Below, in pieces: positions 1 to 64,000 of a stretch of DNA of 64,000 nt. Position numbers and translations under genes: made by a program. Source of the stretch: Mucilaginibacter lappiensis (GTDB taxonomy: Bacteria; Bacteroidota; Bacteroidia; Sphingobacteriales; Sphingobacteriaceae); assembly GCF_900155965.1 (NCBI RefSeq), contig NZ_FTMG01000001.1, positions 372,001 to 436,000 of the forward strand, in the 5' to 3' direction. Under the pieces are notes generated by a model that was not told the DNA's origin, did no database searches, and saw only the letters and a program-made list of their open reading frames with translations. Position 1 is the first letter of the stretch. Each line of letters starts with the position of its first letter.

Positions 1-669
1 GCTTCAGTTAAAAACGCATTCGAGCAAACCTTAGCTAAATACGGAAATATAGACGTATTGATCAACAACGCCGGTATTGCCGGATTTGGGCTGTTCGAAG
101 CTTACACCATTGACCAGATCAAAAATATATTTGACGTCAATTTCTATAGTGTAGTCCGCACTTACCAGGCAGTATTGCCAAGCATGCGTGCGGCTAAAAA
201 TGGCCTGATCATTAACCTGACCTCTGGCGCCAGTGGCCATACCTTACCTTTCATGGTACCTTACCTTGCTGCAAAATTTGGTGTGGAAAGTATTACCGAA
301 GGTGCACAGGATGAATTGAGCGAATATGGTATCGAAAACGTAAGTATCCAACCGGGTGTATATCCAACCGAAATGAATACTGGCGTTAAAACCGGCATCA
401 ATGCTGACAAACCGGAAATCATCGCTGAATACGGCGAGGCTGCAACAGCAAAATTCAACGCTATGGGCGGCGCTTTATTCGGCAAAATGGCTGAATTTAA
501 AATGGACCCGCAAGCCATCGCTGATGGTATTCTGGAACTGGTTAACATGGAAAAAGGTACACGTCCACTGCGCTTTCCATTGGATGCCATCGCACAGGGA
601 ACCGATAAGGAATTTATCGCGGCAAGAGCCGAAACCAAAGCTAAATGGCTGGGTAAATACACCGGCTAA
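1..669 (+). CDS. SDR family oxidoreductase (5' end outside window)
   Basis: The reading frame is open from base 1, so the start and the glycine-rich nucleotide-binding motif lie upstream of the window. The visible 222 residues carry the classical short-chain dehydrogenase core: NNAG at about residue 22-25 of the fragment, a Ser in the LTSGASG strand, and the catalytic YxxxK as Y88-LAA-K92. The family reduces or oxidises carbonyl/alcohol substrates with NAD(P)H in the cytoplasm; the substrate cannot be read from sequence. A strong terminator follows at once, so it ends its own transcript, although it sits with other redox genes reading the same way. The family call is firm, the substrate open. 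Confidence 0.92.
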   Translation, partial: ASVKNAFEQTLAKYGNIDVLINNAGIAGFGLFEAYTIDQIKNIFDVNFYSVVRTYQAVLPSMRAAKNGLIINLTSGASGHTLPFMVPYLAAKFGVESITEGAQDELSEYGIENVSIQPGVYPTEMNTGVKTGINADKPEIIAEYGEAATAKFNAMGGALFGKMAEFKMDPQAIADGILELVNMEKGTRPLRFPLDAIAQGTDKEFIAARAETKAKWLGKYTG

Positions 670-680
670 TTTAGTTATAC

Positions 681-719
681 AGTAAAGCCTTTATCAGCCG
701 GTAAAGGCTTTACTTTTTA
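681..719 (+). terminator. Rho-independent terminator after SDR gene
   Basis: A 13-bp perfect inverted repeat (681-693 with 702-714, loop of 8) is followed by a T-run, just after the SDR stop codon. It separates the SDR transcript from the nitroreductase gene. Confidence 0.85.
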
Positions 720-735
720 CCTCAGCATACAAATC

Positions 736-1368
736 ATGGATATTATACAAGCTTTGAACTGGCGATATGCCACAAAGCGGATGACGGGACAAACCGTTCC
801 GAAAGAAACAATCGCGAAAATTATAGAAGCTGCGCATTTAGCACCATCGGGGATCGGTTTACAGCCCTATGAAATCATTGTGGTAACTAACCCGGAATGG
901 AAAGCGAAGATCCTGCCGGTGGCCATGAATCAGCCCCAGGTGACACAATCTTCGCACCTATTGGTGTTTGCAGCCTGGCAGAACTATTCTGCCGAACGCA
1001 TTCATGGAGTGTTTGACTATCTGAATGAGCAACGTAATCAACCGGCTTCGGTATCGGACAACCATCGAAATTTCGCGCTCAAATATTTCGGCCAACTTTC
1101 AGAGGAAGAGCAATTTCATCATGCAGCAAAACAAGCGAACATCGCTTTAGGCCTGGCGGTTGCGGCAGCGGCGCTGGAACAGGTGGACGCCACCCCAATG
1201 GAAGGCTTTAATGCCGCGGCACTGGACGAACTATTGGGTTTGAAAGCCAAAGGTCTCAGGAGCTCCATGCTCATGGCCATAGGCTATCGCGATGAGGAAA
1301 ATGATAAGAACCTGAAGCTGAAAAAGGTCCGGAAGCCGTTATCACAACTCGTGACGGAACTGGCCTAA
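736..1368 (+). CDS. Nitroreductase family NAD(P)H-dependent oxidoreductase
   Basis: 210 residues, the usual length for NfsB-like FMN nitroreductases. The N-terminal pattern RYATKRMTG followed by AAHLAPSGIGLQPYE is the family's FMN-phosphate-binding start (R-x-S/T-x-R ... A-P-S-x-x-x-x-Q-P). The C-terminal part has the helical segment around KAKGLRSSMLMAIGYR. Such enzymes reduce nitro groups, quinones or similar electrophiles with NAD(P)H in the cytoplasm. It lies 21 bp before the VOC gene and probably shares a transcript with it and the hydrolase after it. Substrate unknown. Confidence 0.9.
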   Translation: MDIIQALNWRYATKRMTGQTVPKETIAKIIEAAHLAPSGIGLQPYEIIVVTNPEWKAKILPVAMNQPQVTQSSHLLVFAAWQNYSAERIHGVFDYLNEQRNQPASVSDNHRNFALKYFGQLSEEEQFHHAAKQANIALGLAVAAAALEQVDATPMEGFNAAALDELLGLKAKGLRSSMLMAIGYRDEENDKNLKLKKVRKPLSQLVTELA

Positions 1369-1389
1369 CCATAAAAACAGATATTTATT

Positions 1390-2385
1390 ATGAAAAAGTT
1401 AGCCAAAAGGGCACCCATCGGGACTGGTTTATTACTTAGCCTGTTCTTATTTTTAGCTACCGGTAAAAACGTACAAGCGCAATCGCACGGTTTAGTTGGT
1501 GTCGATCACGTAGGAATGAACGTTCCTGACATGGATAGCGCAGTTAAATTCTTTACCGATGTAATGGGCTGCGTGCCGGTTACCACCATCGGCCATTTGC
1601 CAATGGACGCTGCCTGGAAGAAAAAATATAAGATCCATCCCCATTCAGAATTGGAAAGGATCGTTTCGTTAAGGGCGGGTAACGGTTCAAATATTGAGCT
1701 GTTCCAATACCAATCCACCGAGGCCAATAAGGAGCAGCCTTATAACGACGATATGGGATTAAACCACATCGCCTTTTATACAACGGACATGCCCGAAACC
1801 GTTGCTTTTCTGAAAACGAAAGGGATCAACGTCCTGAATGATCCGATAAAAAATATGGCAGGGCCAACTGCCGGCGAAACCTGGGTTTATTTTCTGACAC
1901 CGTGGGGTGCTAAGATCGAGCTTATCTCTTATCCCGACGGAAAAGCTTATGAAAAAACAAGCCCTGCCGTAAAGCTATGGTCACCGAAGGATGCAGAAGC
2001 TCCGCTTAAAATCACGGAGATGCCTGCTGCTCAAATCAATGCTATCGTTGAGAAGCATCTTGAAATCTGGAATGCAAAAGAAAGCCAACAACGTACTGAC
2101 GCCATTAAGGAAGTGTACAATGACCAACTTGTTTTTGTCAGCCCCGGTTTTGAATCTGTCGGCAACGATAAACTAAATAAGTTTATTGACGATCTGCATG
2201 CCAACAATGCGGGCTATGTTTTTACACATCAGCGGCCGATTGAAAGTCATCACAACCTGGCGAGGCTATTCTGGTCGTTCGGCCCGCCGTCACACCCTGA
2301 TGCCATCACGGGTATGGATCTGTTTATAATAGAAAATGACAGGGTGCAATCATTATATGTATTCCTCAATGCTCCAGGGAAATAA
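1390..2385 (+). CDS. Exported VOC (glyoxalase-like) protein with C-terminal SnoaL/NTF2-like domain
   Basis: 331 residues. The first ~31 are a signal peptide (KK, hydrophobic LLLSLFLFLA, cut near VQAQS), so the protein is exported. Residues ~36-180 form a vicinal-oxygen-chelate module: GVDHVGMNVPDMDSAVKFF starts the first repeat, GLNHIAFYTTDM the second, and AKIELISYP closes it with the likely metal-ligand Glu. Residues ~212-331 look like a SnoaL/NTF2-fold domain (EKHLEIWNAKES ... LFIIENDRVQSLYVFL). VOC proteins bind or transform small molecules at a divalent metal; NTF2-fold domains form a pocket. The fusion is unusual, and periplasmic location suggests processing of an external compound. Function not known. 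Confidence 0.85.
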   Translation: MKKLAKRAPIGTGLLLSLFLFLATGKNVQAQSHGLVGVDHVGMNVPDMDSAVKFFTDVMGCVPVTTIGHLPMDAAWKKKYKIHPHSELERIVSLRAGNGSNIELFQYQSTEANKEQPYNDDMGLNHIAFYTTDMPETVAFLKTKGINVLNDPIKNMAGPTAGETWVYFLTPWGAKIELISYPDGKAYEKTSPAVKLWSPKDAEAPLKITEMPAAQINAIVEKHLEIWNAKESQQRTDAIKEVYNDQLVFVSPGFESVGNDKLNKFIDDLHANNAGYVFTHQRPIESHHNLARLFWSFGPPSHPDAITGMDLFIIENDRVQSLYVFLNAPGK

Positions 2386-2447
2386 GCATCCCAACTAAAA
2401 ATTCAAATCAACAATGCCTGCTGAGCAGGCGCTAACAAAAAACACAA

Positions 2448-3491
2448 ATGAAAATCAACGCTAATCCGGCGAATTGCTATGCCATGCCATCTTTTAACCT
2501 CTTATTTAAAAAATGCCTTACCCTGTTGTTAATGATCACATTGGGATTATCGGCAGGAACAGTTTATGCGCAATCAACAGCAAAGTACAGCAAGGCGGAA
2601 TTATCAGATGCCGCGCTCATCAAATCACTACCTGGCTTCAAAAACGCCTACGCTGAAGTAAATGGTGTTAAATTACATTACGTGATCGGTGGCCAGGGTG
2701 AACCACTTGTACTGTTGCCAGGCTGGCCGCAAACCTGGTGGTCTTTTCACCAGATCATGCCGCAACTGGCAGCGAAATATAAAGTGATCGTAGTAGATAT
2801 CCGGGGTATGGGTAGCTCTGGCCGCCCGGAATCTGGCTATGATAAAAAGAACATGGCCAAAGATATTAACGATCTGATACATACACTTGGCTTTCAAAAG
2901 GCATTTATCTCCGGTCATGACATAGGTGCCCAGGTGGCTTTCGCCGTAGCTGCGAATTATCCCGAAGTGACCGCCAAACTGATTTTGATGGACGTTCCGC
3001 ATCCGGATGATACATTCGCCGCGACTTTGATGCTGCCTGCGTTAGGTACACCTACCGATAAGCTGGACGAAAACCATCCTTTCCTGTGGTGGTTTGCCTT
3101 TAACCAGATGAAGGGCATGCCAGAAAAATTGTTGGCAGGCCGCGTGCGCCTTGTTCAGGATGCGGTATTTAAATATTTGCTGTATAACGAAGCTGCTTTG
3201 AGCGAACTGGATCGCGAAGTTTACGCTGCCGCCTATGACAGCCCGGGAGGCGTTCGTGCCGGAAATGCATGGTACCAGGCGTTTCCGCAGGATATCGCCG
3301 ACTATAAAAATTACAACAAAGTAACCATGCCGGTTTTAGGTATCGGCGGTCCAGGTTACAATTGGCTGAATTATGTACTTCCAAATAAGGCTACTGACGT
3401 TAAAGTAGTAAAGGTGGAAGGCAGCGGGCACTTTGTAGCCGAAGAAAAACCGAAAGCTACGGCTGATTTTATGATTGACTTTTTGAAATAA
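2448..3491 (+). CDS. Exported alpha/beta hydrolase (epoxide hydrolase/haloalkane dehalogenase-like)
   Basis: 347 residues with an N-terminal hydrophobic export segment (LTLLLMITLGLSAGTVYAQ). The oxyanion motif appears as LLPGWPQTWWSF and the nucleophile elbow as SGHDIG with Asp158. An Asp nucleophile is what epoxide hydrolases, haloalkane and fluoroacetate dehalogenases use, rather than Ser esterases. The late GSGHFVAEE supplies the catalytic His. ATG at 2448 is used here; the in-frame ATG at 2484 would also leave a signal peptide and may be the true start. It follows the VOC gene in the same direction, and a regulator follows 32 bp later, which suggests one detoxification or catabolic unit. 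Confidence 0.88.
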   Translation: MKINANPANCYAMPSFNLLFKKCLTLLLMITLGLSAGTVYAQSTAKYSKAELSDAALIKSLPGFKNAYAEVNGVKLHYVIGGQGEPLVLLPGWPQTWWSFHQIMPQLAAKYKVIVVDIRGMGSSGRPESGYDKKNMAKDINDLIHTLGFQKAFISGHDIGAQVAFAVAANYPEVTAKLILMDVPHPDDTFAATLMLPALGTPTDKLDENHPFLWWFAFNQMKGMPEKLLAGRVRLVQDAVFKYLLYNEAALSELDREVYAAAYDSPGGVRAGNAWYQAFPQDIADYKNYNKVTMPVLGIGGPGYNWLNYVLPNKATDVKVVKVEGSGHFVAEEKPKATADFMIDFLK

Positions 3492-3523
3492 TATGTCGCA
3501 TCTTTGTGTCATTAAAGTGATTC

Positions 3524-4102
3524 ATGTTCGAAATATTTCAAAAGTATATCAGTGACCAGATTACGCTTAGCGAAGAAGATTACGAGCTGATCAAATCAGT
3601 TTGTATTTTCAAAAAACTGCGTAAAAGGCAATACCTGCTTCAGGATGGCGATATCTGGAAATTCAATGCTTTTGTCTGTAAAGGTTGCCTGCGTAATTAC
3701 AGGGTGGATGAGAACGGCGGCGAACACATTATGGGTTTTTCCAAAGAATGCTGGTGGACCGGTGACCGCGAAAGTTTGCTGACGGGGAAACCATCCGCTA
3801 ATAATATCGACGCACTGGAAGACTCGGAAGTGATTTTAATAACTAAACCGAGCTTCGAAATGCTTTGTGCACAGCTACCAGCCTTTAATGATCTAATCAA
3901 CGGCATACTTAATAAAAGCTTCATCGCCAGCCAAAACCGGATACATTCAGCGATCAGTTTTACTGCTGAACAAAAGTACCGGAGTTTCATGGATAAATAT
4001 CCGGACCTGACGCATAGAGTGCCCCAACACATGATCGCGTCATTTTTGGGAATTACACCGGAAACACTAAGCCGGGTCAGGAAAGAAGTCGCAAAAAAGT
4101 AA
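3524..4102 (+). CDS. Crp/Fnr family transcriptional regulator
   Basis: 192 residues. The N-terminal ~120 form a cyclic-nucleotide-binding-type beta-roll (KKLRKRQYLLQDGDIWKFNAFVCKG is the start), without the canonical cAMP-binding Arg pattern, so the ligand is unclear. The C-terminal part has a short winged helix (MIASFLGITPETLSRVRKEV). This is the compact Bacteroidota Crp-like type often found beside SDR, nitroreductase or hydrolase genes, and the context here fits a local regulator of the preceding genes. It ends with a strong terminator. Confidence 0.88.
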   Translation: MFEIFQKYISDQITLSEEDYELIKSVCIFKKLRKRQYLLQDGDIWKFNAFVCKGCLRNYRVDENGGEHIMGFSKECWWTGDRESLLTGKPSANNIDALEDSEVILITKPSFEMLCAQLPAFNDLINGILNKSFIASQNRIHSAISFTAEQKYRSFMDKYPDLTHRVPQHMIASFLGITPETLSRVRKEVAKK

Positions 4103-4120
4103 GTTGTATTCAATATTTTG

Positions 4121-4156
4121 AAAAGGCCATTGATGAAAATCAATGGCCTTTTTTGT
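4121..4156 (+). terminator. Rho-independent terminator after Crp-type regulator
   Basis: A 13-bp perfect stem (4121-4133 with 4140-4152), loop of 6, followed by a T-run. It closes the group of redox genes. Confidence 0.88.
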
Positions 4157-4315
4157 TTAACAGCGCCCCATGAATCATAGCCTTCGTCAATAAAAACCTT
4201 GATATAGATCAAGTTGCTTTTTATTATTTATCAATGTGCAGGATAAGCCAAATGGCGAATTTTAGCATCATCTAAACCGGAAATTCACAAGACGGGTAGA
4301 TCAAAATTTGTATCA

Positions 4316-4825
4316 ATGGAAAAAGAAACGGAAATAGCCCGGTTGGCTGGGGAGTTGGAAAACGTGGTAGAGCAAACAATTGCTGCCTGGCAATTGCAAA
4401 ACAGGAAGGTTAATGGCTTATGGAATAAATTGAGCCCCGAGGAAATACTAACCCCGCTCGCGCCCGGCAGGAACCGCGCTATTTATTTGCTGGGACATGT
4501 TATCGCCTTTAATGATATGATGTTTCCCAAACTCGGTTTTGGCGAACGCCTTCACCCTGAGCTGGATCATATGTTTGTCGGTTGTTCTGATGGATGCGCG
4601 AATAGTTATCCTGCTGCCACCAGCCTGAAAGCATACTGGTACGAGGTAAATGAAAAGCTCGCTTCCAATATGCACAGTTTACCGCCAAGCCAATGGTTAA
4701 CGCAGGTAGCAACAGTTGAAAAGCCCGTTTTTGAGCGAAATCCGCTTTATAACAAATTAAGCATCGTCATCGGGCAAACTGTTCATTTGAGTTATCATAT
4801 CGGCCAGCTCAATTTGTTGTTTTAG
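4316..4825 (+). CDS. DinB family protein
   Basis: 169 residues with the four-helix DinB/YfiT-like layout: a first helix ending in QNRKVNGLWNKLSPEEI, a His in LLGHVIAFNDMMF and a C-terminal HLSYHIGQLNLLF. These spaced histidines are the usual metal-binding positions of the fold. DinB-like proteins include thiol-dependent transferases and stress-induced proteins; no specific activity can be assigned. It is alone on its transcript, with the response regulator gene converging 20 bp away. Confidence 0.85.
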   Translation: MEKETEIARLAGELENVVEQTIAAWQLQNRKVNGLWNKLSPEEILTPLAPGRNRAIYLLGHVIAFNDMMFPKLGFGERLHPELDHMFVGCSDGCANSYPAATSLKAYWYEVNEKLASNMHSLPPSQWLTQVATVEKPVFERNPLYNKLSIVIGQTVHLSYHIGQLNLLF

Positions 4826-4845
4826 CAATTATGCAGGTTAATTGG

Positions 4846-5532
4846 TCAGCAAACCAATTTATAACCTATTCCCCGAAGACTGATGATCTGGATCTCAGGA
4901 CTGTCAATGAGCATTTTCCTGATATGGGACATGAAAACATCCATGCTCCGGTTATTATAGAAATTATCGTCGCCCCATATACTCATTAAGGCGTCCTGGC
5001 GGCGAAGGACATCATTTTTCCGTTCGATCAGCATCCTTAATAATGAGCATTCCCGGTAGGAAAGCGAATGCTCCGCGCCGGAGGTCACCAAAATTTGGTT
5101 CCTCACATCTAAAATGCAGCTGCCAAAGGGTAACCGGGTTTCCGCATCAGCCGTCAGCCCCGATTTGCCAAACCGGTGCAACAGCGCCTCAATACGGATC
5201 AGCAATTCTTCCATGCCGAATGGCTTCTTCAGATAATCATTACCGCCGGATTTAAATCCTTTAACTACATCTGCGGGCAAGCTTTTAGCACTTAAAAAGA
5301 TAATCGGCAATTGCGGGTTGCGTGCCCTGAGTTCAGCGGCGATCATATACCCGTCTTTTCCCGGCAGGCCAATATCAAGTATCACGATATCGGGTATAAT
5401 CCGGCCAAAAGCATCAAGGACGTTTGCACCATCGTCTATCACACTCACGGCGTAGCCGCTGGATGAAAGCCCGTCACTGACAATGTGGGCCAGGAATGGT
5501 TCATCTTCTGCGTAAAGTATTTTCATATTCAT
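4846..5532 (-). CDS. OmpR/PhoB-family response regulator
   Basis: 228 residues. The receiver domain has the acidic pair D10-E11 in YAEDEP, the phospho-acceptor D53 in VILDIGLPGKDG and the Lys in YLKKPFG near 102. The C-terminal ~100 residues are a winged-helix Trans_reg_C domain (SYRECSLLRML ... DVFMSHIRKML ... LRGIGYKLVC). Its start overlaps the kinase stop by 4 bp (ATGA), so the two are translationally coupled. A TTTAAC repeat array between the kinase gene and the divergent receptor gene is the most likely binding site. Role: phosphorylation-dependent control of the neighbouring receptor (inference). Confidence 0.93.
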   Translation of the reverse strand: MNMKILYAEDEPFLAHIVSDGLSSSGYAVSVIDDGANVLDAFGRIIPDIVILDIGLPGKDGYMIAAELRARNPQLPIIFLSAKSLPADVVKGFKSGGNDYLKKPFGMEELLIRIEALLHRFGKSGLTADAETRLPFGSCILDVRNQILVTSGAEHSLSYRECSLLRMLIERKNDVLRRQDALMSIWGDDNFYNNRSMDVFMSHIRKMLIDSPEIQIISLRGIGYKLVC

Positions 5533-6980
5533 TTGGCCGCGGGAAGTGTAATTACAAAGGTAGCACCTTTATCGGGTCCACTGATAACCATGATTGAGCC
5601 ACCGTGGCGCTCCAAAGTCTGTTTGACATAATACAGGCCAAGGCCGGAACCCTTAACCTGATGAATTGCACCCTTATCCGGAATCCTGAAAAAACGATCA
5701 AAGATCACCTCCTGGTACTTTTCAGCTATTCCCGGCCCGTTATCCGCGATACGGATGATAACATTTTCTTCAGCTTCGCTCAAAGCGATGTTAATCTTCG
5801 TCGGTTTGACCCCATATTTGATCGCATTATCGATCAGGTTATAGAAAATATTGCTCAAATGGATTGGATCAGCAAGGACGAAATAGGGCTCGGCGGTATC
5901 TTCAATTTCAATCGATGAATACGTTTTCGCCATTTGCAGTTTCATCGCGGCAACTACCTGTTGTAAACCAGCCTGCACTTCATATAATTGCAGATTCAAA
6001 CGAAGTTCCTCCGCATCCTGCTGATTGATGTTCAACACTTTCTCCACCATCAGGTTCAGGCGCTGTAGTTCGAACCTGCCTATTTCGATGTAGTTTTTCA
6101 GTTTCTCCGGGTCGCTCGCGAGGTCATACCTTCCGATGGATTCTAGGGCGAGGCTAACCGTCGCAATGGGCGTTTTAAACTCATGGGTCATGTTGTTTGA
6201 AAAATCCGCCTTGGCATCGGCGTAAAGTTGTTGTTTCCGATATAGATTAATGACATAATAGAAAGCCAGGCCCGTGAGGAACAGCATCAGCAAGGCCGAA
6301 ATCACATGGTACCGCATCTTATACCAAATGTCACGGTCGAGCGAAATCAGCATCAATTGATATTGATAATGGTGCTTAAAGTTATAGGAATGCTTTGGAC
6401 TTACATACGCTGCATGGGTACCCGGAGCCAACGTATTGGCAATTTGCTTACCTGAAATAAAGGTGCTGATGCGGTAATACGGAACGGCCGTAACGCCCAT
6501 CTGGCCCAAACGCTGGGCTATCGACTTTAACATACGGGGTAAAGCAACAGTATCCTTCTTTAAAACGGCGAGAGGCAGCAGCCCCACCAGCTCCGGTGCC
6601 ACTTCCCTTCGGGATTTCGGCGGGGTATCCGTCACCTTAAAATCCATGTTCACATGGGTAGTATCGCCCTGCAGGTTAATCGTGAAATTCGCATCAAGCC
6701 CATAAATATTCATGTCATCATAGGCCATCCGGATTTGCTGCCATTGGCGCGAGAGGAAAAATGCTCTCATCTGGCGCTGATTGCCGATCGGTCGTAACGA
6801 CGCGAGACTGAGATACAAATTAGTCTTCGCCTGGTCGTTCACCATCTCGTCGATTTGCTGGCTGATTTGTTGTTTTTGTGATTGGAACAGTTGGTATAAC
6901 CACGCGGACTGCAATCCGACGGACGCAAGCAACGCCAGCGTGATCAGCGGATAGGTAAAGGAGGTTTTAAACCATTTCAT
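5529..6980 (-). CDS. Sensor histidine kinase
   Basis: 483 residues. A first membrane segment lies at ~10-31, a periplasmic sensor region of ~190 residues follows with no recognised fold, and a second membrane segment sits at ~226-246. Then come HisKA with the phospho-acceptor H266 (MTHEFKTP) and a HATPase domain with N box NLIDNAIKYG, G1 box ADNGPGI and G2 box GSGLGLYYVKQ. It lies upstream of its response regulator with a 4-bp overlap. The divergent receptor gene suggests it senses something linked to outer-membrane uptake; the signal is unknown. Confidence 0.92.
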   Translation of the reverse strand: MKWFKTSFTYPLITLALLASVGLQSAWLYQLFQSQKQQISQQIDEMVNDQAKTNLYLSLASLRPIGNQRQMRAFFLSRQWQQIRMAYDDMNIYGLDANFTINLQGDTTHVNMDFKVTDTPPKSRREVAPELVGLLPLAVLKKDTVALPRMLKSIAQRLGQMGVTAVPYYRISTFISGKQIANTLAPGTHAAYVSPKHSYNFKHHYQYQLMLISLDRDIWYKMRYHVISALLMLFLTGLAFYYVINLYRKQQLYADAKADFSNNMTHEFKTPIATVSLALESIGRYDLASDPEKLKNYIEIGRFELQRLNLMVEKVLNINQQDAEELRLNLQLYEVQAGLQQVVAAMKLQMAKTYSSIEIEDTAEPYFVLADPIHLSNIFYNLIDNAIKYGVKPTKINIALSEAEENVIIRIADNGPGIAEKYQEVIFDRFFRIPDKGAIHQVKGSGLGLYYVKQTLERHGGSIMVISGPDKGATFVITLPAAK

Positions 6981-7022
6981 TGTCCAAAGTTCCTCATTTT
7001 CTGGCGCCCGTCCGTTATAACC

Positions 7023-7056
7023 TTTAACGATTTAACCTTATTTAACTCAACTTAAC
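7023..7056. promoter_or_regulatory. TTTAAC repeat array, likely response-regulator operator
   Basis: TTTAAC occurs at 7023, 7031 and 7041, with CTTAAC at 7051, giving steps of 8, 10 and 10 bp. Direct repeats with near-helical spacing are how OmpR/PhoB regulators bind. The array sits in the divergent gap between the kinase gene and the receptor gene, 38 bp from the receptor start, so it could control both. Confidence 0.55.
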
Positions 7057-7093
7057 TCCTGTTTAGGTTGTCCCGGGATACGTTTGCGGCATA

Positions 7094-9487
7094 ATGAAAA
7101 TCATGAAACGAATCCTATTTATTTTATTTCTTACTTGCCCGCTACACTTGCTTGCGCAGTACAGACTGAATGGTACCATTGTGGACGGCGCAGGGGAAAA
7201 ACTGGACGCCGCAACGGTTTCCCTTTGGCATGACGGAACACTCATCAGCACACAATTTGCTCATCTCGGTCAATATGCGTTTGACGTAGATAAACAAATA
7301 ACCTATCAGTTAACGATATCGCTTATCGGTTACAAAGCCGTAAAACTCGATGTTGGGTATCCATTTCATGCCGTTAATACAGTTCTGATGGCCGACAACA
7401 CCCAATTAAAAGAGGTCGTCATCGCCTATAAAAAACCGACGATTGAGCGGAGGAACGACAAGGTGATTTTCAATGTTGAGAATAGCCCGGTGGCAGCAGG
7501 AGGAACGCTGCTGGAAGCAGTTGGGAAGGCACCAGGTGTCCAGGTGAGCTCAACAGGAGCCATATCGGCCTCAAATAAAGGCGTAACCGTTTATATGAAC
7601 GACAAACCTGTTCGGCTGACTGGTGACGACCTATCGACGTATTTGCAGGGTATCCCCGCCGACCAGGTTAGCAAAATTGAAATCATGGTAAACCCATCTG
7701 CAAAATACGAAGCTCAGGGCGGAGCTGTGATCAACATTGTCTCCAAAAAAATTAAAGGGGAAGGTTTTAACGGCAATTTAAATGGCAGCTACACCCAGGG
7801 ACACCTGGCTTCGGGCAAAGCCGGGGGCTTGTTCAATTACAGTAAAGGCAAATGGGGTGTTTATGGCAATTATAGCTTTACCGACCGTAACCAGCGCAGG
7901 GCCATCAATAATGATATTTTGTATGAATCGCAGCCCGGCAATGCTTACTGGGATATCAATAAGATCTTGTTGCCAGTTGCACGAACCCATAATTACACTT
8001 TCGGCCTGGATTACAACATAAACGCCAATCAGGTTTTCGGCATCCTGATTACGGGCAACAACAATACCCTGACCAATAACAGCAATGCATTGACAACGAT
8101 AACCAATGGCCAGAAAACTACGCCGGATTCATTGTTGAACACATTAAACCGCAACGCGGGAAACACCCGACAATACAGTTTCAACGTCAATTACAAAGTA
8201 AAATTTAAAAAACGGCAGGCAAGCCTGAATACCGATATCGATTATGTGCCTTACCATACTGGGAGCACGCAGTCGATCGATAATACGGCTACAAATGCTG
8301 CCGGGATTCCAACATCCGCACCATTCCGCAGCATCTCTCCCTCGATGCAGGATGTCGATATCTGGTCTGGCAAAGTTGATTATGATACCCACCTGAATAA
8401 GCAATTTGAACTGGAAACCGGCATCAAATATAATTCCATCGTAACACGCAATAAATTCGATTTTTTCAATGTGGCATCGGGACAGCAGATGCTCGACCCC
8501 AACAGGAGTGATTATTTCAAATATTCGGAGCAAACAGCCGCCGCCTACGGTATCCTTACCGGGACAATCGGAAAACTGGACGTTAAGGCCGGACTAAGGG
8601 CTGAACGAACCCGGACGACTGGCATTTCCTATTCGGCAGACTCCGTAAATAAAAACAATTATCTGCGCCTCTTTCCCAGCGCCTTTCTAACCTACAGGTT
8701 TAGCGAGGACAATGTGCTTGGGATTGATTTTGCGCGCAGGATTGATCGGCCGGGTTATTCCCAGCTAAATCCGGCAAAAATTTATGCGAGCCCATACGCT
8801 TATTCAACCGGCAATCCTTTCCTGCTGCCCGCAACTTCTACTAACATCGATTTGAATTATACCTTTAAATCGAACTACACGCTGACCGCCAGTTATTATG
8901 CCGTTAGCAATCTAACTAACCAGATCACGGTGCAGGATAATTTAAAACAAACCTTCTTCACCAACTGGGTAAATACAGGCAAGATCCGTGATATCGGGCT
9001 ACAATTGATGACGACGAATAATCCTGCACCCTGGTGGGAAATCAATAATTACATAGAGGGCTATGCCCGCCTTCAGGATTTGCGATACCTTACCGGGCAC
9101 ATCGAAAACAGCTTTCATTATTACATCAAATCAGATAATGCCCTGACACTTTCCAAAGCTAATGGTTGGAAAGCCCAGGTCAGCATGTTTTATGTGGGGC
9201 CTTTACAAACGGGCACTTATCATTTCAGCAAAACCTGGGATGCCAGCACCGGCATCAGTAAGTCACTTTGGAATAACCAGGCAACAGTAAGGTTTGCTGT
9301 AAACGATATCTTTTTAAGTAATCCTATTCATATTCGGGTGGATTACGCAAATCAGCATAACGGATTTCTCTATAGCAACGATTCCCGAAATGCGACAATC
9401 AGTTTAAATTATAAGTTCGGCAGGAAAGTAAATGAAGCACGCAAGCGGCAAACTGCTGCCGAAGATGAAAAACAGCGAAATCATTGA
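7094..9487 (+). CDS. Outer-membrane beta-barrel receptor (TonB-dependent type) with carboxypeptidase-regulatory-like domain
   Basis: 797 residues with signal peptide (MKRILFILFLTCPLHLLAQ). Residues ~20-100 form a CarboxypepD_reg-like beta domain, then ~115-220 a plug (KAPGVQVSSTGAISASNKGVTVYMNDKPV ends in the typical IEIMVNPSAKYEAQGGAVINIVSKK), followed by a ~570-residue barrel with alternating aromatic strands, of the Bacteroidota OMP_b-brl_3 type. The usual terminal aromatic is replaced by a Lys/Arg/Glu-rich tail after the last strand SLNYKFG. ATG at 7103 is an alternative start. It is divergent from the two-component system that probably regulates it. Substrate unknown; no SusD partner is present. 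Confidence 0.9.
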   Translation: MKIMKRILFILFLTCPLHLLAQYRLNGTIVDGAGEKLDAATVSLWHDGTLISTQFAHLGQYAFDVDKQITYQLTISLIGYKAVKLDVGYPFHAVNTVLMADNTQLKEVVIAYKKPTIERRNDKVIFNVENSPVAAGGTLLEAVGKAPGVQVSSTGAISASNKGVTVYMNDKPVRLTGDDLSTYLQGIPADQVSKIEIMVNPSAKYEAQGGAVINIVSKKIKGEGFNGNLNGSYTQGHLASGKAGGLFNYSKGKWGVYGNYSFTDRNQRRAINNDILYESQPGNAYWDINKILLPVARTHNYTFGLDYNINANQVFGILITGNNNTLTNNSNALTTITNGQKTTPDSLLNTLNRNAGNTRQYSFNVNYKVKFKKRQASLNTDIDYVPYHTGSTQSIDNTATNAAGIPTSAPFRSISPSMQDVDIWSGKVDYDTHLNKQFELETGIKYNSIVTRNKFDFFNVASGQQMLDPNRSDYFKYSEQTAAAYGILTGTIGKLDVKAGLRAERTRTTGISYSADSVNKNNYLRLFPSAFLTYRFSEDNVLGIDFARRIDRPGYSQLNPAKIYASPYAYSTGNPFLLPATSTNIDLNYTFKSNYTLTASYYAVSNLTNQITVQDNLKQTFFTNWVNTGKIRDIGLQLMTTNNPAPWWEINNYIEGYARLQDLRYLTGHIENSFHYYIKSDNALTLSKANGWKAQVSMFYVGPLQTGTYHFSKTWDASTGISKSLWNNQATVRFAVNDIFLSNPIHIRVDYANQHNGFLYSNDSRNATISLNYKFGRKVNEARKRQTAAEDEKQRNH

Positions 9488-9550
9488 CAACAGGATTTAG
9501 CCGGTGTAATGTAGGAAATAAGCTTGGAATGAATCTGTTATCAGTCTTTA

Positions 9551-9600
9551 ATGCCAGCAGGAAGCCGGATGTGCGGTCTTTTGCTGGCATTTCGGACTTT
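9551..9600 (+). repeat. Inverted repeat after receptor gene
   Basis: Nine-base arms ATGCCAGCA (9551-9559) and TGCTGGCAT (9592-9600) flank a 32-base loop, 63 bp after the receptor stop. No T-run follows, so it may be a weak terminator or an mRNA end structure. Confidence 0.4.
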
Positions 9601-9900
9601 CAGGATAGGCGGGTCATATTTTTGCCGGTCATTAAAAATCCGTTCCCATTGATGCGCCAAAATTTTAAAGATAGCTACTTTGGCAGATTTTGAGAAATTC
9701 ATTGTAGATAAGGTGTTTATTATAACTAAAAAATAATACTAAAAATTAAGCGTTTGCGTGAGCTAAGTCAATCAAACGATATATTAGGTAAGAGTAAAGA
9801 TAACGGGAATATTCACATCTCACCACTTATAATCTTCAACGTTATAGTAAGAAACTATTTTGCAAGCCGTGTGTTGAACGGCGTTTAGAAATATAAAACA
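9601..9900. other. Intergenic stretch without recognised gene
   Basis: AT-rich sequence between the receptor gene and the sigma factor gene. A 69-codon open frame crosses its left part (from 9484), but it has no recognisable composition or start signal. I see no RNA gene or repeat here. Confidence 0.5.
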
Positions 9901-10500
9901 CTACGTCAAATACTTAATCAATTCTGAAGCAAGTAAAAAAATCACAAACTCTCGATTTAGGTTAAAATACTCTTTAACTGATTTGTTTGCTTTAACAATC
10001 TGATTATTAATTGTAGAGGTGGAGATTCCTAACAAATTGCTCACTTCTTCATGAGTCTTACCCTGAAGTTTACACAGTATATAGACCTGTTGTCTTTGGG
10101 TTGGCAAACATTCAATAGCCCGTTGGAGCATGGCATTGGTTTCTTTCGCTATTATTAACTCTTCCGCATTAGTGTCAAAATCCACATAGTCCGATATTAA
10201 TTTATCTATTAACCGAGCATCTTTAGCAACTTTTCGGAAATATGAATAAACTATATTCTCTGCTACCTTATAGAGAAATGATTTGAATGAGCCTTCTAAA
10301 TTGATCTTCTCCTTCTTCTCCCATATCTTCATAAAAAGATCCTGCAATAACTCCTGCGCAATATCTTCGTCTTTAACTAAACGCAGAATAGTCCGGTACA
10401 AAGGCTTGCTAAACTTATCGTATAAAACGGTAAATGCTTGCTCGCTTCCCTGTTGAAGTTGCTGGAGCATTAGATTAAGATTTTCCTTGTCCGAAGTCAT
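9901..10500 (-). CDS. RNA polymerase sigma-70 factor, ECF subfamily
   Basis: 199 residues from the ATG at 10500; an in-frame ATG at 10590 would add 30 residues unlike the family. Region 2 is clear (FTVLYDKFSKPLYRTILRLV ... ELLQDLFMKIWEKK ... FLYKVAENIVYSYFRK), as is region 4 (LPTQRQQVYILCKLQGKTHEEVSNLLGISTSTINN). This is the Bacteroides-expansion type of ECF factor, normally paired with a FecR-like anti-sigma and SusC/D receptors. No FecR gene is adjacent, so it is an orphan in this window. A short hydrophobic tail (FVIFLLASELIKYL) ends the protein. Confidence 0.92.
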   Translation of the reverse strand: MTSDKENLNLMLQQLQQGSEQAFTVLYDKFSKPLYRTILRLVKDEDIAQELLQDLFMKIWEKKEKINLEGSFKSFLYKVAENIVYSYFRKVAKDARLIDKLISDYVDFDTNAEELIIAKETNAMLQRAIECLPTQRQQVYILCKLQGKTHEEVSNLLGISTSTINNQIVKANKSVKEYFNLNREFVIFLLASELIKYLT

Positions 10501-10657
10501 CGCTTTGCCTTTTTGAATTAAAATCAATGGCAAGCCTTTTAGAATTAGTGGACGGGTATTGTTAAATACAATAGGGCCGGTAACCCGCAAAGTCTATTGT
10601 AGCTAGGCTCTGGTAAGCCAGCCATAACTTTCGAAATGGCCCTCAACAATAAACATA

Positions 10658-10713
10658 AGCGAGCACCAGCCCTATCACATGTATAGGGTATTGATGCTGC
10701 ACTTACGCTCGCT
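10658..10713 (+). repeat. Nested inverted repeats between sigma factor and XRE genes
   Basis: Outer arms AGCGAGC (10658-10664) and GCTCGCT (10707-10713) enclose inner arms CCCTAT (10670-10675) and ATAGGG (10683-10688). The two nested stems could form one branched hairpin. The stretch lies in a gene-free gap of ~440 bp whose right half is strongly AT-rich. Role unknown. Confidence 0.4.
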
Positions 10714-10919
10714 GAGGTTAAATTTACCAGATTTAGCTGCGAGGCTCGTATGCAATACTTATCTTTTTAGAATAGATTGCAAAAGTATACTATTTAAATT
10801 TGTTTAAAACTTATTCGAATTTACAAAAAATAATGTAATACTTAAATTTATTTAGTTTTTACAATATTATATTGACTTTTTACATTAATAATTAAAAAAA
10901 GTCATTAATTTCTGCTTGT

Positions 10920-10927
10920 TATATTTG
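10920..10927 (+). promoter_or_regulatory. Bacteroidota -7 box upstream of XRE gene
   Basis: TATATTTG matches the Bacteroidota -7 consensus TAnnTTTG exactly and ends 16 bp before the XRE start codon. No -33 TTG is seen at the usual 19-21 bp distance, so only half of the promoter is supported. Confidence 0.4.
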
Positions 10928-10943
10928 TTTTACATCGCTAAAA

Positions 10944-11156
10944 ATGAGTAAAACAACGTATAATCGTATAAAATCTGTCTTGGCTGAAAAAGGAAAAAGT
11001 AACATAGATTTAGCCGATTCTCTAAATATCACTCCAGAAACTGTTTCTAGTTGGTGCACTAACTCCGCCCAACCATCCATCAAGAGATTATTTGAAGTTG
11101 CTAATATTTTAGATGTTGATGCAAGAGATTTACTAATTTCCACAAAACACAGTTAA
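10944..11156 (+). CDS. Small XRE/Cro-type helix-turn-helix protein
   Basis: 70 residues, essentially one HTH_3 domain: YNRIKSVLAEKGKSNIDLAD, turn, LNITPETVSSWCTNSAQP as recognition helix and hinge, then a closing helix RLFEVANILDVDARDLL. It binds DNA as a small Cro-like regulator. It follows a strongly AT-rich stretch and lies 157 bp before the large nuclease-like gene in the same direction, the typical arrangement of a regulator with an accessory or defence gene. Confidence 0.88.
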   Translation: MSKTTYNRIKSVLAEKGKSNIDLADSLNITPETVSSWCTNSAQPSIKRLFEVANILDVDARDLLISTKHS

Positions 11157-11313
11157 CTTTCTGGTAAGAAAACAATTGGGACATTCTAATATTTAGTTAA
11201 CACTATCCATAGGCCATAGTTAAGAAGTCCATTCTTGAGAAAATGAACTCATATGTCCATGATGAAGATACTTTAATATTTTTTGCTACCTGAAAAATTC
11301 CTAATTTCCAGCG

Positions 11314-13041
11314 ATGGAAATCCTTGTCACTCCTGAATACCGAAATCTCTTTCCTTTCGAAAACGAAACAATGGAAATGCTGTTATTTGACATTCCGTCC
11401 ATTTCGGTAATTGAGTTGTTGGCCTTGATGGATGCTGAACTTTATGCGCATCAAGAGGATGAAGATTCCCAAGTCAAACTAATGGATCTAATGCTTAACA
11501 GACAACCGCCAGCTGTTATAGGTAACATCATGAGCAATGCGCTGAAAGGGCGACAAACCCACGTTCATTTCTTTAGCCAGCATTATAACATGCACCTCCT
11601 TCATTATGAGCTTATAAATTACCGCGAACTGCCCGTGCCCGAGGGAGATTTAACCCCGGAGCAGGAATTGAGGATTTTCAAAGCTTACTTCCTTGCCGCT
11701 CAGCTTGCCGGAAATACACTCGTTTACAAATCAGAGGGTTTACCGGAGTTCAACGAAGACTACTTTTCCAAAATGCTTTGGCCAGGTCTGGCAGATCAGT
11801 TTGAATTCCATTTTCGTATCAATCCCTATTATTTTATGATCAGGGGAGTGGTTCTGTTAAACCACTTACAATTTCATACACCTTATGGTGCCTATGTCGA
11901 AGCATATTTGCGGCAGCATCAAAAGCCAACGGTTTTAAATTACTTTCTGGATATTTTCCAGATGCTTATCGCAAATACTAAATCATTAAACGATCCCAAT
12001 AGAGATTTCGCCGCCTTTTCAATACAAAGATCTCCAGGTTTTGAATCACTTTTTCGTCAATTTACGATGGATAGGCATCACTACACAAAAACTTACAGCG
12101 GAGGAAAGCAAAATTATGCCGGACTGAAATCGAAACCGCTTTATCAACTTGACGAAAAAAAATGGTTAATCCTCAACTGGGGTTTCCTAGCGAATAAACT
12201 ATATGAGGGGCTGGTCTTTGATTTTTATTTAGAATCAGGCATTGCTTCAGACCCCAAATTCTCTGGAATAACTGCTTTCAAACAATTTATATCCCAAGAG
12301 GTAACCGATCAGAAGTTGTTTCGAAAATTACTCAAGGCTGCGTTTGACCATCGCTACGGAACCTTACTGTTCGATGACGGGCAAATAGCGGGCTTTCCTG
12401 ATGCCTATTACAGGCAAGGAAACCGGGTTTATCTCATAGAGCTTAAAGATGCTTATTTCCCGTCAGAGGCGGCCGGCTCCTATTCTTATGAACAAATAAT
12501 CGCGGCTATTGATAAAAAAATAAATAATAAGGGCAAAGGAACTGGCCAGATAATAAAACAGCTTACATATCTCTCGAAGCAACCGTATGAAGAAGCGGGT
12601 CGTTACAAACACACCCGAAACCTCGAGATTTATCCTGTAATTGTGTATACTGACATTCTATTTAATATGCCGGGCGTTAACTACTATGTCGAACAGTCTT
12701 TCCGGCGCCAAGTAAAGGAACATGATCTCGAAAAACATTTCAAAGTGGTCAAACCTCTGACACTGATGAACATTAGCTATTTAATTGAAATCTTTGACCA
12801 ATTAAAGAAGCCGGAAACTGACTTGGGAAAACTGGTCTGCTATCATCATCAGCAAATCAAAACCCGAAAAAAAAGGCATGATAGAACTAATTCGATGTCC
12901 GACCATATCACTATCTACGATGTGTTTGAACACGTAGTTTCGCATATTTTTCCTGAGCCTCAGGACTGCAGCGATTACATTCGCACCGTCACCCATACGC
13001 TGGACCTGGATGAGGGGGTTCCCGGATGGAAACCCAGATAA
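11314..13041 (+). CDS. PD-(D/E)XK nuclease-like protein of unknown function
   Basis: 575 residues, no signal peptide. The first ~300 residues are mostly helical with no fold I recognise. A restriction-enzyme-like core is visible from ~330: P362-D363 in AGFPDAYY, then after a beta turn E376-L-K378 in RVYLIELKD. This is the PD-x(n)-ExK metal site; GQIIKQL follows at ~410 as the usual helix with Gln/Lys. Members cut DNA or RNA in restriction, repair or defence. An XRE gene precedes it and AT-rich accessory genes follow. The catalytic motif looks intact. Substrate unknown; a DNA-targeting defence role is inference only. Confidence 0.65.
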   Translation: MEILVTPEYRNLFPFENETMEMLLFDIPSISVIELLALMDAELYAHQEDEDSQVKLMDLMLNRQPPAVIGNIMSNALKGRQTHVHFFSQHYNMHLLHYELINYRELPVPEGDLTPEQELRIFKAYFLAAQLAGNTLVYKSEGLPEFNEDYFSKMLWPGLADQFEFHFRINPYYFMIRGVVLLNHLQFHTPYGAYVEAYLRQHQKPTVLNYFLDIFQMLIANTKSLNDPNRDFAAFSIQRSPGFESLFRQFTMDRHHYTKTYSGGKQNYAGLKSKPLYQLDEKKWLILNWGFLANKLYEGLVFDFYLESGIASDPKFSGITAFKQFISQEVTDQKLFRKLLKAAFDHRYGTLLFDDGQIAGFPDAYYRQGNRVYLIELKDAYFPSEAAGSYSYEQIIAAIDKKINNKGKGTGQIIKQLTYLSKQPYEEAGRYKHTRNLEIYPVIVYTDILFNMPGVNYYVEQSFRRQVKEHDLEKHFKVVKPLTLMNISYLIEIFDQLKKPETDLGKLVCYHHQQIKTRKKRHDRTNSMSDHITIYDVFEHVVSHIFPEPQDCSDYIRTVTHTLDLDEGVPGWKPR

Positions 13042-13292
13042 TAACCAGCTTAGCTAATAACCATCTTTTCAATTTTTATTCTTTAGACAATGGGACTATT
13101 TTAATGAGTCCGAAATATCACGATAGCAATAACCTATAAAATCTTCAGGATATTGATTTGATATAGGTCAATTACTTTACACATTGAACTGATTCTTGTT
13201 TTTTTATAAGTAATTTTCCCCTTCAATTTCATTGTATTAATTGTATTATTAGTACAGCAATGACTTTGACAATAAAACCTATTTTATCATAA

Positions 13293-14105
13293 ATGACAAC
13301 CCCTAAGAGTAAAACTTTCAGCAATAAAAATCAAGGAATAAGTATTATTATGGGATCGATATGCATTATTGTGGTCTTCTGTATTTTATTATTTAAAAAC
13401 GAGTTTTCTAATGATCTACGGCTCTATTTGAGAATTTTATTTGCGTTAGGCATTGCAGGGCTTTCTGCTGCATTACTCGGGAATCTTAAAATTAACACGA
13501 TGCATATTAACGGTGTAAGAGCTGCCGGTGGGTTTGCCATGTTTGTTCTCGTTTATATAATTAATCCCGTTGGATTTAAACAAGAGAGTTTCGACATCAC
13601 ATTCATGCTAAAAAATAAAGAGGGAAAATCAATAAAAAATATCGTTGGTAATATCGATCTCTACCTAGGGAACGACAAAATAAGTAAAAAAATTGCCGAA
13701 GATGAAACTGCCGAGTTTAAACAAATACCAATTTCGTATAATGATAATATTACTGAAATTGAGATTCAAATACCAGGCTGGCAATTTCCCAATGGAACTA
13801 ATTATTCGAAAATAAAACTTAATCAAAAAGACGCTATAATAAATATAGAGCACGATGATAGTTTGTGTTGCATTACCGGAACTGTAACAGACGAAGAAGG
13901 TAATTATTTGCAGGACGTAGCAATAATGGTGGATGGCATTAACGCCACTACAAATAAACTAGGCTTTTTTGAATTGAAAATACCGGCTGAGAAGCGAAGG
14001 GAAGAACAAAAAGTGATTGTGGCAAAAACTGGATATAAATCTTTCAATGATAGTGTTTATCCGGCAACTAAAGCCCCCCTAAGCATATCCCTTCAGAAAA
14101 AATGA
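13293..14105 (+). CDS. Membrane protein with C-terminal carboxypeptidase-regulatory-like domain
   Basis: 270 residues. Three hydrophobic helices fill residues ~14-98 (SIIMGSICIIVVFCILLF, LRILFALGIAGLSAALLG, AAGGFAMFVLVYIIN). Two beta-rich modules follow; the second (~192-265, CITGTVTDEEGNYLQDVAIMV to the end) has the CarboxypepD_reg pattern G-x-V-x-D-x-x-G-x-x-L-x-x-V. Its stop overlaps the start of the TPR gene (ATGA), so the two are translated together. Base composition is visibly AT-richer than the flanking core genes, suggesting acquisition. Function unknown. Confidence 0.7.
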   Translation: MTTPKSKTFSNKNQGISIIMGSICIIVVFCILLFKNEFSNDLRLYLRILFALGIAGLSAALLGNLKINTMHINGVRAAGGFAMFVLVYIINPVGFKQESFDITFMLKNKEGKSIKNIVGNIDLYLGNDKISKKIAEDETAEFKQIPISYNDNITEIEIQIPGWQFPNGTNYSKIKLNQKDAIINIEHDDSLCCITGTVTDEEGNYLQDVAIMVDGINATTNKLGFFELKIPAEKRREEQKVIVAKTGYKSFNDSVYPATKAPLSISLQKK

Positions 14106-16183
14106 AACTATTACCTCTATTAACAGTATTAGTCCTGCTGGGAAACAGTACTTATTCTCAAAACTCTATTTTAAGAGGACGTGTTACTATTCAAAATAGT
14201 GGTTTTATACCTTTGACAAATGCTCAGGTTAGAAGCGAAGGGGCGACAGCACAGACAACCGATTCCCGCGGATCATTTAAGCTCATTTATTCCAATAAAA
14301 TACCAGGTAGCTCTATACACATAGATATTCAGAAAACTGGCTATCAGGTAGTGAATAACAAAGACCTGTCTACAAAAATAAGTATTGATGAATTGGACAC
14401 CTTAAAAATTTGGGTTTGTAAAACAGATGAATTGGCGAAGCGTAAGATCCAATTTTACAACATCAATGTGAAACAGATCACAGAAAAATATAATTCCATC
14501 ATTAAAAATTTGACCTATCAAAAAAAGATAACAGCAGATACGCTGCAAAAACTTGAAAAAAGCAAAGTTTTGTTGATAGCCAATGTCAAGGAACTCGTTG
14601 ATGAATTTACCGTTAAAAACCTTGATGAAAGCAGCGAATTAAATAAACAAGCCTACTTACTCGTGCAGAATGGAAGGGCGGATGAGGCAATTAAAATTTT
14701 GGAAGATAAATCATTGTATGAAAGTTTAGATATCGCCAGAAAGGAACTTGCCGAGTCAAAAAAATTGGATAGCATATCACATGCGAAACTTCAAAATGCA
14801 AAAGAAGCAATTGAACAAATCGCTGAAAGCTTTAGTTTAAAAGCAAAACTGTTTGAACAAAATTTCGATTTTGTTAATGCCGAAAAAAATTACAAAAAGG
14901 CTATGCTCGCTGATACTTCCGATTCGTTCAATACAGTTCAGTATGCCAAATTTTTAAATGCTCAAAATCGGATGTTTGACGTGATACCGATTCTTCGAAA
15001 AGCCCTGATCATCACTTTGGCTGAACAAAGCAAAGCATTCATATACGACTTATTAGGAGACACCTATTTGACTTTAAATAATATCGATTCAGCTAAAAGC
15101 AATTATTTTAAAGCCTTAGACATCTATAACGATTGGTATCCTACTGATCCATGGATTTATGACGGGCACTTAGCGATTGAATTAAATAATATAGGGCTAT
15201 TGTATACACGATCCGGACAATTCCAACCAGCGAAGTATTATCTGCAAAAGTCACTCGAGTTTTACGATAGGTTAGTTCAAATTAGTCCACTAGAATATAC
15301 TCCAAATCTTTCCTTAACAACAGCCACATTAGGAGAATCCTATATGAATATTGGGGATCTAGATTCTGCAAAATTCTTCCTTAAAAAGTCTTTGCAAATA
15401 TTTACTGCGATGGATACGTCACTAATGTCCGGTAATCAACAAACCCTTTCAGCGATATATGACGATTTAGGCATCATATATTCTCACATGAGTATTTTAG
15501 ACACTGCTCTCACTTATCATTTGAAGGCATTGCCTATAAGAAGAAAATTGGCCGGTGAGAACTTTGATCGACACGTACATGATCTAGCAAATACATTAAA
15601 TAACTTGGGAAACGTCTATAACGCGGAGGGGAAATATAACGAAGCGGTCGCGAAATTCACGGAATGCTTGGACTTATTAAAAAAAGTCAGCACAAATAAT
15701 CCAGATGAAAAATTCAGGATTGCGCTAACGAACATAAATCTTGGAAATTCATACAAACATTTGGAAAAGCCTGAGACGGCGGAAAAACATTATAAAATGT
15801 CCTTAGATTTTTTTGCTAACGTTCAATCGAACAATTATTATACCGAGCAATATGCAAAAGCATGCTTCATAATCGCAGGCTTTTATAAGTACCAGAAAAA
15901 TAATCGGGAAGCTGCTGACCTTTATGTTAAGGCGTTAGGAATCTATAAAGTGATGGGGAAGAACCATCAACAACTCGATTTCTATTATTATATGCGAGTT
16001 GTGTATAATCTTTGCGATATCTACCAAATGGAATATATTCGAAATAAAGACATCAAGTACAAAAGGTTAGGATTTGATCTCATTAATGATTACAATAAAT
16101 TGATTACGATTCAAGGCATCAATCTGCCATCTGAATTTTCAACAAGAATAGATGAGTTTAAGAAAATCTTTAGTGATAAATAA
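14102..16183 (+). CDS. Exported TPR-repeat protein with N-terminal carboxypeptidase-regulatory-like domain
   Basis: 693 residues. Signal peptide (MKLLPLLTVLVLLGNSTYSQ), then a CarboxypepD_reg-like domain to ~100 (ILRGRVTIQNSGFIPLTNAQVRSEG), a helical, probably coiled-coil segment ~115-240, and about eight to ten tetratricopeptide repeats from ~245 to ~650 (for example LNNIGLLYTRSGQFQPAKYYLQ and LNNLGNVYNAEGKYNEAVAKF). TPR arrays bind partner proteins. It is coupled to the membrane protein before it, and both carry the same beta domain, so they probably form an envelope complex. AT-rich like its partner. Specific role unknown. Confidence 0.8.
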   Translation: MKLLPLLTVLVLLGNSTYSQNSILRGRVTIQNSGFIPLTNAQVRSEGATAQTTDSRGSFKLIYSNKIPGSSIHIDIQKTGYQVVNNKDLSTKISIDELDTLKIWVCKTDELAKRKIQFYNINVKQITEKYNSIIKNLTYQKKITADTLQKLEKSKVLLIANVKELVDEFTVKNLDESSELNKQAYLLVQNGRADEAIKILEDKSLYESLDIARKELAESKKLDSISHAKLQNAKEAIEQIAESFSLKAKLFEQNFDFVNAEKNYKKAMLADTSDSFNTVQYAKFLNAQNRMFDVIPILRKALIITLAEQSKAFIYDLLGDTYLTLNNIDSAKSNYFKALDIYNDWYPTDPWIYDGHLAIELNNIGLLYTRSGQFQPAKYYLQKSLEFYDRLVQISPLEYTPNLSLTTATLGESYMNIGDLDSAKFFLKKSLQIFTAMDTSLMSGNQQTLSAIYDDLGIIYSHMSILDTALTYHLKALPIRRKLAGENFDRHVHDLANTLNNLGNVYNAEGKYNEAVAKFTECLDLLKKVSTNNPDEKFRIALTNINLGNSYKHLEKPETAEKHYKMSLDFFANVQSNNYYTEQYAKACFIIAGFYKYQKNNREAADLYVKALGIYKVMGKNHQQLDFYYYMRVVYNLCDIYQMEYIRNKDIKYKRLGFDLINDYNKLITIQGINLPSEFSTRIDEFKKIFSDK

Positions 16184-16307
16184 AACCTCCTCATAAAAAG
16201 GAATTCGCTGAAAAATTATAATTTTATATTAATTAAGTGCTGCCCCCTCTTGTCTACACGAAAAAACTTTAACTTTACGTAAATACCTTATCACTAAATT
16301 ATCTGCA

Positions 16308-16880
16308 ATGAGAAAATTTAATTTCACAATAATTACCTCATTTATACTCCTGTTACTTTCCTTTACGGCGGATGCTCAGCTTAAAACCAAAGTGGTCAAT
16401 GGCCAGATCGTTATCGATGATGGCTCGATGGTCTTTAGAAGAGCTCAATATAAGTCCTTAGCCGACAGCCTGGATAAGAACATAAAAGCCCATCCTAACG
16501 ATACCACCAGCCTATTTTTCAGAGCCCTGATCTATTTGCGTTCTAACGATGCTATGGCGAAGCCTGCTCAAAGAACAAAAGGCGCGCTGGAAGACCTGAC
16601 TGTTGCCAGGAATATGGCAGAGAAAGCGAACGACCTAAAAATGAAAGATTTCAGATTGAAGGTACTTAGAGCAGGTATATACAAAGAATTAGTATATCGC
16701 TTTACAGGAGATGAATCGTGGATGTTTAACAGCAAACAGATAGCAGAAAGAAAAAGCCTGTTCGACAACTATAAAGTACTAACCAATAAATACTACAACG
16801 AACTGGCGCTATTGGATAGTAATAACGCATACGATTATCAAAAATTAAAGGTGAAAGATAATTATCCTTTGAGTAAATAG
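16308..16880 (+). CDS. Exported TPR-like hypothetical protein
   Basis: 190 residues with a clear signal peptide (FTIITSFILLLLSFTADAQ). The mature part is helical, with a TPR-like pair around LADSLDKNIKAHPNDTTSLFFRALIYLRSNDAM and DLTVARNMAEKANDLKMKDF. I recognise no named family. It lies 124 bp after the large TPR gene in the same direction, so it may belong to the same envelope function. Confidence 0.7.
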   Translation: MRKFNFTIITSFILLLLSFTADAQLKTKVVNGQIVIDDGSMVFRRAQYKSLADSLDKNIKAHPNDTTSLFFRALIYLRSNDAMAKPAQRTKGALEDLTVARNMAEKANDLKMKDFRLKVLRAGIYKELVYRFTGDESWMFNSKQIAERKSLFDNYKVLTNKYYNELALLDSNNAYDYQKLKVKDNYPLSK

Positions 16881-16944
16881 TTATTATATCTGGACCATCA
16901 GAGAAATATGATGACAGTAAAATTTCGTCCAATACTATCCTTAC

Positions 16945-17172
16945 ATGATTAGTTTTGATGAATACATTGTACTCCCTGAAGATGAAAAGGCTGCTATAGC
17001 CATGACACAAGGTAACTTTGTCGACTTTCGTTATGAAAAGAAATTTCGGGTGGCTTTATATCGTCTGAGGCACTTTTATGCGGAGGTTTATTATGATGGT
17101 GCCCTAAACACGATCGACCACACCCGTGCGTTTACCAAAATCAGCCAACTCGCGCCTTATATTAACTTGTAA
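16945..17172 (+). CDS. Small conserved-type hypothetical protein
   Basis: 75 residues, no signal peptide. It resembles small Bacteroidota proteins starting with a pattern like FDEYIVLPEDEKAA and containing a central VALYRLRHFYAEVYYD beta hairpin. No function is known to me. Composition and codon use look coding. The neighbours are an exported hypothetical protein and the Hsp70-like gene, both in the same direction. Confidence 0.6.
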   Translation: MISFDEYIVLPEDEKAAIAMTQGNFVDFRYEKKFRVALYRLRHFYAEVYYDGALNTIDHTRAFTKISQLAPYINL

Positions 17173-17325
17173 TATATTTAGATTACAGGGCTTTTAATGC
17201 TTAATTAGTCCCTGTAGATTCTGTAATCAGGAATTCCTTCAAAAAATAACTTTCATCTCTTCAGTAAGCATTTTTTTTAATAATTTCGCCGCCCTTCAAA
17301 TTTTCATTGTTATATATCCCCTGGT

Positions 17326-18594
17326 ATGAAGAAATTTTTATATGGAATTGATTTTGGGACAACCAACTCGGCCTTGGCTATTTATGACGAAGAAACAAAA
17401 GAAATACACAGCACCATTATCATCCCTTCGCTCATTTATTTCTACGATCAACCAGGTGCGGTAAATGCCATAAATTATGTCGTGGGCGAAGAAGCCATCA
17501 CGGCTTACCTTGCAGATAACATGAAGGGGCGCTTTATCAAATCCATTAAACAGATCTTATCAAGGAGCAGTTTCTCAGAGACCCGAATTCAAAATAAGAA
17601 ATATAATGCATCCGATCTGGTGGCAATCATTTTAAGGGAGCTGAAACACCACGCAGATCGATTGACCGGGCAGGATTGCCGGAAAGCTATCATTGGCCGG
17701 CCTGTCTTTTTTGATGATGATGACGTGCAAAAAGATACATTAGCGCAGACCCGGCTAAATAAAGCTGCAGCAATCGCCGGTTTTACGGAGGTCCGTTTTC
17801 AGTTTGAGCCTATCGGTGCGGCCTTTGCCTACGAGAAAAGCCTGGTAAAAAAGGAAAATGTATTGGTAGCAGATCTGGGCGGAGGAACCACAGATTTTAC
17901 TTATTTAGTGCTTGATCCTGAAAAAGTCAGGAGTAAAGACAGGAAGAATGACATGATGGCCAATGGTGGGATCTATGTAGGCGGCGACAGCTTCGATTCC
18001 GCTTTCATGTGGGAGAAAGGTACACCATATTTCGGTAAGAACACCCAATATGAAGCTACTCCGGGTAAGGTGCTAACTGTACCCAAATCTCTTTTTGCAA
18101 ACATCTGCTCCTGGGAACAAATGAATTTCTTCAATGGCCTGCGCATCAAGAAGGATATAGAGGATTACTATTATTTCTCGGGCAACGACCCGCTGTTTAA
18201 GAACCTGATCACGCTTATTGAAAATAATTTAGGCTATTCGGTATTTCAATCCATTGAAAGAACGAAGATCACACTCACCAGTACGGATTCTGCAAGGTTC
18301 AGCTATGACAAAATGGAGATCCATATTGATGAGGAAATTCCATTGCCGGATTACCAACTGATCATTGCAAAAGACGTGGACCGGATCGCAAACTACCTGG
18401 ATGAGTTTATGAAACAAAATAGTATCGATCCCGAAAATATAGATAGTCTTTTTTTAACCGGAGGTACTTCCATGGTAGCCAGTATTCAAACACTCTTTAA
18501 AAACAGGTTTCCCCATGTTAACCTGAATTCGGGAGATAACTTTAAAAGCGTGGCCAAAGGCCTGGCTTACAGTGGTTACCTCTTTGAAGATTAA
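17326..18594 (+). CDS. Stand-alone Hsp70-family ATPase (YegD-like)
   Basis: 422 residues with the actin/Hsp70 nucleotide-binding fold: phosphate-1 loop GIDFGTTNSA (residues 7-16), phosphate-2 loop VLVADLGGGTTDF, a GGDSFD strand and adenosine motif LFLTGGTSMV. DnaK is ~640 residues; here the substrate-binding and lid domains are absent, as in the YegD group. No DnaJ or GrpE gene is nearby. Such proteins are ATP switches of mostly unknown role. It closes an accessory run that starts with the XRE gene; whether it works with the TPR proteins is inference. Confidence 0.88.
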   Translation: MKKFLYGIDFGTTNSALAIYDEETKEIHSTIIIPSLIYFYDQPGAVNAINYVVGEEAITAYLADNMKGRFIKSIKQILSRSSFSETRIQNKKYNASDLVAIILRELKHHADRLTGQDCRKAIIGRPVFFDDDDVQKDTLAQTRLNKAAAIAGFTEVRFQFEPIGAAFAYEKSLVKKENVLVADLGGGTTDFTYLVLDPEKVRSKDRKNDMMANGGIYVGGDSFDSAFMWEKGTPYFGKNTQYEATPGKVLTVPKSLFANICSWEQMNFFNGLRIKKDIEDYYYFSGNDPLFKNLITLIENNLGYSVFQSIERTKITLTSTDSARFSYDKMEIHIDEEIPLPDYQLIIAKDVDRIANYLDEFMKQNSIDPENIDSLFLTGGTSMVASIQTLFKNRFPHVNLNSGDNFKSVAKGLAYSGYLFED

Positions 18595-18609
18595 CCATAT
18601 TGAGCGAAA

Positions 18610-19065
18610 CTACGGAGCCGGTTCAAACATGGCTAATCCAACAGCGTGTAATAGCGGTGCGTTGTCGCAACTTACGTATTTCGCCATGTTTATTTGATTG
18701 GTGTTCACATTGTAATGCCAGCTCCATACAGGCACATACACGGCATCCCCGGCTTTCCAATCTACTTTTACGTCTTCTATCATGGTAAAGCCCTCTCCTG
18801 CTATGATATACATAATCGTTTCATAACTATGCCGGTGTCTGCCGCTTTGCTGCGCAGGTTGTAAGGTACCGACGGTAACAGCCATTGTTTTTGACGGAAG
18901 GTCGGCTATAAAAAACGGAGGCCGCGCTATTTCAGTAAAGTCAGCGTCTTTTTGTTCAACATCATGGTGAATTAAATTTTCCGGTATGGTGACTACGGGA
19001 CTTGTAGCTTTCTGATAAAAATCTCTTGTAGTAATTTTACCTTTTTCGTTTGTGCTTGTGTTCAT
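18610..19065 (-). CDS. Cupin-domain protein
   Basis: 151 residues with one conserved cupin beta barrel. Motif 1 reads G-RHRHSYETIMYIIAGEG with metal-ligand His residues and Glu; motif 2 reads WKAGDAVYVPVWSWHYN with the last His. The arrangement is typical for small metal-binding cupins that act as isomerases, dioxygenases or sensors. The gene is 16 bp downstream of the alpha/beta hydrolase gene on the same strand and probably co-transcribed with it. Substrate unknown. Confidence 0.85.
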   Translation of the reverse strand: MNTSTNEKGKITTRDFYQKATSPVVTIPENLIHHDVEQKDADFTEIARPPFFIADLPSKTMAVTVGTLQPAQQSGRHRHSYETIMYIIAGEGFTMIEDVKVDWKAGDAVYVPVWSWHYNVNTNQINMAKYVSCDNAPLLHAVGLAMFEPAP

Positions 19066-19081
19066 ATCTATTTGATTGAAA

Positions 19082-20017
19082 TTATTGAATAGTATTCCTT
19101 TTAAAAAAGCTTAAAATGAGTTCGGCAATCTGCTGCGTATTGCCATTGGTAGCCGCCCAATGTCCGCCATTGAGCAGATGAACTTCTGCTTTGGGTACGT
19201 CTTTCAAATAAGCAAGAGCGCCGGGCACTGTAAAAAAAGTATCCTCTTTGCCCCAGGTTATTAAAACAGGTGGTTGATACTTTTTCAGGAAGGCGTGCCA
19301 TACCGGGTAGCTTTTAACATTATTGCCATAATCAAACCAAAGCCGCATAAACAGCTCCAACCTGCCGGGCGTAAGCATGACCGTTGCATTAAGCATCCGG
19401 CTATCTATGTTTATGGCTGTATCAAGCTTTTGCTGATCAAATGGGATCAGATTGGCGTTGCGGTAAAAATTTATCCAGTTTGTTTCGTATTTCCTATTCT
19501 TATTCTTCCAGTATTGCTGCAGTTCCCCGTTGGGATCCTGCGCTTCCGGAAAACCTTCCATATAGGCGTTGCCATTTTGAATGATCAGGGCTTCAATATT
19601 TTCAGGATGTTTTACTGCCATTCTGAAACCAACGGGCGCCCCGTAATCCTGCATATAAAGGCTGTATTTGTGAATGCCTAGTTGATTTAACAGCGTGTAA
19701 ACCGTATTGCTGATGTTATCGAAAGTAAAATCATATCCGGCGGGAGGCACGTGCGAATAGCCGTGTGCCGGATAATCCGGCGCTATTAAATAAAAATCAT
19801 TTTTCAATAACTGCATCAGATCCCGGTACATGATGGATGAACTGGGGAAGCCATGGAGCAGCACAATTACCGGGTGTTTGGGATCGCCCGCTGATCTGTA
19901 AAAAAGCCTGACACCATCAACAATCGCCCAATGATTGGAAACGATGTTTGTTTGTGCTGATGATCCGGAGACGATTGCTATAAAAAAGCAAAAAGCAATG
20001 ACGATTCTTTTAAACAT
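19082..20017 (-). CDS. Exported alpha/beta hydrolase
   Basis: 311 residues with an N-terminal signal peptide (RIVIAFCFFIAIVSGSSAQ). Oxyanion motif LLHGFPSSSIMYRDL, nucleophile elbow MQDYGAP with Asp as nucleophile, and a late NGGHWAATNG with the catalytic His. The Asp nucleophile points to epoxide hydrolase or haloalkane dehalogenase-like chemistry rather than esterase. It heads a two-gene unit with the cupin gene. Substrate not determinable. Confidence 0.88.
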   Translation of the reverse strand: MFKRIVIAFCFFIAIVSGSSAQTNIVSNHWAIVDGVRLFYRSAGDPKHPVIVLLHGFPSSSIMYRDLMQLLKNDFYLIAPDYPAHGYSHVPPAGYDFTFDNISNTVYTLLNQLGIHKYSLYMQDYGAPVGFRMAVKHPENIEALIIQNGNAYMEGFPEAQDPNGELQQYWKNKNRKYETNWINFYRNANLIPFDQQKLDTAINIDSRMLNATVMLTPGRLELFMRLWFDYGNNVKSYPVWHAFLKKYQPPVLITWGKEDTFFTVPGALAYLKDVPKAEVHLLNGGHWAATNGNTQQIAELILSFFKRNTIQ

Positions 20018-20126
20018 TTTGACTGGCCTTTATGCCGGTACAAATGTTGTGAAGGCTTCGGGGCTTATCAACCTGATTCTTGCGGGTTTGATATTTTTTG
20101 AGGGAATGTACTTTAGAGAATCGTAA

Positions 20127-20972
20127 TTATACAGCCAAGCTTGCCATCTCCCAGGCAATCATGGTTCGTTTCCGCACTTTGCCATACTGAAAATCGCCTA
20201 CGGTACCATCTTTACTTATAATGCGATGGCAGGGAATAAGATATAAAATGGGGTTTTTACCTGCTGCGGAGGCCACAGACCTGATGCCGTTCGCATACCC
20301 CAACTGTGCGGCAACCTGTTGGTATGAACGTACTACGCCAAAGGGGATGTTAACCAGGGCTTCCCATACCTTTACCTGGAAATCAGTCCCCTGCACCAAT
20401 AGGTTGAGCTTTTCCTGAGCGTTTTCGCCGGGCTTAAATATTTTTTGAATATAAGACTGGGTGATATCTGGCCGATGGTTTAATTGGGCAAAGCTCCACT
20501 TCTTTGAAAAGACTTCATACTCTTTGCGGTCGCTATTTTCATCTATAAAATGAAGATCGCAGATCCCCCTATCGGTAATGGCAATAAAGCAGATGCCAAA
20601 TGGCGAAGCATGATAGCCGTAAAAGATCTCTAACCCCACTCCTGCTGATTTAAATTGCTGGGGACTGACGCCTTCAATATTAACGAACAGATCATAAACC
20701 CGCGACTGGCTGGAAAGTCCTGCCAGGTTTGCCGCTTCAATAACGTTTTGGGTTTGGTGAATACTGTTTTTAAGGTAATCCAATGTGAGGTATTGGAGAA
20801 ACTTCTTAGGCGTCAGGCCGACCCAGTCTAAAAAGATCCGCTGAAAATGAAAGGGGCTGAGGTTTATTTTTTCTGCCACCTCATCCAGGTCGGGTTGTTG
20901 CTTAAAATTAGCTGTCATATAGCTGATAGCCTTTTCAATCCGGTAATAGTTTACAGTTAGATCCCTGGTCAT
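20127..20972 (-). CDS. AraC-type domain fused to methylated-DNA--protein-cysteine methyltransferase (Ada-like)
   Basis: 281 residues from the ATG at 20972; an ATG at 21002 would add 10. The first ~100 residues are an AraC helix-turn-helix pair (LDEVAEKINLSPFHFQRIFLDWVGLTPKKFL). The C-terminal ~85 residues are O6-alkylguanine-DNA alkyltransferase with the acceptor Cys in IPCHRII and the DNA-binding RSVASAAGKNP. It transfers alkyl groups from O6-methylguanine to itself. The Ada N-terminal zinc domain with its methyl-phosphotriester Cys cluster is missing, as in other Bacteroidota. An inverted AACTT/AAGTT pair just upstream may be its own operator. Confidence 0.9.
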   Translation of the reverse strand: MTRDLTVNYYRIEKAISYMTANFKQQPDLDEVAEKINLSPFHFQRIFLDWVGLTPKKFLQYLTLDYLKNSIHQTQNVIEAANLAGLSSQSRVYDLFVNIEGVSPQQFKSAGVGLEIFYGYHASPFGICFIAITDRGICDLHFIDENSDRKEYEVFSKKWSFAQLNHRPDITQSYIQKIFKPGENAQEKLNLLVQGTDFQVKVWEALVNIPFGVVRSYQQVAAQLGYANGIRSVASAAGKNPILYLIPCHRIISKDGTVGDFQYGKVRKRTMIAWEMASLAV

Positions 20973-21014
20973 TTCACGTAAAAATAACAAGTTAATAACC
21001 AAGCGGCAACCCGA

Positions 21015-21028
21015 AACTTGCGAAAGTT
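21015..21028. promoter_or_regulatory. Short inverted repeat upstream of Ada-like gene
   Basis: AACTT (21015-21019) and AAGTT (21024-21028) flank GCGA, 43 bp before the Ada-like start codon on the other strand. It could be an AraC-domain binding site for autoregulation. The site is short, so chance is possible. Confidence 0.25.
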
Positions 21029-21172
21029 CCTATAATTAAGCGGGCGGTTAAATAATTATATCAGTTAAAAGTAAACTATTACCATAGCGATTTAAAAAAG
21101 CAAAATCGGAATATTAATTAATAATTAACCCCGTTTACGTACAAGGCACAATTAACCTGATACTTTCACGCA

Positions 21173-24100
21173 ATGAATTATAATTTCCTAAACCGTCTTA
21201 TCCTAAGAAGTCCTTACTACAGCTATCAACATTACTCCCTGCGAGCAATTTCCGATGTGATCCAAACGCCTTCTTTTCAAACTGCCTTATTTTTGGCCAG
21301 CGCTGATCTGTATGCGTTACTTGAAAGCAAACAATTTGAATATCAGGCATTATCCGAAAGGGAGCGGCTTGCCCTACTCCGGTACTACAACCGGATGTGT
21401 TTCAGGCCCACGCCATTTGGCAGCTTTTCCTCGTTTTCTACCGTGTCATGGGGAGAAGGCGGCACCATAAAACTGGATAACCAGCATCCGAGCCTGCATT
21501 TGAACATAGATCAGGAAGTAGTTAGCCAGCTGGCCGGCACGTTGATGGAGATTGACCTATCAAAAGACTATTACAGCTGCAATCCAACGCTTTATCAATC
21601 CGGAAAAGATTTCCGGTTTATTACCACGACCTATTCGACGGACAAAAGCAAGATCTACTTTGACCTGCAATCCATGGAGAGCAACGCCTTAATCGCTGAA
21701 TTATTGAAAACTTATGCCACCGGTTATGTTCAGGGTACACAAATACTGGCGGAGATGGAACGCATATGGGGTTGTGACCGAAGCACGGCATATGATTACC
21801 TGCAGTTTCTGGCAGGCGCTCAAATTTTTATACCCAAAACCACTAATAACATTATCGGCGCTGATTACCTTGAAAGGCTATTGAACCTTGAAAGCGAATC
21901 TCTCAACAAATCCTTGCTTAAAAGTGTATTACGGCGGCTAAAGTCCCCGCGAATTGATCGGGTGGAGTATTTAAAATCCATCAAATCAAGTATTAACGCC
22001 TTTTTAAATAGTTCCGGCCGTCAAACAGCGCCGCAAATATTTTATGCGGGCCTCGAGCTGGGTGTCTTTTCAGGCGCCCTTGATCAGAAGTACAAGGATA
22101 AGATTTCTGACGGGATGCGGGCACTCTCTCTATTGGTCACGTCCTCCCAGCCGCCCATGCTGGAACAGTTCATTCGCGATTTCTCTCAAAAATATGATAA
22201 ACGGAAAATACCGCTGCTACAGGCCCTTGACCCTGATATTGGGATTGGCTACGGTCCGATATTGAATCCCGCAGCGATAACAGATCTGCTCCGGGACATT
22301 CGCTTTAAAAAGCAACAGGAGACGAAAGTTTCGATGGAATGGTCAAAGACTCATCAGCTTTTACTCAGGAAATGGAATGAAAACCCACTTCAAACAGACC
22401 CGATCCAGTTAGATGATGCAGACCTGCAGGTCTTGTCTCCAGGCGAAACGTTGACAACGCCCCCGTCTTTTTCCGCTTTGTTCCGGGTCATTGAAGGCGG
22501 GTTATTCCTGGAAACGGCAGGAGGTGCAACAGCTACCGCTTTAATCGGCCGGTTCACGGCATGGAGTGAGGAAATTCACCAGGTAAGCCAGGAGCTGGCT
22601 GCGAGCGAAGAATTGGCAAACCCGAATGTTATCTTTGCCGATATCGGGCAATTATCCGATCCCCACGCCGATAATATCAACAGGAGAAAACACAGCTACG
22701 CGCATGAAATCGCGATCAATGTTACCTCTACGCTGGGGCCTGATCAACAGATCACGCTAAATGACCTGTGGGTTTCCATCAAGGACGATAAGCTTATCCT
22801 CGAATCTAAGAAGCATCAAAAGACCATCATTCCCAGGTTAACTTCGGCATTTAATTATAGCAGAAACAGCCTGGCGCTCTTCCGGATGCTTTGTGACCTG
22901 CAATTTCAGGATATCCAGGGTTCTTATGATTTTTCTTTAGCGCATTATTTTCCAGGAATGGCCCATTATCCTAAGGTGATGTACAAACAAACCATTTTAA
23001 GCCCGGGAACGTGGCACCTCTCCGACCGGGATGTCCGAGAAATCACGCGGTCTTCACCGGAAAACGCGATAACGAAATGGAACGCACTCCGGGAACAACT
23101 CAAACTTCCTTCCGTAGTGGCCATCAGCAAATCCGACCAGCAACTGGTTTTCCATTTGGATAAGAAGGACGAAGTGCTTTTTCTGATCGACTGCCTGGAG
23201 GGTACGAAACAGGTTTTATTACAGGAATACTATCTGCCGGATGAAAATACCGTCAGAGACCAGAAAGGTAATGCGCTGGTCAATCAATTCATTGCCTCTA
23301 TCTATCAAAACCAGGTCGTTTATCCTGGCGCCGAGGCCTCAGCCCCCCCTGCCGCTCACCATAAAAGCAAGTCAGACTATATTATCGGGAGTCAATGGCT
23401 TTACTTAAAACTCTACTGCAGTCCGGCTATTGCCAACCATATGCTTACCAAAAAGCTCCTTCCGTTATTAGCGCAGCTTGATAAGACAGACTTGCGTTCC
23501 TGGTTCTTCATCCGTTACCGCGATTCCGGCTACCATATCCGCCTGCGGCTTCATATCGCAGAAACGGCAGTCGGACCGATTTTGCTTAAACTTAAAAAGC
23601 GCCTTTCGGAAAGCATTCATTATCACCTGATCAGGGAATACCAAGCCGACACCTATCGCAGGGAGATGGACCGTTACGGTGCAGACATGATCCTGTTGAT
23701 CGAAACTTTTTTCCATGGCAGCAGCGAGCTGATATTGAGGTATATCAAAGTGTCTGGTCTAAAGTCATTTCGGTACAGCTATCATAGCCTGGCGTTCGTG
23801 TCCATCCATCATTTAGTCAGCAGTTTTATCCCCCAAATAACAGACCGCATTGCTTTTCTGGAGCAGATGGTCAGCCTGTTTTATGCAGAGTTTGCAACTG
23901 ATAAATCGCTGAAGATCGACCTGGATCAGAAATACAGGCAATTGAAAACCGAAATAGCCTTGCTTTTAGGCGATGAGCAATATTACGTCAAACTGAAACT
24001 CGCGCTTTGGGCGGACTTCTTTTCGGAGAAGGTCCAGGCGATTTTAAAACGTGCGGCTACCTTTCAGGCAAAACGAAGAAACCAGTTACTGGCGGATATG

Positions 24101-24220
24101 ATCCATATGCATCTTAACCGGCTTTTTGTCGACCGGCAACGGAACCAGGAACTCATCATTTATTACTGTCTTTTAAAATATGAGGTCACCTTAAATGCCA
24201 TCAACAAGAAGCAGACCTAG
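21173..24220 (+). CDS. Full-length class I lanthipeptide dehydratase (LanB)
   Basis: 1015 residues, the usual length for LanB. The N-terminal ~730 residues match the glutamylation domain (starting YNFLNRLILRSPYYSY; RPTPFGSFSSFSTVSWG is the diagnostic N-terminal motif). From ~737 the SpaB-C/thiopeptide elimination domain follows (LKLYCSPAIANHMLTKKLLP, SWFFIRYRDSGYHIRLRL, and YRREMDRYGADMILLIETFF). LanB enzymes use glutamyl-tRNA to activate Ser/Thr of a precursor peptide and eliminate to Dha/Dhb in the cytoplasm. Both domains are present, so it is neither a split dehydratase nor a PEARL. No LanC, transporter or protease lies in the window. Its stop interlocks with that of the LytTR gene. Confidence 0.93.
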   Translation: MNYNFLNRLILRSPYYSYQHYSLRAISDVIQTPSFQTALFLASADLYALLESKQFEYQALSERERLALLRYYNRMCFRPTPFGSFSSFSTVSWGEGGTIKLDNQHPSLHLNIDQEVVSQLAGTLMEIDLSKDYYSCNPTLYQSGKDFRFITTTYSTDKSKIYFDLQSMESNALIAELLKTYATGYVQGTQILAEMERIWGCDRSTAYDYLQFLAGAQIFIPKTTNNIIGADYLERLLNLESESLNKSLLKSVLRRLKSPRIDRVEYLKSIKSSINAFLNSSGRQTAPQIFYAGLELGVFSGALDQKYKDKISDGMRALSLLVTSSQPPMLEQFIRDFSQKYDKRKIPLLQALDPDIGIGYGPILNPAAITDLLRDIRFKKQQETKVSMEWSKTHQLLLRKWNENPLQTDPIQLDDADLQVLSPGETLTTPPSFSALFRVIEGGLFLETAGGATATALIGRFTAWSEEIHQVSQELAASEELANPNVIFADIGQLSDPHADNINRRKHSYAHEIAINVTSTLGPDQQITLNDLWVSIKDDKLILESKKHQKTIIPRLTSAFNYSRNSLALFRMLCDLQFQDIQGSYDFSLAHYFPGMAHYPKVMYKQTILSPGTWHLSDRDVREITRSSPENAITKWNALREQLKLPSVVAISKSDQQLVFHLDKKDEVLFLIDCLEGTKQVLLQEYYLPDENTVRDQKGNALVNQFIASIYQNQVVYPGAEASAPPAAHHKSKSDYIIGSQWLYLKLYCSPAIANHMLTKKLLPLLAQLDKTDLRSWFFIRYRDSGYHIRLRLHIAETAVGPILLKLKKRLSESIHYHLIREYQADTYRREMDRYGADMILLIETFFHGSSELILRYIKVSGLKSFRYSYHSLAFVSIHHLVSSFIPQITDRIAFLEQMVSLFYAEFATDKSLKIDLDQKYRQLKTEIALLLGDEQYYVKLKLALWADFFSEKVQAILKRAATFQAKRRNQLLADMIHMHLNRLFVDRQRNQELIIYYCLLKYEVTLNAINKKQT

Positions 24221-24948
24221 GGTTTTCTCCGGGATTTTAAAAGCACCTCATTCATTTTTTCCAGGAATGGCTCTTTATAGAATCTCCCCAGATTCAAAAC
24301 AGTGCCATTTTCCAGCGTTACACGCGTTTGTTCAACCGCCCTGATCCTGTCGGTGTTGATGATGAATGACTGATGGATCCTGGAAAATTGCGTCATGGGC
24401 AGGTATTGTTCAATTTCGGTTATGGTCAGGTAAGGCATGACCTGACCGGATAACAGGTGGATTTTGATGTAATTCTGAGCCCCTTCTATATAAAGAATGT
24501 CATTAACGGTTACTTTAACCATCTTCCCTTTCATTTCCGTTTTTACAAAGAAAAAATCCCTTTTCTCTTCAGGCTCTGGTTTAGCAATTATCGCCATGCG
24601 CTGGACCCGCTGGACGCTTTTCCTGAAACGCGCGTAGCTTATCGGTTTCAACAAAAAATCGAAAGCTTCCTTTTCAAATGCTTCCAGCGCAAATTCCTGA
24701 AATGAGGTGGTAAAGATGATCCTGGTATACAGGTTGGCCATCCCGGCAAATTCCATCCCGGACAGTTCCGGCATCTCCACGTCCAGAAAGGTAATGTCGG
24801 GCGGGTTGGCCCCGGTAACCTCATTCAGGGCGGTAAGTGGGTTCGTTGAGAAACCCTGCAGCTCCAGGCCGTCAGTTTTCGAGATATATTCAATAAGCAT
24901 TTCGACGGAATGGCGTTCATCATCGATCACGTAACATTTTAAACTCAT
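24217..24948 (-). CDS. LytTR-family response regulator
   Basis: 243 residues. Receiver domain with acidic D9-D10-E11, acceptor D56 in TFLDVEMPELSG and Lys in FLLKPIS. The C-terminal ~105 residues form a LytTR DNA-binding domain (NDILYIEGAQNYIKIHL ... FSRIHQSFIINTDRI). Its start overlaps the kinase stop by 4 bp. The pair sits between the dehydratase and the candidate precursor and very likely controls the RiPP locus, as LytTR systems often do for secreted peptides (inference). Confidence 0.93.
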   Translation of the reverse strand: MSLKCYVIDDERHSVEMLIEYISKTDGLELQGFSTNPLTALNEVTGANPPDITFLDVEMPELSGMEFAGMANLYTRIIFTTSFQEFALEAFEKEAFDFLLKPISYARFRKSVQRVQRMAIIAKPEPEEKRDFFFVKTEMKGKMVKVTVNDILYIEGAQNYIKIHLLSGQVMPYLTITEIEQYLPMTQFSRIHQSFIINTDRIRAVEQTRVTLENGTVLNLGRFYKEPFLEKMNEVLLKSRRKP

Positions 24949-26042
24949 AGTTGCATCGTTAGTTCCACGCCAAAACTGTCGTCTTCATCTTCAATATGAA
25001 GCTGATATTGATGCGGATAATTATATTCCAAACGCTTAATTACATTTTTAATTCCAATCGATCTTAGGCGCCTGTTTTCAGGCTCGTGCTTTTTGAGATT
25101 CCAGCTGTAAAACCTTAGCTCGTTCTGGTCATTCACGGTAATGTGCAATTTAGCTTCCGTATGCTTCGTTTTAAGGTTACCATGCTTAAATATATTCTCC
25201 GTAAGCGTCAACAGGATGAGCGGGATGATTTGCTGCGTCTCCAGATCCCCACTGGTGCTGAAATCAATATACAATTCATAATCGAACCGGAGCTGGTTAA
25301 GTTCAATAAAGTTCCGGATCTGTTCTATCTCCTTATCCAGGGTGGTTTTACCGCGAATATCAACGTCATCCAGGGAAAACCGCATAATATCGACCAGTAA
25401 CAATACGCACTGTGAAGCTTCAGCCGAATATTTATAGTAAGTATTATGAATGAAAGTAAGCGTATTAAAGAGGAAGTGCGGGTTAATCTGCTGTTGCAGG
25501 TAGGCATTCATCGCTTCTGCCAAATTCCGCTCCACTTCCGCTTTCTCCTTTAGAATGACCAATTGATTTGTTTCTGTCTGGTGTACCCGTTTGGTGAATA
25601 CGATCATCCTGAGAACGGCCCAGTACAACGTGCTTACCCCGGCCATATAGATGCCGCGGAAAAGATTCGGGATCAATAATTTCTCGATATATAACCTTGT
25701 GGCGGGAAAGTGCTCTTTCGGAGCGGCCAGGAGTTCGTCCATAGCGTATTTCAAAAACAGGTAGACTGCTAATTCCAATGCAATGAAGATCGGTATGACA
25801 ATATAAGACCGCTTATATTTTATCCCGGCCGATAATAGGACATGCGCATGAAAATAGAACAGCATGATATTCAAGCCATAATAGAAGACATAATCTGAAA
25901 CAGGGGAAAATTCGCCAACGCTGAACCGTATAAAACTCACCTCGTAGGTGATAAAAATCACCCATCCAAGCACGTGTCTAAACAATAATTTCCATCCCAG
26001 TTTCCCGGTGTTGTAGTCTCCTAATTGTAATCTGAATGTCAT
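24945..26042 (-). CDS. LytS/YehU-type membrane histidine kinase
   Basis: 365 residues from the ATG at 26042; the longer frame to 26099 would leave only 35 bp to the divergent precursor gene. Four hydrophobic segments span residues ~15-150. The His-kinase domain carries the phospho-acceptor in QQQINPHFLFNTLTFIHN, and a shortened ATPase domain has LILLTLTENIFKHG and LRSIGIKNVIKRLEYNY. It is coupled to the LytTR regulator and divergent from the candidate precursor, so its signal may be the peptide product or a related envelope cue. Confidence 0.9.
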   Translation of the reverse strand: MTFRLQLGDYNTGKLGWKLLFRHVLGWVIFITYEVSFIRFSVGEFSPVSDYVFYYGLNIMLFYFHAHVLLSAGIKYKRSYIVIPIFIALELAVYLFLKYAMDELLAAPKEHFPATRLYIEKLLIPNLFRGIYMAGVSTLYWAVLRMIVFTKRVHQTETNQLVILKEKAEVERNLAEAMNAYLQQQINPHFLFNTLTFIHNTYYKYSAEASQCVLLLVDIMRFSLDDVDIRGKTTLDKEIEQIRNFIELNQLRFDYELYIDFSTSGDLETQQIIPLILLTLTENIFKHGNLKTKHTEAKLHITVNDQNELRFYSWNLKKHEPENRRLRSIGIKNVIKRLEYNYPHQYQLHIEDEDDSFGVELTMQL

Positions 26043-26134
26043 TGGCCGTAATCTTTCTACACCATCCTGTCGTGCATGTAACAGAGTTGTGACAATCACA
26101 CTTGTACTCCTTATTTGATTAAAAAGTTACCGAT

Positions 26135-26326
26135 ATGAAAAATAATAAGGAAAAAACATTCAAGAAAAAAATCAACAAGATTTACAGCTTCCGGCTTTCA
26201 GAAAACGCGAACTCATCTGAAACCACGGTTGGCGATCCGACCAACACGGTCATCACAGTGCTGACAACGGTTAGCAGGCCCACTCATTTAAACCAGGCCT
26301 CCGATCAGGCGCTGCTCCGTTTTTAA
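26135..26326 (+). CDS. Candidate RiPP precursor peptide, Ser/Thr-rich and cysteine-free
   Basis: 63 residues. A lysine-rich head (residues 2-15) is followed by YSFRLSENA; F19-R-L-S22 resembles the FNLD-type leader box that LanB enzymes read. A possible core from ~23 holds about a dozen Ser/Thr, including T30-T31, T36, T38, T41, T44-T45, S47, T50 and S56, a G33-D34-P35 turn, and no Cys at all. The gene is divergent from the LytS gene and 22 bp before the first helical protein gene. Size, composition and setting fit a dehydratase substrate; without Cys it cannot form lanthionine. Not proven to be translated. Confidence 0.6.
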   Translation: MKNNKEKTFKKKINKIYSFRLSENANSSETTVGDPTNTVITVLTTVSRPTHLNQASDQALLRF

Positions 26327-26347
26327 AGTCATACCTGCATCTATCCT

Positions 26348-27520
26348 ATGTTACAAGATGAGCTCAAGTCGCTGGCAGAATGGGCCGCCGGTTTTTCGTT
26401 AACGAATACCGGCGGCGATCCGCTGCCGTCCGCTTCTTTGGCAGAGCAAAGTTCCGGGTACAAATCAGAATGCATCCGCATCAAAAAAGTCTGGACGGAT
26501 CTGCTGTTGAGTCAAACAAAAGATATCGTTATCAAAAGATACATCTCCTTCCAGCAGCAGTTGATCTGCGAGCTGGCAGACCATATGTACGGGCTAACAA
26601 CATCCGGTAAACCGGCAAATGCAAGCGTAGACGGATCCGGGACTGATCTGGCTGCGTCATTGTTGACCTGCGTTCTCGACCTCCATGATTTTTTAATACA
26701 ATACTTCCGTAGCTATATCAATGAAAACGGGAAAATACCAAATGCCATTTTACCCGCCACGCGAAAAAAGATAGCGGAACCGGCAGTTGACCTAAGCACA
26801 GCGCTGCAAACTGCGGAGATGGACATAGATCTGAAAACCTGCATTTTGGATTATTTAAGCAGACTTGCCGGCACTGATTACCTGCCGCCGGGAACCTACC
26901 GGGAAATGGAGTATGTGCTTACCTTTATGGAGAACCTGCAAACTGTTATCGCTATCGGAGGCGCGGAGGATCTGACGCATGATGTTACAGAAATGCTTTT
27001 TTACATCAACTTTAATCATAGCAGTTTCATTCATTGGTACCGGGAAGATCTGGAGAGGAAAAAGGCATTACTTCAGGCTGCGGATCAGACCGCCCTATTG
27101 ATGAAAGGGCTGCTGCAGCTTAAATCAGCGCCGGTCGCGACAACGATGCAATATGATCCGCATCTCCCCCCGGTAAACGTGCTGCTTGAAACCTGTCTGG
27201 CCGAGTATATCAGGCAGTTGAATTTCCAGGGAGAGTTTTCGGATCCGGAACAAACCGATAAGCTGGAACTGAAACTGACGGTGGCGCAGATGGCATTATT
27301 AACCAGGCTGCTTTACGATGAAGGTATTTTTCCTTTAAAAAACATTAAAGCCATATTGAAATTTTTCACGCTTCATTTTACGAGTAAAAAACAGGAACAT
27401 ATCTCCTATGCGAGTATGAACAAATTGTATTATAGCGCTGACCAGTTCACCGCTTACGCTGTGCGGGAGCTTCTTTTGAGCATGGTGGCAAACATAAATA
27501 AAATGCATTTTCCCACTTAA
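26348..27520 (+). CDS. Helical protein of unknown function, RteC-like C-terminus (paralog A)
   Basis: 390 residues, almost all helical, without signal peptide or membrane segments. The last ~85 residues (LTVAQMALLTRLLYDEGIF ... FFTLHFTSKK ... ISYASMNKLYYS) resemble the C-terminal part of Bacteroidota RteC-type proteins, though I could not verify this. The next gene's product is a clear paralog with the same order of motifs. It follows the candidate precursor by 22 bp on the same strand, so it is probably co-transcribed and may act in maturation, regulation or immunity. No function can be assigned. Confidence 0.6.
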   Translation: MLQDELKSLAEWAAGFSLTNTGGDPLPSASLAEQSSGYKSECIRIKKVWTDLLLSQTKDIVIKRYISFQQQLICELADHMYGLTTSGKPANASVDGSGTDLAASLLTCVLDLHDFLIQYFRSYINENGKIPNAILPATRKKIAEPAVDLSTALQTAEMDIDLKTCILDYLSRLAGTDYLPPGTYREMEYVLTFMENLQTVIAIGGAEDLTHDVTEMLFYINFNHSSFIHWYREDLERKKALLQAADQTALLMKGLLQLKSAPVATTMQYDPHLPPVNVLLETCLAEYIRQLNFQGEFSDPEQTDKLELKLTVAQMALLTRLLYDEGIFPLKNIKAILKFFTLHFTSKKQEHISYASMNKLYYSADQFTAYAVRELLLSMVANINKMHFPT

Positions 27521-27713
27521 GCTACGGTCACGATACCTATTGTGAACAATGATCCAACCTTTTACCAACCTTTCTAACCTACCTTAATTTGAAAAATCAC
27601 ATACTGTTTCCCAAATGCACTTTTACTGTGCAGATCCCTTTTTCGCGATTCGATATCATATGCAGGGTGCTGAGATCAGCCATTGCCCGTAGAAACCTTA
27701 TCTGGAGTCGCTT

Positions 27714-28895
27714 ATGAATTATATATCTACCCAACTTCAGCTGTTTCTCCGTGATACCGTCCATCCGCAAAACTTAGCAGGTCAGCAAATTTCAGAAGAA
27801 GAGTTCTCCAGATGGAAATCGTTTCTTAAAGAAGAAATATCGGGAACACTGCTGGCCATACAAAACTCAACATCAACCAGTAACGGCAAAGAAGCAAAAG
27901 ACCTCAGGGCCGCAGTCGCTATTGTATATCATCTCAGTAACACAGTAAACAGGTACCTGACCAGGTATTTACCTGTTTGGAAAAGGCATAACCAGGCAAA
28001 GGAGATCAAAACGCATTATAAATATACCATTGCTTTACTGAATAGGTTACAATCTTCCATTTACGAGTGGTATCCTTCTATAGAACCGGCATCACGGGTG
28101 ACCAATTTTGCTTTGCCGCAAATAAAAATGGAGCTAAGACAGCAAGTAAAAACACTGGAAGGGAAACTAACCGGGTCCGGAATTCAGCAGGAGCTTCAGG
28201 ACCTGGTGACACCAGGCTTTATCCAATTGATCAATAAAAAGAACCTGACTATCGGACAGGTAAAATATATCGAAGAGTTACTGGCAGATATTTCGATGGA
28301 ACCGCTATTGAGTACACAGTTGTTAACCGGTTTATTGATCGTCCGCGATTTCAACTTGCCTGAGTTTTTTCTTTATTGCGTAAACAATATACAGGACAAA
28401 CTCGATGACCTTCCGGGACTTCACGAACAAAAAGAATTCTTGCTGCAGGAAAAAAACATGCTTTATGATCTCGCTTTAAGGAGCGCAAAAAGCGCGAATG
28501 TTCAATCATCGATGCTATACCGGGAATTAAATAGCTTTCTGGATGAAAAATACCTCTTCCTCAAGCAGCTGGTCAAGGTCAGAAAAGATGCCATGCGGGA
28601 TCAGCAACAGCCCCTTTCAGGTCTCAGATTTAAGATCAACCTGTCTGTGCCGCAATTCGGGTTATTCATCAGAATGCAAATGGAGCGGGATATTTTATCA
28701 AAAGAAAAGGTCGGGGATATTTTTGAATTTTTCGCCCATCATTTTTATACGGCAAATACGGCGTTAATATCCCCGGAAAGCCTGCAAAAAAAGTCCACCG
28801 ATGTGGAATTTACGACCGCACAGAAAATGAAAGGGCATTTGATCGGCATGCTCAACTGGCTCAATACGAATTACAATTTGTCAAACTACAATTAA
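27714..28895 (+). CDS. Helical protein of unknown function (paralog B)
   Basis: 393 residues, helical, soluble. The C-terminus (LSVPQFGLFIRMQMERDIL ... FFAHHFYTANTALISPESLQKK) aligns with paralog A at L-S/T-V-x-Q, a mid-helix Arg, FF-x-x-HF and I-S-x-x-S. The middle region also aligns (a Tyr/Phe-rich segment followed by EKKxxLLQ-like helix). The two genes are a tandem duplication that has diverged strongly. The 193-bp gap before it holds no second peptide gene that I can see. Function unknown; membership in the RiPP locus is inferred from position. Confidence 0.6.
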   Translation: MNYISTQLQLFLRDTVHPQNLAGQQISEEEFSRWKSFLKEEISGTLLAIQNSTSTSNGKEAKDLRAAVAIVYHLSNTVNRYLTRYLPVWKRHNQAKEIKTHYKYTIALLNRLQSSIYEWYPSIEPASRVTNFALPQIKMELRQQVKTLEGKLTGSGIQQELQDLVTPGFIQLINKKNLTIGQVKYIEELLADISMEPLLSTQLLTGLLIVRDFNLPEFFLYCVNNIQDKLDDLPGLHEQKEFLLQEKNMLYDLALRSAKSANVQSSMLYRELNSFLDEKYLFLKQLVKVRKDAMRDQQQPLSGLRFKINLSVPQFGLFIRMQMERDILSKEKVGDIFEFFAHHFYTANTALISPESLQKKSTDVEFTTAQKMKGHLIGMLNWLNTNYNLSNYN

Positions 28896-28901
28896 GATTC
28901 C

Positions 28902-29129
28902 TTACAAATTATTCTCCTGAAACTGCCTGAGCAGGCCCTGCTCTTTTAAAAGATTAAGCAGCTGGGTATACCAGGTAAAGCTGAACTCATGGTGCAGTTT
29001 CAATTTGGCAAGATTTACCTTCATCACATCCTCCAGATTAAACAACTGAAGTTTTTCCGCTTGCTTAATGAAAAGGCTATTCATGCCTAATTTCGAAAAA
29101 GAAATCAATAGGTTAGCTTCCTCTACCAT
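28902..29129 (-). CDS. Small hypothetical protein, possible helix-hairpin-helix
   Basis: 75 residues, converging with paralog B 6 bp away. The pattern LGMNSLFIKQAEKLQLFNLEDVM ... FTWYTQLLNLLKEQGLL looks like a pair of short helices as in RNA-polymerase alpha C-terminal or helix-hairpin-helix modules. Such small proteins occur in Bacteroidota, but I know no function. Codon use looks coding. Confidence 0.5.
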   Translation of the reverse strand: MVEEANLLISFSKLGMNSLFIKQAEKLQLFNLEDVMKVNLAKLKLHHEFSFTWYTQLLNLLKEQGLLRQFQENNL

Positions 29130-29425
29130 AACATTGCAGCTCTAAATTATCAAAGTGTCAAATTAGTCTTTTAATATGAAAATGTAAACGCAATCTGTTA
29201 AAATTCAATCGCTCACTTTGTTTTTTCGACCGCCAATAGGAAATATGCTCAACTAAACAGGCAGGCCATCACCCCAAATTTAATTTCGAAGTAATTTTTC
29301 TAATTACTGTTTAATTTAAAATACAGTATGGGATCATTTAAAAACCCGCCTGCTGTAGCCGGTTGTTGTTTGATCATGGCACGGTCTTGGCGTATCACCA
29401 AAAACATACTATGATCAAAAAACCT
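29130..29425. other. Intergenic stretch before stress genes
   Basis: AT-rich gap between the RiPP locus and the DUF2383 gene. It should hold the divergent promoters of the small protein (minus strand) and of DUF2383, but I find no exact TAnnTTTG box. No RNA gene is recognised. Confidence 0.4.
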
Positions 29426-29878
29426 ATGGAAACTACAGAAAAAACAACCGACCTATTAAACGACCTGATCGAGATCAACAATGACCGGGCTGCCGGTTTT
29501 GAAAAAGCAGCAGCCGATCTGAATGATCAAAACGCGGACTTAAAGGCGACCTTCAGGCAACTGGCAGAGCAGAGCCGAACAAATGTGATAGCGCTGGTCG
29601 CTGCGGTAGGCCGAAACAACGGTGACCCGGAGACCGGAACCAGTATTTCAGGTTCCCTGCACCGCGCCTGGATTGACGTCAAAGCGCTATTTGGAGGCAG
29701 CGACCGCAAGAGCATCCTGGAAGAATGCGAACGCGGAGAAGACGCCATTAAAAAAGCTTACAGAAACGCTTTGGAAGAAACCGAACTGGATCCCGAAGCC
29801 CGCCAGTTGTTACAGGATCAGCAACAAGGCATCAGCGCCAGCCATGATACGATCAAACGCTTGCGTGATACGCAATAA
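29426..29878 (+). CDS. DUF2383 (PA2169-type) four-helix-bundle stress protein
   Basis: 150 residues from the ATG at 29426. This start aligns exactly with the N-terminus of the DUF2383 part of the fusion protein at 45909 (METTEK against MEISEK, both leading to NDLI-x-INNDR-x-AGF); ATG at 29411 would add five residues. Motifs: LIEINNDRAAGFEKAA, a central SISGSLHRAWIDVKALFGG, and CERGEDAIKKAYRNAL. The family is a ferritin-like bundle with PA2169 as type, usually found with catalase, YciE/F and LigD in stress islands. Molecular activity unknown. A perfect terminator follows. Confidence 0.88.
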   Translation: METTEKTTDLLNDLIEINNDRAAGFEKAAADLNDQNADLKATFRQLAEQSRTNVIALVAAVGRNNGDPETGTSISGSLHRAWIDVKALFGGSDRKSILEECERGEDAIKKAYRNALEETELDPEARQLLQDQQQGISASHDTIKRLRDTQ

Positions 29879-29890
29879 CATCAGGTTCGA

Positions 29891-29933
29891 TATTTAAAAA
29901 TAGCCGCCCCGATGGGATGGCTATTTTTAAATA
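29891..29933 (+). terminator. Rho-independent terminator after DUF2383 gene
   Basis: A 15-bp perfect stem (29891-29905 with 29919-29933) around a 13-base loop, with T-rich arm. It works in both directions by symmetry and overlaps the leader of the next gene. Confidence 0.8.
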
Positions 29934-29964
29934 CCAGGTTTACATCTATCTAAAACATCAACAC

Positions 29965-30960
29965 ATGAAAGACCATCATAAAATTACCCGCCGTGCAGCA
30001 GTTAAGGGAATAGGAACTACCATCGTCGCAACGGTTATCTCAACACCTTTAGCTGCAGCCGCAAAATCGTCAGCGCCACAGGGGCTGGAGGACCCAGCCG
30101 CAAAATATCCCAAACCGCCGTTTAAGGGGCAATCCCAGCCATGGCCCGGACTAGCCAGTAAGATGGATCCGCGGCCGGACCATGGGGAAACAAGTTATAA
30201 GGGTTCCGGCCGTCTAGCCGGCCGCAAGGCGCTGATCACCGGCGGAGACTCCGGCATGGGACGTGCGGCGGCTATCGCTTACGCCCGTGAAGGTGCCGAC
30301 GTAGCGATCAACTATTTGCCTGCCGAAGAGCCGGATGCCAAAGAGGTGATCGCATTGATCAAAGCTGAAGGCCGAAAAGCCATTGCTATTCCCGGAGACT
30401 TACGGGAAGAAGTTTTTTGCCAAAAGCTGGTCTCGGACGCCATAAAAGAGCTGGGCGGTTTGGATATTTTAGTGAGCAACGCCGGACGGCAGCAGGCACA
30501 CGATTCCATTTTGGACATTACCACCGAACAGTTTGACTGGACCATGAAGACGAATATCTATGCCCCCTTCTGGATCATTAAAGCCGCCCTCCCGCATTTA
30601 CAGCCCGGCTCGGTCATCATCGCCACGACTTCGGAACAGGCATATGACCCAACCCCTGACCTCTATGACTACGCCCAAACCAAGGCTGCTACCATGAATT
30701 TTGTAAAATCGCTGGCGAAGCAACTTGGAAAGAAAGGTATTCGTGTGAACGGCGTTGCGCCGGGGCCGGTTTGGACACCTTTGCAGGTAAGCGGCGGTGC
30801 CAGCCAGGAAAAACTGAAAAACTTTGGCAGTCAAACGGTTTTCGGAAGGCCGGGACAACCCGCGGAGCTCGGTTCCATTTATGTCCAGCTTGCCGCGGCC
30901 GATGCGAGCTTTGCAACAGGACAAGTCTATGGCTCTTCAGGGGGCGCAGGGCAGCCATAA
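29965..30960 (+). CDS. SDR-family oxidoreductase of the general-stress (YhdF/YghA) group
   Basis: 331 residues from ATG 29965. The N-terminus has a possible Tat-like signal (KITRRAAVKGIGTTIVATVIS to AAAA), suggesting export with a cofactor. The proline-rich stretch KYPKPPFKGQSQPWPGL and DPRPDHGETSYKGSGRLAGR is the standard start of the YhdF/YdaD/YghA group. Then come TGGDSGMGRAAA for NAD(P) binding, NAGRQ, and the catalytic YDYAQTKAA. Reaction: NAD(P)-dependent oxidoreduction of an unidentified carbonyl or alcohol. It follows DUF2383 and ends with a terminator. Confidence 0.9.
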   Translation: MKDHHKITRRAAVKGIGTTIVATVISTPLAAAAKSSAPQGLEDPAAKYPKPPFKGQSQPWPGLASKMDPRPDHGETSYKGSGRLAGRKALITGGDSGMGRAAAIAYAREGADVAINYLPAEEPDAKEVIALIKAEGRKAIAIPGDLREEVFCQKLVSDAIKELGGLDILVSNAGRQQAHDSILDITTEQFDWTMKTNIYAPFWIIKAALPHLQPGSVIIATTSEQAYDPTPDLYDYAQTKAATMNFVKSLAKQLGKKGIRVNGVAPGPVWTPLQVSGGASQEKLKNFGSQTVFGRPGQPAELGSIYVQLAAADASFATGQVYGSSGGAGQP

Positions 30961-31025
30961 AGCAGCAATGCAATTAAGTTTCATGACGGGCGCTGCAAAA
31001 TGCCATCGTTAGTGCAACATCCTAC

Positions 31026-31057
31026 AAACGGAGTAATACAAATTACGCCGTTTTTTT
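31026..31057 (+). terminator. Rho-independent terminator after stress SDR gene
   Basis: AAACGG and GTAAT arms pair with ATTAC and CCGTTT around an ACAA loop, with one A/G mismatch, followed by seven T. It lies 65 bp after the SDR stop. Confidence 0.8.
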
Positions 31058-31253
31058 ATTTAATGATCCCTACACTACTTTCGAAACCATATTTAAACTA
31101 AGAAATAACTATTTTAACTAAAAGTGTTTGTTTTTCTAAACAGCTGACGAGATCGGAGCGATCTGCCAGGGGCTGTAAACAGGCAGGAAACATTCTTTTT
31201 TAGCCATTAGGGGTTCTTTCAGGAGTTGGCATACAATTAGCATAGATGATCAT

Positions 31254-31415
31254 ATGAAGATATTGACATTGAAAACCCGCACCAGGCAAACAGCCACTGA
31301 AAAAATGATCAGTGCCATATTAGAAAGAAATATCGATGCTTTTAAATTGACCAGCAGGCAGTTCATTCGCAATAACCAGTTGTATTTTCCCGGTTATTCC
31401 GGCTTAATTGCCTAA
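31254..31415 (+). CDS. Possible small basic protein
   Basis: A 53-codon frame from ATG at 31254 to TAA at 31413-31415, MKILTLKTRTRQ at the start and YFPGYSGLIA at the end. It is basic, has plausible codon use and is otherwise in a gene-free gap between the stress SDR and the PRTRC operon. I know no homolog. It may be a real small protein or a chance frame. Confidence 0.35.
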   Translation: MKILTLKTRTRQTATEKMISAILERNIDAFKLTSRQFIRNNQLYFPGYSGLIA

Positions 31416-31478
31416 ATACTACCTCACCAATTCTTCGTTTTCAAAGGCAACAAGGCTATGAAGATGCAGGGGCACTAT

Positions 31479-31508
31479 GCTATCAGTTAAAACCTATAAA
31501 CTGATAGC
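31479..31508. repeat. Perfect 10-bp hairpin in gap before PRTRC operon end
   Basis: GCTATCAGTT (31479-31488) and AACTGATAGC (31499-31508) flank a 10-base loop. There is no T-run on either side. The rest of the gap 31416-31714 shows nothing else. Confidence 0.45.
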
Positions 31509-31714
31509 TGATAAATCGTCAAGATCAAGCGCATCTTATCATTGAAAATCAGCCCGCTTTTTTAATATTTACACTTTCTTTTTGAAGAAAATTGATGCCT
31601 GTGTTGTCAGAAATCAGGGAGGCACTGCCGTTCTGATTTTTGGCAAGTCAGGCGTACCCCATTGCCAAACCGGCTGTTGCGGATGAAAGGAGCATTGGCG
31701 GTTTGGCGCGATTT

Positions 31715-31897
31715 TTACCCATCCCGCAGCCGGATGAGCTTTTGATAAACATCCTCCCAATAGGCTTTCAATCCCTCATCCAAAACGCTGAACGAGGGGT
31801 CAACATGCTGATAGTGACGGTAATCATCCGCCTGTAAGATGGCAAGTTCCAAATCAGTCACGGTAATTTCCTTACCGTTTAAATCAATTATCTTCAT
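31715..31897 (-). CDS. Small hypothetical protein at the end of the PRTRC operon
   Basis: 60 residues, acidic, starting KIIDLNGKEITVTDLELAI and containing WEDVYQKLIRLRD. It is 11 bp downstream of the ThiF gene on the same strand and is the last gene of the operon. Proteins of this size and style accompany Bacteroidota PRTRC cassettes, but no function is known. Confidence 0.65.
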   Translation of the reverse strand: MKIIDLNGKEITVTDLELAILQADDYRHYQHVDPSFSVLDEGLKAYWEDVYQKLIRLRDG

Positions 31898-31908
31898 CAG
31901 AATTAGTT

Positions 31909-32712
31909 TTAGGCCACTTTCAGGGCAGCTGTTTTAAAGTTTTTGATGTCGAGGAACAGGCCACGGTGGGCGATCATGCCATCGCTGAGCAATTGCCACA
32001 GCAATTCCGCACCGAACACGGCCAAAGCCGTGTTGATATATAAATCCTGCTTCCGGAGGGCTTCCGCCTGTGAGCAGCTCGGCTCGTCGTTATCGTCCAC
32101 GGCCTCTAACAGCCCTTTAAACTCGTCCGTCACTTTGGGCAGGACAGCCACGGTATTGAAGCGCTCCGATTCCGGCTGCTTGATCCCGGCAAGGGTAGCT
32201 AAGAGCAGCTGCCCTGTAAAACGGCTGTTGCCTAAATCCATCCAGTAAAAAGGCTTGGCACGGTCATTCCGGCTGTTGTTGCAAACCTTGCGCAGGGCAG
32301 CGGCAATATCAAACCGTGCGCTTACGGTGTCGACACAGGTAATAAAGATATTCGCCTTTCCAAAGGAAGGCAAGAGGTGAAGCGTTTTGGTACTGTAGCG
32401 TTCGGGGATTGCCTTCCAGTTCGTACCGTTACAGCGATTGATGCGGTTGATTAAAACCACAGCTTTAAAATGTCCTATTTCAGATGGGGCGAATAGCTGC
32501 CGCCCGAGGTTTGCCCCGGTGATAATGTCATCATCAAAGACGTTGACCTGCAAACCGGGCCGTCCGAGAGCAATCAGGGAAACGTGCATGCGGACGAGTT
32601 CCGTCAGCATGCGGTGACCAGTCCCTCCCGCTCCGATGAGGTTAAAGGTGATGGGATTAGTTGGATTGAGCAGAACGTCATCCGTAAAGTGCATGGCGGT
32701 TAATGTTTTCAT
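31909..32712 (-). CDS. PRTRC system ThiF-family protein
   Basis: 267 residues with a ThiF/E1-type nucleotide-binding fold: FNLIGAGGTGHRML as glycine-rich loop, VFDDDIITGANLGRQLF with the NxxRQ motif that binds ATP in E1-like enzymes, and a KAVVLINRIN helix. E1-like proteins adenylate the C-terminus of a ubiquitin-like protein. In PRTRC cassettes the target is unknown. It overlaps the B gene by 4 bp (ATGA). I see no obvious E1 catalytic Cys motif, so activity may stop at adenylation. Confidence 0.88.
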   Translation of the reverse strand: MKTLTAMHFTDDVLLNPTNPITFNLIGAGGTGHRMLTELVRMHVSLIALGRPGLQVNVFDDDIITGANLGRQLFAPSEIGHFKAVVLINRINRCNGTNWKAIPERYSTKTLHLLPSFGKANIFITCVDTVSARFDIAAALRKVCNNSRNDRAKPFYWMDLGNSRFTGQLLLATLAGIKQPESERFNTVAVLPKVTDEFKGLLEAVDDNDEPSCSQAEALRKQDLYINTALAVFGAELLWQLLSDGMIAHRGLFLDIKNFKTAALKVA

Positions 32713-33425
32713 TTGATGAGGTCTTTAAGGGTTAATTTGATAGGGATCAGTTTGTCAAGGGGAAAGGGTTCACCTGTGTTTACAAGGCTTTGCCACAGCT
32801 GAACGATATTGCCTTTTACGGGGCTTCCCCCGCCAAGCGTATGACTAAAAAAGCTGTTAAAGAAGTAGGTTTCCCACAAGCGGATAAACGCTTCAAGGCA
32901 GCAATCTTTGGGAATTTGGATGCTGACTGTGCCGAGGCACACTTTGCCATCCTCGTAGACATTAAAATAAGGGGTTTTATATAAGTTGGTATGCAATTCA
33001 GCGGGTGTGTCGGCATATAAAGCATACACCTGAAGCGTTCCCCGCTGCGCTTTCCAGATCATGGGCGGGATATTCGCCTCCCCGCTGGGGATGGACAACG
33101 TATCCTTAAACAAAAGCCGCACCTTTTGGGCAGGCGTTTGCCATAAGACAAAAGCGTTGTGCCCCCGGTTGATGTACAGTACATTTTTGGGCAACAGGCC
33201 GACCGGGTCTAAAAATCCCGTCTGCAAATCCTCGGAAGTGTCCAAAGCCCGGGCAAAGGCCATGCTTTCCTGCAGAGACAAAGGATGGGCGTTAATGGGT
33301 CTTCCGTTAGGGTCGAAATCAAAGGACTGCACGTAAATATCCTTTTTTACAGGATTCCGGCAGATCAGCAGGGCTTTAAACGGCTCGTATAAATGCCCGA
33401 ATTGTTGGGCGATATCTTTTCTCAT
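32709..33425 (-). CDS. PRTRC system protein B
   Basis: 238 residues. The position directly upstream of ThiF, size and motifs such as LLPKNVLYIN, HNAFVLWQTPAQKVRLLF and PAELHTNLYKTPYFNVYEDGKVCLG agree with PRTRC protein B, a family defined only by this cassette. It overlaps both neighbours by 4 bp, so translation is tightly coupled. The C-terminus has YFFNSFFSHTLGGG. Biochemical role unknown. Confidence 0.85.
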   Translation of the reverse strand: MRKDIAQQFGHLYEPFKALLICRNPVKKDIYVQSFDFDPNGRPINAHPLSLQESMAFARALDTSEDLQTGFLDPVGLLPKNVLYINRGHNAFVLWQTPAQKVRLLFKDTLSIPSGEANIPPMIWKAQRGTLQVYALYADTPAELHTNLYKTPYFNVYEDGKVCLGTVSIQIPKDCCLEAFIRLWETYFFNSFFSHTLGGGSPVKGNIVQLWQSLVNTGEPFPLDKLIPIKLTLKDLIK

Positions 33426-34504
33426 AACAGGTCGTATAAAATATTAGAAAGGTTTTCAATGAGTTCAAAAAGGCGGTATTCGAATTTCAGGTCTTTGATT
33501 TCAGAGGCTGTGCCGTCATGCACCCGTACGGCTTTGGGAATGGCGATTTCCGCAAAGTTCCCTAAATAGTCGTTGATCTGCCGTTGAATGCTATCAAACA
33601 CCCATCCCCGGCTATCCCCGATAAAGGAGACGAAAGCTTCGGGTGTGGCTACTTCCTCCTCGTCAAAGGAGGAGTCAATGTTTTGGAACACCCAATTACC
33701 GGGAAAGTCAAGCGACAGCTGTAACGCTTCTTTGGCGACAACCAGGCATTCCTCCTCCAGTTCATTTTGCGGATCAAACTTTTCGATGTTCTCCGCAAAG
33801 TGCTCTAAATGATAGCGGTTATAAATTTTTCGGTGCATGATGTCCCCGCAGATTTCATTTCTGACAATGTCCGATAAATCCTCCTCATATTCGTCCGGCT
33901 CTTCCCCGACCGATTCCAGAAAAAACTCCCTGTTCATGGCGTATTCGTCAAAGAGGTAACTGCCTTCGTCCCTGTAATAGGGAATCCCGGCCTCCCGGTA
34001 GAGGTAGCTGATGACGGCAAGCAATAAATTACCGCAGGCCTTGTTTGCTTTAACCCGCAGAAAGCGGTAAAGCGGGATTACGGGGATATAAAAAAGCGAT
34101 CCGCCAAACTCGTAGGCCTGCTCCGTAGCTAAAACCACCCGCCTGTCCCCTTTAGTCCGGGTGATCGTCAGTTCCGTTTCTTCCGGCTGTCTGTTTAATT
34201 TCCGGCTGATGTCCCGATGAGTTAACAGGATGTTGTAAGGGTACGGTACACCTCGTACTTCCATCGGTGTTAACCCATGCAGGTTGCAAAGAAGCGTTGC
34301 AGATTCATAAAATGCATTTTCCGTTTCCGCCTGCGGGGGCAGCTTCCCGGCAGCATGGCAAAGGGGAAGAAAGCTGTGGTTCAGAAAACCATCGGTACTT
34401 CGCGGAGCGGTGCTGACCGGGCTTTGTCTGTTAAGACCGCCTGTGCGTCCGGCAGCCTGTCGAGGTTTTGGGCGAATGTTCCTAATTGCTGGTAGAGTTT
34501 GCAT
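33422..34504 (-). CDS. PRTRC-associated protein, positional equivalent of protein F
   Basis: 360 residues between the C and B genes, where protein F lies in proteobacterial cassettes as far as I recall. The length is close to F. The first ~60 residues are Pro/Arg-rich and look disordered; the rest is mixed alpha/beta with acidic patches (VGEEPDEYEEDLSD, SSFDEEEVATPEAF). I see no catalytic motif. It overlaps protein B by 4 bp. The F label is inference from order; direct homology was not tested. Confidence 0.6.
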   Translation of the reverse strand: MQTLPAIRNIRPKPRQAAGRTGGLNRQSPVSTAPRSTDGFLNHSFLPLCHAAGKLPPQAETENAFYESATLLCNLHGLTPMEVRGVPYPYNILLTHRDISRKLNRQPEETELTITRTKGDRRVVLATEQAYEFGGSLFYIPVIPLYRFLRVKANKACGNLLLAVISYLYREAGIPYYRDEGSYLFDEYAMNREFFLESVGEEPDEYEEDLSDIVRNEICGDIMHRKIYNRYHLEHFAENIEKFDPQNELEEECLVVAKEALQLSLDFPGNWVFQNIDSSFDEEEVATPEAFVSFIGDSRGWVFDSIQRQINDYLGNFAEIAIPKAVRVHDGTASEIKDLKFEYRLFELIENLSNILYDLL

Positions 34505-34559
34505 AGTCTTTTTGATTTTGGCGGGCTGATGAAACCCGCCTTTATGTTGGCTGCCATGA

Positions 34560-34775
34560 TTATCCCTTTGTTCCTAATGTGGTGACAAACTGGTATTCCG
34601 CTTTGTCGTTCTTAAATTCCGGCCCTACTATTTTGGCGGTGGCGAGGATAGCATAGATGGTGCTGTAGAAATCGCACACCTCTTTGGGGCTGAGGTTATT
34701 ATCGGGATCAGTTAAGATTATCTCCTGCCCGTTTTCCTTATGGATAAAAACCCGTGGTAATAAATCGCTGAACAT
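34560..34775 (-). CDS. PRTRC system protein C
   Basis: 71 residues. Small size, place after E, and the pattern RVFIHKENGQEIILTDPDNNLSPKEV followed by FYSTIYAILATAKIVGPEF fit PRTRC protein C, whose members start with a ubiquitin-like beta grasp-style strand pair and a P-x-x-x-x-x-FY motif. A small partner for the ThiF E1-like protein is conceivable, but it has no C-terminal Gly-Gly. Function unknown. Confidence 0.8.
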   Translation of the reverse strand: MFSDLLPRVFIHKENGQEIILTDPDNNLSPKEVCDFYSTIYAILATAKIVGPEFKNDKAEYQFVTTLGTKG

Positions 34776-34795
34776 AATTGATGTCTTTTTTAATT

Positions 34796-35362
34796 TTATA
34801 ATAATTTGATTTGTGCCAATTGCTCCTTTTTGCGGTTGAGGTCATTCCGCAGGTTTTTGAGTTCCGTTCCCTTTTCGGGGTATTCTTCCAAAGCGGGAAT
34901 CAGCAGGATGGCCTCCTCATATTTACAGCTTGCGTTCAACTCGCCAATGGTTTTCATAGCGGTTTCGTAGGCCTTTTTCTTTTCCAGTTTAGGGTCGGGC
35001 ATTTCCTGATCGGGTATCTTCGCTAAGGTGGTTACCGCTGTTTTGACGGCCTTATCGGTCAGGGCAGGTTTGGAGAGGGCCTTCGCTCTGTCCAGACCTT
35101 TGCGGTAATCCTCCATGTTATGAAAAATACCTGCGGTCTCCTTTACAGGATTGGCTATCGTGTCAAAAAAGGTGCTGTCCATTTCTTCGGGCGTACCACT
35201 TAGAATAAATGGCGGGACGACTTTGGCAGCCTGTGTCCCGTTGTTATGGATATTGAATAAACCCATAATTTTGATATGGCCTTGTTCATCGGTGGTGATG
35301 CCGATCTTCCAAACTCCGGGAACGTTAAGGCTTGCTATATTTTGAAAAAAGTTAGTGGTCAT
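34796..35362 (-). CDS. PRTRC system protein E
   Basis: 188 residues. N-terminal MTTNFFQNIASLNVPGVW and central VVPPFILSGTPEEMDSTFF fit PRTRC protein E, which has an N-terminal beta domain and a helical, lysine-rich C-terminal half (KLEKKKAYETAMKTIGEL ... LRNDLNRKKEQLAQIKLL), probably coiled coil. It is the first of the core E-C-F-B-ThiF run. Function unknown. Confidence 0.82.
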   Translation of the reverse strand: MTTNFFQNIASLNVPGVWKIGITTDEQGHIKIMGLFNIHNNGTQAAKVVPPFILSGTPEEMDSTFFDTIANPVKETAGIFHNMEDYRKGLDRAKALSKPALTDKAVKTAVTTLAKIPDQEMPDPKLEKKKAYETAMKTIGELNASCKYEEAILLIPALEEYPEKGTELKNLRNDLNRKKEQLAQIKLL

Positions 35363-35367
35363 GTCGT

Positions 35368-35613
35368 TTAATTTTTAGTATTCATTTGTTCGTAATCACC
35401 AGCCTGTTTCATCAGGCGTGTACCCTTGCCCCGCTCATAAACTGCATGATAGCCGTTAGTTTCAAGGATGCTGCGGATATAGTTTTGTGCGCTCCCTGCC
35501 TGCTGTGCATCTGCTGCAGTCATATCCAGTTGCGCCAGTTCAGCAAAAAAACGGAGGCTTTTGGCTAATGCTTTTAAAGCTTTCCTTTCAGTCTTGACTG
35601 ATAAATTGCTCAT
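35368..35613 (-). CDS. Small hypothetical protein in PRTRC operon
   Basis: 81 residues, basic, helical (ERKALKALAKSLRFFAELAQL), ending in polar sequence. It sits 5 bp upstream of protein E on the same strand. No family recognised. Membership in the cassette is inferred from spacing. Confidence 0.65.
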   Translation of the reverse strand: MSNLSVKTERKALKALAKSLRFFAELAQLDMTAADAQQAGSAQNYIRSILETNGYHAVYERGKGTRLMKQAGDYEQMNTKN

Positions 35614-35625
35614 TATCTGTGCTTA

Positions 35626-36003
35626 TTAAGGGTTAAAGAAAAAGTCCACAGCCATTTTAAATTTGGGGTCGCTGTGTTTACCCTGTCCGGTATAGGTGGT
35701 CAGGCAATGGTGCAGAAATAAAGCGCCGTAGCCATCAAATAACTGGTCAGCAAAGAGGCTGCTGCTTTTTTCGAGCTGTTTACCGTACCGTTTTATTTTG
35801 CGTGCGGTATCTTCGGAGAGCTGAAACCAAAAATCCACCCCGAACAGTTGGTCTTTCCAGACCTTGCGCACCTCTTCAGGGTTCACCCTCATATAGGCGG
35901 ATAACTGCTGTACGTAGGCCAGAAAACCGGGCATTTCGGAAATCAGCAGAGCGTGTAACAGCTTTGCTTTCTGAACATTATTTAATTTATCTAAAGTTTG
36001 CAT
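35626..36003 (-). CDS. Hypothetical protein in PRTRC operon
   Basis: 125 residues, helical, no signal peptide. Motifs such as KAKLLHALLISEMPGFLAYV and LTTYTGQGKHSDPKFKMAVDFFF look like a conserved accessory protein of Bacteroidota mobile elements, but I cannot name it. It lies between DUF932 and the small 81-residue gene, 12 bp from the latter. Confidence 0.65.
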   Translation of the reverse strand: MQTLDKLNNVQKAKLLHALLISEMPGFLAYVQQLSAYMRVNPEEVRKVWKDQLFGVDFWFQLSEDTARKIKRYGKQLEKSSSLFADQLFDGYGALFLHHCLTTYTGQGKHSDPKFKMAVDFFFNP

Positions 36004-36053
36004 AATGATCGTATGAAGGTTAAAAAGCGGGGGATCGCTCCCCCGGTAACAGG

Positions 36054-37124
36054 TTAATTAAAGTTTAAAAAGTTGGTGTTGAGGTGTTGTCCGAAGTCCC
36101 GGCAGAGGTCAAAGGCGACCTGCGCCCGTTGCTTGCCTGTCCCCTCGATGATTGATTTGAATTTGGCCTCTTCGTCTTTGTAATTCCGGATGTTCTGAAA
36201 GTAGCCCGTAACGGAATTGTATGCGCCAAACAACGTCCCTGCGGTGGTTTCCATTTGCTGGGTTGGGCTGCTCATGGCATATTCATAAACCCTATCTACC
36301 ATGTTGGTGTAGGTACTGGAAAGTTCATCCTCCTTACCTGTCATCAGGTTACTAAGCACCTCCTTATTCGGAACCATAGCGACCTGTATCAGTTTCTTTA
36401 GTTCCTTTTCGGTGATGCGCACCTTTGACCAATGATTAAAAACGTCCTGTAGTTCATCGGCCAAAGTGTTGCTCATTCCCATGAGCTTATATGCCTCTTT
36501 AAGACGGTCGTTGGCAGAAGCGGTGTGGCGTATCTTAATCGCCCCGGTGTGGTTGCGCATGGCAGCGTTAAGGGTGTTATTACAAACGATCCTGACAGGT
36601 GTAAAAGCAGCGGTGATGCTGCCAAAACCATCGTGCGAAGTAGTCAGGAAAAGGTATTTCTCAATAAAATCGTCGTTACCTACCCGGATATAGCCCGGCA
36701 ATTTGGCGGTGATAAAAATGCGCTCACCCTTTCCCAAAGCCCCTGCGGTTTCGTATAGCATCCCATCTCCCCCGCCTACAATCGCATCAAAAAACTCGAA
36801 AGCATTGACGTTCTGTACAATTTCGTAATCCTTGCCTACTACTCCCAACACCTGTTCGGTATCACTACGGACGGTCGCAAAGTAATTCGGCACTTCTATT
36901 TCGGGTATGAGTATATCAGCATCGGGGTCGCCCAGATGGTTTTCGGTATCATACGTAAACAAAGACCGTTTTTCGACGGTATAGTCCAGTCCCGCATATT
37001 TGATGGCCTCTGCGCTTGTGGGATACTGTTCTACGTTTTTACCTAAACCATGCCATGCCCTTTCGTTCACGCTAAAAAAGCTGTACTCATTGCTTGCTGC
37101 GTTGTAATTTAAATTGTGTCCCAT
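36054..37124 (-). CDS. DUF932-domain protein heading the PRTRC operon
   Basis: 356 residues. It begins MGHNLNYNAASNEYSFFSVNERAWHGLG, the diagnostic start of DUF932/phage-plasmid-like proteins, and contains LTTSHDGFGSITAAFTPVRIVCNNTL, the core motif. DUF932 proteins are found on plasmids, phages and integrative elements. The activity is unknown. It is the most upstream gene of the minus-strand operon; a gene-free region with a structured element lies upstream. Confidence 0.88.
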   Translation of the reverse strand: MGHNLNYNAASNEYSFFSVNERAWHGLGKNVEQYPTSAEAIKYAGLDYTVEKRSLFTYDTENHLGDPDADILIPEIEVPNYFATVRSDTEQVLGVVGKDYEIVQNVNAFEFFDAIVGGGDGMLYETAGALGKGERIFITAKLPGYIRVGNDDFIEKYLFLTTSHDGFGSITAAFTPVRIVCNNTLNAAMRNHTGAIKIRHTASANDRLKEAYKLMGMSNTLADELQDVFNHWSKVRITEKELKKLIQVAMVPNKEVLSNLMTGKEDELSSTYTNMVDRVYEYAMSSPTQQMETTAGTLFGAYNSVTGYFQNIRNYKDEEAKFKSIIEGTGKQRAQVAFDLCRDFGQHLNTNFLNFN

Positions 37125-37365
37125 GATGTTGATTTTTTTAATTTTAAATGATTCCTGATTTTGTTTCGTTTTCCTTTCCTGATTGCCCTGATTGATTATT
37201 TTTAAAAGAAAAAGGGAAAAAAGAAAGCAATTACGAGTGCCGGATCATTAGCGAAAAGGAAACGGAATAAGTGCCGGAGGCTGGAAAAGCGAGGGACGAG
37301 CTTTTCCATTATGCCGTAGTCTTTTTGCCAACCCAACAACGACATCCGGCAGGACATTGGCTGCG
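37125..37365. other. Leader region of PRTRC operon with hairpin
   Basis: No gene. It contains a perfect 8-bp hairpin, GGAAAAGC (37283-37290) and GCTTTTCC (37300-37307), loop of 9. The left part near the DUF932 start is A/T-rich and should hold the operon promoter; no exact minus-strand -7 box was found. Confidence 0.45.
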
Positions 37366-37499
37366 CTTTTTACCCGTTTCGCCTAAAAATAGACGATTAA
37401 AAAAATAATGCCATTGGAGCCGGAGGCGATCCCGTTAGGGATAACAATGGAAATCCTTTGAAAAAGATTGCAATGAATAGCCCGGGCCGCAGGCAACGG
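37366..37499 (+). ncRNA. Candidate structured RNA/DNA element, copy 1
   Basis: It starts with the 19-mer CTTTTTACCCGTTTCGCCT, shared exactly with copy 2. GATTAA is at 37395. Stem 1 is CCATTG (37411-37416) with CAATGG (37445-37450), enclosing ATCCC-GTTA-GGGAT (37429-37442). Stem 2 is CTTT (37456-37459) with AAAG (37463-37466) around loop GAA. Then comes CGGGCCGCAGGCAACGG with GCC-GCA-GGC. Copy 2 keeps the loops and order but swaps A-T/T-A pairs for G-C/C-G in both stems. It could be an ncRNA, a 5' leader of the gene at 37665, or a DNA structure of a mobile element. Strand assigned from the downstream + gene in both copies. Confidence 0.55.
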
Positions 37500-37664
37500 C
37501 CAGGCGGGAGAAATATGAAAATTGCAGGTACGGGCTTGTTCGGACCCTATACGGTATCTTCCGGGGAATTGAACTAACCGTTGTGTTCGTCGGAGAATTG
37601 CTTATTGTTTGCTATTTTTATGATCGTCACCGGTAACTTAAGCAATCACGATAAAACCTTCCTT

Positions 37665-37982
37665 ATGGGACAGATCATATTTTATTCCGGCACAAACGAA
37701 ACGGGGGATATTATGCAGACTATTGATGACAGCGCGGGTCAGCATTTACGCCCGATGAAGAGCGGCGATATTCGTTCGTTAAAATTACTGAACCAGGTAA
37801 GGAGAGGCTGTTTGATCAGGCTTTATGCGTCGCCGGATGAAGACGCCCTTAAGGGGCGTGGTACTATTGAAATAAAACGAGCCTCTTACCTGGACTATGC
37901 AGTCCATACTTTTGATCACCTTATTGAAGATGAATATATCCGAATGAGTTTTAAACTAATAACCTGTTCTTTGGACATATAG
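37665..37982 (+). CDS. Beta/gamma-crystallin-like small protein
   Basis: 105 residues from the ATG at 37665; the frame extends upstream to 37581, but MGQIIFYSGTN is the start typical of this group. The pattern continues DIMQTIDDSAGQHLRP and RSLKLLNQVRRGCLIRLYASPD, which matches one Greek-key domain of the beta/gamma-crystallin type. A second, weaker motif pair ends the protein. Some microbial members bind calcium. It lies 165 bp after structured element copy 1. Function in stress is inference from the island. Confidence 0.65.
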   Translation: MGQIIFYSGTNETGDIMQTIDDSAGQHLRPMKSGDIRSLKLLNQVRRGCLIRLYASPDEDALKGRGTIEIKRASYLDYAVHTFDHLIEDEYIRMSFKLITCSLDI

Positions 37983-38141
37983 GCTTTAATCGAATAAAAA
38001 TAATCGTTCCCGGCCACTACCTCTCCTGTTTGTTTATTGACGACGTATAATTGATTGCGCAGGAAAAATAAATACTTTTCAGACTACGATTGAACTAAGA
38101 CATAAAATCCGGAACCTGGCTGGCATCTATTTTGCTTATAT

Positions 38142-39608
38142 TTAAGCAGGCAATGTAAACCAAAAAGTACTGCCTTTTCCCGGTTCACTTTCAACGCCCA
38201 TCTCGCCATTGTGCTTTTTAATGATCTCAGCACAAATATAAAGGCCGAGTCCCAATCCCGTTTTCCCGCCATTATTGCTTTCCACCTGGTAATAACGTTC
38301 AAACAGATGAGGGAGTTTTTCCAGAGGTATTCCAGGCCCCTGATCAGTAACAGAAACTTTAATTTCCTGTCCGGTTTTTTCATAGCTAACCTCAATTATT
38401 ACACTTTCAGGAGCGTATTTGATGGCATTGTTTATAAGATTAATAATCACTTGCTCAATACGGCCTTCATCTACGTCTGCCTCAATGGATGGATCACCTT
38501 TAACTAGGATATCAAAATCTGTTTCGTTTTTAATATGATTACAACAATCGTTGATCACCTCAAAAATGATCGATCTTTTTTTATTTAAATACAATTGACC
38601 CTCATTAATACGGCCAACGTTTAGCAGATCATCGATCAGTGAAATTGTTTTATTTACATTTCTGTTTGCCCGGTCGACCAGTTTGTGCATCATAGGATCG
38701 GGGTGACTGCTTTTCATTTTTTCCATCAACTGCAAAGTTCCTTTCAAACTGGTAATGGGCGTTTTTAGTTCATGACTGGCTATGCTGATGAAATCATCTT
38801 TCGCCTTTAACGCTAACACATGTTCTTCGGTGCTGATACAAGAGCCAAACCATTTGGTTATAACACCATCTTCGTTGACATAACGAACAGCTTTAATCAA
38901 ATGCCATTCGGAATTACCCAAGTAATTATCCAGCCTTATTTCAATATGCAGATCACTACCAATCCTGATACTTTTCCTCCAGGCTTCAATGAATTTTTTA
39001 CGGTCTTCCGTAAATATCCTTGAAAGCACCGACGACGGTTTAAAGCCCTTTTCAGGTAGATTAAAATATTGAATAAAGCGTTGATTGACATAGTCGATAT
39101 TACCATTGGCAGTAGCTGTCCATATCATTTCAGGAATAAGATCGGCTAAAAACTGAAAAGTTCTTTTTTCTTCTTCTGCTATCTTTTTAGCTTTCAGCAG
39201 TTCCGCCTCGTAAGACTTGCGATCTGTTATATCATATACAGCTATATTAATGGCGAGCACGGTGCCAGACACATCTTTCATGGCCTTAGCGCTTAACAAA
39301 ACAGGCAAGATTGATCCGTCTTTTTTTAAAATTTCATAGCTCAGTTCTTTTACGTGCCCCTTAACACCGATCATCGGTTTAAAGAACATCTCGAAATGGA
39401 TCTTACCGCCTTTTGACAATAAGTCCGTAAACTTCTTTTTATACAATAACGATTTAGATGTGTAGCTGAGCCAAGTCAGCAGGGTATTATTGAGCTTGAT
39501 GATCGTTCCATCCGGCAATAAGGACACATAGCCGCAGGGAGCCTCCTGATATAAGATTTCACTATCAATTAATCCATCTAAAAGATCCTTATCTACTTGA
39601 ACTGACAC
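38142..39608 (-). CDS. PAS-domain sensor histidine kinase, partner of RsbQ-like hydrolase
   Basis: 488 residues, soluble. PAS 1 covers ~10-125 (ILYQEAPCGYVSLLPDGTIIKLNNTLLTWL), followed by a PAC-like VYDITDRKSYEAEL. PAS 2 covers ~145-265. HisKA has the acceptor in IASHELKTPITSLKG; the ATPase domain has LINNAIKYAP, DQGPGI and KTGLGLGLYICAEI. It is 17 bp downstream of the RsbQ-like gene on the same strand, so the two are co-transcribed. In Bacillus subtilis RsbQ serves the PAS domain of RsbP phosphatase; here the output is a kinase. No response regulator is adjacent. Confidence 0.9.
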   Translation of the reverse strand: MSVQVDKDLLDGLIDSEILYQEAPCGYVSLLPDGTIIKLNNTLLTWLSYTSKSLLYKKKFTDLLSKGGKIHFEMFFKPMIGVKGHVKELSYEILKKDGSILPVLLSAKAMKDVSGTVLAINIAVYDITDRKSYEAELLKAKKIAEEEKRTFQFLADLIPEMIWTATANGNIDYVNQRFIQYFNLPEKGFKPSSVLSRIFTEDRKKFIEAWRKSIRIGSDLHIEIRLDNYLGNSEWHLIKAVRYVNEDGVITKWFGSCISTEEHVLALKAKDDFISIASHELKTPITSLKGTLQLMEKMKSSHPDPMMHKLVDRANRNVNKTISLIDDLLNVGRINEGQLYLNKKRSIIFEVINDCCNHIKNETDFDILVKGDPSIEADVDEGRIEQVIINLINNAIKYAPESVIIEVSYEKTGQEIKVSVTDQGPGIPLEKLPHLFERYYQVESNNGGKTGLGLGLYICAEIIKKHNGEMGVESEPGKGSTFWFTLPA

Positions 39609-39625
39609 GGTTTATCTAAATTCTA

Positions 39626-40417
39626 TTATATAAATGCCTTTATGGCTCTAATCGTTTCTTCAGGTTCACTGATATGCGGACAATGGCCGGTAGCCCTCAT
39701 AATGAATAATGAATTATCAGCAGTATGCTTGTTTACATAATTTCCTACCTCAAGCGGCGCGATAATATCTTCAGAGCATTGTAAGGTAAGACTTTTTATA
39801 CGGAGTTTATCCAGATCAGCCCTGTTATCCGAAAAGAAGGTGACCCTTGCAAACTCCCTGGCAATAACCGGATCGTTAGAACAAAAGCTGTCCGTCAGGA
39901 ATTCCCCCAGCTCCGGACGATCAGGGTTACCCATGATAGCGGGAGCCAATGCACTCGACCATCCCAGGTAATTGCTATCCATGAATTCAAATAAATTTTC
40001 CAGATCAGCACGCTCAAATCCTCCTGTATAATCCTCGTCATTTAAATAACGGGGCGATGGACCTATAAATACCAGCTTTTGAAAATAAGCAGGCTGTTTT
40101 ATCGCGGCAAGTATACCGATCATACTGCTGACGGAATGCCCTACAAAAATAGAATCCTTTAATTGCAATGCTTCGCAAATATCCAGCACATCCTGGGCAT
40201 AGCCGTTAAGGTTACCATATTTGAATGAATCATATTGGCTCAGGTCTGATTTTCCCGAACCTACATAGTCAAAAAGCACTACTTGGTAATCATCGGTAAA
40301 AGAATCAACAATATATTTCCAGGATTGCTGGTCGCAACCAAATCCATGCGCGAATAATATAACCTGATCTCCTTTACCTATGATCTGTACATTATTTCTC
40401 TTTAAAATAGATTCCAT
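39626..40417 (-). CDS. RsbQ-like alpha/beta hydrolase
   Basis: 263 residues from ATG 40417; the frame extends 11 residues upstream. The sequence follows B. subtilis RsbQ along its length: ILKRNNVQIIG, FAHGFGCDQQSW, VVLFDYVGSGKSDLSQYD, YAQDVLDICEAL, nucleophile Ser95 in FVGHSVSS, FIGPSPRYLND, LQCSEDIIAP with the acid, and GHCPHISEPEET with His. RsbQ makes or releases an unknown hydrophobic ligand for a PAS domain; the family also contains plant KAI2/D14 receptors. It precedes a PAS kinase gene, so the pair forms a sensor. The ligand is unknown. Confidence 0.9.
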   Translation of the reverse strand: MESILKRNNVQIIGKGDQVILFAHGFGCDQQSWKYIVDSFTDDYQVVLFDYVGSGKSDLSQYDSFKYGNLNGYAQDVLDICEALQLKDSIFVGHSVSSMIGILAAIKQPAYFQKLVFIGPSPRYLNDEDYTGGFERADLENLFEFMDSNYLGWSSALAPAIMGNPDRPELGEFLTDSFCSNDPVIAREFARVTFFSDNRADLDKLRIKSLTLQCSEDIIAPLEVGNYVNKHTADNSLFIMRATGHCPHISEPEETIRAIKAFI

Positions 40418-40683
40418 ATATCGATAATCCCACATCTTTTTAGGTGACAATAAAAACGACTGAATGAATTAATTGTTTACGTTGGCCACTTCAATTCAAC
40501 AATCTTACATTTTAAAGACGTATATAATTTAATTTAAACGTCAGAAAAAGACTAAATAGCTTTTTTTATTATATAGTCGATCTTCCAGTTAAAGATAAAC
40601 CAGATAGCTGCATGTCTAGGTCGTAATCAAATTTTTTATTATTGCCTTTGGCCAATTCGATCATCACGGTGACATTCTTTTGT

Positions 40684-41892
40684 TCAAGCCAGTTTTCCAT
40701 CTTTATATTCTTTAACATATCGCTTATAATATCGTTTAACTTGTTCGGCATAAGCGAGTGCATATTCCAGCAGGGGTGCCTGCCACTCGGTCGAACGGCC
40801 AAAGGCGATCAGGTCATCTATATTAGATGAGCCCTGCAGCCCCCCACTGCGCAACTGAGAGGAGGCGGTTAAAACACCCATATCGTCAATAACCTGATAC
40901 ATTCCCCGATAGTCGTCCTTCAATAGCTTGAATTTAATCGTGTCCTTAACCGGTTGTAATTCCTGGATCAGAAAGCTTTCTCCACGGAAACTGGTTGTAC
41001 TCAGCAGCGCTGCCGACACGTTCTGCATCCGGCGCTGGATGCTGGTCACCCGTTCAGCGTCACTCTCCCATTGCAATTGCTGCACCGCAACATGCGGCAA
41101 CGGCGATGCCGCGCGACACTGCTTCATATCGAGCATCAGGTAATGCTGCCTGGTGTTCGTGCTCTTCAACAGGAAGAGGTAACGCTTGAGTCCAATACTG
41201 CCAGTACCCGCCAGTCGAAAGACAACGCTTTTAACTTTATAATTATAGGGTCCGTCACTACTTGTTGATATCCATTCCTGAATATGCGCCGCCAATTCTG
41301 CCTGTAATTTTTTATCGAGTTTGAAATGGCGTTCATCTTCCAGGGAAAAAATACGCTTTTTACGATCATTGATCGTCCGTTTTCGAAGAAGGTCCTTATA
41401 GGTACTTTTTTCGGCCTTCTTTAAAAAATCGCAAACAATGCCACGCGCGGTTCGGGGTTCTATACTTTTGGCCTTGCCCAGTTCCAGCGTGGCGGAATAA
41501 GACCTCAGGTAGAGCTCTGCCATCCTCCTGGCCTTTCTTGGTCCGATCTTCACTTGGTCGAATGCGATGAAAATACTGGTGACCATACGCACCAGTTCAT
41601 AAGAGGCAGGTGCCAGTAACGCTTCATCAAAATCGTTCAGATCAAAATAAACCAGTTTATTGTCTCCCCGGTAACTGCCAAAATTCTCAATATGTAAATC
41701 CCCGCAGATCCAGGCCAGCGGCGATAAGGGCAAAGGTGTAGCGTGTGCCAGGTCTTCATAGAATAAATGACAGGTACCCCGAAAGAACCGGAAGGCACTC
41801 TCAGCCATGCCTTCATATTTCAGTTCCAGCATATCTGGCAGTAAGCCAGCATTAAACGCGATCAGGCGTTCAAATAGTTCAATTAGATCCAT
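40684..41892 (-). CDS. DUF2252-domain protein
   Basis: 402 residues from the ATG at 41892, which follows the iron permease stop directly; ATG at 41952 would overlap that gene by 59 bp. Motifs: FRFFRGTCHLFYEDL and AWICGDLHIENFGSYRG, the DUF2252 hallmark, resembling aminoglycoside phosphotransferase-type kinases with GDLHxxN as catalytic loop and YFDLNDFDEA as metal-binding Asp. The family is kinase-like, but no substrate is known. It is the last gene of a three-gene minus-strand operon. Confidence 0.87.
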   Translation of the reverse strand: MDLIELFERLIAFNAGLLPDMLELKYEGMAESAFRFFRGTCHLFYEDLAHATPLPLSPLAWICGDLHIENFGSYRGDNKLVYFDLNDFDEALLAPASYELVRMVTSIFIAFDQVKIGPRKARRMAELYLRSYSATLELGKAKSIEPRTARGIVCDFLKKAEKSTYKDLLRKRTINDRKKRIFSLEDERHFKLDKKLQAELAAHIQEWISTSSDGPYNYKVKSVVFRLAGTGSIGLKRYLFLLKSTNTRQHYLMLDMKQCRAASPLPHVAVQQLQWESDAERVTSIQRRMQNVSAALLSTTSFRGESFLIQELQPVKDTIKFKLLKDDYRGMYQVIDDMGVLTASSQLRSGGLQGSSNIDDLIAFGRSTEWQAPLLEYALAYAEQVKRYYKRYVKEYKDGKLA

Positions 41893-41893
41893 G

Positions 41894-42352
41894 TTATCGG
41901 GATTTGGAGTTTCGGCTGCCGGACTTCCGCCTTTGGTTTTCTTCGGCAGCATCTATGGAATGTGTACGGGTGATATCATGCTCTTTTTCTGCCAAAGCCG
42001 ATAGGCGAATATAAAACCGTCGCAGCTCATCCAATTCCTTTTCAGTCAGACTCTCGATATCCACGATACGGTTACTGGTACCCTCATGCGAGGCCAGTAA
42101 TTCGTTCAATTTCAGGTGTATGGCCTTAGAATCCTTATTTTGTGATTTCTGGATCAGGAAAACCATCAAAAACGTAATGATGGTCGTACCCGTATTGATC
42201 ACCAGCTGCCAGGTCTCGGAATAATGGAACAAAGGTCCGCTGACCGCCCAAATAAGTACAGCCGCCGCGGCGCTGATAAAAGCAGCTGAACTGCCGGCAG
42301 CGGTTGTAGACCAATTGGAAAATCGCTCAAATAAGTTAATTTTTTTTTTCAT
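41894..42352 (-). CDS. Low-affinity iron permease family protein
   Basis: 152 residues from ATG 42352 (KKKINLFERFSNWSTTAAGS). Two membrane helices, ~20-40 (SAAFISAAAAVLIWAVSGPLF) and ~50-72 (LVINTGTTIITFLMVFLIQ), then QNKDSKAIHLKLNELLASH, the family hallmark; a helical cytoplasmic tail ends it. Bacterial members are half the size of yeast Fet4 and their transport role is not proven. The start lies 4 bp after the stop of the 736-residue protein gene, so the genes are coupled. Confidence 0.88.
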   Translation of the reverse strand: MKKKINLFERFSNWSTTAAGSSAAFISAAAAVLIWAVSGPLFHYSETWQLVINTGTTIITFLMVFLIQKSQNKDSKAIHLKLNELLASHEGTSNRIVDIESLTEKELDELRRFYIRLSALAEKEHDITRTHSIDAAEENQRRKSGSRNSKSR

Positions 42353-42356
42353 AATA

Positions 42357-44567
42357 TCATTTCCAGTTGATATGAATTTCGCTATCACCGGCAACGGTGA
42401 ACTCAAGGTGTCCCTCCTTGGTTTTCTTTCCTTTGATCGTTTCTTTGCTATCCTGAAGCGTAACGGAAAATTCCGGCATTTTACCTTTTTTGGTTTTGAC
42501 CAGCATCACACGACTGGTCAATCTGCCGTCACCTGCTAGTTTAAACCTTGCCGGCCTGTGTTTCTTCGGTGAAAATCCATAGGTTGGATAATCCGTGTAG
42601 ATCATAAACGACTGATCCTCCACCTGCATATAATGGCGCGGCAGGATACCAAAAGCATTGCCTGCACCATAAACTTCCTGGCCAACCTCACCGGATTTTT
42701 CCCAGCCGTCATGCATATCCTCCAATGCAATCCACAGGCTAGCGTCCACTTCTCCCGTCTTCACTTCCTCCGACAGCATTTCCTTAGGCAACATCGGTGG
42801 GTAATAATACACGGCCCGCTCTACAACGAACCGGATATACTCGGCCAGTAAAAGCCGTACAGCCGGCAGGATATCCTGCCCTTCGGCGTGTTTCAAATAA
42901 TCATGAAAAGCGCAGAAAACTTCCTGTTCTTCGTAAACTGCCGTATAAGGTGCATCATTTAGTGGGAAAAGCGCAAAGAACGACGGGAAATTTCGTCCGT
43001 ATCCATAGTTGCAGTCCCAGAGCTGGACATTTTTGAACAGGTTCGCCAAACACAAATAGCTCAATTCTTTATATACTACCTTTTTGGTCACTTTATAGAG
43101 CCGTAATAATGCTCCGGCTGAGAACGCAGTATTATTGGCCTGGTAAAACAATTCAAATCCCAGGCCCCTCAGTTTTAACGCGGCTTTTTCAGCTTCTGCC
43201 AGGTAGCGTTTTTGGCTGGTCAGTTCCCAGGCTTGTAACATGACATGCGCATATAGTCCCGCGACATCTTTTTCACCACCTTTGCCAGGTTGAGTTTCCG
43301 CTTTGATCACTTCCAGCGTATCCATTTTATAAAACACCGGCCAGGTATAATTAAAATGGTGGGCCACCTTAATAGCATAGCCCAAAGAATCGACGAACAG
43401 TTTTTTTGCGACCTCATCGCCTTTAAGTGCCAGTCTGGACAGATTAAGCAGTGGGTGGTTCAGGTACCAGGAATCCATAACCAGGGGCTTTTTATGTTCC
43501 TCCTCACCATCCATGGTGTCCGCCACTTTCGGGTGCCAGCGCATAATGGTTCTGAGTTTCTGATCATAAAAGGCGGGCAGGCCATCCTTGATCTTTTTCA
43601 TGATCGCTAACTGAGAATCGTTCCATTCCACATAATCGAGCAGAGGCAACAGCACCGCTAATTGTACCATGATCTCCGGCGGCGTTGCATAATCACAGAC
43701 ATAAGCATTCAAATAATGATTTCCATCCACCTGGTTCCAGCAACCCGGACTTTCGGTCAGATCCTTTAAACCTTTTTGCAGGGTATCCGGCCAGTGTTTA
43801 TAGGTGGTTGCCGGCTTGGGCAATTGTAGATAAATAGCTGCCAGCAAATCTAAATACTGCCTGACCATGGCCGGTTCATCGACCGGTACCTCTTCTGATA
43901 GCGCGATATAAGCATCGCCTAACGTATAGATTTTATTAGCCTCCAGAGCTTTGTTCTTTAACGTTGGCGGTAGGGCAAAACCGATCTCCGGCCATTCACC
44001 GCCTACGGTATTTCCAGCAGAAGTTTCTGTCTGTTGATTGTAGTCCGCCAGTGCTGTCAGGTTTTGCAAATACAAAACCGAGCCTGCCTTTGGCCGGCTC
44101 AGGTTAAAGTAAAGCAGCCCGGAACGGTTGCCCACCTGACTAACTCTGATATCGCCTTCGGCTAACAGATCGCTGCCGGCAGCCCCCAGCGGTATGATAT
44201 CCCTTGGCCAAAAAGGGAACAGCAGCGGAGCCGAAGTTTTAAGTGTAGCTTTTAACCGAAACACCAGGCTATTCCCGACAGGCAATTGAAGGCCTGATTG
44301 ATATTCGCCGATCAATGACGAAATATGGAAAGTGACTTTTTTGTCTTTTTCCGCGATCTTCTTGAGCTGCAGTTTGTCGTTGGGCGAATAAGCCATCCGG
44401 AAAGCAATTCGGTTACGTTTTGGCCAGGACGCAACGAGCCAGCAGGAATCGCCGATCAAATAAACTTTAAAATGATAACCAGCCACATCCTTTTCGTAAA
44501 TGGCGGTCAGATCAGGACTGTTCAGTTGGGCATTAACAGTCAAAAGCCAGGGTGATAGTGCATTCAT
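42357..44567 (-). CDS. Large unknown protein, probable beta-sandwich plus (alpha/alpha)6 barrel
   Basis: 736 residues, no signal peptide. Residues ~1-215 are beta-rich and Pro/Gly-containing (LLFPFWPRDIIPLGAAGSDLL). From ~230 helical hairpins repeat with conserved Trp/His/Asp/Glu (PGCWNQVDGNHYLNAYV, WYLNHPLLNLSRLAL, LWDCNYGYGRNF, LWIALEDMHDGWEKSG), like the toroid of glycoside hydrolases or lyases. The C-terminal ~90 residues are beta again. This layout suggests carbohydrate chemistry, but I recognise no family. It heads an operon with the iron permease and DUF2252 genes. Confidence 0.65.
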   Translation of the reverse strand: MNALSPWLLTVNAQLNSPDLTAIYEKDVAGYHFKVYLIGDSCWLVASWPKRNRIAFRMAYSPNDKLQLKKIAEKDKKVTFHISSLIGEYQSGLQLPVGNSLVFRLKATLKTSAPLLFPFWPRDIIPLGAAGSDLLAEGDIRVSQVGNRSGLLYFNLSRPKAGSVLYLQNLTALADYNQQTETSAGNTVGGEWPEIGFALPPTLKNKALEANKIYTLGDAYIALSEEVPVDEPAMVRQYLDLLAAIYLQLPKPATTYKHWPDTLQKGLKDLTESPGCWNQVDGNHYLNAYVCDYATPPEIMVQLAVLLPLLDYVEWNDSQLAIMKKIKDGLPAFYDQKLRTIMRWHPKVADTMDGEEEHKKPLVMDSWYLNHPLLNLSRLALKGDEVAKKLFVDSLGYAIKVAHHFNYTWPVFYKMDTLEVIKAETQPGKGGEKDVAGLYAHVMLQAWELTSQKRYLAEAEKAALKLRGLGFELFYQANNTAFSAGALLRLYKVTKKVVYKELSYLCLANLFKNVQLWDCNYGYGRNFPSFFALFPLNDAPYTAVYEEQEVFCAFHDYLKHAEGQDILPAVRLLLAEYIRFVVERAVYYYPPMLPKEMLSEEVKTGEVDASLWIALEDMHDGWEKSGEVGQEVYGAGNAFGILPRHYMQVEDQSFMIYTDYPTYGFSPKKHRPARFKLAGDGRLTSRVMLVKTKKGKMPEFSVTLQDSKETIKGKKTKEGHLEFTVAGDSEIHINWK

Positions 44568-44658
44568 GGTAAAAAATTCAATCGGTTAACAATCAATAAT
44601 TACTCGAACGCTGCTAAAAAAAGCGCCAATAAAAAAATGTAAGTACATAAACTCGCCG

Positions 44659-44666
44659 CAAATATA
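44659..44666 (-). promoter_or_regulatory. Minus-strand -7 box for the 42-44 kb operon
   Basis: CAAATATA on + reads TATATTTG on -, an exact TAnnTTTG box 91 bp upstream of the start at 44567. No -33 TTG at the expected distance. Confidence 0.3.
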
Positions 44667-44711
44667 AATTGTTTTAATTATCCTAATAAAATAAATATTT
44701 AATTCAAACCA

Positions 44712-44719
44712 TAATTTTG
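44712..44719 (+). promoter_or_regulatory. -7 box upstream of manganese catalase gene
   Basis: TAATTTTG fits TAnnTTTG exactly, 46 bp before the catalase start. The -33 element is not apparent; the surrounding ~90 bp are AT-rich. Confidence 0.4.
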
Positions 44720-44765
44720 GACTTAAAATTGCAGGTATAGTAATTCACCATTAAAAGCTATTATT

Positions 44766-45707
44766 ATGTTTCACCACGTCAAATCTTTACAATTCAATGC
44801 AAGGGTATCCCGCCCTGATCCGCGCTTTGCCAACCTGTTATTGGAGCAATTCGGCGGCGAAAACGGAGAGCTGGCCGCGGCTATGCAGTACTTTACTCAG
44901 GCATTTGGCGCCAAGGTGCCCTACCCCGATAAATACGATATGCTAATGGATATCGCGACGGAGGAGTTCAGTCACCTTGAGATCGTTGGTGCTACTATAC
45001 AGATGCTGTTGAAAGGCGTAAACGGAGAACTGAAAGATGCCGCCGACAATTCGGAGATCATGCAGGTAATGAATGGAAAAGCAGCTAAAGAAAGCATCAT
45101 CCACGAGGCGCTGACAGCAAATCCGCAGTTCGTTATGATCACCGGCGGCGGTGTAACCCCGCGAAACAGCCAGGGTATTCCATGGTGTGCGTCCTATATT
45201 CACTCCAATGGCGACCTAACAGTCGACCTGCGCAGCAACCTGGCTTCCGAGTCAAGGGCCAAATTAGTCTATGAGCACCTGATGAAATTTACAGACGATC
45301 CCTATATCCATGAAACATTGTCTTTCCTGATGACCCGCGAAATAACTCATTATAAGATGTTTGAAGCAGCACTGGACAGTATTCAACCGAATTTTCCGCC
45401 TGCTGTGCTGGCTGCTGATCCGAGATATCTGCAACAAGCCTATAATTTTTCTGAAGGCACCGTTCGTGGGCCCTGGAATGAAGGCGAAATAAAAGGAATG
45501 GGTAAAGATTTTATTTATGTAAAGAATCCGCTTGATTATGTACAGGAAACGGAGGGTCAGACCAAATTACCCGAGGACTACACCAAAGACCTGAAAGCAG
45601 CGGAAAAACTCGATAAAGAGATGAGCGCTATTAAAAGCGCCGAAGTGAAAAACGCAGAGCCAAAGGGTGTTGAAAAATGGAGCAGCTACGAAGCCGCCCA
45701 GGTTTAA
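44766..45707 (+). CDS. Manganese (non-heme) catalase
   Basis: 313 residues, close to the usual ~300. The N-terminus (RVSRPDPRFANLLLEQFGGENGELAAAMQYFTQAF) and the metal-ligand segments ATEEFSHLEIVG and THYKMFEAAL match the dimanganese ferritin-like catalases. Glu37-region, Glu in EEF, His in SHLE and the later EITHYKMFEAAL supply the metal site. It converts hydrogen peroxide to water and oxygen in the cytoplasm. The last ~80 residues are Lys/Glu-rich. The gene for a small Tudor-like protein overlaps its end, and the DUF2383/DUF892 fusion follows, the usual stress-island order. Confidence 0.93.
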   Translation: MFHHVKSLQFNARVSRPDPRFANLLLEQFGGENGELAAAMQYFTQAFGAKVPYPDKYDMLMDIATEEFSHLEIVGATIQMLLKGVNGELKDAADNSEIMQVMNGKAAKESIIHEALTANPQFVMITGGGVTPRNSQGIPWCASYIHSNGDLTVDLRSNLASESRAKLVYEHLMKFTDDPYIHETLSFLMTREITHYKMFEAALDSIQPNFPPAVLAADPRYLQQAYNFSEGTVRGPWNEGEIKGMGKDFIYVKNPLDYVQETEGQTKLPEDYTKDLKAAEKLDKEMSAIKSAEVKNAEPKGVEKWSSYEAAQV

Positions 45708-45874
45708 TAGGCGATGGACAGTATTTTTTGCCGAAAGGCCAACGCGTCAAAACGCCCGAAGGATCGGGAGAGGTGGTCGAACTCATTGGGGATAAGGTAG
45801 TGATCAAGCTGGATAATGGTTCGAGCACTACGTTTCCTGCTGACAAGGTAGAGGATGACAGCAGTGCTGGATAA
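45677..45874 (+). CDS. Small SH3/Tudor-like protein overlapping the catalase gene
   Basis: 65 residues. ATG at 45677 lies inside the catalase gene in another frame, overlapping by 31 bp; a TTG at 45728 would avoid this. The part after that, KGQRVKTPEGSGEVVELIGDKVVIKLDNG, is a small five-strand KOW/Tudor-like barrel seen in short nucleic-acid or protein-binding proteins. It is followed 34 bp later by the fusion protein gene. Coding character is clear in the second half; the start is uncertain. Confidence 0.6.
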   Translation: MEQLRSRPGLIGDGQYFLPKGQRVKTPEGSGEVVELIGDKVVIKLDNGSSTTFPADKVEDDSSAG

Positions 45875-45908
45875 AAACAAGTAAAAACTAATTAAAAATA
45901 AAATACCT

Positions 45909-47072
45909 ATGGAAATTTCAGAAAAATCCCTGTATGTGATCAATGATCTGATCAAGATCAACAATGACCGCGTAGCCGGTTTTCAAAAAGCAGGCACCGA
46001 CCTAGAAAACGCCAACAACGGACTGATTACTGTCTTTAGTAAATTTGCCGATGAAAGCAGGCAATATGTTGGCGAACTCACAGATATTGCCAGGCGATAC
46101 GGCGGGGAAGTTGCCGAGGGCACTAGTACTTCCGGCGACCTGCACCGTGCCTGGATCGATATCAAAGCCACATTTACAGGCCATGATCTGCTTGCTATCC
46201 TTAATGAATGCGAGCGTGGGGAAGATGCAGCAAAAGCGGCCTACCGTGACGCACTTGCCCCGGAGAGTGAATTAACTCCTGAGTTGACCCAGGTCATACA
46301 AATACAGCAACAGGGAATCAGGGAAGGTCATGATTTGATCAAGTCTTTGCGTGACCAGGCGAAATCAGCAGCCGAAACACCGGAAAGCGATGAAAATCAT
46401 GTAACATCCGGAGAATCGGTTCACCAGGAACAACAAGAGCAGTTTACAGAACAACCATCCTACGAAGGGGCGGCCGGTGAGTATCAAGCCCCGAGAGCTT
46501 ACGTTCCCGAGCCGGAAAGCCTGGAACAGGAGAACGACTGGGAAGAAAGTCAGGATGCGAGTTCAGGTAATTCTAAATTGTCGAAATTCTTTATCAACGA
46601 ACTTAAAGACCTGCTTTGGGCTGAACGTGAACTGGTGGACACCTTGCCGGATTTAGCGGAAGCGGCTACTTCAAATGAATTAAAGAATGCTTTTGAAGAG
46701 CACCTGACAGAAACGGAAGGTCATGTGGCACGGTTGGAACAAGTTTTCGGCATCCTGGGTTTGGAATTAGAGAGTCGTAAATGTGAGGCCATGGCCGGGA
46801 TCGTTGATGAAGGTGATGATATTATCAGCGCGACTGAGGAAGGTACAGCGCAACGTGACGTAGGTTTGATCTTTGCCGGGCAAAAAGCGGAGCACTACGA
46901 GATCGCCTCTTATGGCGGCATGATCGCCTTAGCCAAAACATTGGGTTACTATGAAGTTGCCGAACTGTTTGTGCTGACGCTGGACGAAGAAAAAGCAGCC
47001 GACGCTAAATTAACGGAGATTGCCGAAAGTCACGCTAATTACGATGCCAGTATAGAACAAGGTAAGGACTAA
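45909..47072 (+). CDS. DUF2383-DUF892 (YciE/YciF) fusion, double ferritin-like protein
   Basis: 387 residues. Residues 1-~150 repeat the DUF2383 fold of the protein at 29426 (LIKINNDRVAGFQKAG, SGDLHRAWIDIKATF). A Glu/Gln/Pro-rich linker spans ~155-220. Residues ~225-387 are a YciE/YciF-type DUF892 domain (FFINELKDLLWAERELVDTLPDL, EHLTETEGHVARLEQVF, QKAEHYEIASYGGMIALA). YciF-type proteins bind iron in ferritin-like sites and are induced by stress. The two domains are separate proteins in most genomes; here both helix bundles are joined. Part of the catalase operon. Confidence 0.88.
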   Translation: MEISEKSLYVINDLIKINNDRVAGFQKAGTDLENANNGLITVFSKFADESRQYVGELTDIARRYGGEVAEGTSTSGDLHRAWIDIKATFTGHDLLAILNECERGEDAAKAAYRDALAPESELTPELTQVIQIQQQGIREGHDLIKSLRDQAKSAAETPESDENHVTSGESVHQEQQEQFTEQPSYEGAAGEYQAPRAYVPEPESLEQENDWEESQDASSGNSKLSKFFINELKDLLWAERELVDTLPDLAEAATSNELKNAFEEHLTETEGHVARLEQVFGILGLELESRKCEAMAGIVDEGDDIISATEEGTAQRDVGLIFAGQKAEHYEIASYGGMIALAKTLGYYEVAELFVLTLDEEKAADAKLTEIAESHANYDASIEQGKD

Positions 47073-47094
47073 TCATCTATAAAAACATGAAACC

Positions 47095-47253
47095 ATGAGA
47101 TCAATTTTGTATATCATAGCAGTTATCCTGATCATAGGATGGGCTATTGGTACTTTTGCATACGCAGCAGGCAGCCTGATACATGTTTTATTGGTGATCG
47201 CCGTGATTGCCTTTATATTGGGTCTTCTCAGAAAAGATGCGCCGACAGTATAA
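47095..47253 (+). CDS. Lmo0937/DUF5670-type small membrane protein (copy 1)
   Basis: 52 residues, ATG 47095 to TAA 47253. Two hydrophobic helices (SILYIIAVILIIGWAIGTF and SLIHVLLVIAVIAFILGLL), short basic end (RKD). This is the lmo0937 family, of unknown role, often in stress islands. A second copy at 60375 has 42 of 52 residues identical. It follows the fusion gene by 22 bp and is followed by a terminator. Confidence 0.85.
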   Translation: MRSILYIIAVILIIGWAIGTFAYAAGSLIHVLLVIAVIAFILGLLRKDAPTV

Positions 47254-47261
47254 TCATAAAA

Positions 47262-47293
47262 AGCCCGGCTTGCATGGCAAACCGGGCTTTTTT
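47262..47293. terminator. Terminator between convergent stress and GH130 genes
   Basis: AGCCCGG (47262-47268) pairs with CCGGGCT (47282-47288), with an inner TTGC/GCAA pairing and T-runs following. A-rich sequence lies on the other side, so it may end transcription in both directions. Confidence 0.85.
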
Positions 47294-47299
47294 AATAAT

Positions 47300-48346
47300 T
47301 TATTGGAGCATACTCAGAATAACGTTGATGGAAAAATGCGCTCCGCAAACAAACTCATCCGCTGCGCCATAATAAATGGTCAGACGATCTCCATCCACCA
47401 CGTGCCCGTTGGTAAATACTACATATCCAAAAAAACCGCTTAATTCATAAGCTTCAGTCGGCACCATGATCGGTTCGATTGTCCGTGATATCACTTTTGA
47501 TGGATCATTAATATCCATCAGAAAGGCGCCGAGACAGTACTGCTGCTCTGTATTTGCGCCATGATAGATCTCCAGCCAGCCCTGTGTTGTCCGGATTGGC
47601 GCGGCACCTGCGCCAACACGGGCATTGTCCCATGATCCCGACCTGGTTTTGATCAAACATTGGTGGTTGCCCCATTGCCGTCCGTCGGAAGATTCGGCAA
47701 GCCAGATATAATTGCCGCCGATCTCTTTACTGCTTGGGCGATGCAGGCAATAATATTTACCTTTAATCTTTTCTTCAAATATCGCGCAATCTTTATTGTG
47801 AGGCGGCAGGATCATCCCGCCGGATTGAAAATGCTGCCAATCTTTGGTTATTTTCAGACCTACGCCGACACCACTGTCAGATACGGCGGTATAGGTCATG
47901 TAATAAGTGTCGTCTATTTGGCTTACCCGGCAATCTTCTATACCGAAGCGTTCCAGATAGCCTTTTCCGAATAGCGGTAGATACCCCTCCTGTTCTGAAA
48001 AATGCAACCCGTCATCACTTGCTAATAGGCGCAGGTGGGATATCGTGGTCAGATAATCAAGTCCTTTGTAATTGATCACCCGCGCATCGGTTGCGATCAT
48101 GTCCGGGTCGTTTAACGGCACTTCAATGATCTCTATATTACCCGTCGCATTCAGGGCAGGAAAAAAGAGCACGCCTTCCTTTTGAGATACACCTTCAGCC
48201 ACCCGTACCAACAGCCAGGTCTTACCTTTAAAACGGAACACTCCAGGGTTAAGCAAGCTGATGACTTGCAGACCATCTCCGCTTGGCTTCAGATCTTTTG
48301 GCAATAATAACGGGTTTTTCGGGAAGCGTTGGGCGATGTCTTTCAT
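47300..48346 (-). CDS. Glycoside hydrolase family 130 (mannoside phosphorylase-like)
   Basis: 348 residues, a five-bladed propeller. Motifs: NPGVFRFKGKTWLLVRVAEG, then RFGIEDCRVSQIDDTYYMTYTAVS with the GIEDxR signature, HNKDCAIFEEKIKGKYYCLHRPS, and WLEIYHGA. GH130 enzymes phosphorolyse or hydrolyse beta-mannosides in the cytoplasm. The exact linkage cannot be fixed. The gene converges on the catalase operon; its own promoter is in the gap to 48575. Confidence 0.9.
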   Translation of the reverse strand: MKDIAQRFPKNPLLLPKDLKPSGDGLQVISLLNPGVFRFKGKTWLLVRVAEGVSQKEGVLFFPALNATGNIEIIEVPLNDPDMIATDARVINYKGLDYLTTISHLRLLASDDGLHFSEQEGYLPLFGKGYLERFGIEDCRVSQIDDTYYMTYTAVSDSGVGVGLKITKDWQHFQSGGMILPPHNKDCAIFEEKIKGKYYCLHRPSSKEIGGNYIWLAESSDGRQWGNHQCLIKTRSGSWDNARVGAGAAPIRTTQGWLEIYHGANTEQQYCLGAFLMDINDPSKVISRTIEPIMVPTEAYELSGFFGYVVFTNGHVVDGDRLTIYYGAADEFVCGAHFSINVILSMLQ

Positions 48347-48574
48347 CTTCTTTCAACAGTAAAATCAGGCTGCTGTTTTAATGATAAGCAAAACGATGTG
48401 TAACAAATGCCGTTTGTAAAAAACATGGAATAACCCTCAAATTGCTGCGTTTAAAAGATCAAATTGAGGCAGCTGAATCGAAATCCGAATCGTGATTTTT
48501 ATGAAAAATATCTATCCCGGAGGTTTCAATTGATGTTTTGTGACTTAGTATAGGTTTTATTCCCCGGGCCTTTA

Positions 48575-49081
48575 TTAACTCTGTAAATATTCTTCTGCAA
48601 CAAAATGGAAAAGGCTAGCATTGTCTTTGACTATGTCCAGGCATTCACGGACAAGTTGAGCGTAAGGCTGATAGACAAGTTTTAACGCCATCATATTCAG
48701 CATCTGGCTGGCACCGACCTGTAAGTTTTCTATCACTGCCATATAAAACAGGATGGACATATCACTTTCAAAATGTTTGTCATCGTTAAATATCACCTGA
48801 TTGTGTGCTTCCTCGATAACAGCGTTCATGCCTAAACAATCATGGGTTAGCCAGGATTCCTGCATTAACTTAAAGATCGTTTTTAAGGCGATCATTTGCC
48901 TTTTAGTGTCATCAAGATCCTCTTCTAATGCCATTTTAAGATTATTAAAGGTGGCCTGGTTGACTAATTGCGGCAGACGGTCGGTTAGACTAACCTTTGC
49001 ATTGTAAAGGATACTAAGCTGCTTAATAAAAACAGTGCGCAGCTTAATGCTACTAAGCGATTGATTTGCCTGTGATTTCAT
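48575..49081 (-). CDS. DUF892 ferritin-like protein
   Basis: 168 residues. LRTVFIKQLSILYNAKVSLTDRLPQLVNQATFNNLKMALEEDL is the usual DUF892 start, and the spacing of helices fits YciE-like proteins. However the Glu/His ligands of YciF are only partly kept (LEEDL, DDTKRQ), so iron binding is doubtful. Divergent from the sigma factor remnant. Probable stress protein. Confidence 0.8.
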   Translation of the reverse strand: MKSQANQSLSSIKLRTVFIKQLSILYNAKVSLTDRLPQLVNQATFNNLKMALEEDLDDTKRQMIALKTIFKLMQESWLTHDCLGMNAVIEEAHNQVIFNDDKHFESDMSILFYMAVIENLQVGASQMLNMMALKLVYQPYAQLVRECLDIVKDNASLFHFVAEEYLQS

Positions 49082-49323
49082 GTTAGTGAGTAGGTAGCTG
49101 GAAGTTATTGGGAGTGGATATAATAATTAATAGTATTAGCGGAAAGGTAGTGCTTTATTTTCGATTAATGGAATTTGCGGGCAGGCTTGGCACATCAGCA
49201 AATGGAAATATTCGTAATATATTGATTAAAAAGCCATTTAAACATCACTCTTATAAAGAGTATGATGTGAATAATACTGTTTCTGGCACCATTTTAGACA
49301 TATTGAAGCATGGGCAGGATATT

Positions 49324-49630
49324 ATGAAAGGTAGAGGGTCAAAACTGAGTGACACTGAAATAGTACAGTTGGTTCGGTTAGCAGGTCAGGCAGGCGCAGA
49401 GGCTTTATATGACAGGTATTCTGCGGCCCTGTTTTTATCAATCATTCGTATTATTTCTAAAAAAAACCGGCAGAGGATATTCTTGTACAAGCTTTTGTGA
49501 AAATTTGAAACTCATTTTATCTTTACGAACCTGATAAACAAAGACTTTTCTCCTGGATGTTAGCTATTGCCAGAAATATGGCAGTTTGCACTATTACCTG
49601 TAATACTAATAAAACCGTTCTTCCTTTATG
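49324..49630 (+). pseudogene. Decayed ECF sigma factor
   Basis: From ATG 49324, frame 1 reads MKGRGSKLSDTEIVQLVRLA and LYDRYSAALFLSIIRIISKK, typical region-2 start of Bacteroidota ECF factors. At the A-run near 49460-49468 the frame shifts by one base; the next frame continues PAEDILVQAFVKI, then a TGA replaces the expected Trp, then NSFYLYEPDKQRLFSWMLAIARNMAV, the rest of region 2. The frame ends at 49630; region 4 is missing. So there are a frameshift, a nonsense codon and a truncation. It directly abuts the next gene's start. Confidence 0.75.
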
Positions 49631-51073
49631 AAAATATTGCTTACCGGCGCCACCGGTTATATTGGACGCAGATTGTTACAGGTGCTTTTGGAAAAAGGCC
49701 ACGAAGTGATTTGCGTAGTCCGGGACAAGCACCGGCTGGATATTAAAAAGTATAAGCCTGAACAAGTAACACTGGTGGAGGCTGACCTGATGAAACCAAA
49801 GACCCTGGCGGATCTTCCCAAGGATATTTCCGTCGCCTATTACCTGGTGCATTCAATGAGTATGAGCGGAGGTGATTTTAGCAGGGAAGAAAAAATATCC
49901 GCGGAGAATTTCGTTGCCTACATCGATACTACCCAGGCAGAACAAGTTATATTTTTGGGCGGAATCACTAATGAACAGCGGTTATCCAAGCACTTGGCAT
50001 CAAGAAAGGTGGTGGAAGATGAGTTGCGCAAAAGTGTTGTCCCTTTGACCGCGCTGCGTGCAGGTATTATTGTCGGTTCCGGCAGCTCCTCTTTTGAAAT
50101 CATTCGTGATCTGGTGGAGAAATTACCAGTCATGATCGCTCCGAAATGGTTGAAAACAAAATGCCAGCCGATCGCGATCCTTAACGTCATCCAGTTCCTT
50201 ACAGGTGTATTGCATAAAAAAAACACCTATAGCAAGCACTTTGATATTTACGGGCCTGAGACATTAACCTATAAGCAGATGCTGATGGAATTTGCACAGG
50301 TCAGGAAATTGAAACGCCGGATCTGGACCATACCTGTCATGTCACCTAAATTATCTTCTTACTGGCTTTATTTCGTGACCTCAACATCCTATCCGCTTGC
50401 CAAAAACCTGGTAGAAAGTATGAAAGTTGATGTAGTGGGTGAAAAGAACGATCTGCCGAAAAGCTTACATATTGAGCTTATTCCTTATAAAGAAGCCATT
50501 AAAATAGCATTTGACAAGATCGAGCAGAATATGGTTCTTTCTACGTGGAGTGATGCGATGAACACAAGCATTTTTGATAAAGGTCTGGCGCAGCATATTG
50601 AGATACCCAGGTTTGGGGTTTTTAAAAATACACAGTCAGTTGAAGCGAAAGATCCGCACCTTGCTTTAGAGAAAATCTTCGCCATCGGCGGAAGGAATGG
50701 CTGGTATTATGCGAACTGGCTTTGGGGCTTCCGGGGCTTTTTTGACCGGCTCTTTGGCGGTGTGGGCTTGCGTCGCGGCCGCAAAAATGCCTCCGAAGTG
50801 TATCCCGGAGATACCCTGGATTTCTGGCGGGTGATCTATGCCAGTAAAGAAGAAAAGCGTTTATTGCTGTACGCCGAAATGAAACTCCCCGGCGAAGCCT
50901 GGCTGGAATTTTGTATCGACCAAGATAATTGTATACAGCAAACAGCAACTTTCCGGCCGCTGGGCCTGGGCGGACGTTTGTACTGGTACGCTATGTTGCC
51001 CTTTCATTTTTTCATCTTTAAGGGGATGCTTCACAAAATTGCTGAAATCAAAGCTATAAAGAAAAATGGTTGA
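49628..51073 (+). CDS. NAD(P)-binding SDR-like protein with C-terminal DUF2867 domain
   Basis: 481 residues. Residues 1-~300 are an atypical SDR: KILLTGATGYIGRRLLQVLLEKG with GATGYIG as Rossmann motif and YYLVHSM in place of the YxxxK site. The C-terminal ~165 residues form a DUF2867 domain (WYYANWLWGFRGFFDRLFGGVGLRRGR, LPGEAWLEFCID), as in YbjT-related proteins. Probably an NAD(P)-binding sensor or reductase in the cytoplasm. It starts on the stop codon of the decayed sigma factor and reads with the FAD-protein gene. Confidence 0.87.
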   Translation: MKILLTGATGYIGRRLLQVLLEKGHEVICVVRDKHRLDIKKYKPEQVTLVEADLMKPKTLADLPKDISVAYYLVHSMSMSGGDFSREEKISAENFVAYIDTTQAEQVIFLGGITNEQRLSKHLASRKVVEDELRKSVVPLTALRAGIIVGSGSSSFEIIRDLVEKLPVMIAPKWLKTKCQPIAILNVIQFLTGVLHKKNTYSKHFDIYGPETLTYKQMLMEFAQVRKLKRRIWTIPVMSPKLSSYWLYFVTSTSYPLAKNLVESMKVDVVGEKNDLPKSLHIELIPYKEAIKIAFDKIEQNMVLSTWSDAMNTSIFDKGLAQHIEIPRFGVFKNTQSVEAKDPHLALEKIFAIGGRNGWYYANWLWGFRGFFDRLFGGVGLRRGRKNASEVYPGDTLDFWRVIYASKEEKRLLLYAEMKLPGEAWLEFCIDQDNCIQQTATFRPLGLGGRLYWYAMLPFHFFIFKGMLHKIAEIKAIKKNG

Positions 51074-51171
51074 TTTTAATACTCCAAAATACAGTGCGAT
51101 TAAACCAGTTTCCCAAACATTTATATCCGAAGCGTGTTAGTCTTAAGCACTTCAAATAGACAGGAAATAAA

Positions 51172-52872
51172 TTGCAGAATCATAAACGTATTGCCATTCT
51201 CGGCGGGGGGCCGAGCGGCCTGTTCATGTTTAAAAGATTGGTGGACTCCAAAAGAACGGATGTCAGCATCATCATTTTTGAACAAAAAAACCGGTTAGGT
51301 GCCGGTATGCCGTATAGTGCCGAAGGCGCTAATGACGAGCATATCACGAATGTATCTGGTAACGAAATCCCCTTACTGGTTACCCCCTTGGCCGATTGGA
51401 TAAAAAATGCACCAAAAGACACCCTCGATAAATTTCATATTGATGCTGAACGTTTCAACGAATATAAAGTATTGCCCAGGTTGTTGTTTGGTCAATACCT
51501 GACGGCTCAGTTCAACCTGCTGCAAAAACAAGCAAAGGAAACGGGCATTGAATTCGAGATACGTTATAACAGCCCGGTAACTGATATTATCGATCAGCCT
51601 CAACAGGAACATGTTTTAGTAGAAATAAATGGCAAGGATCAAATTGAATTTGACCAGGTGATTATTTGTACGGGCCATAACTGGCCGGTTAAACATGAAG
51701 GCGTGGTACCCAATTATTTTGACTCTCCTTATCCACCTGTTAAGCTGGCGCTGAAACTGGACCATCCGGTTGCTATTAAAGGTTCCTCCCTGACCGCGGT
51801 TGACGCGATCAGGACACTATCCCGGTATAACGGAACTTTTTTAAAAGACCAAAACGGCCGTTTATCCTACCAGACCCTGGAAGATAACCCGGACTTTAAA
51901 TTAGTCCTGCATACCCGTAACGGGATGCTGCCGGCGGTAAGATTCCATCTGGAGGATTCCCATTTAACCAGTGATTCCCTGCTTAGCAAGGAAGAGGTTG
52001 CTGTACATATCAAAAACAATAATGGTTTTCTTTCTTTGGACTATGTATTTGAAAAAGACTTTAAGGAACCCATTCGTGATAAAGAACCCGCATTCTATGA
52101 ACAGATCAAAGACATGCGCCTGGAAGAATTCGTAGCTAAAATGATGGAACTGCGCGAACGCCTTGACCCGTTTCAATTGCTTAAGGCGGAATATGAAGAG
52201 GCCGAAAAATCAATCAAACGAAAAGAATCGGTTTACTGGAAAGAAATGCTGGGGGTGCTGAGCTTTGCTTTAAACTATCCGGCAAAACATTTGTCAGCAG
52301 AAGATATGCAGCGACTGCAGAAATCCCTTATCCCGCTGATCTCCATTGTGATCGCTTATATCCCGCAAAGTTCAAGCGAAGAATTACTGGCTCTTCACCA
52401 GGCCGGTGTGTTAAGCCTTATTCCGGTTGGGGACGACAGTGAAGTAGAGGCCGCAACTGAAGGTGGTGCGATCTATCATTACACCGACGAAACCGGTCAG
52501 GAACAAACGGTTTACTTCAATACGTATATTGATTGTGTTGGCCAGCCGCACTTAGCGTTTGAAGACCTTCCGTTTAAAAGCCTGCTCCATAACAAGACCG
52601 TCAGCCCGGCGCGTCTGAAATTCAGCTCAGCGGCGGAGGGACGTAAGGCATTGGATGAAGGAAAAGAGGTATCACAGGACCAAAACGGTGATTATTATTT
52701 AAAAGTACCTGGCATCACGATCAATGATCATTTCCAAGTGGTAGATACCTACGGTGCTTTCAATGACCGCATCTATATCATGGCGGTACCTTATATCGGT
52801 GGTTACAACCCAGATTATTCTGGCCTCGATTTCAGTGAGGAAGCCTCCGCTATCATTATTAAAAAATTATAG
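51172..52872 (+). CDS. FAD/NAD(P)-binding protein
   Basis: 566 residues. The start is TTG at 51172, preceded by AGGAAAT; the protein begins with the strand RIAILGGGPSGLFMFKRL, so no earlier start is needed. The NAD_binding_9-type domain includes FEQKNRLGAGMPYS and VIICTGHNWPVKH. The ~200-residue central insertion is helical. The final DYSGLDFSEEAS is the usual end. Proteins of this type are uncharacterised flavoproteins, often near stress genes. It is followed 1 bp later by the DUF1543 gene. Confidence 0.85.
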   Translation: MQNHKRIAILGGGPSGLFMFKRLVDSKRTDVSIIIFEQKNRLGAGMPYSAEGANDEHITNVSGNEIPLLVTPLADWIKNAPKDTLDKFHIDAERFNEYKVLPRLLFGQYLTAQFNLLQKQAKETGIEFEIRYNSPVTDIIDQPQQEHVLVEINGKDQIEFDQVIICTGHNWPVKHEGVVPNYFDSPYPPVKLALKLDHPVAIKGSSLTAVDAIRTLSRYNGTFLKDQNGRLSYQTLEDNPDFKLVLHTRNGMLPAVRFHLEDSHLTSDSLLSKEEVAVHIKNNNGFLSLDYVFEKDFKEPIRDKEPAFYEQIKDMRLEEFVAKMMELRERLDPFQLLKAEYEEAEKSIKRKESVYWKEMLGVLSFALNYPAKHLSAEDMQRLQKSLIPLISIVIAYIPQSSSEELLALHQAGVLSLIPVGDDSEVEAATEGGAIYHYTDETGQEQTVYFNTYIDCVGQPHLAFEDLPFKSLLHNKTVSPARLKFSSAAEGRKALDEGKEVSQDQNGDYYLKVPGITINDHFQVVDTYGAFNDRIYIMAVPYIGGYNPDYSGLDFSEEASAIIIKKL

Positions 52873-52873
52873 T

Positions 52874-53431
52874 ATGAAACTGTATTTATTATTACTGGGG
52901 GCGGAAGCACCCGGGCGAAATATAGAGCAACATGATTATTTTTTCGGTATTGCTGATCACCTGGCAGAGCTTGTGCCTGCGGTTAAAACATTCTGGCCCG
53001 AAGCTGGTAACAGCTTGCACATAGATGGATGGCGGGAAGTAACTAAAGTAGATAATAGTTCCATAAGGGTTGAGTTGCAAAGTGACGAAGCCCCGATCGC
53101 GCTAAAGAAACTATTTTTTTTAAATCTCGGTGGTTATACCAGCGGCAAGCTTGAAGAACAGCATTATACCCTATTGACCGTTCAGGAAAACCGTACAAAG
53201 GCTATCCAGGCCGCTAAGACGAGTGTTTTTTTTAAAACCAATTCCTTAAAAGGTATTGCTACTTCCCATATCGATGAAAAGTATGGCGTGGATGTGGACA
53301 ATATCTACCAGATAGAGGATTTGCTACTGCCCGTATTCAAAGAAAAATACCGTATAGTCATCAGTGACGATACAGAACTTTCCGGGGACGAAATTCACCT
53401 GGGCTATTTTAAACTGGATAAGATCAAATGA
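52874..53431 (+). CDS. DUF1543-domain protein
   Basis: 185 residues from ATG 52874 (an upstream extension of the frame to 52754 overlaps the flavoprotein). The start KLYLLLLGAEAPGRNIEQHDYFFGIADHL is diagnostic for DUF1543, and the repeat GGYTSGKLEEQHYTLLTV is its second half. Function unknown. It is coupled to the flavoprotein gene before it and overlaps the HD gene after it by 4 bp (ATGA). Confidence 0.87.
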   Translation: MKLYLLLLGAEAPGRNIEQHDYFFGIADHLAELVPAVKTFWPEAGNSLHIDGWREVTKVDNSSIRVELQSDEAPIALKKLFFLNLGGYTSGKLEEQHYTLLTVQENRTKAIQAAKTSVFFKTNSLKGIATSHIDEKYGVDVDNIYQIEDLLLPVFKEKYRIVISDDTELSGDEIHLGYFKLDKIK

Positions 53432-53967
53432 CACCAGTTGAGCTATTAACCAACTGGGTGAAATTAAAACACACGGGGCAGCTTATAAAACGCAGTGGGG
53501 AACCTTATTTTAATCACCTGCTCGCTGTGGCTGAAATGGCAAAGTCTGCAACCCCGATGGGTTATGAGATCGGTCTTTGCCACGATCTTTTAGAGGATAC
53601 GGGTACGGATGCAGAAGAATTGCTGGAAAACCTGGTTCACTTTGGCTACGAGGATATGACAGCCAGTTATATCACAAGCCGTGTTGTCGAACTGACCGAT
53701 GTTTACACAGCATCCACTTACCCGGATTTAAGTAAAATCGAACGGAAGGAGAAAGAAGCCACCCGCCGGGCTACTGTCAGTCCTGGCGCCCAAACGATTG
53801 AATATGCTGACCTGATCTATAATATCGGCTGGATGTTACAATATGATCAAAAACACGCAGAAAAATACCTTAAAAGGAAGCGGGCTCTGATCGGACAAAT
53901 GGTAACCGGGGATTCGGGATTGCGTCAAAGAGTATTGGCTGTTATTGATAAGGCATTAATAACCTAA
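53428..53967 (+). CDS. HD-domain phosphohydrolase, RelA/SpoT-hydrolase-like
   Basis: 179 residues, a single HD domain. His30 in YFNHLLAVAEMA, H52-D53 in IGLCHDLLEDTGT, and Asp in EYADLIYN form the metal site; the spacing and HDLLED match SpoT/MESH1-type ppGpp hydrolases. No synthetase domain. It may remove a nucleotide or signal in the cytoplasm. It is coupled to DUF1543 by a 4-bp overlap. Confidence 0.82.
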   Translation: MTPVELLTNWVKLKHTGQLIKRSGEPYFNHLLAVAEMAKSATPMGYEIGLCHDLLEDTGTDAEELLENLVHFGYEDMTASYITSRVVELTDVYTASTYPDLSKIERKEKEATRRATVSPGAQTIEYADLIYNIGWMLQYDQKHAEKYLKRKRALIGQMVTGDSGLRQRVLAVIDKALIT

Positions 53968-54213
53968 TCTGGTTTTAATTCTTTTATTCAGCTCAAAGCC
54001 TTGTTGCATACGCAGTTCATCCCATAGCCCGGATTATGATCAGAAAATATAGGTCCACTGATTCCCCAAATTGCGGAATCAGTGAAATTGTCATCATAAT
54101 GCAGATAACACCTTTCTTATATTTCAACGTAGATTAACCAGCTAGTATTTGGCGTGTTTACCGTTCTGTCCTTCCCTCACCCAGTTGCCGGTATACCGCG
54201 CGTCTGCTGACAT
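53968..54213. other. Intergenic region with 10-bp hairpin
   Basis: A perfect stem CACTGATTCC (54056-54065) with GGAATCAGTG (54075-54084), loop of 9, lies 88 bp after the HD gene. No T-run follows. It may be a weak terminator or a mobile-element trace. Nothing else is seen. Confidence 0.45.
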
Positions 54214-54337
54214 CTTTTTACCCGTTTCGCCTGGAAATAAAAAAGATTAAATAAAAAATGCCGCTGAACCCCGTTATGGGATAGCAGCGGCATCCTGCGG
54301 AGCAGATACAGCGGAAAGCTCGGGCCTCAGGCAATGG
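54214..54337 (+). ncRNA. Candidate structured RNA/DNA element, copy 2
   Basis: It starts with the same 19-mer as copy 1. GATTAA is at 54245. Stem 1 is CCGCTG (54261-54266) with CAGCGG (54285-54290), extended outward by ATG/CAT, and encloses CCC-GTTAT-GGG (54270-54280). Stem 2 is CTGC (54295-54298) with GCAG (54302-54305), loop GGA. Then CGGGCCTCAGGCAATGG with GCC-TCA-GGC. Compared with copy 1, two pairs in stem 1 and two in stem 2 change on both sides, keeping pairing. A + gene follows 189 bp later, as in copy 1 (165 bp). Confidence 0.55.
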
Positions 54338-54526
54338 AAAAGAATGCGGATATCCGGGAATAATTCGATCAGATTTGATAAATAAGCAGGCGGTCGACAG
54401 GTGCTTAAATCAACGTTAGTTTATAAGTAATTAATTAGTTTAATTAGTAGGTCATTTTTATGCGTTTTTTGCTATTAAGGAAAGGATTTTTTTATTTTAG
54501 CTGTAAATTTTCAGCCTCCCGTCCTA

Positions 54527-56875
54527 ATGCGCCTCAACTTTAATCGAAATCTCCAGATCGGCTATGGGATCTCTATCCTGATGCTCGTTATTGTTGGCTT
54601 TATTTCCTACCGGACTGTCCATCAATTGCTGGATAGCAATCACGCGGTGGAACATAGCAACCTGATCATACAGAAGCTCGAAAAAACGATATCGGTGATG
54701 AAGGATGCAGAAACGGGTCAGCGTGGCTATTTACTCACCAACCGCAGGCAGTTCCTCGAACCTTATAACGGCGCATACCAGGAAGCCAATGGCCTTGTCA
54801 ATCAGGTAGCAGTCTTAACGAAGGATAATCCAGGTCAGCAAAGGAATATGGCAGCGATCCACGGGATCCTGCTGCAACGCATGACCATTCTGCAATCGCT
54901 TATTGAAATGCGGCAGCAGGATAAGGCTATCACCGCTAATGATCTGGATGCCGGTAAAGCGGCGATGGATGCGTTACGCCTGGCTATCAACAAAGCAGAA
55001 AACGACGAACAGGTTTTACTGGATCACCGGATAGCGCAGTTAAACCGCTATACTTTGCAGACCCCTTTATTTATCGTTCTGGCGATCCTGCTGGGTTTAC
55101 TGATCTCGGTTCTATCGTATATTAAGGTGACCCGCGACATCAAAGAAAAAGACCGGCTACAGGCTGAACTCTTCCTAAAAGAACAGGAAACAGCCGCATT
55201 CAACGAAGAGCTCACCGCAGCAAACGAGGAAATCACGGCATCGAACGAGGAGCTCACCGCCATCAACGAAGAATTAGTAGAGGCGCAGGAAGAAATAAAT
55301 ACACTGAACCGCTCGCTGGAAGAAAAAGTAGCAATAAGAACCAAGGCGTTGCAGGAAAGCGAAGAGGAAAGCCAGGCCCTTAACGAGGAATTGACGGCGA
55401 TCAATGAAGAGCTCGCCGCTGCCAATGAAGAATACCGGGCCACCAATGAAGAATTGGAGCGTGCGCGGGATCAAATGGAAAAGAGTGAAGAGCTGTTCCG
55501 CGCCATTGCGCATAATATTCCCGGCTCATTGATCATGGTGGTCGGGCCGGACCATAACGTATTGATGTTGGAAGGAGACCTGCTTGACGAGCTCCATTAT
55601 AAGGGCGAAGCACATGAGGGTAAGCATCTGGCGGAAGTTACCTCACCCGAGCGATACGCGGCCAACCGTGGATTGTATGAACGGATGCTGGCGGGAGAGC
55701 AGTTCCGGATTGGTCGCAAAGGCGATGGCGATGCGGACTACCAGGTGGATTTTGTGCCGTTGCGGAATGAGTCAGCAAACGTTTATGCCGGCCTGATTAT
55801 CGCCCTTGACATCACTGATCTCAAAAAGGCCGAAGAAAGAAGCGCCAAACTGGCGGCTATTGTAGAGTCCTCTGATGACGCTATTATCAGCAAAACGCTG
55901 GATGGGATCATTACCAGCTGGAATCACGGTGCGGAGCGCATGTTCGGCTATAAGGAAGCGGAAATGATCGGCCAGTCGATCCTCAAACTGATCCCTGAAG
56001 ACCGGCATGACGAAGAACCTGAAATCATTGCAAGAATAAAAAACGGCCAAAGTGTGGAGCATTTTGAAACGAAAAGACTGACCATAGATGGCAAACTGAT
56101 GGATTTATCACTGACGATCTCCCCTATCAGGGACATCACCGGAAATATAACAGGCGTTTCAAAAATAGCCCGCGATATTTCTGAAAGAAAAAAAGACGAA
56201 ATCCGGAAAAATGATTTTATCGGCATGGTAAGTCATGAACTCAAGACGCCGCTGACCTCGCTGACCGCCCTGATACAGGTGCTGAACCAGCGGCTCAAAA
56301 CCCATATAGATCCATTTGTCCCCTCTGCGTTGGGAAAAGCCAATGTTCAAGTCAAAAAAATGACCGGTATGATCAATGGCTTTTTAAATATTGCCCGGCT
56401 GGAATCCGGCCAGATCCAGATCGAAAAACAACAATTCAACCTGGAAGAACTGATCAGTGAGGTGATTGACGAAGCAACGCTGACAGTTTCCAGCCATACT
56501 TTTTATTTTGAGCCTGGTGCATCTAAAATTGTTGATGCTGACCGGGAAAAGATCGACTCGGTTATATCCAACCTATTGAGCAATGCCGTCAAATATTCAC
56601 CTAAGGGTAAACAGGTCACGATCAAATGCGGTATAACAGGCAGCACCGTTCTGGTTAGTGTTGAGGACGAAGGAATGGGGATCAAATCAGACGACCTTGT
56701 TAAACTGTTTGAGCGTTATTACCGCGTCAACAGCAACCACACTCAGCATATTTCCGGCTTTGGCATCGGTTTATACCTGAGCGCCGAAATTATCCGGCGG
56801 CATGATGGAAAGATCTGGGCGGAAAGTGAAAGCGGCAAAGGCAGTACCTTTTTCTTTACTTTACCGCTTGGATAA
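54527..56875 (+). CDS. CHASE3-PAS-PAS hybrid membrane histidine kinase with heptad coiled coil
   Basis: 782 residues. Membrane helix ~10-28, CHASE3 periplasmic domain ~40-175 (KDAETGQRGYLLT is its hallmark), membrane helix ~180-200. Residues ~225-312 form a striking coiled coil with heptads of the type xNEELTA repeated eight times in two blocks. PAS domains at ~325-440 and ~445-565 follow (AAIVESSDDAIISKTLDGIITSWNHGAERMFG). HisKA has MVSHELKTPLTSL; the ATPase has LLSNAVKYSPKG and FGIGLYLSAEI. No response regulator is adjacent. Signal unknown. Confidence 0.92.
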   Translation: MRLNFNRNLQIGYGISILMLVIVGFISYRTVHQLLDSNHAVEHSNLIIQKLEKTISVMKDAETGQRGYLLTNRRQFLEPYNGAYQEANGLVNQVAVLTKDNPGQQRNMAAIHGILLQRMTILQSLIEMRQQDKAITANDLDAGKAAMDALRLAINKAENDEQVLLDHRIAQLNRYTLQTPLFIVLAILLGLLISVLSYIKVTRDIKEKDRLQAELFLKEQETAAFNEELTAANEEITASNEELTAINEELVEAQEEINTLNRSLEEKVAIRTKALQESEEESQALNEELTAINEELAAANEEYRATNEELERARDQMEKSEELFRAIAHNIPGSLIMVVGPDHNVLMLEGDLLDELHYKGEAHEGKHLAEVTSPERYAANRGLYERMLAGEQFRIGRKGDGDADYQVDFVPLRNESANVYAGLIIALDITDLKKAEERSAKLAAIVESSDDAIISKTLDGIITSWNHGAERMFGYKEAEMIGQSILKLIPEDRHDEEPEIIARIKNGQSVEHFETKRLTIDGKLMDLSLTISPIRDITGNITGVSKIARDISERKKDEIRKNDFIGMVSHELKTPLTSLTALIQVLNQRLKTHIDPFVPSALGKANVQVKKMTGMINGFLNIARLESGQIQIEKQQFNLEELISEVIDEATLTVSSHTFYFEPGASKIVDADREKIDSVISNLLSNAVKYSPKGKQVTIKCGITGSTVLVSVEDEGMGIKSDDLVKLFERYYRVNSNHTQHISGFGIGLYLSAEIIRRHDGKIWAESESGKGSTFFFTLPLG

Positions 56876-57114
56876 ACCTCCGGAACTGTATCCCTTCTGT
56901 TAATTTTAAATCGTTCAAGACAACGGTAAGGATCCGCGCGACACCTGTGAGCTAAAATCAAATCGTTTTAACAGCGCTAACGGCGCTACAAATTATCGCT
57001 ATCAGTCCAAACAATTTAATCAATGTTAAGTTAAAAATGTAGCAGCAGTTTAGAGCCGATCCTTGCGGTACCCTATTCGCCTAAGTTTAGCGCCAACATT
57101 TTACGTCACTTATA

Positions 57115-57294
57115 ATGACCTACTTGGAGTTTAACCACCAACTTGTTTTGGAATTGCAATTGACAAAGCAAAACACCTTACTTATGTATAACAACTTGAA
57201 GGGTGCGAAGGGTTACCTTGATCATTATGAATGTGATCTGTATATGGAGGCAGTTGATGAATTTCATTCACTGGCCAATCAAACAGAGCACTAG
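57115..57294 (+). CDS. Small hypothetical protein
   Basis: 59 codons, ATG 57115 to TAG 57292-57294. Starts MTYLEFNHQLVLELQLTKQN, ends EFHSLANQTEH. Acidic-neutral, helical, coding-like codon use. It lies between the CHASE3 kinase gene and LigD. I know no family. The flanking gaps (56876-57114 and 57295-57422) hold nothing else. Confidence 0.45.
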   Translation: MTYLEFNHQLVLELQLTKQNTLLMYNNLKGAKGYLDHYECDLYMEAVDEFHSLANQTEH

Positions 57295-57422
57295 ATGAAC
57301 CTGTTTCTCAGCGGAAGCATTTGCCCGTATGATGACATGGATTAAACAGGTGTCCGTCAGCAGGTATCATAGTAAGGAATATAAGCGAAGATGTAGAACC
57401 TACCCAATAAAAAAATAGCGTT

Positions 57423-60179
57423 ATGAGTCTGAAAGAGTATGTCAAAAAGAGAGATTTCACAAAAACAGCAGAACCCAAAGCCGGAAAAAGCAGAGATAAG
57501 GATCATCTGATCTTTGTTGTTCAAAAGCACGATGCCAGCAGGCTGCATTATGATTTCCGGCTGGAGATGGATGACGTATTGAAAAGCTGGGCTGTACCTA
57601 AAGGTCCGATGCTTGATCCTAAAGTAAAACACCTGGCCATGATGGTGGAAGACCACCCACTTGATTATCTCAATTTTGAGGGAATTATCCCTAAGGGCGA
57701 ATATGGCGGCGGCACCGTCATTGTTTGGGATGAAGGCACTTATGAACCTATTGAAAAGATCAAAGGAAAGAAGGCACAGGAAAAACACCTGTTGAAGCAA
57801 TTAGCCTCCGGTCAGTTAAAGATCAGGTTACATGGCGAAAAGCTAAATGGTGAGTTCGCCATGGTTAAAACGCATGGGATGGGAGAAAATGCCTGGTTGA
57901 TGATCAAACATGATGATGAGTTCGCCAGCAGTAAAGATGTTACTAAACAAGATAAATCTGTATTGTCCGGGAAAACCATCGAAACGATGGCCAGCACGAG
58001 CGAAAAAGTTTGGCAACACGGGCACGAAGAGAATCTTGAAAAAAAATCACAAAAACCAATCAAAAAGGCAGTAGAAGAAACCGGTGAAAAGTTAAACAAT
58101 CAAGTTGAAAGTGCTGAAACGAAAACATTGAATGTCGCTGCTATATTGAAGACCGCCGCTAAATCCAAGGTACCGGCTGGGATCAAACCCATGAAGGCGA
58201 CTTTGGTAGATGAACCATTTGACGACCCTGGCTGGTTATACGAAGTAAAATGGGATGGTTACCGGGCCATCGCCATACTGGATAAAAAAGAAAGCGCGCA
58301 ACTGATCTCCCGCAACAACCTGCCTTTTGATAAGTACTATCCTATTAACGAGGCGTTAAAGAGTTGGGATATGAGCGCTGTGCTCGACGGTGAATTACTG
58401 GTATTGAACGATAAGGGCATATCCGACTTTGGCGCCATGCAAAATTGGCGCAGCGAAGCGGATGGAAACCTGGTTTATTACATCTTTGATGTCCTGTGGT
58501 ATGAAGGTAAGAACCTGATGAATTTGCCGCTCAGGGAACGGCAAGCCGTTTTGCGGGATATTCTGCCTACAGACAATGACCATATCCGCCAGAGCAGTGT
58601 GTTTGAAGCCAGTGGCATCGAATTCTTTGCTGCTGCAGAACGCATGGGACTGGAAGGAATCATTGCCAAAAAAGCAGACAGCACATATACTTCGGACCTG
58701 CGCAGCAAGGAATGGCTAAAAATAAAAGTACAACGCAGGCAGGAAGTCGTGATCGCGGGCTTTACTAAAAATGAAGGTACCAGTAAATCTTTCAGCGCGT
58801 TAATACTGGGAATTTATAAAAACCATGTTTTACAGTTTGCAGGCAAGGTAGGAACGGGCTTTTCCGATAAAATGCAAAAAGAAATGATGACGCAATTCAA
58901 ACCCCTGATCACGGATAAGAGTCCTTTTGATCATGAAGTGGACGTCGATAAGCCATCCCGTTTTCGTCCAAAAAGAATGGGTGCTAAACCAACCTGGCTA
59001 AAGCCTGAACTGATATGTGAAGTAAATTTTGCAGAAGTGACCGGTGACGGAGTGTTCCGGCAAGCTTCATTTAAGGGAATGCGTAGCGACAAAAAAGCTA
59101 AAGACATAGTTTTAGAAACACCATTGGATACAGAAGAAACGGTGGCAGAGGCGGATAAAAATCAGCGACAGAAGTCCACGAGAAAAACGGATACTAAAAG
59201 TCAAAAGCCCGGCCTGGCATTAGCACCGATTAAAAATACCGACCGGAAAACCCTGCTTAACCCAACAGAAGATACCCAGGTCAAAACCGTTTGTGGACAT
59301 CAGCTGAAGTTTAATCATGTAACCAAGCTTTACTGGCCAGAAGATAAGATCACCAAAGGGCAAATGTTGAATTATTATTACAGGGTCGGCGAATTGATGA
59401 TACCTTATCTGAAAGACAGGCCAATGTCCCTCAATCGTTTTCCGGGTGGAATACACGGACAAAGTTTTTACCAGAAGAATGTTACCGACAAGGCACCGGA
59501 CTGGGCCAAAACCTTTGCGCATACTACGGATGATGGAAAAGAAACCAATTATTTGGTTGGCACGGACGAAGCCAGTTTACTTTGGATGAACTCCTTAGGC
59601 TGTATAGAGATCAATCCCTGGTTTAGCCGGGTTCAATCGCCCGACAATCCGGACTATTGTGTCATTGATCTTGACCCGGATAAGCATACGTACGACCAGG
59701 TTGTACAAGCAGCCCTGGAAGTAAAAAAAATTCTGGATGCTGTAGATGTTCCCTGTTATCCAAAAACTTCCGGATCTACAGGCATGCATATTTATATACC
59801 ATTGGAAGCGAAGTATACCTATCACCAATCACAAATGTTCGCCAACATGATCGTCAAACTGGTACATCAACAGGTCCCGGATTTCACCAGTTTGGAACGC
59901 AGTATCGCCGCGCGTGAGGGTAAAATGTACCTGGATTTTTTACAGAACAGACCGGGTGCTACTATTGCCGGCCCCTACTCTTTGCGCCCTAAACCCGGAG
60001 CAACGGTTTCCATGCCGCTCAACTGGGATGAAGTCAAACCGGGACTGACTATCCAGCATTTTAACATTCATAATGCTATGGACCGGTTGAAAGAAACCGG
60101 AGATCTTTTTAAAGGGGTTTTAGGTAAAGGAATCGACCTGGAAAAGACGATCAAAAAAGCACACCGTATTTTTAAATAG
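57423..60179 (+). CDS. ligD: DNA ligase D (phosphoesterase-ligase-polymerase)
   Basis: 918 residues in the order 3'-phosphoesterase (~30-160; HDASRLHYDFRLEMDDVLKSW and IPKGEYGGGTV), ATP-dependent ligase (~260-570; nucleotidyl Lys276 in EVKWDGYRA, EGIIAKKADS, and OB-fold VTGDGVFRQASFKGMRSDK), and primase-polymerase (~618-918; FNHVTKLYWPEDKITKGQM, VIDLDPDK, KTSGSTGMHIYIPL). It repairs double-strand breaks with Ku by non-homologous end joining. The order matches the Pseudomonas type, not the mycobacterial one. No ku gene lies in the window. It belongs to the stress island. Confidence 0.94.
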   Translation: MSLKEYVKKRDFTKTAEPKAGKSRDKDHLIFVVQKHDASRLHYDFRLEMDDVLKSWAVPKGPMLDPKVKHLAMMVEDHPLDYLNFEGIIPKGEYGGGTVIVWDEGTYEPIEKIKGKKAQEKHLLKQLASGQLKIRLHGEKLNGEFAMVKTHGMGENAWLMIKHDDEFASSKDVTKQDKSVLSGKTIETMASTSEKVWQHGHEENLEKKSQKPIKKAVEETGEKLNNQVESAETKTLNVAAILKTAAKSKVPAGIKPMKATLVDEPFDDPGWLYEVKWDGYRAIAILDKKESAQLISRNNLPFDKYYPINEALKSWDMSAVLDGELLVLNDKGISDFGAMQNWRSEADGNLVYYIFDVLWYEGKNLMNLPLRERQAVLRDILPTDNDHIRQSSVFEASGIEFFAAAERMGLEGIIAKKADSTYTSDLRSKEWLKIKVQRRQEVVIAGFTKNEGTSKSFSALILGIYKNHVLQFAGKVGTGFSDKMQKEMMTQFKPLITDKSPFDHEVDVDKPSRFRPKRMGAKPTWLKPELICEVNFAEVTGDGVFRQASFKGMRSDKKAKDIVLETPLDTEETVAEADKNQRQKSTRKTDTKSQKPGLALAPIKNTDRKTLLNPTEDTQVKTVCGHQLKFNHVTKLYWPEDKITKGQMLNYYYRVGELMIPYLKDRPMSLNRFPGGIHGQSFYQKNVTDKAPDWAKTFAHTTDDGKETNYLVGTDEASLLWMNSLGCIEINPWFSRVQSPDNPDYCVIDLDPDKHTYDQVVQAALEVKKILDAVDVPCYPKTSGSTGMHIYIPLEAKYTYHQSQMFANMIVKLVHQQVPDFTSLERSIAAREGKMYLDFLQNRPGATIAGPYSLRPKPGATVSMPLNWDEVKPGLTIQHFNIHNAMDRLKETGDLFKGVLGKGIDLEKTIKKAHRIFK

Positions 60180-60374
60180 ACAGAAACAACATATCAGGAA
60201 TCGGCCCGCATTTTTCGTTACAGGTGCAAAAGAACTTTTTTTTATTGTCCTGTAAATTATACCCTATAGCTATTTTTTGTACAATTGGAATAAATAAAAA
60301 CGGAATTTAACGGCTATTTCAGAATGGTATTGAGTTTGCATACCTGAATTATCATTTACACTAAAAGAAAAATT

Positions 60375-60533
60375 ATGAGATCGATATTGTATATCATAGC
60401 TGTTATCCTGGTTATAGGATGGGCTATCGGAACATTCGCTTACGCGGCAGGAGGTTTAATTCACATTTTACTAGTGATTGCCGTAATTTCTTTATTACTG
60501 GGTATCCTGCGAAAAGATACTTCGGTTGTATAA
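60375..60533 (+). CDS. Lmo0937/DUF5670-type small membrane protein (copy 2)
   Basis: 52 residues, ATG 60375 to TAA 60533. Two hydrophobic helices and a basic end as in copy 1 at 47095, differing at 10 positions, mostly conservative (Ile/Val/Leu). It has its own terminator. A within-island duplication is likely, since both the gene and the hairpin behind it are alike. Confidence 0.85.
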   Translation: MRSILYIIAVILVIGWAIGTFAYAAGGLIHILLVIAVISLLLGILRKDTSVV

Positions 60534-60561
60534 AAATAAACATATCCCTGAGGTATTGTGC

Positions 60562-60591
60562 AGCCCGGCTTGTTTAAACTAGCCGGGCTTT
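60562..60591 (+). terminator. Terminator after second small membrane protein gene
   Basis: A 9-bp perfect stem AGCCCGGCT (60562-60570) with AGCCGGGCT (60581-60589), loop of 10, followed by a short T-rich tail. Its sequence is close to the terminator behind copy 1. Confidence 0.75.
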
Positions 60592-60878
60592 ATCTTAAAA
60601 AAGCAACTCATGACCAGTCTGGGTTGAAATTAGCGGGTATAAAGTATATATACACGATAAACAACTACATAAGTCAAAATCCCCGGCCTGTGGCTGTCTG
60701 GATTCTGTGATTGGTAGACGGACTATTGTTTATCAGAGAAAACTTTAAATAGCGCTTTATTTACACATGATGTAAAACCTTTAAGTCCCGATTGTTGTTG
60801 TGAATCAACCTGCTACTTTGCCGATCAGAAACCACTGTTTATCCCGCTTCCCCGCCTACCGATAATGAAATCAATTAA
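60592..60878. other. Intergenic leader of NRAMP gene
   Basis: No gene recognised. TACTTTG at 60814-60820 resembles a -7 box with one base too few between TA and TTTG, 59 bp before the NRAMP start. Confidence 0.35.
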
Positions 60879-62174
60879 ATGAAGAAGAACACCAATACTA
60901 ACCCGGGAAAAAAAAGTATTTGGAAATGGTTAACGGTATTGGGCCCTGGCCTGACTACCGGAGCAGCCGATGACGACCCGTTCGGCATTGCTACCTATTC
61001 GCAAACAGGTGCACAGTTTGGCTATGGACAACTGTGGACGGCGCTATATATGCTGCCTTTTATGACGGCGGTACAGGAAGCCTGTGCCCGTATTGGGCTC
61101 GTGACCGGAAAAGGTATCGCGGCAGTGGTAAAGGACAACTATAACCGCACTGTACTGTATGGCGTGGTCGGGCTGGTCGTTATCGCCAACACGATTAACA
61201 TTGGAGCAGACATTGGCGCTATGGCTTCAGCCGCCCAATTATTAATTCCCATACCATTTACGGTACTGACACTATCATTCACGGCACTTATCCTGTTACT
61301 GGAAATATTTACCAATTATAAGGTATATTCCCGGATCCTCAAGTGGCTTGCGCTGACACTGCTATCCTATCCGATTACCGTTTTTATTATTCACCAGGAC
61401 TGGCCAACCGTACTGAAAGCTACGGTAACGCCGCATTTTGAATTTAACTTCGCTTTTTTATTCATCATTACCGGCGTATTCGGCACAACAATTACCCCTT
61501 ATATGTTTTTTTGGGAGGCTTCGCAGGAAGTAGAGGAAGAAAGGGAAAAGGGACTGCTCAGAAAAGGGAAGCCAGCTATTAGCTGGAGTCATATCCACAG
61601 AATGCGGAAAGACAATACCGCAGGCATGATTATTTCCGAATTTACCACATGGTGCATTCTTTTAGTGGGCGCTACCGTATTACATAATAGCGGCATAAAA
61701 GATCTTAAAACGGCTGCTGACGCCGCTAAGGCATTGGAACCTTTAGTGCATTCTTTTCCCAACGCGGGCTATTTGGCTAAACTGATCTTTTCGGTTGGTA
61801 TTATCGGCCTCGGTCTCCTGGCTGTGCCTGTATTATCAGGATCAGCTGCTTACGCAGTTTCTGAGGCGGCAAACTGGAATGCCAGTCTTAATCTTAAGTT
61901 AAAAAGAGCACATGGGTTTTATGGCGTAATTACCATTGCCACCGTAATCGGGCTGATCATCAATTTCGTTGGGATCAATCCGGTAAAAGCCTTAGTTTTT
62001 ACTGCGGTACTCAATGGAGTTGCGGCTGTTCCGTTGTTATTTCTGATCGTTAAAATTACCGCCAGTGAAAAGATTATGGGAGAATATAAGAGCGGTTGGC
62101 TATCCAAGGCGCTGTTATGGATTACTTTTATAGTGATGGGTGCTGCTTCGGTCGCGCTTTTCTTTACTTTATAA
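60879..62174 (+). CDS. NRAMP-family divalent metal transporter, divergent clade
   Basis: 431 residues with 11 hydrophobic helices. The start GPGLTTGAADDDPFGIATYSQTGAQFGY is the NRAMP TM1 region, but the canonical DPGN metal motif is replaced by D33-P-F-G, and the TM6 MPH motif by TPYMFFWEASQ. This identifies a bacterial clade with other selectivity than Mn/Fe NRAMPs. It imports divalent cations with protons in classic members; here the ion is uncertain. A TolC-like gene follows 32 bp later, same strand. Confidence 0.88.
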   Translation: MKKNTNTNPGKKSIWKWLTVLGPGLTTGAADDDPFGIATYSQTGAQFGYGQLWTALYMLPFMTAVQEACARIGLVTGKGIAAVVKDNYNRTVLYGVVGLVVIANTINIGADIGAMASAAQLLIPIPFTVLTLSFTALILLLEIFTNYKVYSRILKWLALTLLSYPITVFIIHQDWPTVLKATVTPHFEFNFAFLFIITGVFGTTITPYMFFWEASQEVEEEREKGLLRKGKPAISWSHIHRMRKDNTAGMIISEFTTWCILLVGATVLHNSGIKDLKTAADAAKALEPLVHSFPNAGYLAKLIFSVGIIGLGLLAVPVLSGSAAYAVSEAANWNASLNLKLKRAHGFYGVITIATVIGLIINFVGINPVKALVFTAVLNGVAAVPLLFLIVKITASEKIMGEYKSGWLSKALLWITFIVMGAASVALFFTL

Positions 62175-62206
62175 TGTGAGATTTCATCATCTATTAAGCT
62201 TCGGTT

Positions 62207-63463
62207 ATGAAAATTAAATACTTCCTTGTGGTCATATGTTTGATGGTTAGCCAAATAGTTTGCGCACAAACTGATACGTTAAAAATTTCTTTTCAGCAAG
62301 CGGAGAGAACGTTTCTGGAAAACAACCTTGGCCTGATTGCAGAACGCTTCCATGTCGCGGCGGTCAGGGCTCTGATCGATCAGGCTAAGCTCTGGGACAA
62401 TCCCACTCTCGCTACGGATCAAAACCTATATGATAACACACATACTTTTTTTAATCATGCCCATGGCAATGGTGAAATTTATGCGGTACTGAGCCAGGTT
62501 TTTCTTACTGCCGGAAAACGAGGTAAAGAAATTCGAATGGCTCGTGATCAGGCAAGCCTGGAGGAGGCGCAATTTCGTGTCCTGATGCGAAACCTCCATT
62601 ACAATTTACAGCTGGACTTTGCGCAGCTGGCCACCTTAAACGAACAAGCCAAGGTGTTTCGTTATGAAATGACGGCTGGTGATAGCCTTGTCAAAGCTAT
62701 TGAGAACGCTTATAAAACTGATAAAACCAAAGAAAAAGATGTGATCCGTTTGAAGGCATTACTTTTTAGTGTGGAAAACGATCAGGTAGATAACAGCAGC
62801 CAGATCAATAACCTGGAAGCGGAACTCAAAAGCTTGCTTCGAACCAAATCCACTGTTTTTATTCTGCCATTGGTGAAAGTTATCCCGACTGAGGAAACGG
62901 AATTTAATATTCCTGAGCTGATCAGGAAGGCTCAGCAGAACCGCGCTGATTTTCAGGCGGCGCAGTATACCGTGGATTATGCCGCGGACAACCTGGCCTA
63001 TCAAAAATCTTTGGCGATCCCCAATGTAACGGTCGGTGTTGACTATGACCGGATCAATAGTTATGCGCCGAATTACCTGGGTCTGCAAATCGGTCTGCCG
63101 CTGCCCGTATTTAACCGGAATCAAGGTAATATCAAGTCAGCGCGTTATAACCTTGAAAGCCAGCAAAACCAAGTAAAAGACAATGAACTCCGCCTGGAAA
63201 ATGGCGTTATCGCCACCGTGCAGCAATACCAATTAAGCAAAGCACTGCTTGTCAATAAACATTTGGAATTCAACGAACAGTATGATCGTTTGTTCAAAAC
63301 TCTTTTAGTCAATTATAAAAGTGGGAAAACCGGATTAACCGATTTTGTAGATTTCTTTGATTCTTATAAAGACACCAAGTTAAAAATTCTCCAGCAACAA
63401 TTTAATTTGCAAAAGGCAATCGCGGATGTCAATTATACGGTCGGTACTACAGTCGTTAAATAG
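62207..63463 (+). CDS. TolC-family outer-membrane efflux protein
   Basis: 418 residues with signal peptide (KIKYFLVVICLMVSQIVCAQ). The pattern of two outer-membrane efflux repeats, NNLGLIAERFHVAAVRALIDQAKLWDNPTL and RADFQAAQYTVDYAADNLAYQKSLAIPNVTVGVDYDR, then LGLQIGLPLPVFNRNQGNIKSA, is typical for CusC/CzcC-like heavy-metal exporters. No inner-membrane RND or MFP gene follows within the window. Co-transcribed with the NRAMP gene, so a metal-linked role is likely. Confidence 0.9.
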   Translation: MKIKYFLVVICLMVSQIVCAQTDTLKISFQQAERTFLENNLGLIAERFHVAAVRALIDQAKLWDNPTLATDQNLYDNTHTFFNHAHGNGEIYAVLSQVFLTAGKRGKEIRMARDQASLEEAQFRVLMRNLHYNLQLDFAQLATLNEQAKVFRYEMTAGDSLVKAIENAYKTDKTKEKDVIRLKALLFSVENDQVDNSSQINNLEAELKSLLRTKSTVFILPLVKVIPTEETEFNIPELIRKAQQNRADFQAAQYTVDYAADNLAYQKSLAIPNVTVGVDYDRINSYAPNYLGLQIGLPLPVFNRNQGNIKSARYNLESQQNQVKDNELRLENGVIATVQQYQLSKALLVNKHLEFNEQYDRLFKTLLVNYKSGKTGLTDFVDFFDSYKDTKLKILQQQFNLQKAIADVNYTVGTTVVK

Positions 63464-63571
63464 CAGGTAGCTGTTCTAGCAAATCATCCGGATCTATGCT
63501 ACTTTTGGGGGACGGTACGACAGGAGGTATCAATGCGCCCTAAGATATGGAAAAATTGAACTCCAGGTTAA

Positions 63572-63931
63572 TTAGTCATTCGCTGCATCCGAAATAGATG
63601 TTAAAATATCCCGGATATCTACAGGCTTTCTGACCATGGAGAAACTGCCGAACTTCGCGGCGAACTGCTCCATTTGCGGAAACTCAGACACCAAAATAAT
63701 ATGCAGATCTTTTGATGCCGGATCTGACTTTAAACGGTGACATAATGCCGCGGCGTTGTCATTCTCCATGATGAAATCAATGATTAAAATGTATGGATCA
63801 ATCCCTGTGATCCGGGTAAATAAGTGTTCGTGATTTGCTATGGTCTGAACCTCAAAACCATTTGTCTCCAGCCCGGTCTTCAATTGTGTTAAAAGCTGCT
63901 CATCGGTTGAAACTGCCAATATCTTTTTCAT
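63572..63931 (-). CDS. Stand-alone receiver-domain protein
   Basis: 119 residues, one CheY-like receiver. Acceptor D52 in LIIDFIMENDN, Lys in MVRKPVDI. The acidic pair is D10-E11 in STDEQ. No output domain, so it probably relays phosphate between kinases, possibly for the orphan kinases of this island. Ends 36 bp before a gap that reaches the window end. Confidence 0.85.
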   Translation of the reverse strand: MKKILAVSTDEQLLTQLKTGLETNGFEVQTIANHEHLFTRITGIDPYILIIDFIMENDNAAALCHRLKSDPASKDLHIILVSEFPQMEQFAAKFGSFSMVRKPVDIRDILTSISDAAND

Positions 63932-64000
63932 CCTTTAATAACCTGATCCTGTTATTTTTGTTTAGGGAAATATTGTGTTAAAACATTTATTTAATTAGAA

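Follow-up and report, generated by a model that had tools for sequence, protein, structure and literature searches.

What is a complete class I lantibiotic dehydratase (LanB) doing beside a small gene whose product has no cysteine? A locus in the window, the whole 64,000-nucleotide stretch of Mucilaginibacter lappiensis DNA analyzed here, raises this question, and our analyses suggest that it encodes a modified signal (or antibiotic) peptide of a kind not yet described, not an ordinary lantibiotic. The features discussed below are as follows.

21173..24220, + strand: lanB, full-length class I lantibiotic dehydratase, 1015 aa, with glutamylation and elimination domains
24217..24948, - strand: LytTR-type response regulator, 243 aa, with PF00072 and PF04397 matches
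24945..26099, - strand: LytS-type membrane histidine kinase, with a PF06580 match and hydrophobic segments
26068..26083, + strand: TGTCGTGCATGTAACA, a copy of the GNGTAA[CT]A (GTAAC-type) element, probable LytTR site
26110..26119, + strand: cttatttgat, which may be the -7 promoter element (Bacteroidota type) of the peptide gene, found by eye
26135..26326, + strand: Cys-free precursor peptide, 63 aa, putative core GDPTNTVITVLTTVSR..., of a conserved family under apparent purifying selection
26348..27520, + strand: P390, a 390-aa helical protein of unknown family, found in 27 of 40 loci
27714..28895, + strand: 393-aa distant paralogue of P390, also in loci L069 and L099

The original prediction described a LanB with both catalytic domains, and profile matches bear this out: PF04738 is covered over positions 2-646 of 649 (E = 1.1e-83) and PF14028 over 1-254 of 255 (E = 4.7e-56). 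PEARL/pearlin systems are defined by a LanB-like enzyme without the elimination domain; here, PF14028 is complete, which places the enzyme outside that class. The columns aligned to NisB R83, R87, T89, D121, R464, R784, R786, E823, and R826 are invariant among 14 LanBs.

The predicted precursor is also as described, a 63-residue, Thr/Ser-rich product with no Cys, encoded by an ORF starting 1.9 kb past LanB. Its supposed FRLS leader box did not survive: the string is particular to the window peptide and is not conserved among relatives, and this family comparison rules it out as a conserved leader motif. What the peptides share is a K-rich beginning together with the motifs [YIFV]x[FY] and DPT(N/T)xTxTxxTT. 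Among the 66 of 72 peptides bearing a D(P/T/V)-T-like motif, Thr occupies core positions 3, 6, 8, 11, and 12 in 62, 45, 51, 52, and 46 peptides, respectively, and Cys is absent from the motif onward in 60. The other six cores do carry Cys (L093, L099, L101, L147, L151, and L156), and rings may be possible at some loci. A family peptide is present in 36 of 40 related loci, which were top-ranking entries of the LanB and P390 lists, some of them taken after both had been seen together; the 34 of 34 peptides in loci L146-L179 are not independent, having been picked from profile matches. Estimates of dN/dS range from about 0.07 to 0.53 in six pairs of relatives, and the window peptide differs from that of L069 with dN 0.205 and dS 0.873. 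Because dN/dS is low and the gene holds the same position in the window and in related loci, we read the peptide gene as being under purifying selection and as more than a chance ORF.

The window peptide, the only member run, had no Pfam match, and the window peptide and four relatives matched no NCBIfam model, including the NF038153 leader. As a single query against genome contigs, the window peptide found no relatives, but a profile search did. In a phylum sample, the profile matched 7 of 395 genomes at E ≤ 0.01, three of the seven with in-frame stops. Recognizable peptides at three named Chitinophaga and Pontibacter loci, reached via LanB, lie outside these profile matches, and the profile therefore under-reaches. 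Many genomes of one Bacteroidota family have the peptide, as do a few relatives.

Is the peptide tied to LanB, as originally predicted? Across 399 genomes of the family, at least 52 of the 54 best peptide matches have a listed LanB within 6 kb, as do at least 89 of all 143 matches, at a median distance of 1.9 kb. A LanB occurs somewhere in the genome in all 46 peptide-positive genomes of other genera, versus 16 of 46 peptide-negative family genomes in a control sample that was not genus-matched. Both g14 genomes in that control have LanB, and the enzyme may simply be common in genus g14.

The gene that accompanies the peptide most constantly is not LanB but the histidine kinase. The LytTR/LytS pair of the original prediction is real, with both genes matching Pfam models and lying on the - strand. 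The true start of the kinase is probably the internal ATG at 26042 (365 aa), because its closest homologues have 365 aa, and this start leaves 92 bp to the peptide gene. In 70 of 72 loci (69 before the start in L077 was corrected), the genes for the peptide and the nearest kinase point away from each other, with a median start-to-start distance of 89 bp, and LytTR adjoins the kinase in most loci examined. We fetched 26 of the 54 peptide matches that are not near a listed LanB; all 26 have a histidine kinase and/or LytTR neighbor, and 23 have no LanB within the stretch, although some stretches stop at contig ends. Loci with no LanB in the stretch thus keep a kinase and/or LytTR gene, which makes the minimal module a peptide plus a sensor. 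These orphan modules, with no LanB in cis, could be relics: L149, for one, has a kinase that looks broken. The hallmark of peptide quorum sensing, a peptide gene beside a membrane kinase and a regulator, is present.

The region between kinase and peptide also holds a shared element. GNGTAA[CT]A occurs in 33 of 72 upstream regions (mean 1.2 and maximum 5 in 20 shuffles) and is unmatched in the other 39; it is probably a LytTR site. The 16-mer TGTCGTGCATGTAACA occurs once in its own genome with up to two mismatches allowed. TAATTTG(A)-like strings were seen by eye upstream of close relatives' peptide genes, and our -7 reading of cttatttgat follows the Bacteroidota promoter consensus. In the 63 of 72 loci where kinase and LytTR are both complete, peptide distance correlates more closely with the sensor half of the kinase than with its kinase half (partial r 0.44 vs 0.23, permutation p 0.001). 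This test of covariation is weak, because the Mantel approach removes neither the one shared phylogeny nor the differing rates.

The absence of LanC, originally noted for the window, extends to the genome (99.7% complete): a PF05147 search returned one LANC_like protein, in which the zinc motifs CHG and WCYG are absent by eye. Of 46 genomes bearing the locus, 21 have no LANC_like protein at E ≤ 0.001, and in five of the 46 (G003, G015, G028, G125, and G144) one lies, by eye, within 15 kb of some LanB. A Cys-containing precursor elsewhere would have spoken against a Cys-free substrate. Here the outcome was mixed: our genome has no lant_leader_L1a (NF038153) precursor over cut-off, but the related loci L146 and L181 have a distinct, Cys-containing precursor beside LanB. 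An LxLxK-type leader pattern found no other precursor in the window, and this pattern misses the L146 precursor. In L146, the Cys-free peptide comes first and is followed by a distinct lanthipeptide precursor that contains Cys, by LanC, and by LanB, so that the peptide sits where a regulatory gene would be expected to sit; L181 likewise has LanC.

The original prediction also included two paralogous proteins in the unit. The paralogy holds (one BLAST cluster, 16% identity in alignment A1), and P390, 21 bp downstream of the peptide gene, is a frequent member; the 393-aa protein is a rare one. Neither matches Pfam or NCBIfam over cut-off, and the best values among 29 P390 members are E = 0.011 (Pfam) and 0.035 (NCBIfam). 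The AlphaFold model of P390 (pLDDT 84.3) matched no PDB fold at E ≤ 0.001. By hhalign, P390 shows a weak similarity to RteC near its C-terminal end (81 columns, 61% probability, E = 8e-5), but PF09357 is unmatched in the 29 members, and with no PDB fold match, P390 as an RteC protein is not supported.

Altogether, the reading we favor, at about even odds (0.5), is that LanB converts core Thr to dehydrobutyrine and that the resulting linear peptide signals to its own LytS/LytTR pair. LanB would recognize the K-rich/[YIFV]x[FY] segment at the N-terminus of the peptide, glutamylate Thr and Ser in the core, the Cys-free threonine ladder DPTNTVITVLTTV, via Glu-tRNA, and then eliminate glutamate, to give a linear, dehydrobutyrine-rich peptide with zero lanthionine. 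Once matured and exported, this peptide would act as a private signal for the adjacent kinase; LytTR would then act on the GTAAC-type element within the shared divergent promoter, which would drive an operon of the peptide and P390 genes and possibly few other genes in its own genome. The linear dehydroamino-acid peptide of the original prediction is thus the best reading of the chemistry, favored because LanB is co-conserved, Thr is conserved and Cys is not, and the genome yields neither a zinc-motif LanC nor an L1a precursor over cut-off. We infer dehydration by LanB with good support from these comparisons; the role as kinase signal is a further, unproved step. The column aligned to NisB D299, a residue presumably important for glutamylation, is non-Asp in the LanB alignment, which counts against this reading.

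The main rival, which we consider rather unlikely though it deserves serious weight, is a linear dehydrated bacteriocin whose kinase/LytTR pair autoinduces as NisRK does, with P390 and P393 in immunity or processing. A peptide beside a two-component system fits NisRK-style autoinduction equally well, LanB is in cis at most best-scoring loci, the closeness and frequency of P390 (27 of 40 loci) suit an immunity or processing gene, and mobile-element neighbors at part of the loci fit cargo. Against a bacteriocin stand the peptide-kinase modules whose fetched stretch shows no LanB and, in most cases, no P390 either, the L146 peptide adjoining a second, Cys-rich precursor that is apparently the true lanthipeptide, and the lack of an identified exporter or immunity transporter. 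The constancy of the kinase, and the second precursors of L146 and L181, would also suit an improbable scheme in which LanB uses another precursor and the Thr-rich peptide is an unmodified regulator of a two-component system controlling LanB or its neighbors. Yet it is the Thr positions that are conserved, the LanB linkage of the best matches is very strong, and no LxLxK-leader precursor turned up in the window with that non-exhaustive pattern or over cut-off in the genome.

Two further explanations fare worse. In 10 of 40 loci, P390 is followed by an RteC-type protein (PF09357 confirmed in the two members tested) and putative tra genes, and this, with the hhalign result, could point to an integrative conjugative element whose transfer is controlled by the peptide, the LytTR pair, and an RteC-like P390. 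We consider this very improbable, as no tra-like cluster was seen in the 18-kb stretch of the other 30 loci and P390 lacks both a PF09357 match and a PDB fold match. Least probable of all is an ordinary class I lanthipeptide locus with its Cys precursor and LanC elsewhere in the genome; L181 and L146 do combine LanB, LanC, and a Cys precursor, but the genome's lone LANC_like protein without CHG/WCYG, the missing NF038153 precursor, and the 21 genomes without LANC_like all speak against it.

Several known systems come close to this locus. As in nisin-type class I lanthipeptides, there is a full-length LanB with conserved catalytic positions, a short precursor, and a nearby two-component system; however, core Cys and LanC are absent, LanT and LanP were not seen in the unit, and the leader is neither FNLD nor the LxLxKx5L of the Bacteroidota LxLxK-leader family. 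NisR is an OmpR-type regulator, whereas the regulator here is LytTR. Linaridins have a Thr-rich core and dehydrobutyrines, so the product type would match, but the enzyme here is LanB, not the linaridin enzymes. Goadsporin is not known to carry thioether rings. In goadsporin and thiopeptides, dehydroamino acids arise by LanB-type chemistry, according to the part of the source drawn on here (PMC10676384). Their LanB is split and ours is fused, and YcaO/azole enzymes were not noticed in the ORF lists read. Cyanotins, in the part of the source used, pair Cys-lacking precursors with LanM, and no pairing with a kinase is mentioned there (PMC7268733). They share with our locus a lanthipeptide-type enzyme and Cys-free precursors, but their LanM is class II. 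In Agr/ComX quorum sensing, the peptide gene, modifying enzyme, and membrane kinase are adjacent, and Agr has a LytTR regulator. The same three genes stand side by side here, with LytTR as in Agr, but LanB would replace AgrB/ComQ, the kinase is PF06580 LytS-like, and the host belongs to Bacteroidota.

If the peptide is a signal, this would be a type of peptide quorum sensing with LanB as maturase; our literature search turned up none for Bacteroidota. A ring-free purpose of LanB enzymes also becomes testable. One lanthipeptide mining study, in the portion considered (PMC7268733), sought precursors no more than seven genes away from a LanC-domain protein, and loci without LanC would escape it. 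More tentatively, and at somewhat less than even odds, Bacteroidota may possess a set of pheromones that are LanB-dehydrated, Cys-free linear peptides, each with its own LytS-type kinase and LytTR, with one dehydratase able to serve several modules of a genome and the modules plugged in before lanthipeptide or NRPS genes or beside conjugative elements. Two Chitinophaga loci encode a NusG-like protein and then an NRPS condensation protein after the peptide; if the peptide is a signal, the lanthipeptide and NRPS genes that adjoin some modules could be approached through it.

We identified neither an exporter nor a leader protease in the unit. In relatives, the genes upstream of LanB were considered as an RND/TolC exporter, a reading that we rejected because their sequences look, by eye, like SusC/SusD/TlpA. 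Elsewhere in the window, reading the ORF list shows a TolC/CzcC-like outer-membrane protein at 62207-63463 and an Nramp-like transporter at 60879-62174.

The RiPP locus of the window comprises the following genes and neighbors:

20127-21002, minus strand: AraC-type HTH fused to an O6-methylguanine-DNA methyltransferase, directly upstream of lanB and divergent from it
21173-24220, plus strand: full-length class I lantibiotic dehydratase (LanB), both Pfam domains nearly complete
3' of LanB and convergent to it: LytTR regulator, then LytS-type kinase
26135-26326, divergent from the kinase: peptide gene, 63 aa
21 bp past the peptide gene: gene for P390 (390 aa), then that for its distant paralogue P393
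28902-29129, minus strand: one of several small ORFs (75-81 aa)
31715-36003, minus strand: PRTRC cassette, a short way downstream of the RiPP unit

The kinase ORF starts with GTG at 26099, but its homologues are 365 aa long, which points to the ATG at 26042 as the true start. In the PRTRC cassette, the ThiF and E models score above cut-off and B under it; such cassettes are associated with mobile elements.

The 63-aa ORF is a gene. We took 40 loci from the same genus, mostly 18 kb long, around the best LanB or P390 matches, and a short Thr-rich ORF of the same family is present in 36 of them; in the four exceptions (L085, L090, L094, L095), the kinase was likewise undetected. Two loci (L086, L087) have the peptide between kinase and LanB, so gene order is variable while divergence from the kinase is constant. 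Six close pairs gave a peptide dN/dS of about 0.07-0.53, and Pontibacter silvestris (L182) encodes a 40-aa family member.

A 35-row peptide profile run against 399 genomes of the family yielded 143 matches in 100 genomes. The original prediction had paired the peptide with LanB, and the pairing recurs: a LanB stands no more than 6 kb from at least 52 of the 54 best matches and from at least 89 of the full 143 (median 1.9 kb). The two misses among the best 54 are a match at a contig end (L103, genome G118) and one whose LanB is in fact 1.6 kb away (L146, G125). Over all 143, 54 matches had no LanB nearby among the LanBs listed; all 26 of these that were fetched have a kinase and/or LytTR neighbor. 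Three of the 26 (L146, L169, L178) do contain a LanB, and none was found in the fetched stretch of the other 23, some of which stop at contig ends. Altogether, 72 of 76 loci examined carry a family peptide. In 69 of these 72, or 70 once the start in L077 is corrected, the closest kinase gene is oriented divergently from the peptide gene, with 89 bp as the median start-to-start distance. L072 has 1.55 kb and further ORFs in this gap, no kinase was detected in L154, and the kinase gene of one LanB-less module (L149 6100-7130, minus strand) looks broken beside an intact peptide ORF. Four LanB-less modules (L148, L163, L170, L179) have a 607-aa gene beside the kinase, encoding in L179 an M60 peptidase with an F5/8 type C domain; in the latter three it is followed by a 227-aa gene (PAP2 in L179).

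Peptide alignments (35 members, later 72) share a K-rich start followed by [YIFV]x[FY] and, after a variable stretch, by D-P-T-(N/T)-x-T-x-T-x-x-T-T. The FRLS box originally proposed as a leader motif proved local to the window peptide, while the Thr positions are indeed conserved: among 66 members with a recognizable D(P/T/V)-T-like motif, core positions 3, 6, 8, 11 and 12 are Thr in 62, 45, 51, 52 and 46. Six of these 66 have a Cys in the part that begins with the motif, and 52 of the 72 peptides are entirely Cys-free. In one sub-family (L093, L099, L101, L147), a single Cys (DPTNxCTT) always takes the same place in the core, which is Thr in most members; this may be a switch between ring-free and ring-bearing products.

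The element GNGTAA[CT]A was matched in 33 of the 72 regions upstream of the peptide genes, with a median distance of 59 bp to the ATG, whereas 20 dinucleotide shuffles averaged 1.2 and never exceeded 5; it is found in 16 of 44 regions of a thinned set and in 2 regions on the reverse strand, and is unmatched in 39 of the 72. The window 16-mer has no second copy in the 6.79 Mb genome at up to two mismatches (looser sites would escape), which suggests a local regulon rather than a wide one.

A profile of 14 LanBs matches NisB in PDB (E 1.1e-57). Positions aligned to NisB R83, R87, T89, D121, R464, R784, R786, E823 and R826, which matter in NisB, are invariant in the 14, as is a His within an IHxHxNR segment at the expected site of H961; D299 is unmatched in this alignment. 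The absence of LanC from the window extends largely to the genome (99.7% complete), where the single LANC_like match lacks CHG and WCYG. At E ≤ 0.001, LANC_like is missing from 21 of 46 locus-bearing genomes, and in five of the other 25 (G003, G015, G028, G125, G144) it lies, by eye, within 15 kb of some LanB. No leader in the M. lappiensis genome reaches the cut-off of NF038153 (lant_leader_L1a). Given the invariant NisB-aligned residues, a LANC_like protein without zinc motifs and no NF038153 leader, the best reading is that LanB would dehydrate the peptide without forming rings. Two loci also hold Cys precursors:

L146 8363-8506: Cys-free peptide, preceding the three genes for Cys-rich precursor, LanC and LanB
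L146 8577-8783: Cys-rich precursor, NF038153 at 22 bits, equal to the cut-off
L146 8889-10088: LanC, CFS where CHG is expected (by eye)
L181 (Chitinophaga sp. CF118) 3077-3241: Cys precursor, 26.2 bits, with LanC and LanB
L181 6773-7945: LanC, GYG in place of CYG (by eye)

The Cys-free peptide of L181 lies further along. Each LanC lacks part of the zinc motifs, despite the Cys precursor in both loci.

From these arrangements, we infer that the Thr-rich peptide may be the signal of the sensor pair. Modules occur without LanB in cis and more than once per genome (two in M. lappiensis, on contigs C30 and C33; five peptide matches in G420, one of them fetched). The Cys-free peptide of L146 stands ahead of a Cys-rich precursor, LanC and LanB, and in L181 and L183 (C. 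tropicalis) the genes after the family peptide encode a NusG-like protein (by Pfam in L181, by sequence likeness in L183) and an NRPS condensation protein. Covariation of the peptide with its kinase points weakly the same way: across 63 loci, partial r is 0.44 with the sensor half and 0.23 with the kinase half. However, no exporter was found, and an antibiotic with NisRK-type autoinduction would fit equally well. As for a LanB acting in trans on such a signal, a LanB is present in 46 of 46 genomes of other genera with a peptide match and in 16 of 46 without, but the latter are mostly of another genus, and within one genus (g14) both genomes without a match still have LanB. No account of a Bacteroidota LytS/LytTR pair combined with a Cys-free LanB precursor came up in the open-access literature searched, which included passages of PMC3091789, PMC10352776, PMC7268733, PMC9993889, PMC8895600 and PMC10676384; novelty is claimed within that literature only, subscription work on Pedobacter lanthipeptides being outside its scope.

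P390 is present in 27 of the 40 loci, among them L076 with just a 150-aa ORF. Its model is all-helical (pLDDT 84.3, pTM 0.64), with no PDB fold at E ≤ 0.001, and the best family match of 29 members reaches E 0.011; against RteC, hhalign gave a probability of 61% across 81 columns. In 10 of the 40 loci, P390 is followed by RteC-type proteins (PF09357 in two members, the two tested) and putative tra genes, presumptively named from the look of their sequences, and part of the loci therefore probably lie on conjugative elements. L154 encodes a P390-like protein with an apparent TetR-type N-terminus (11107-12861, by eye) beside LanB and a Cys-free peptide. The small ORFs near the 3' ends of the P390/P393 genes, similar to one another in appearance and alpha-CTD-like by eye, recur in relatives (L052 1281-1520, L062 1275-1520, L096 5288-5524).

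The M. lappiensis genome has a second RiPP region on C33, at about 95.5-115.7 kb (L005 525-10215 and L006), adjoining the second module of LanB, kinase and Thr-rich peptide. Besides a further full LanB, it encodes three radical SAM proteins (two were tested and best match YhhB/FxsB-type maturase models, under cut-offs), an alcohol-dehydrogenase-like protein, a protein weakly matching peptide arginase, and two Cys-free peptides that are paralogues of each other and have the leader SFRLNLDELT.
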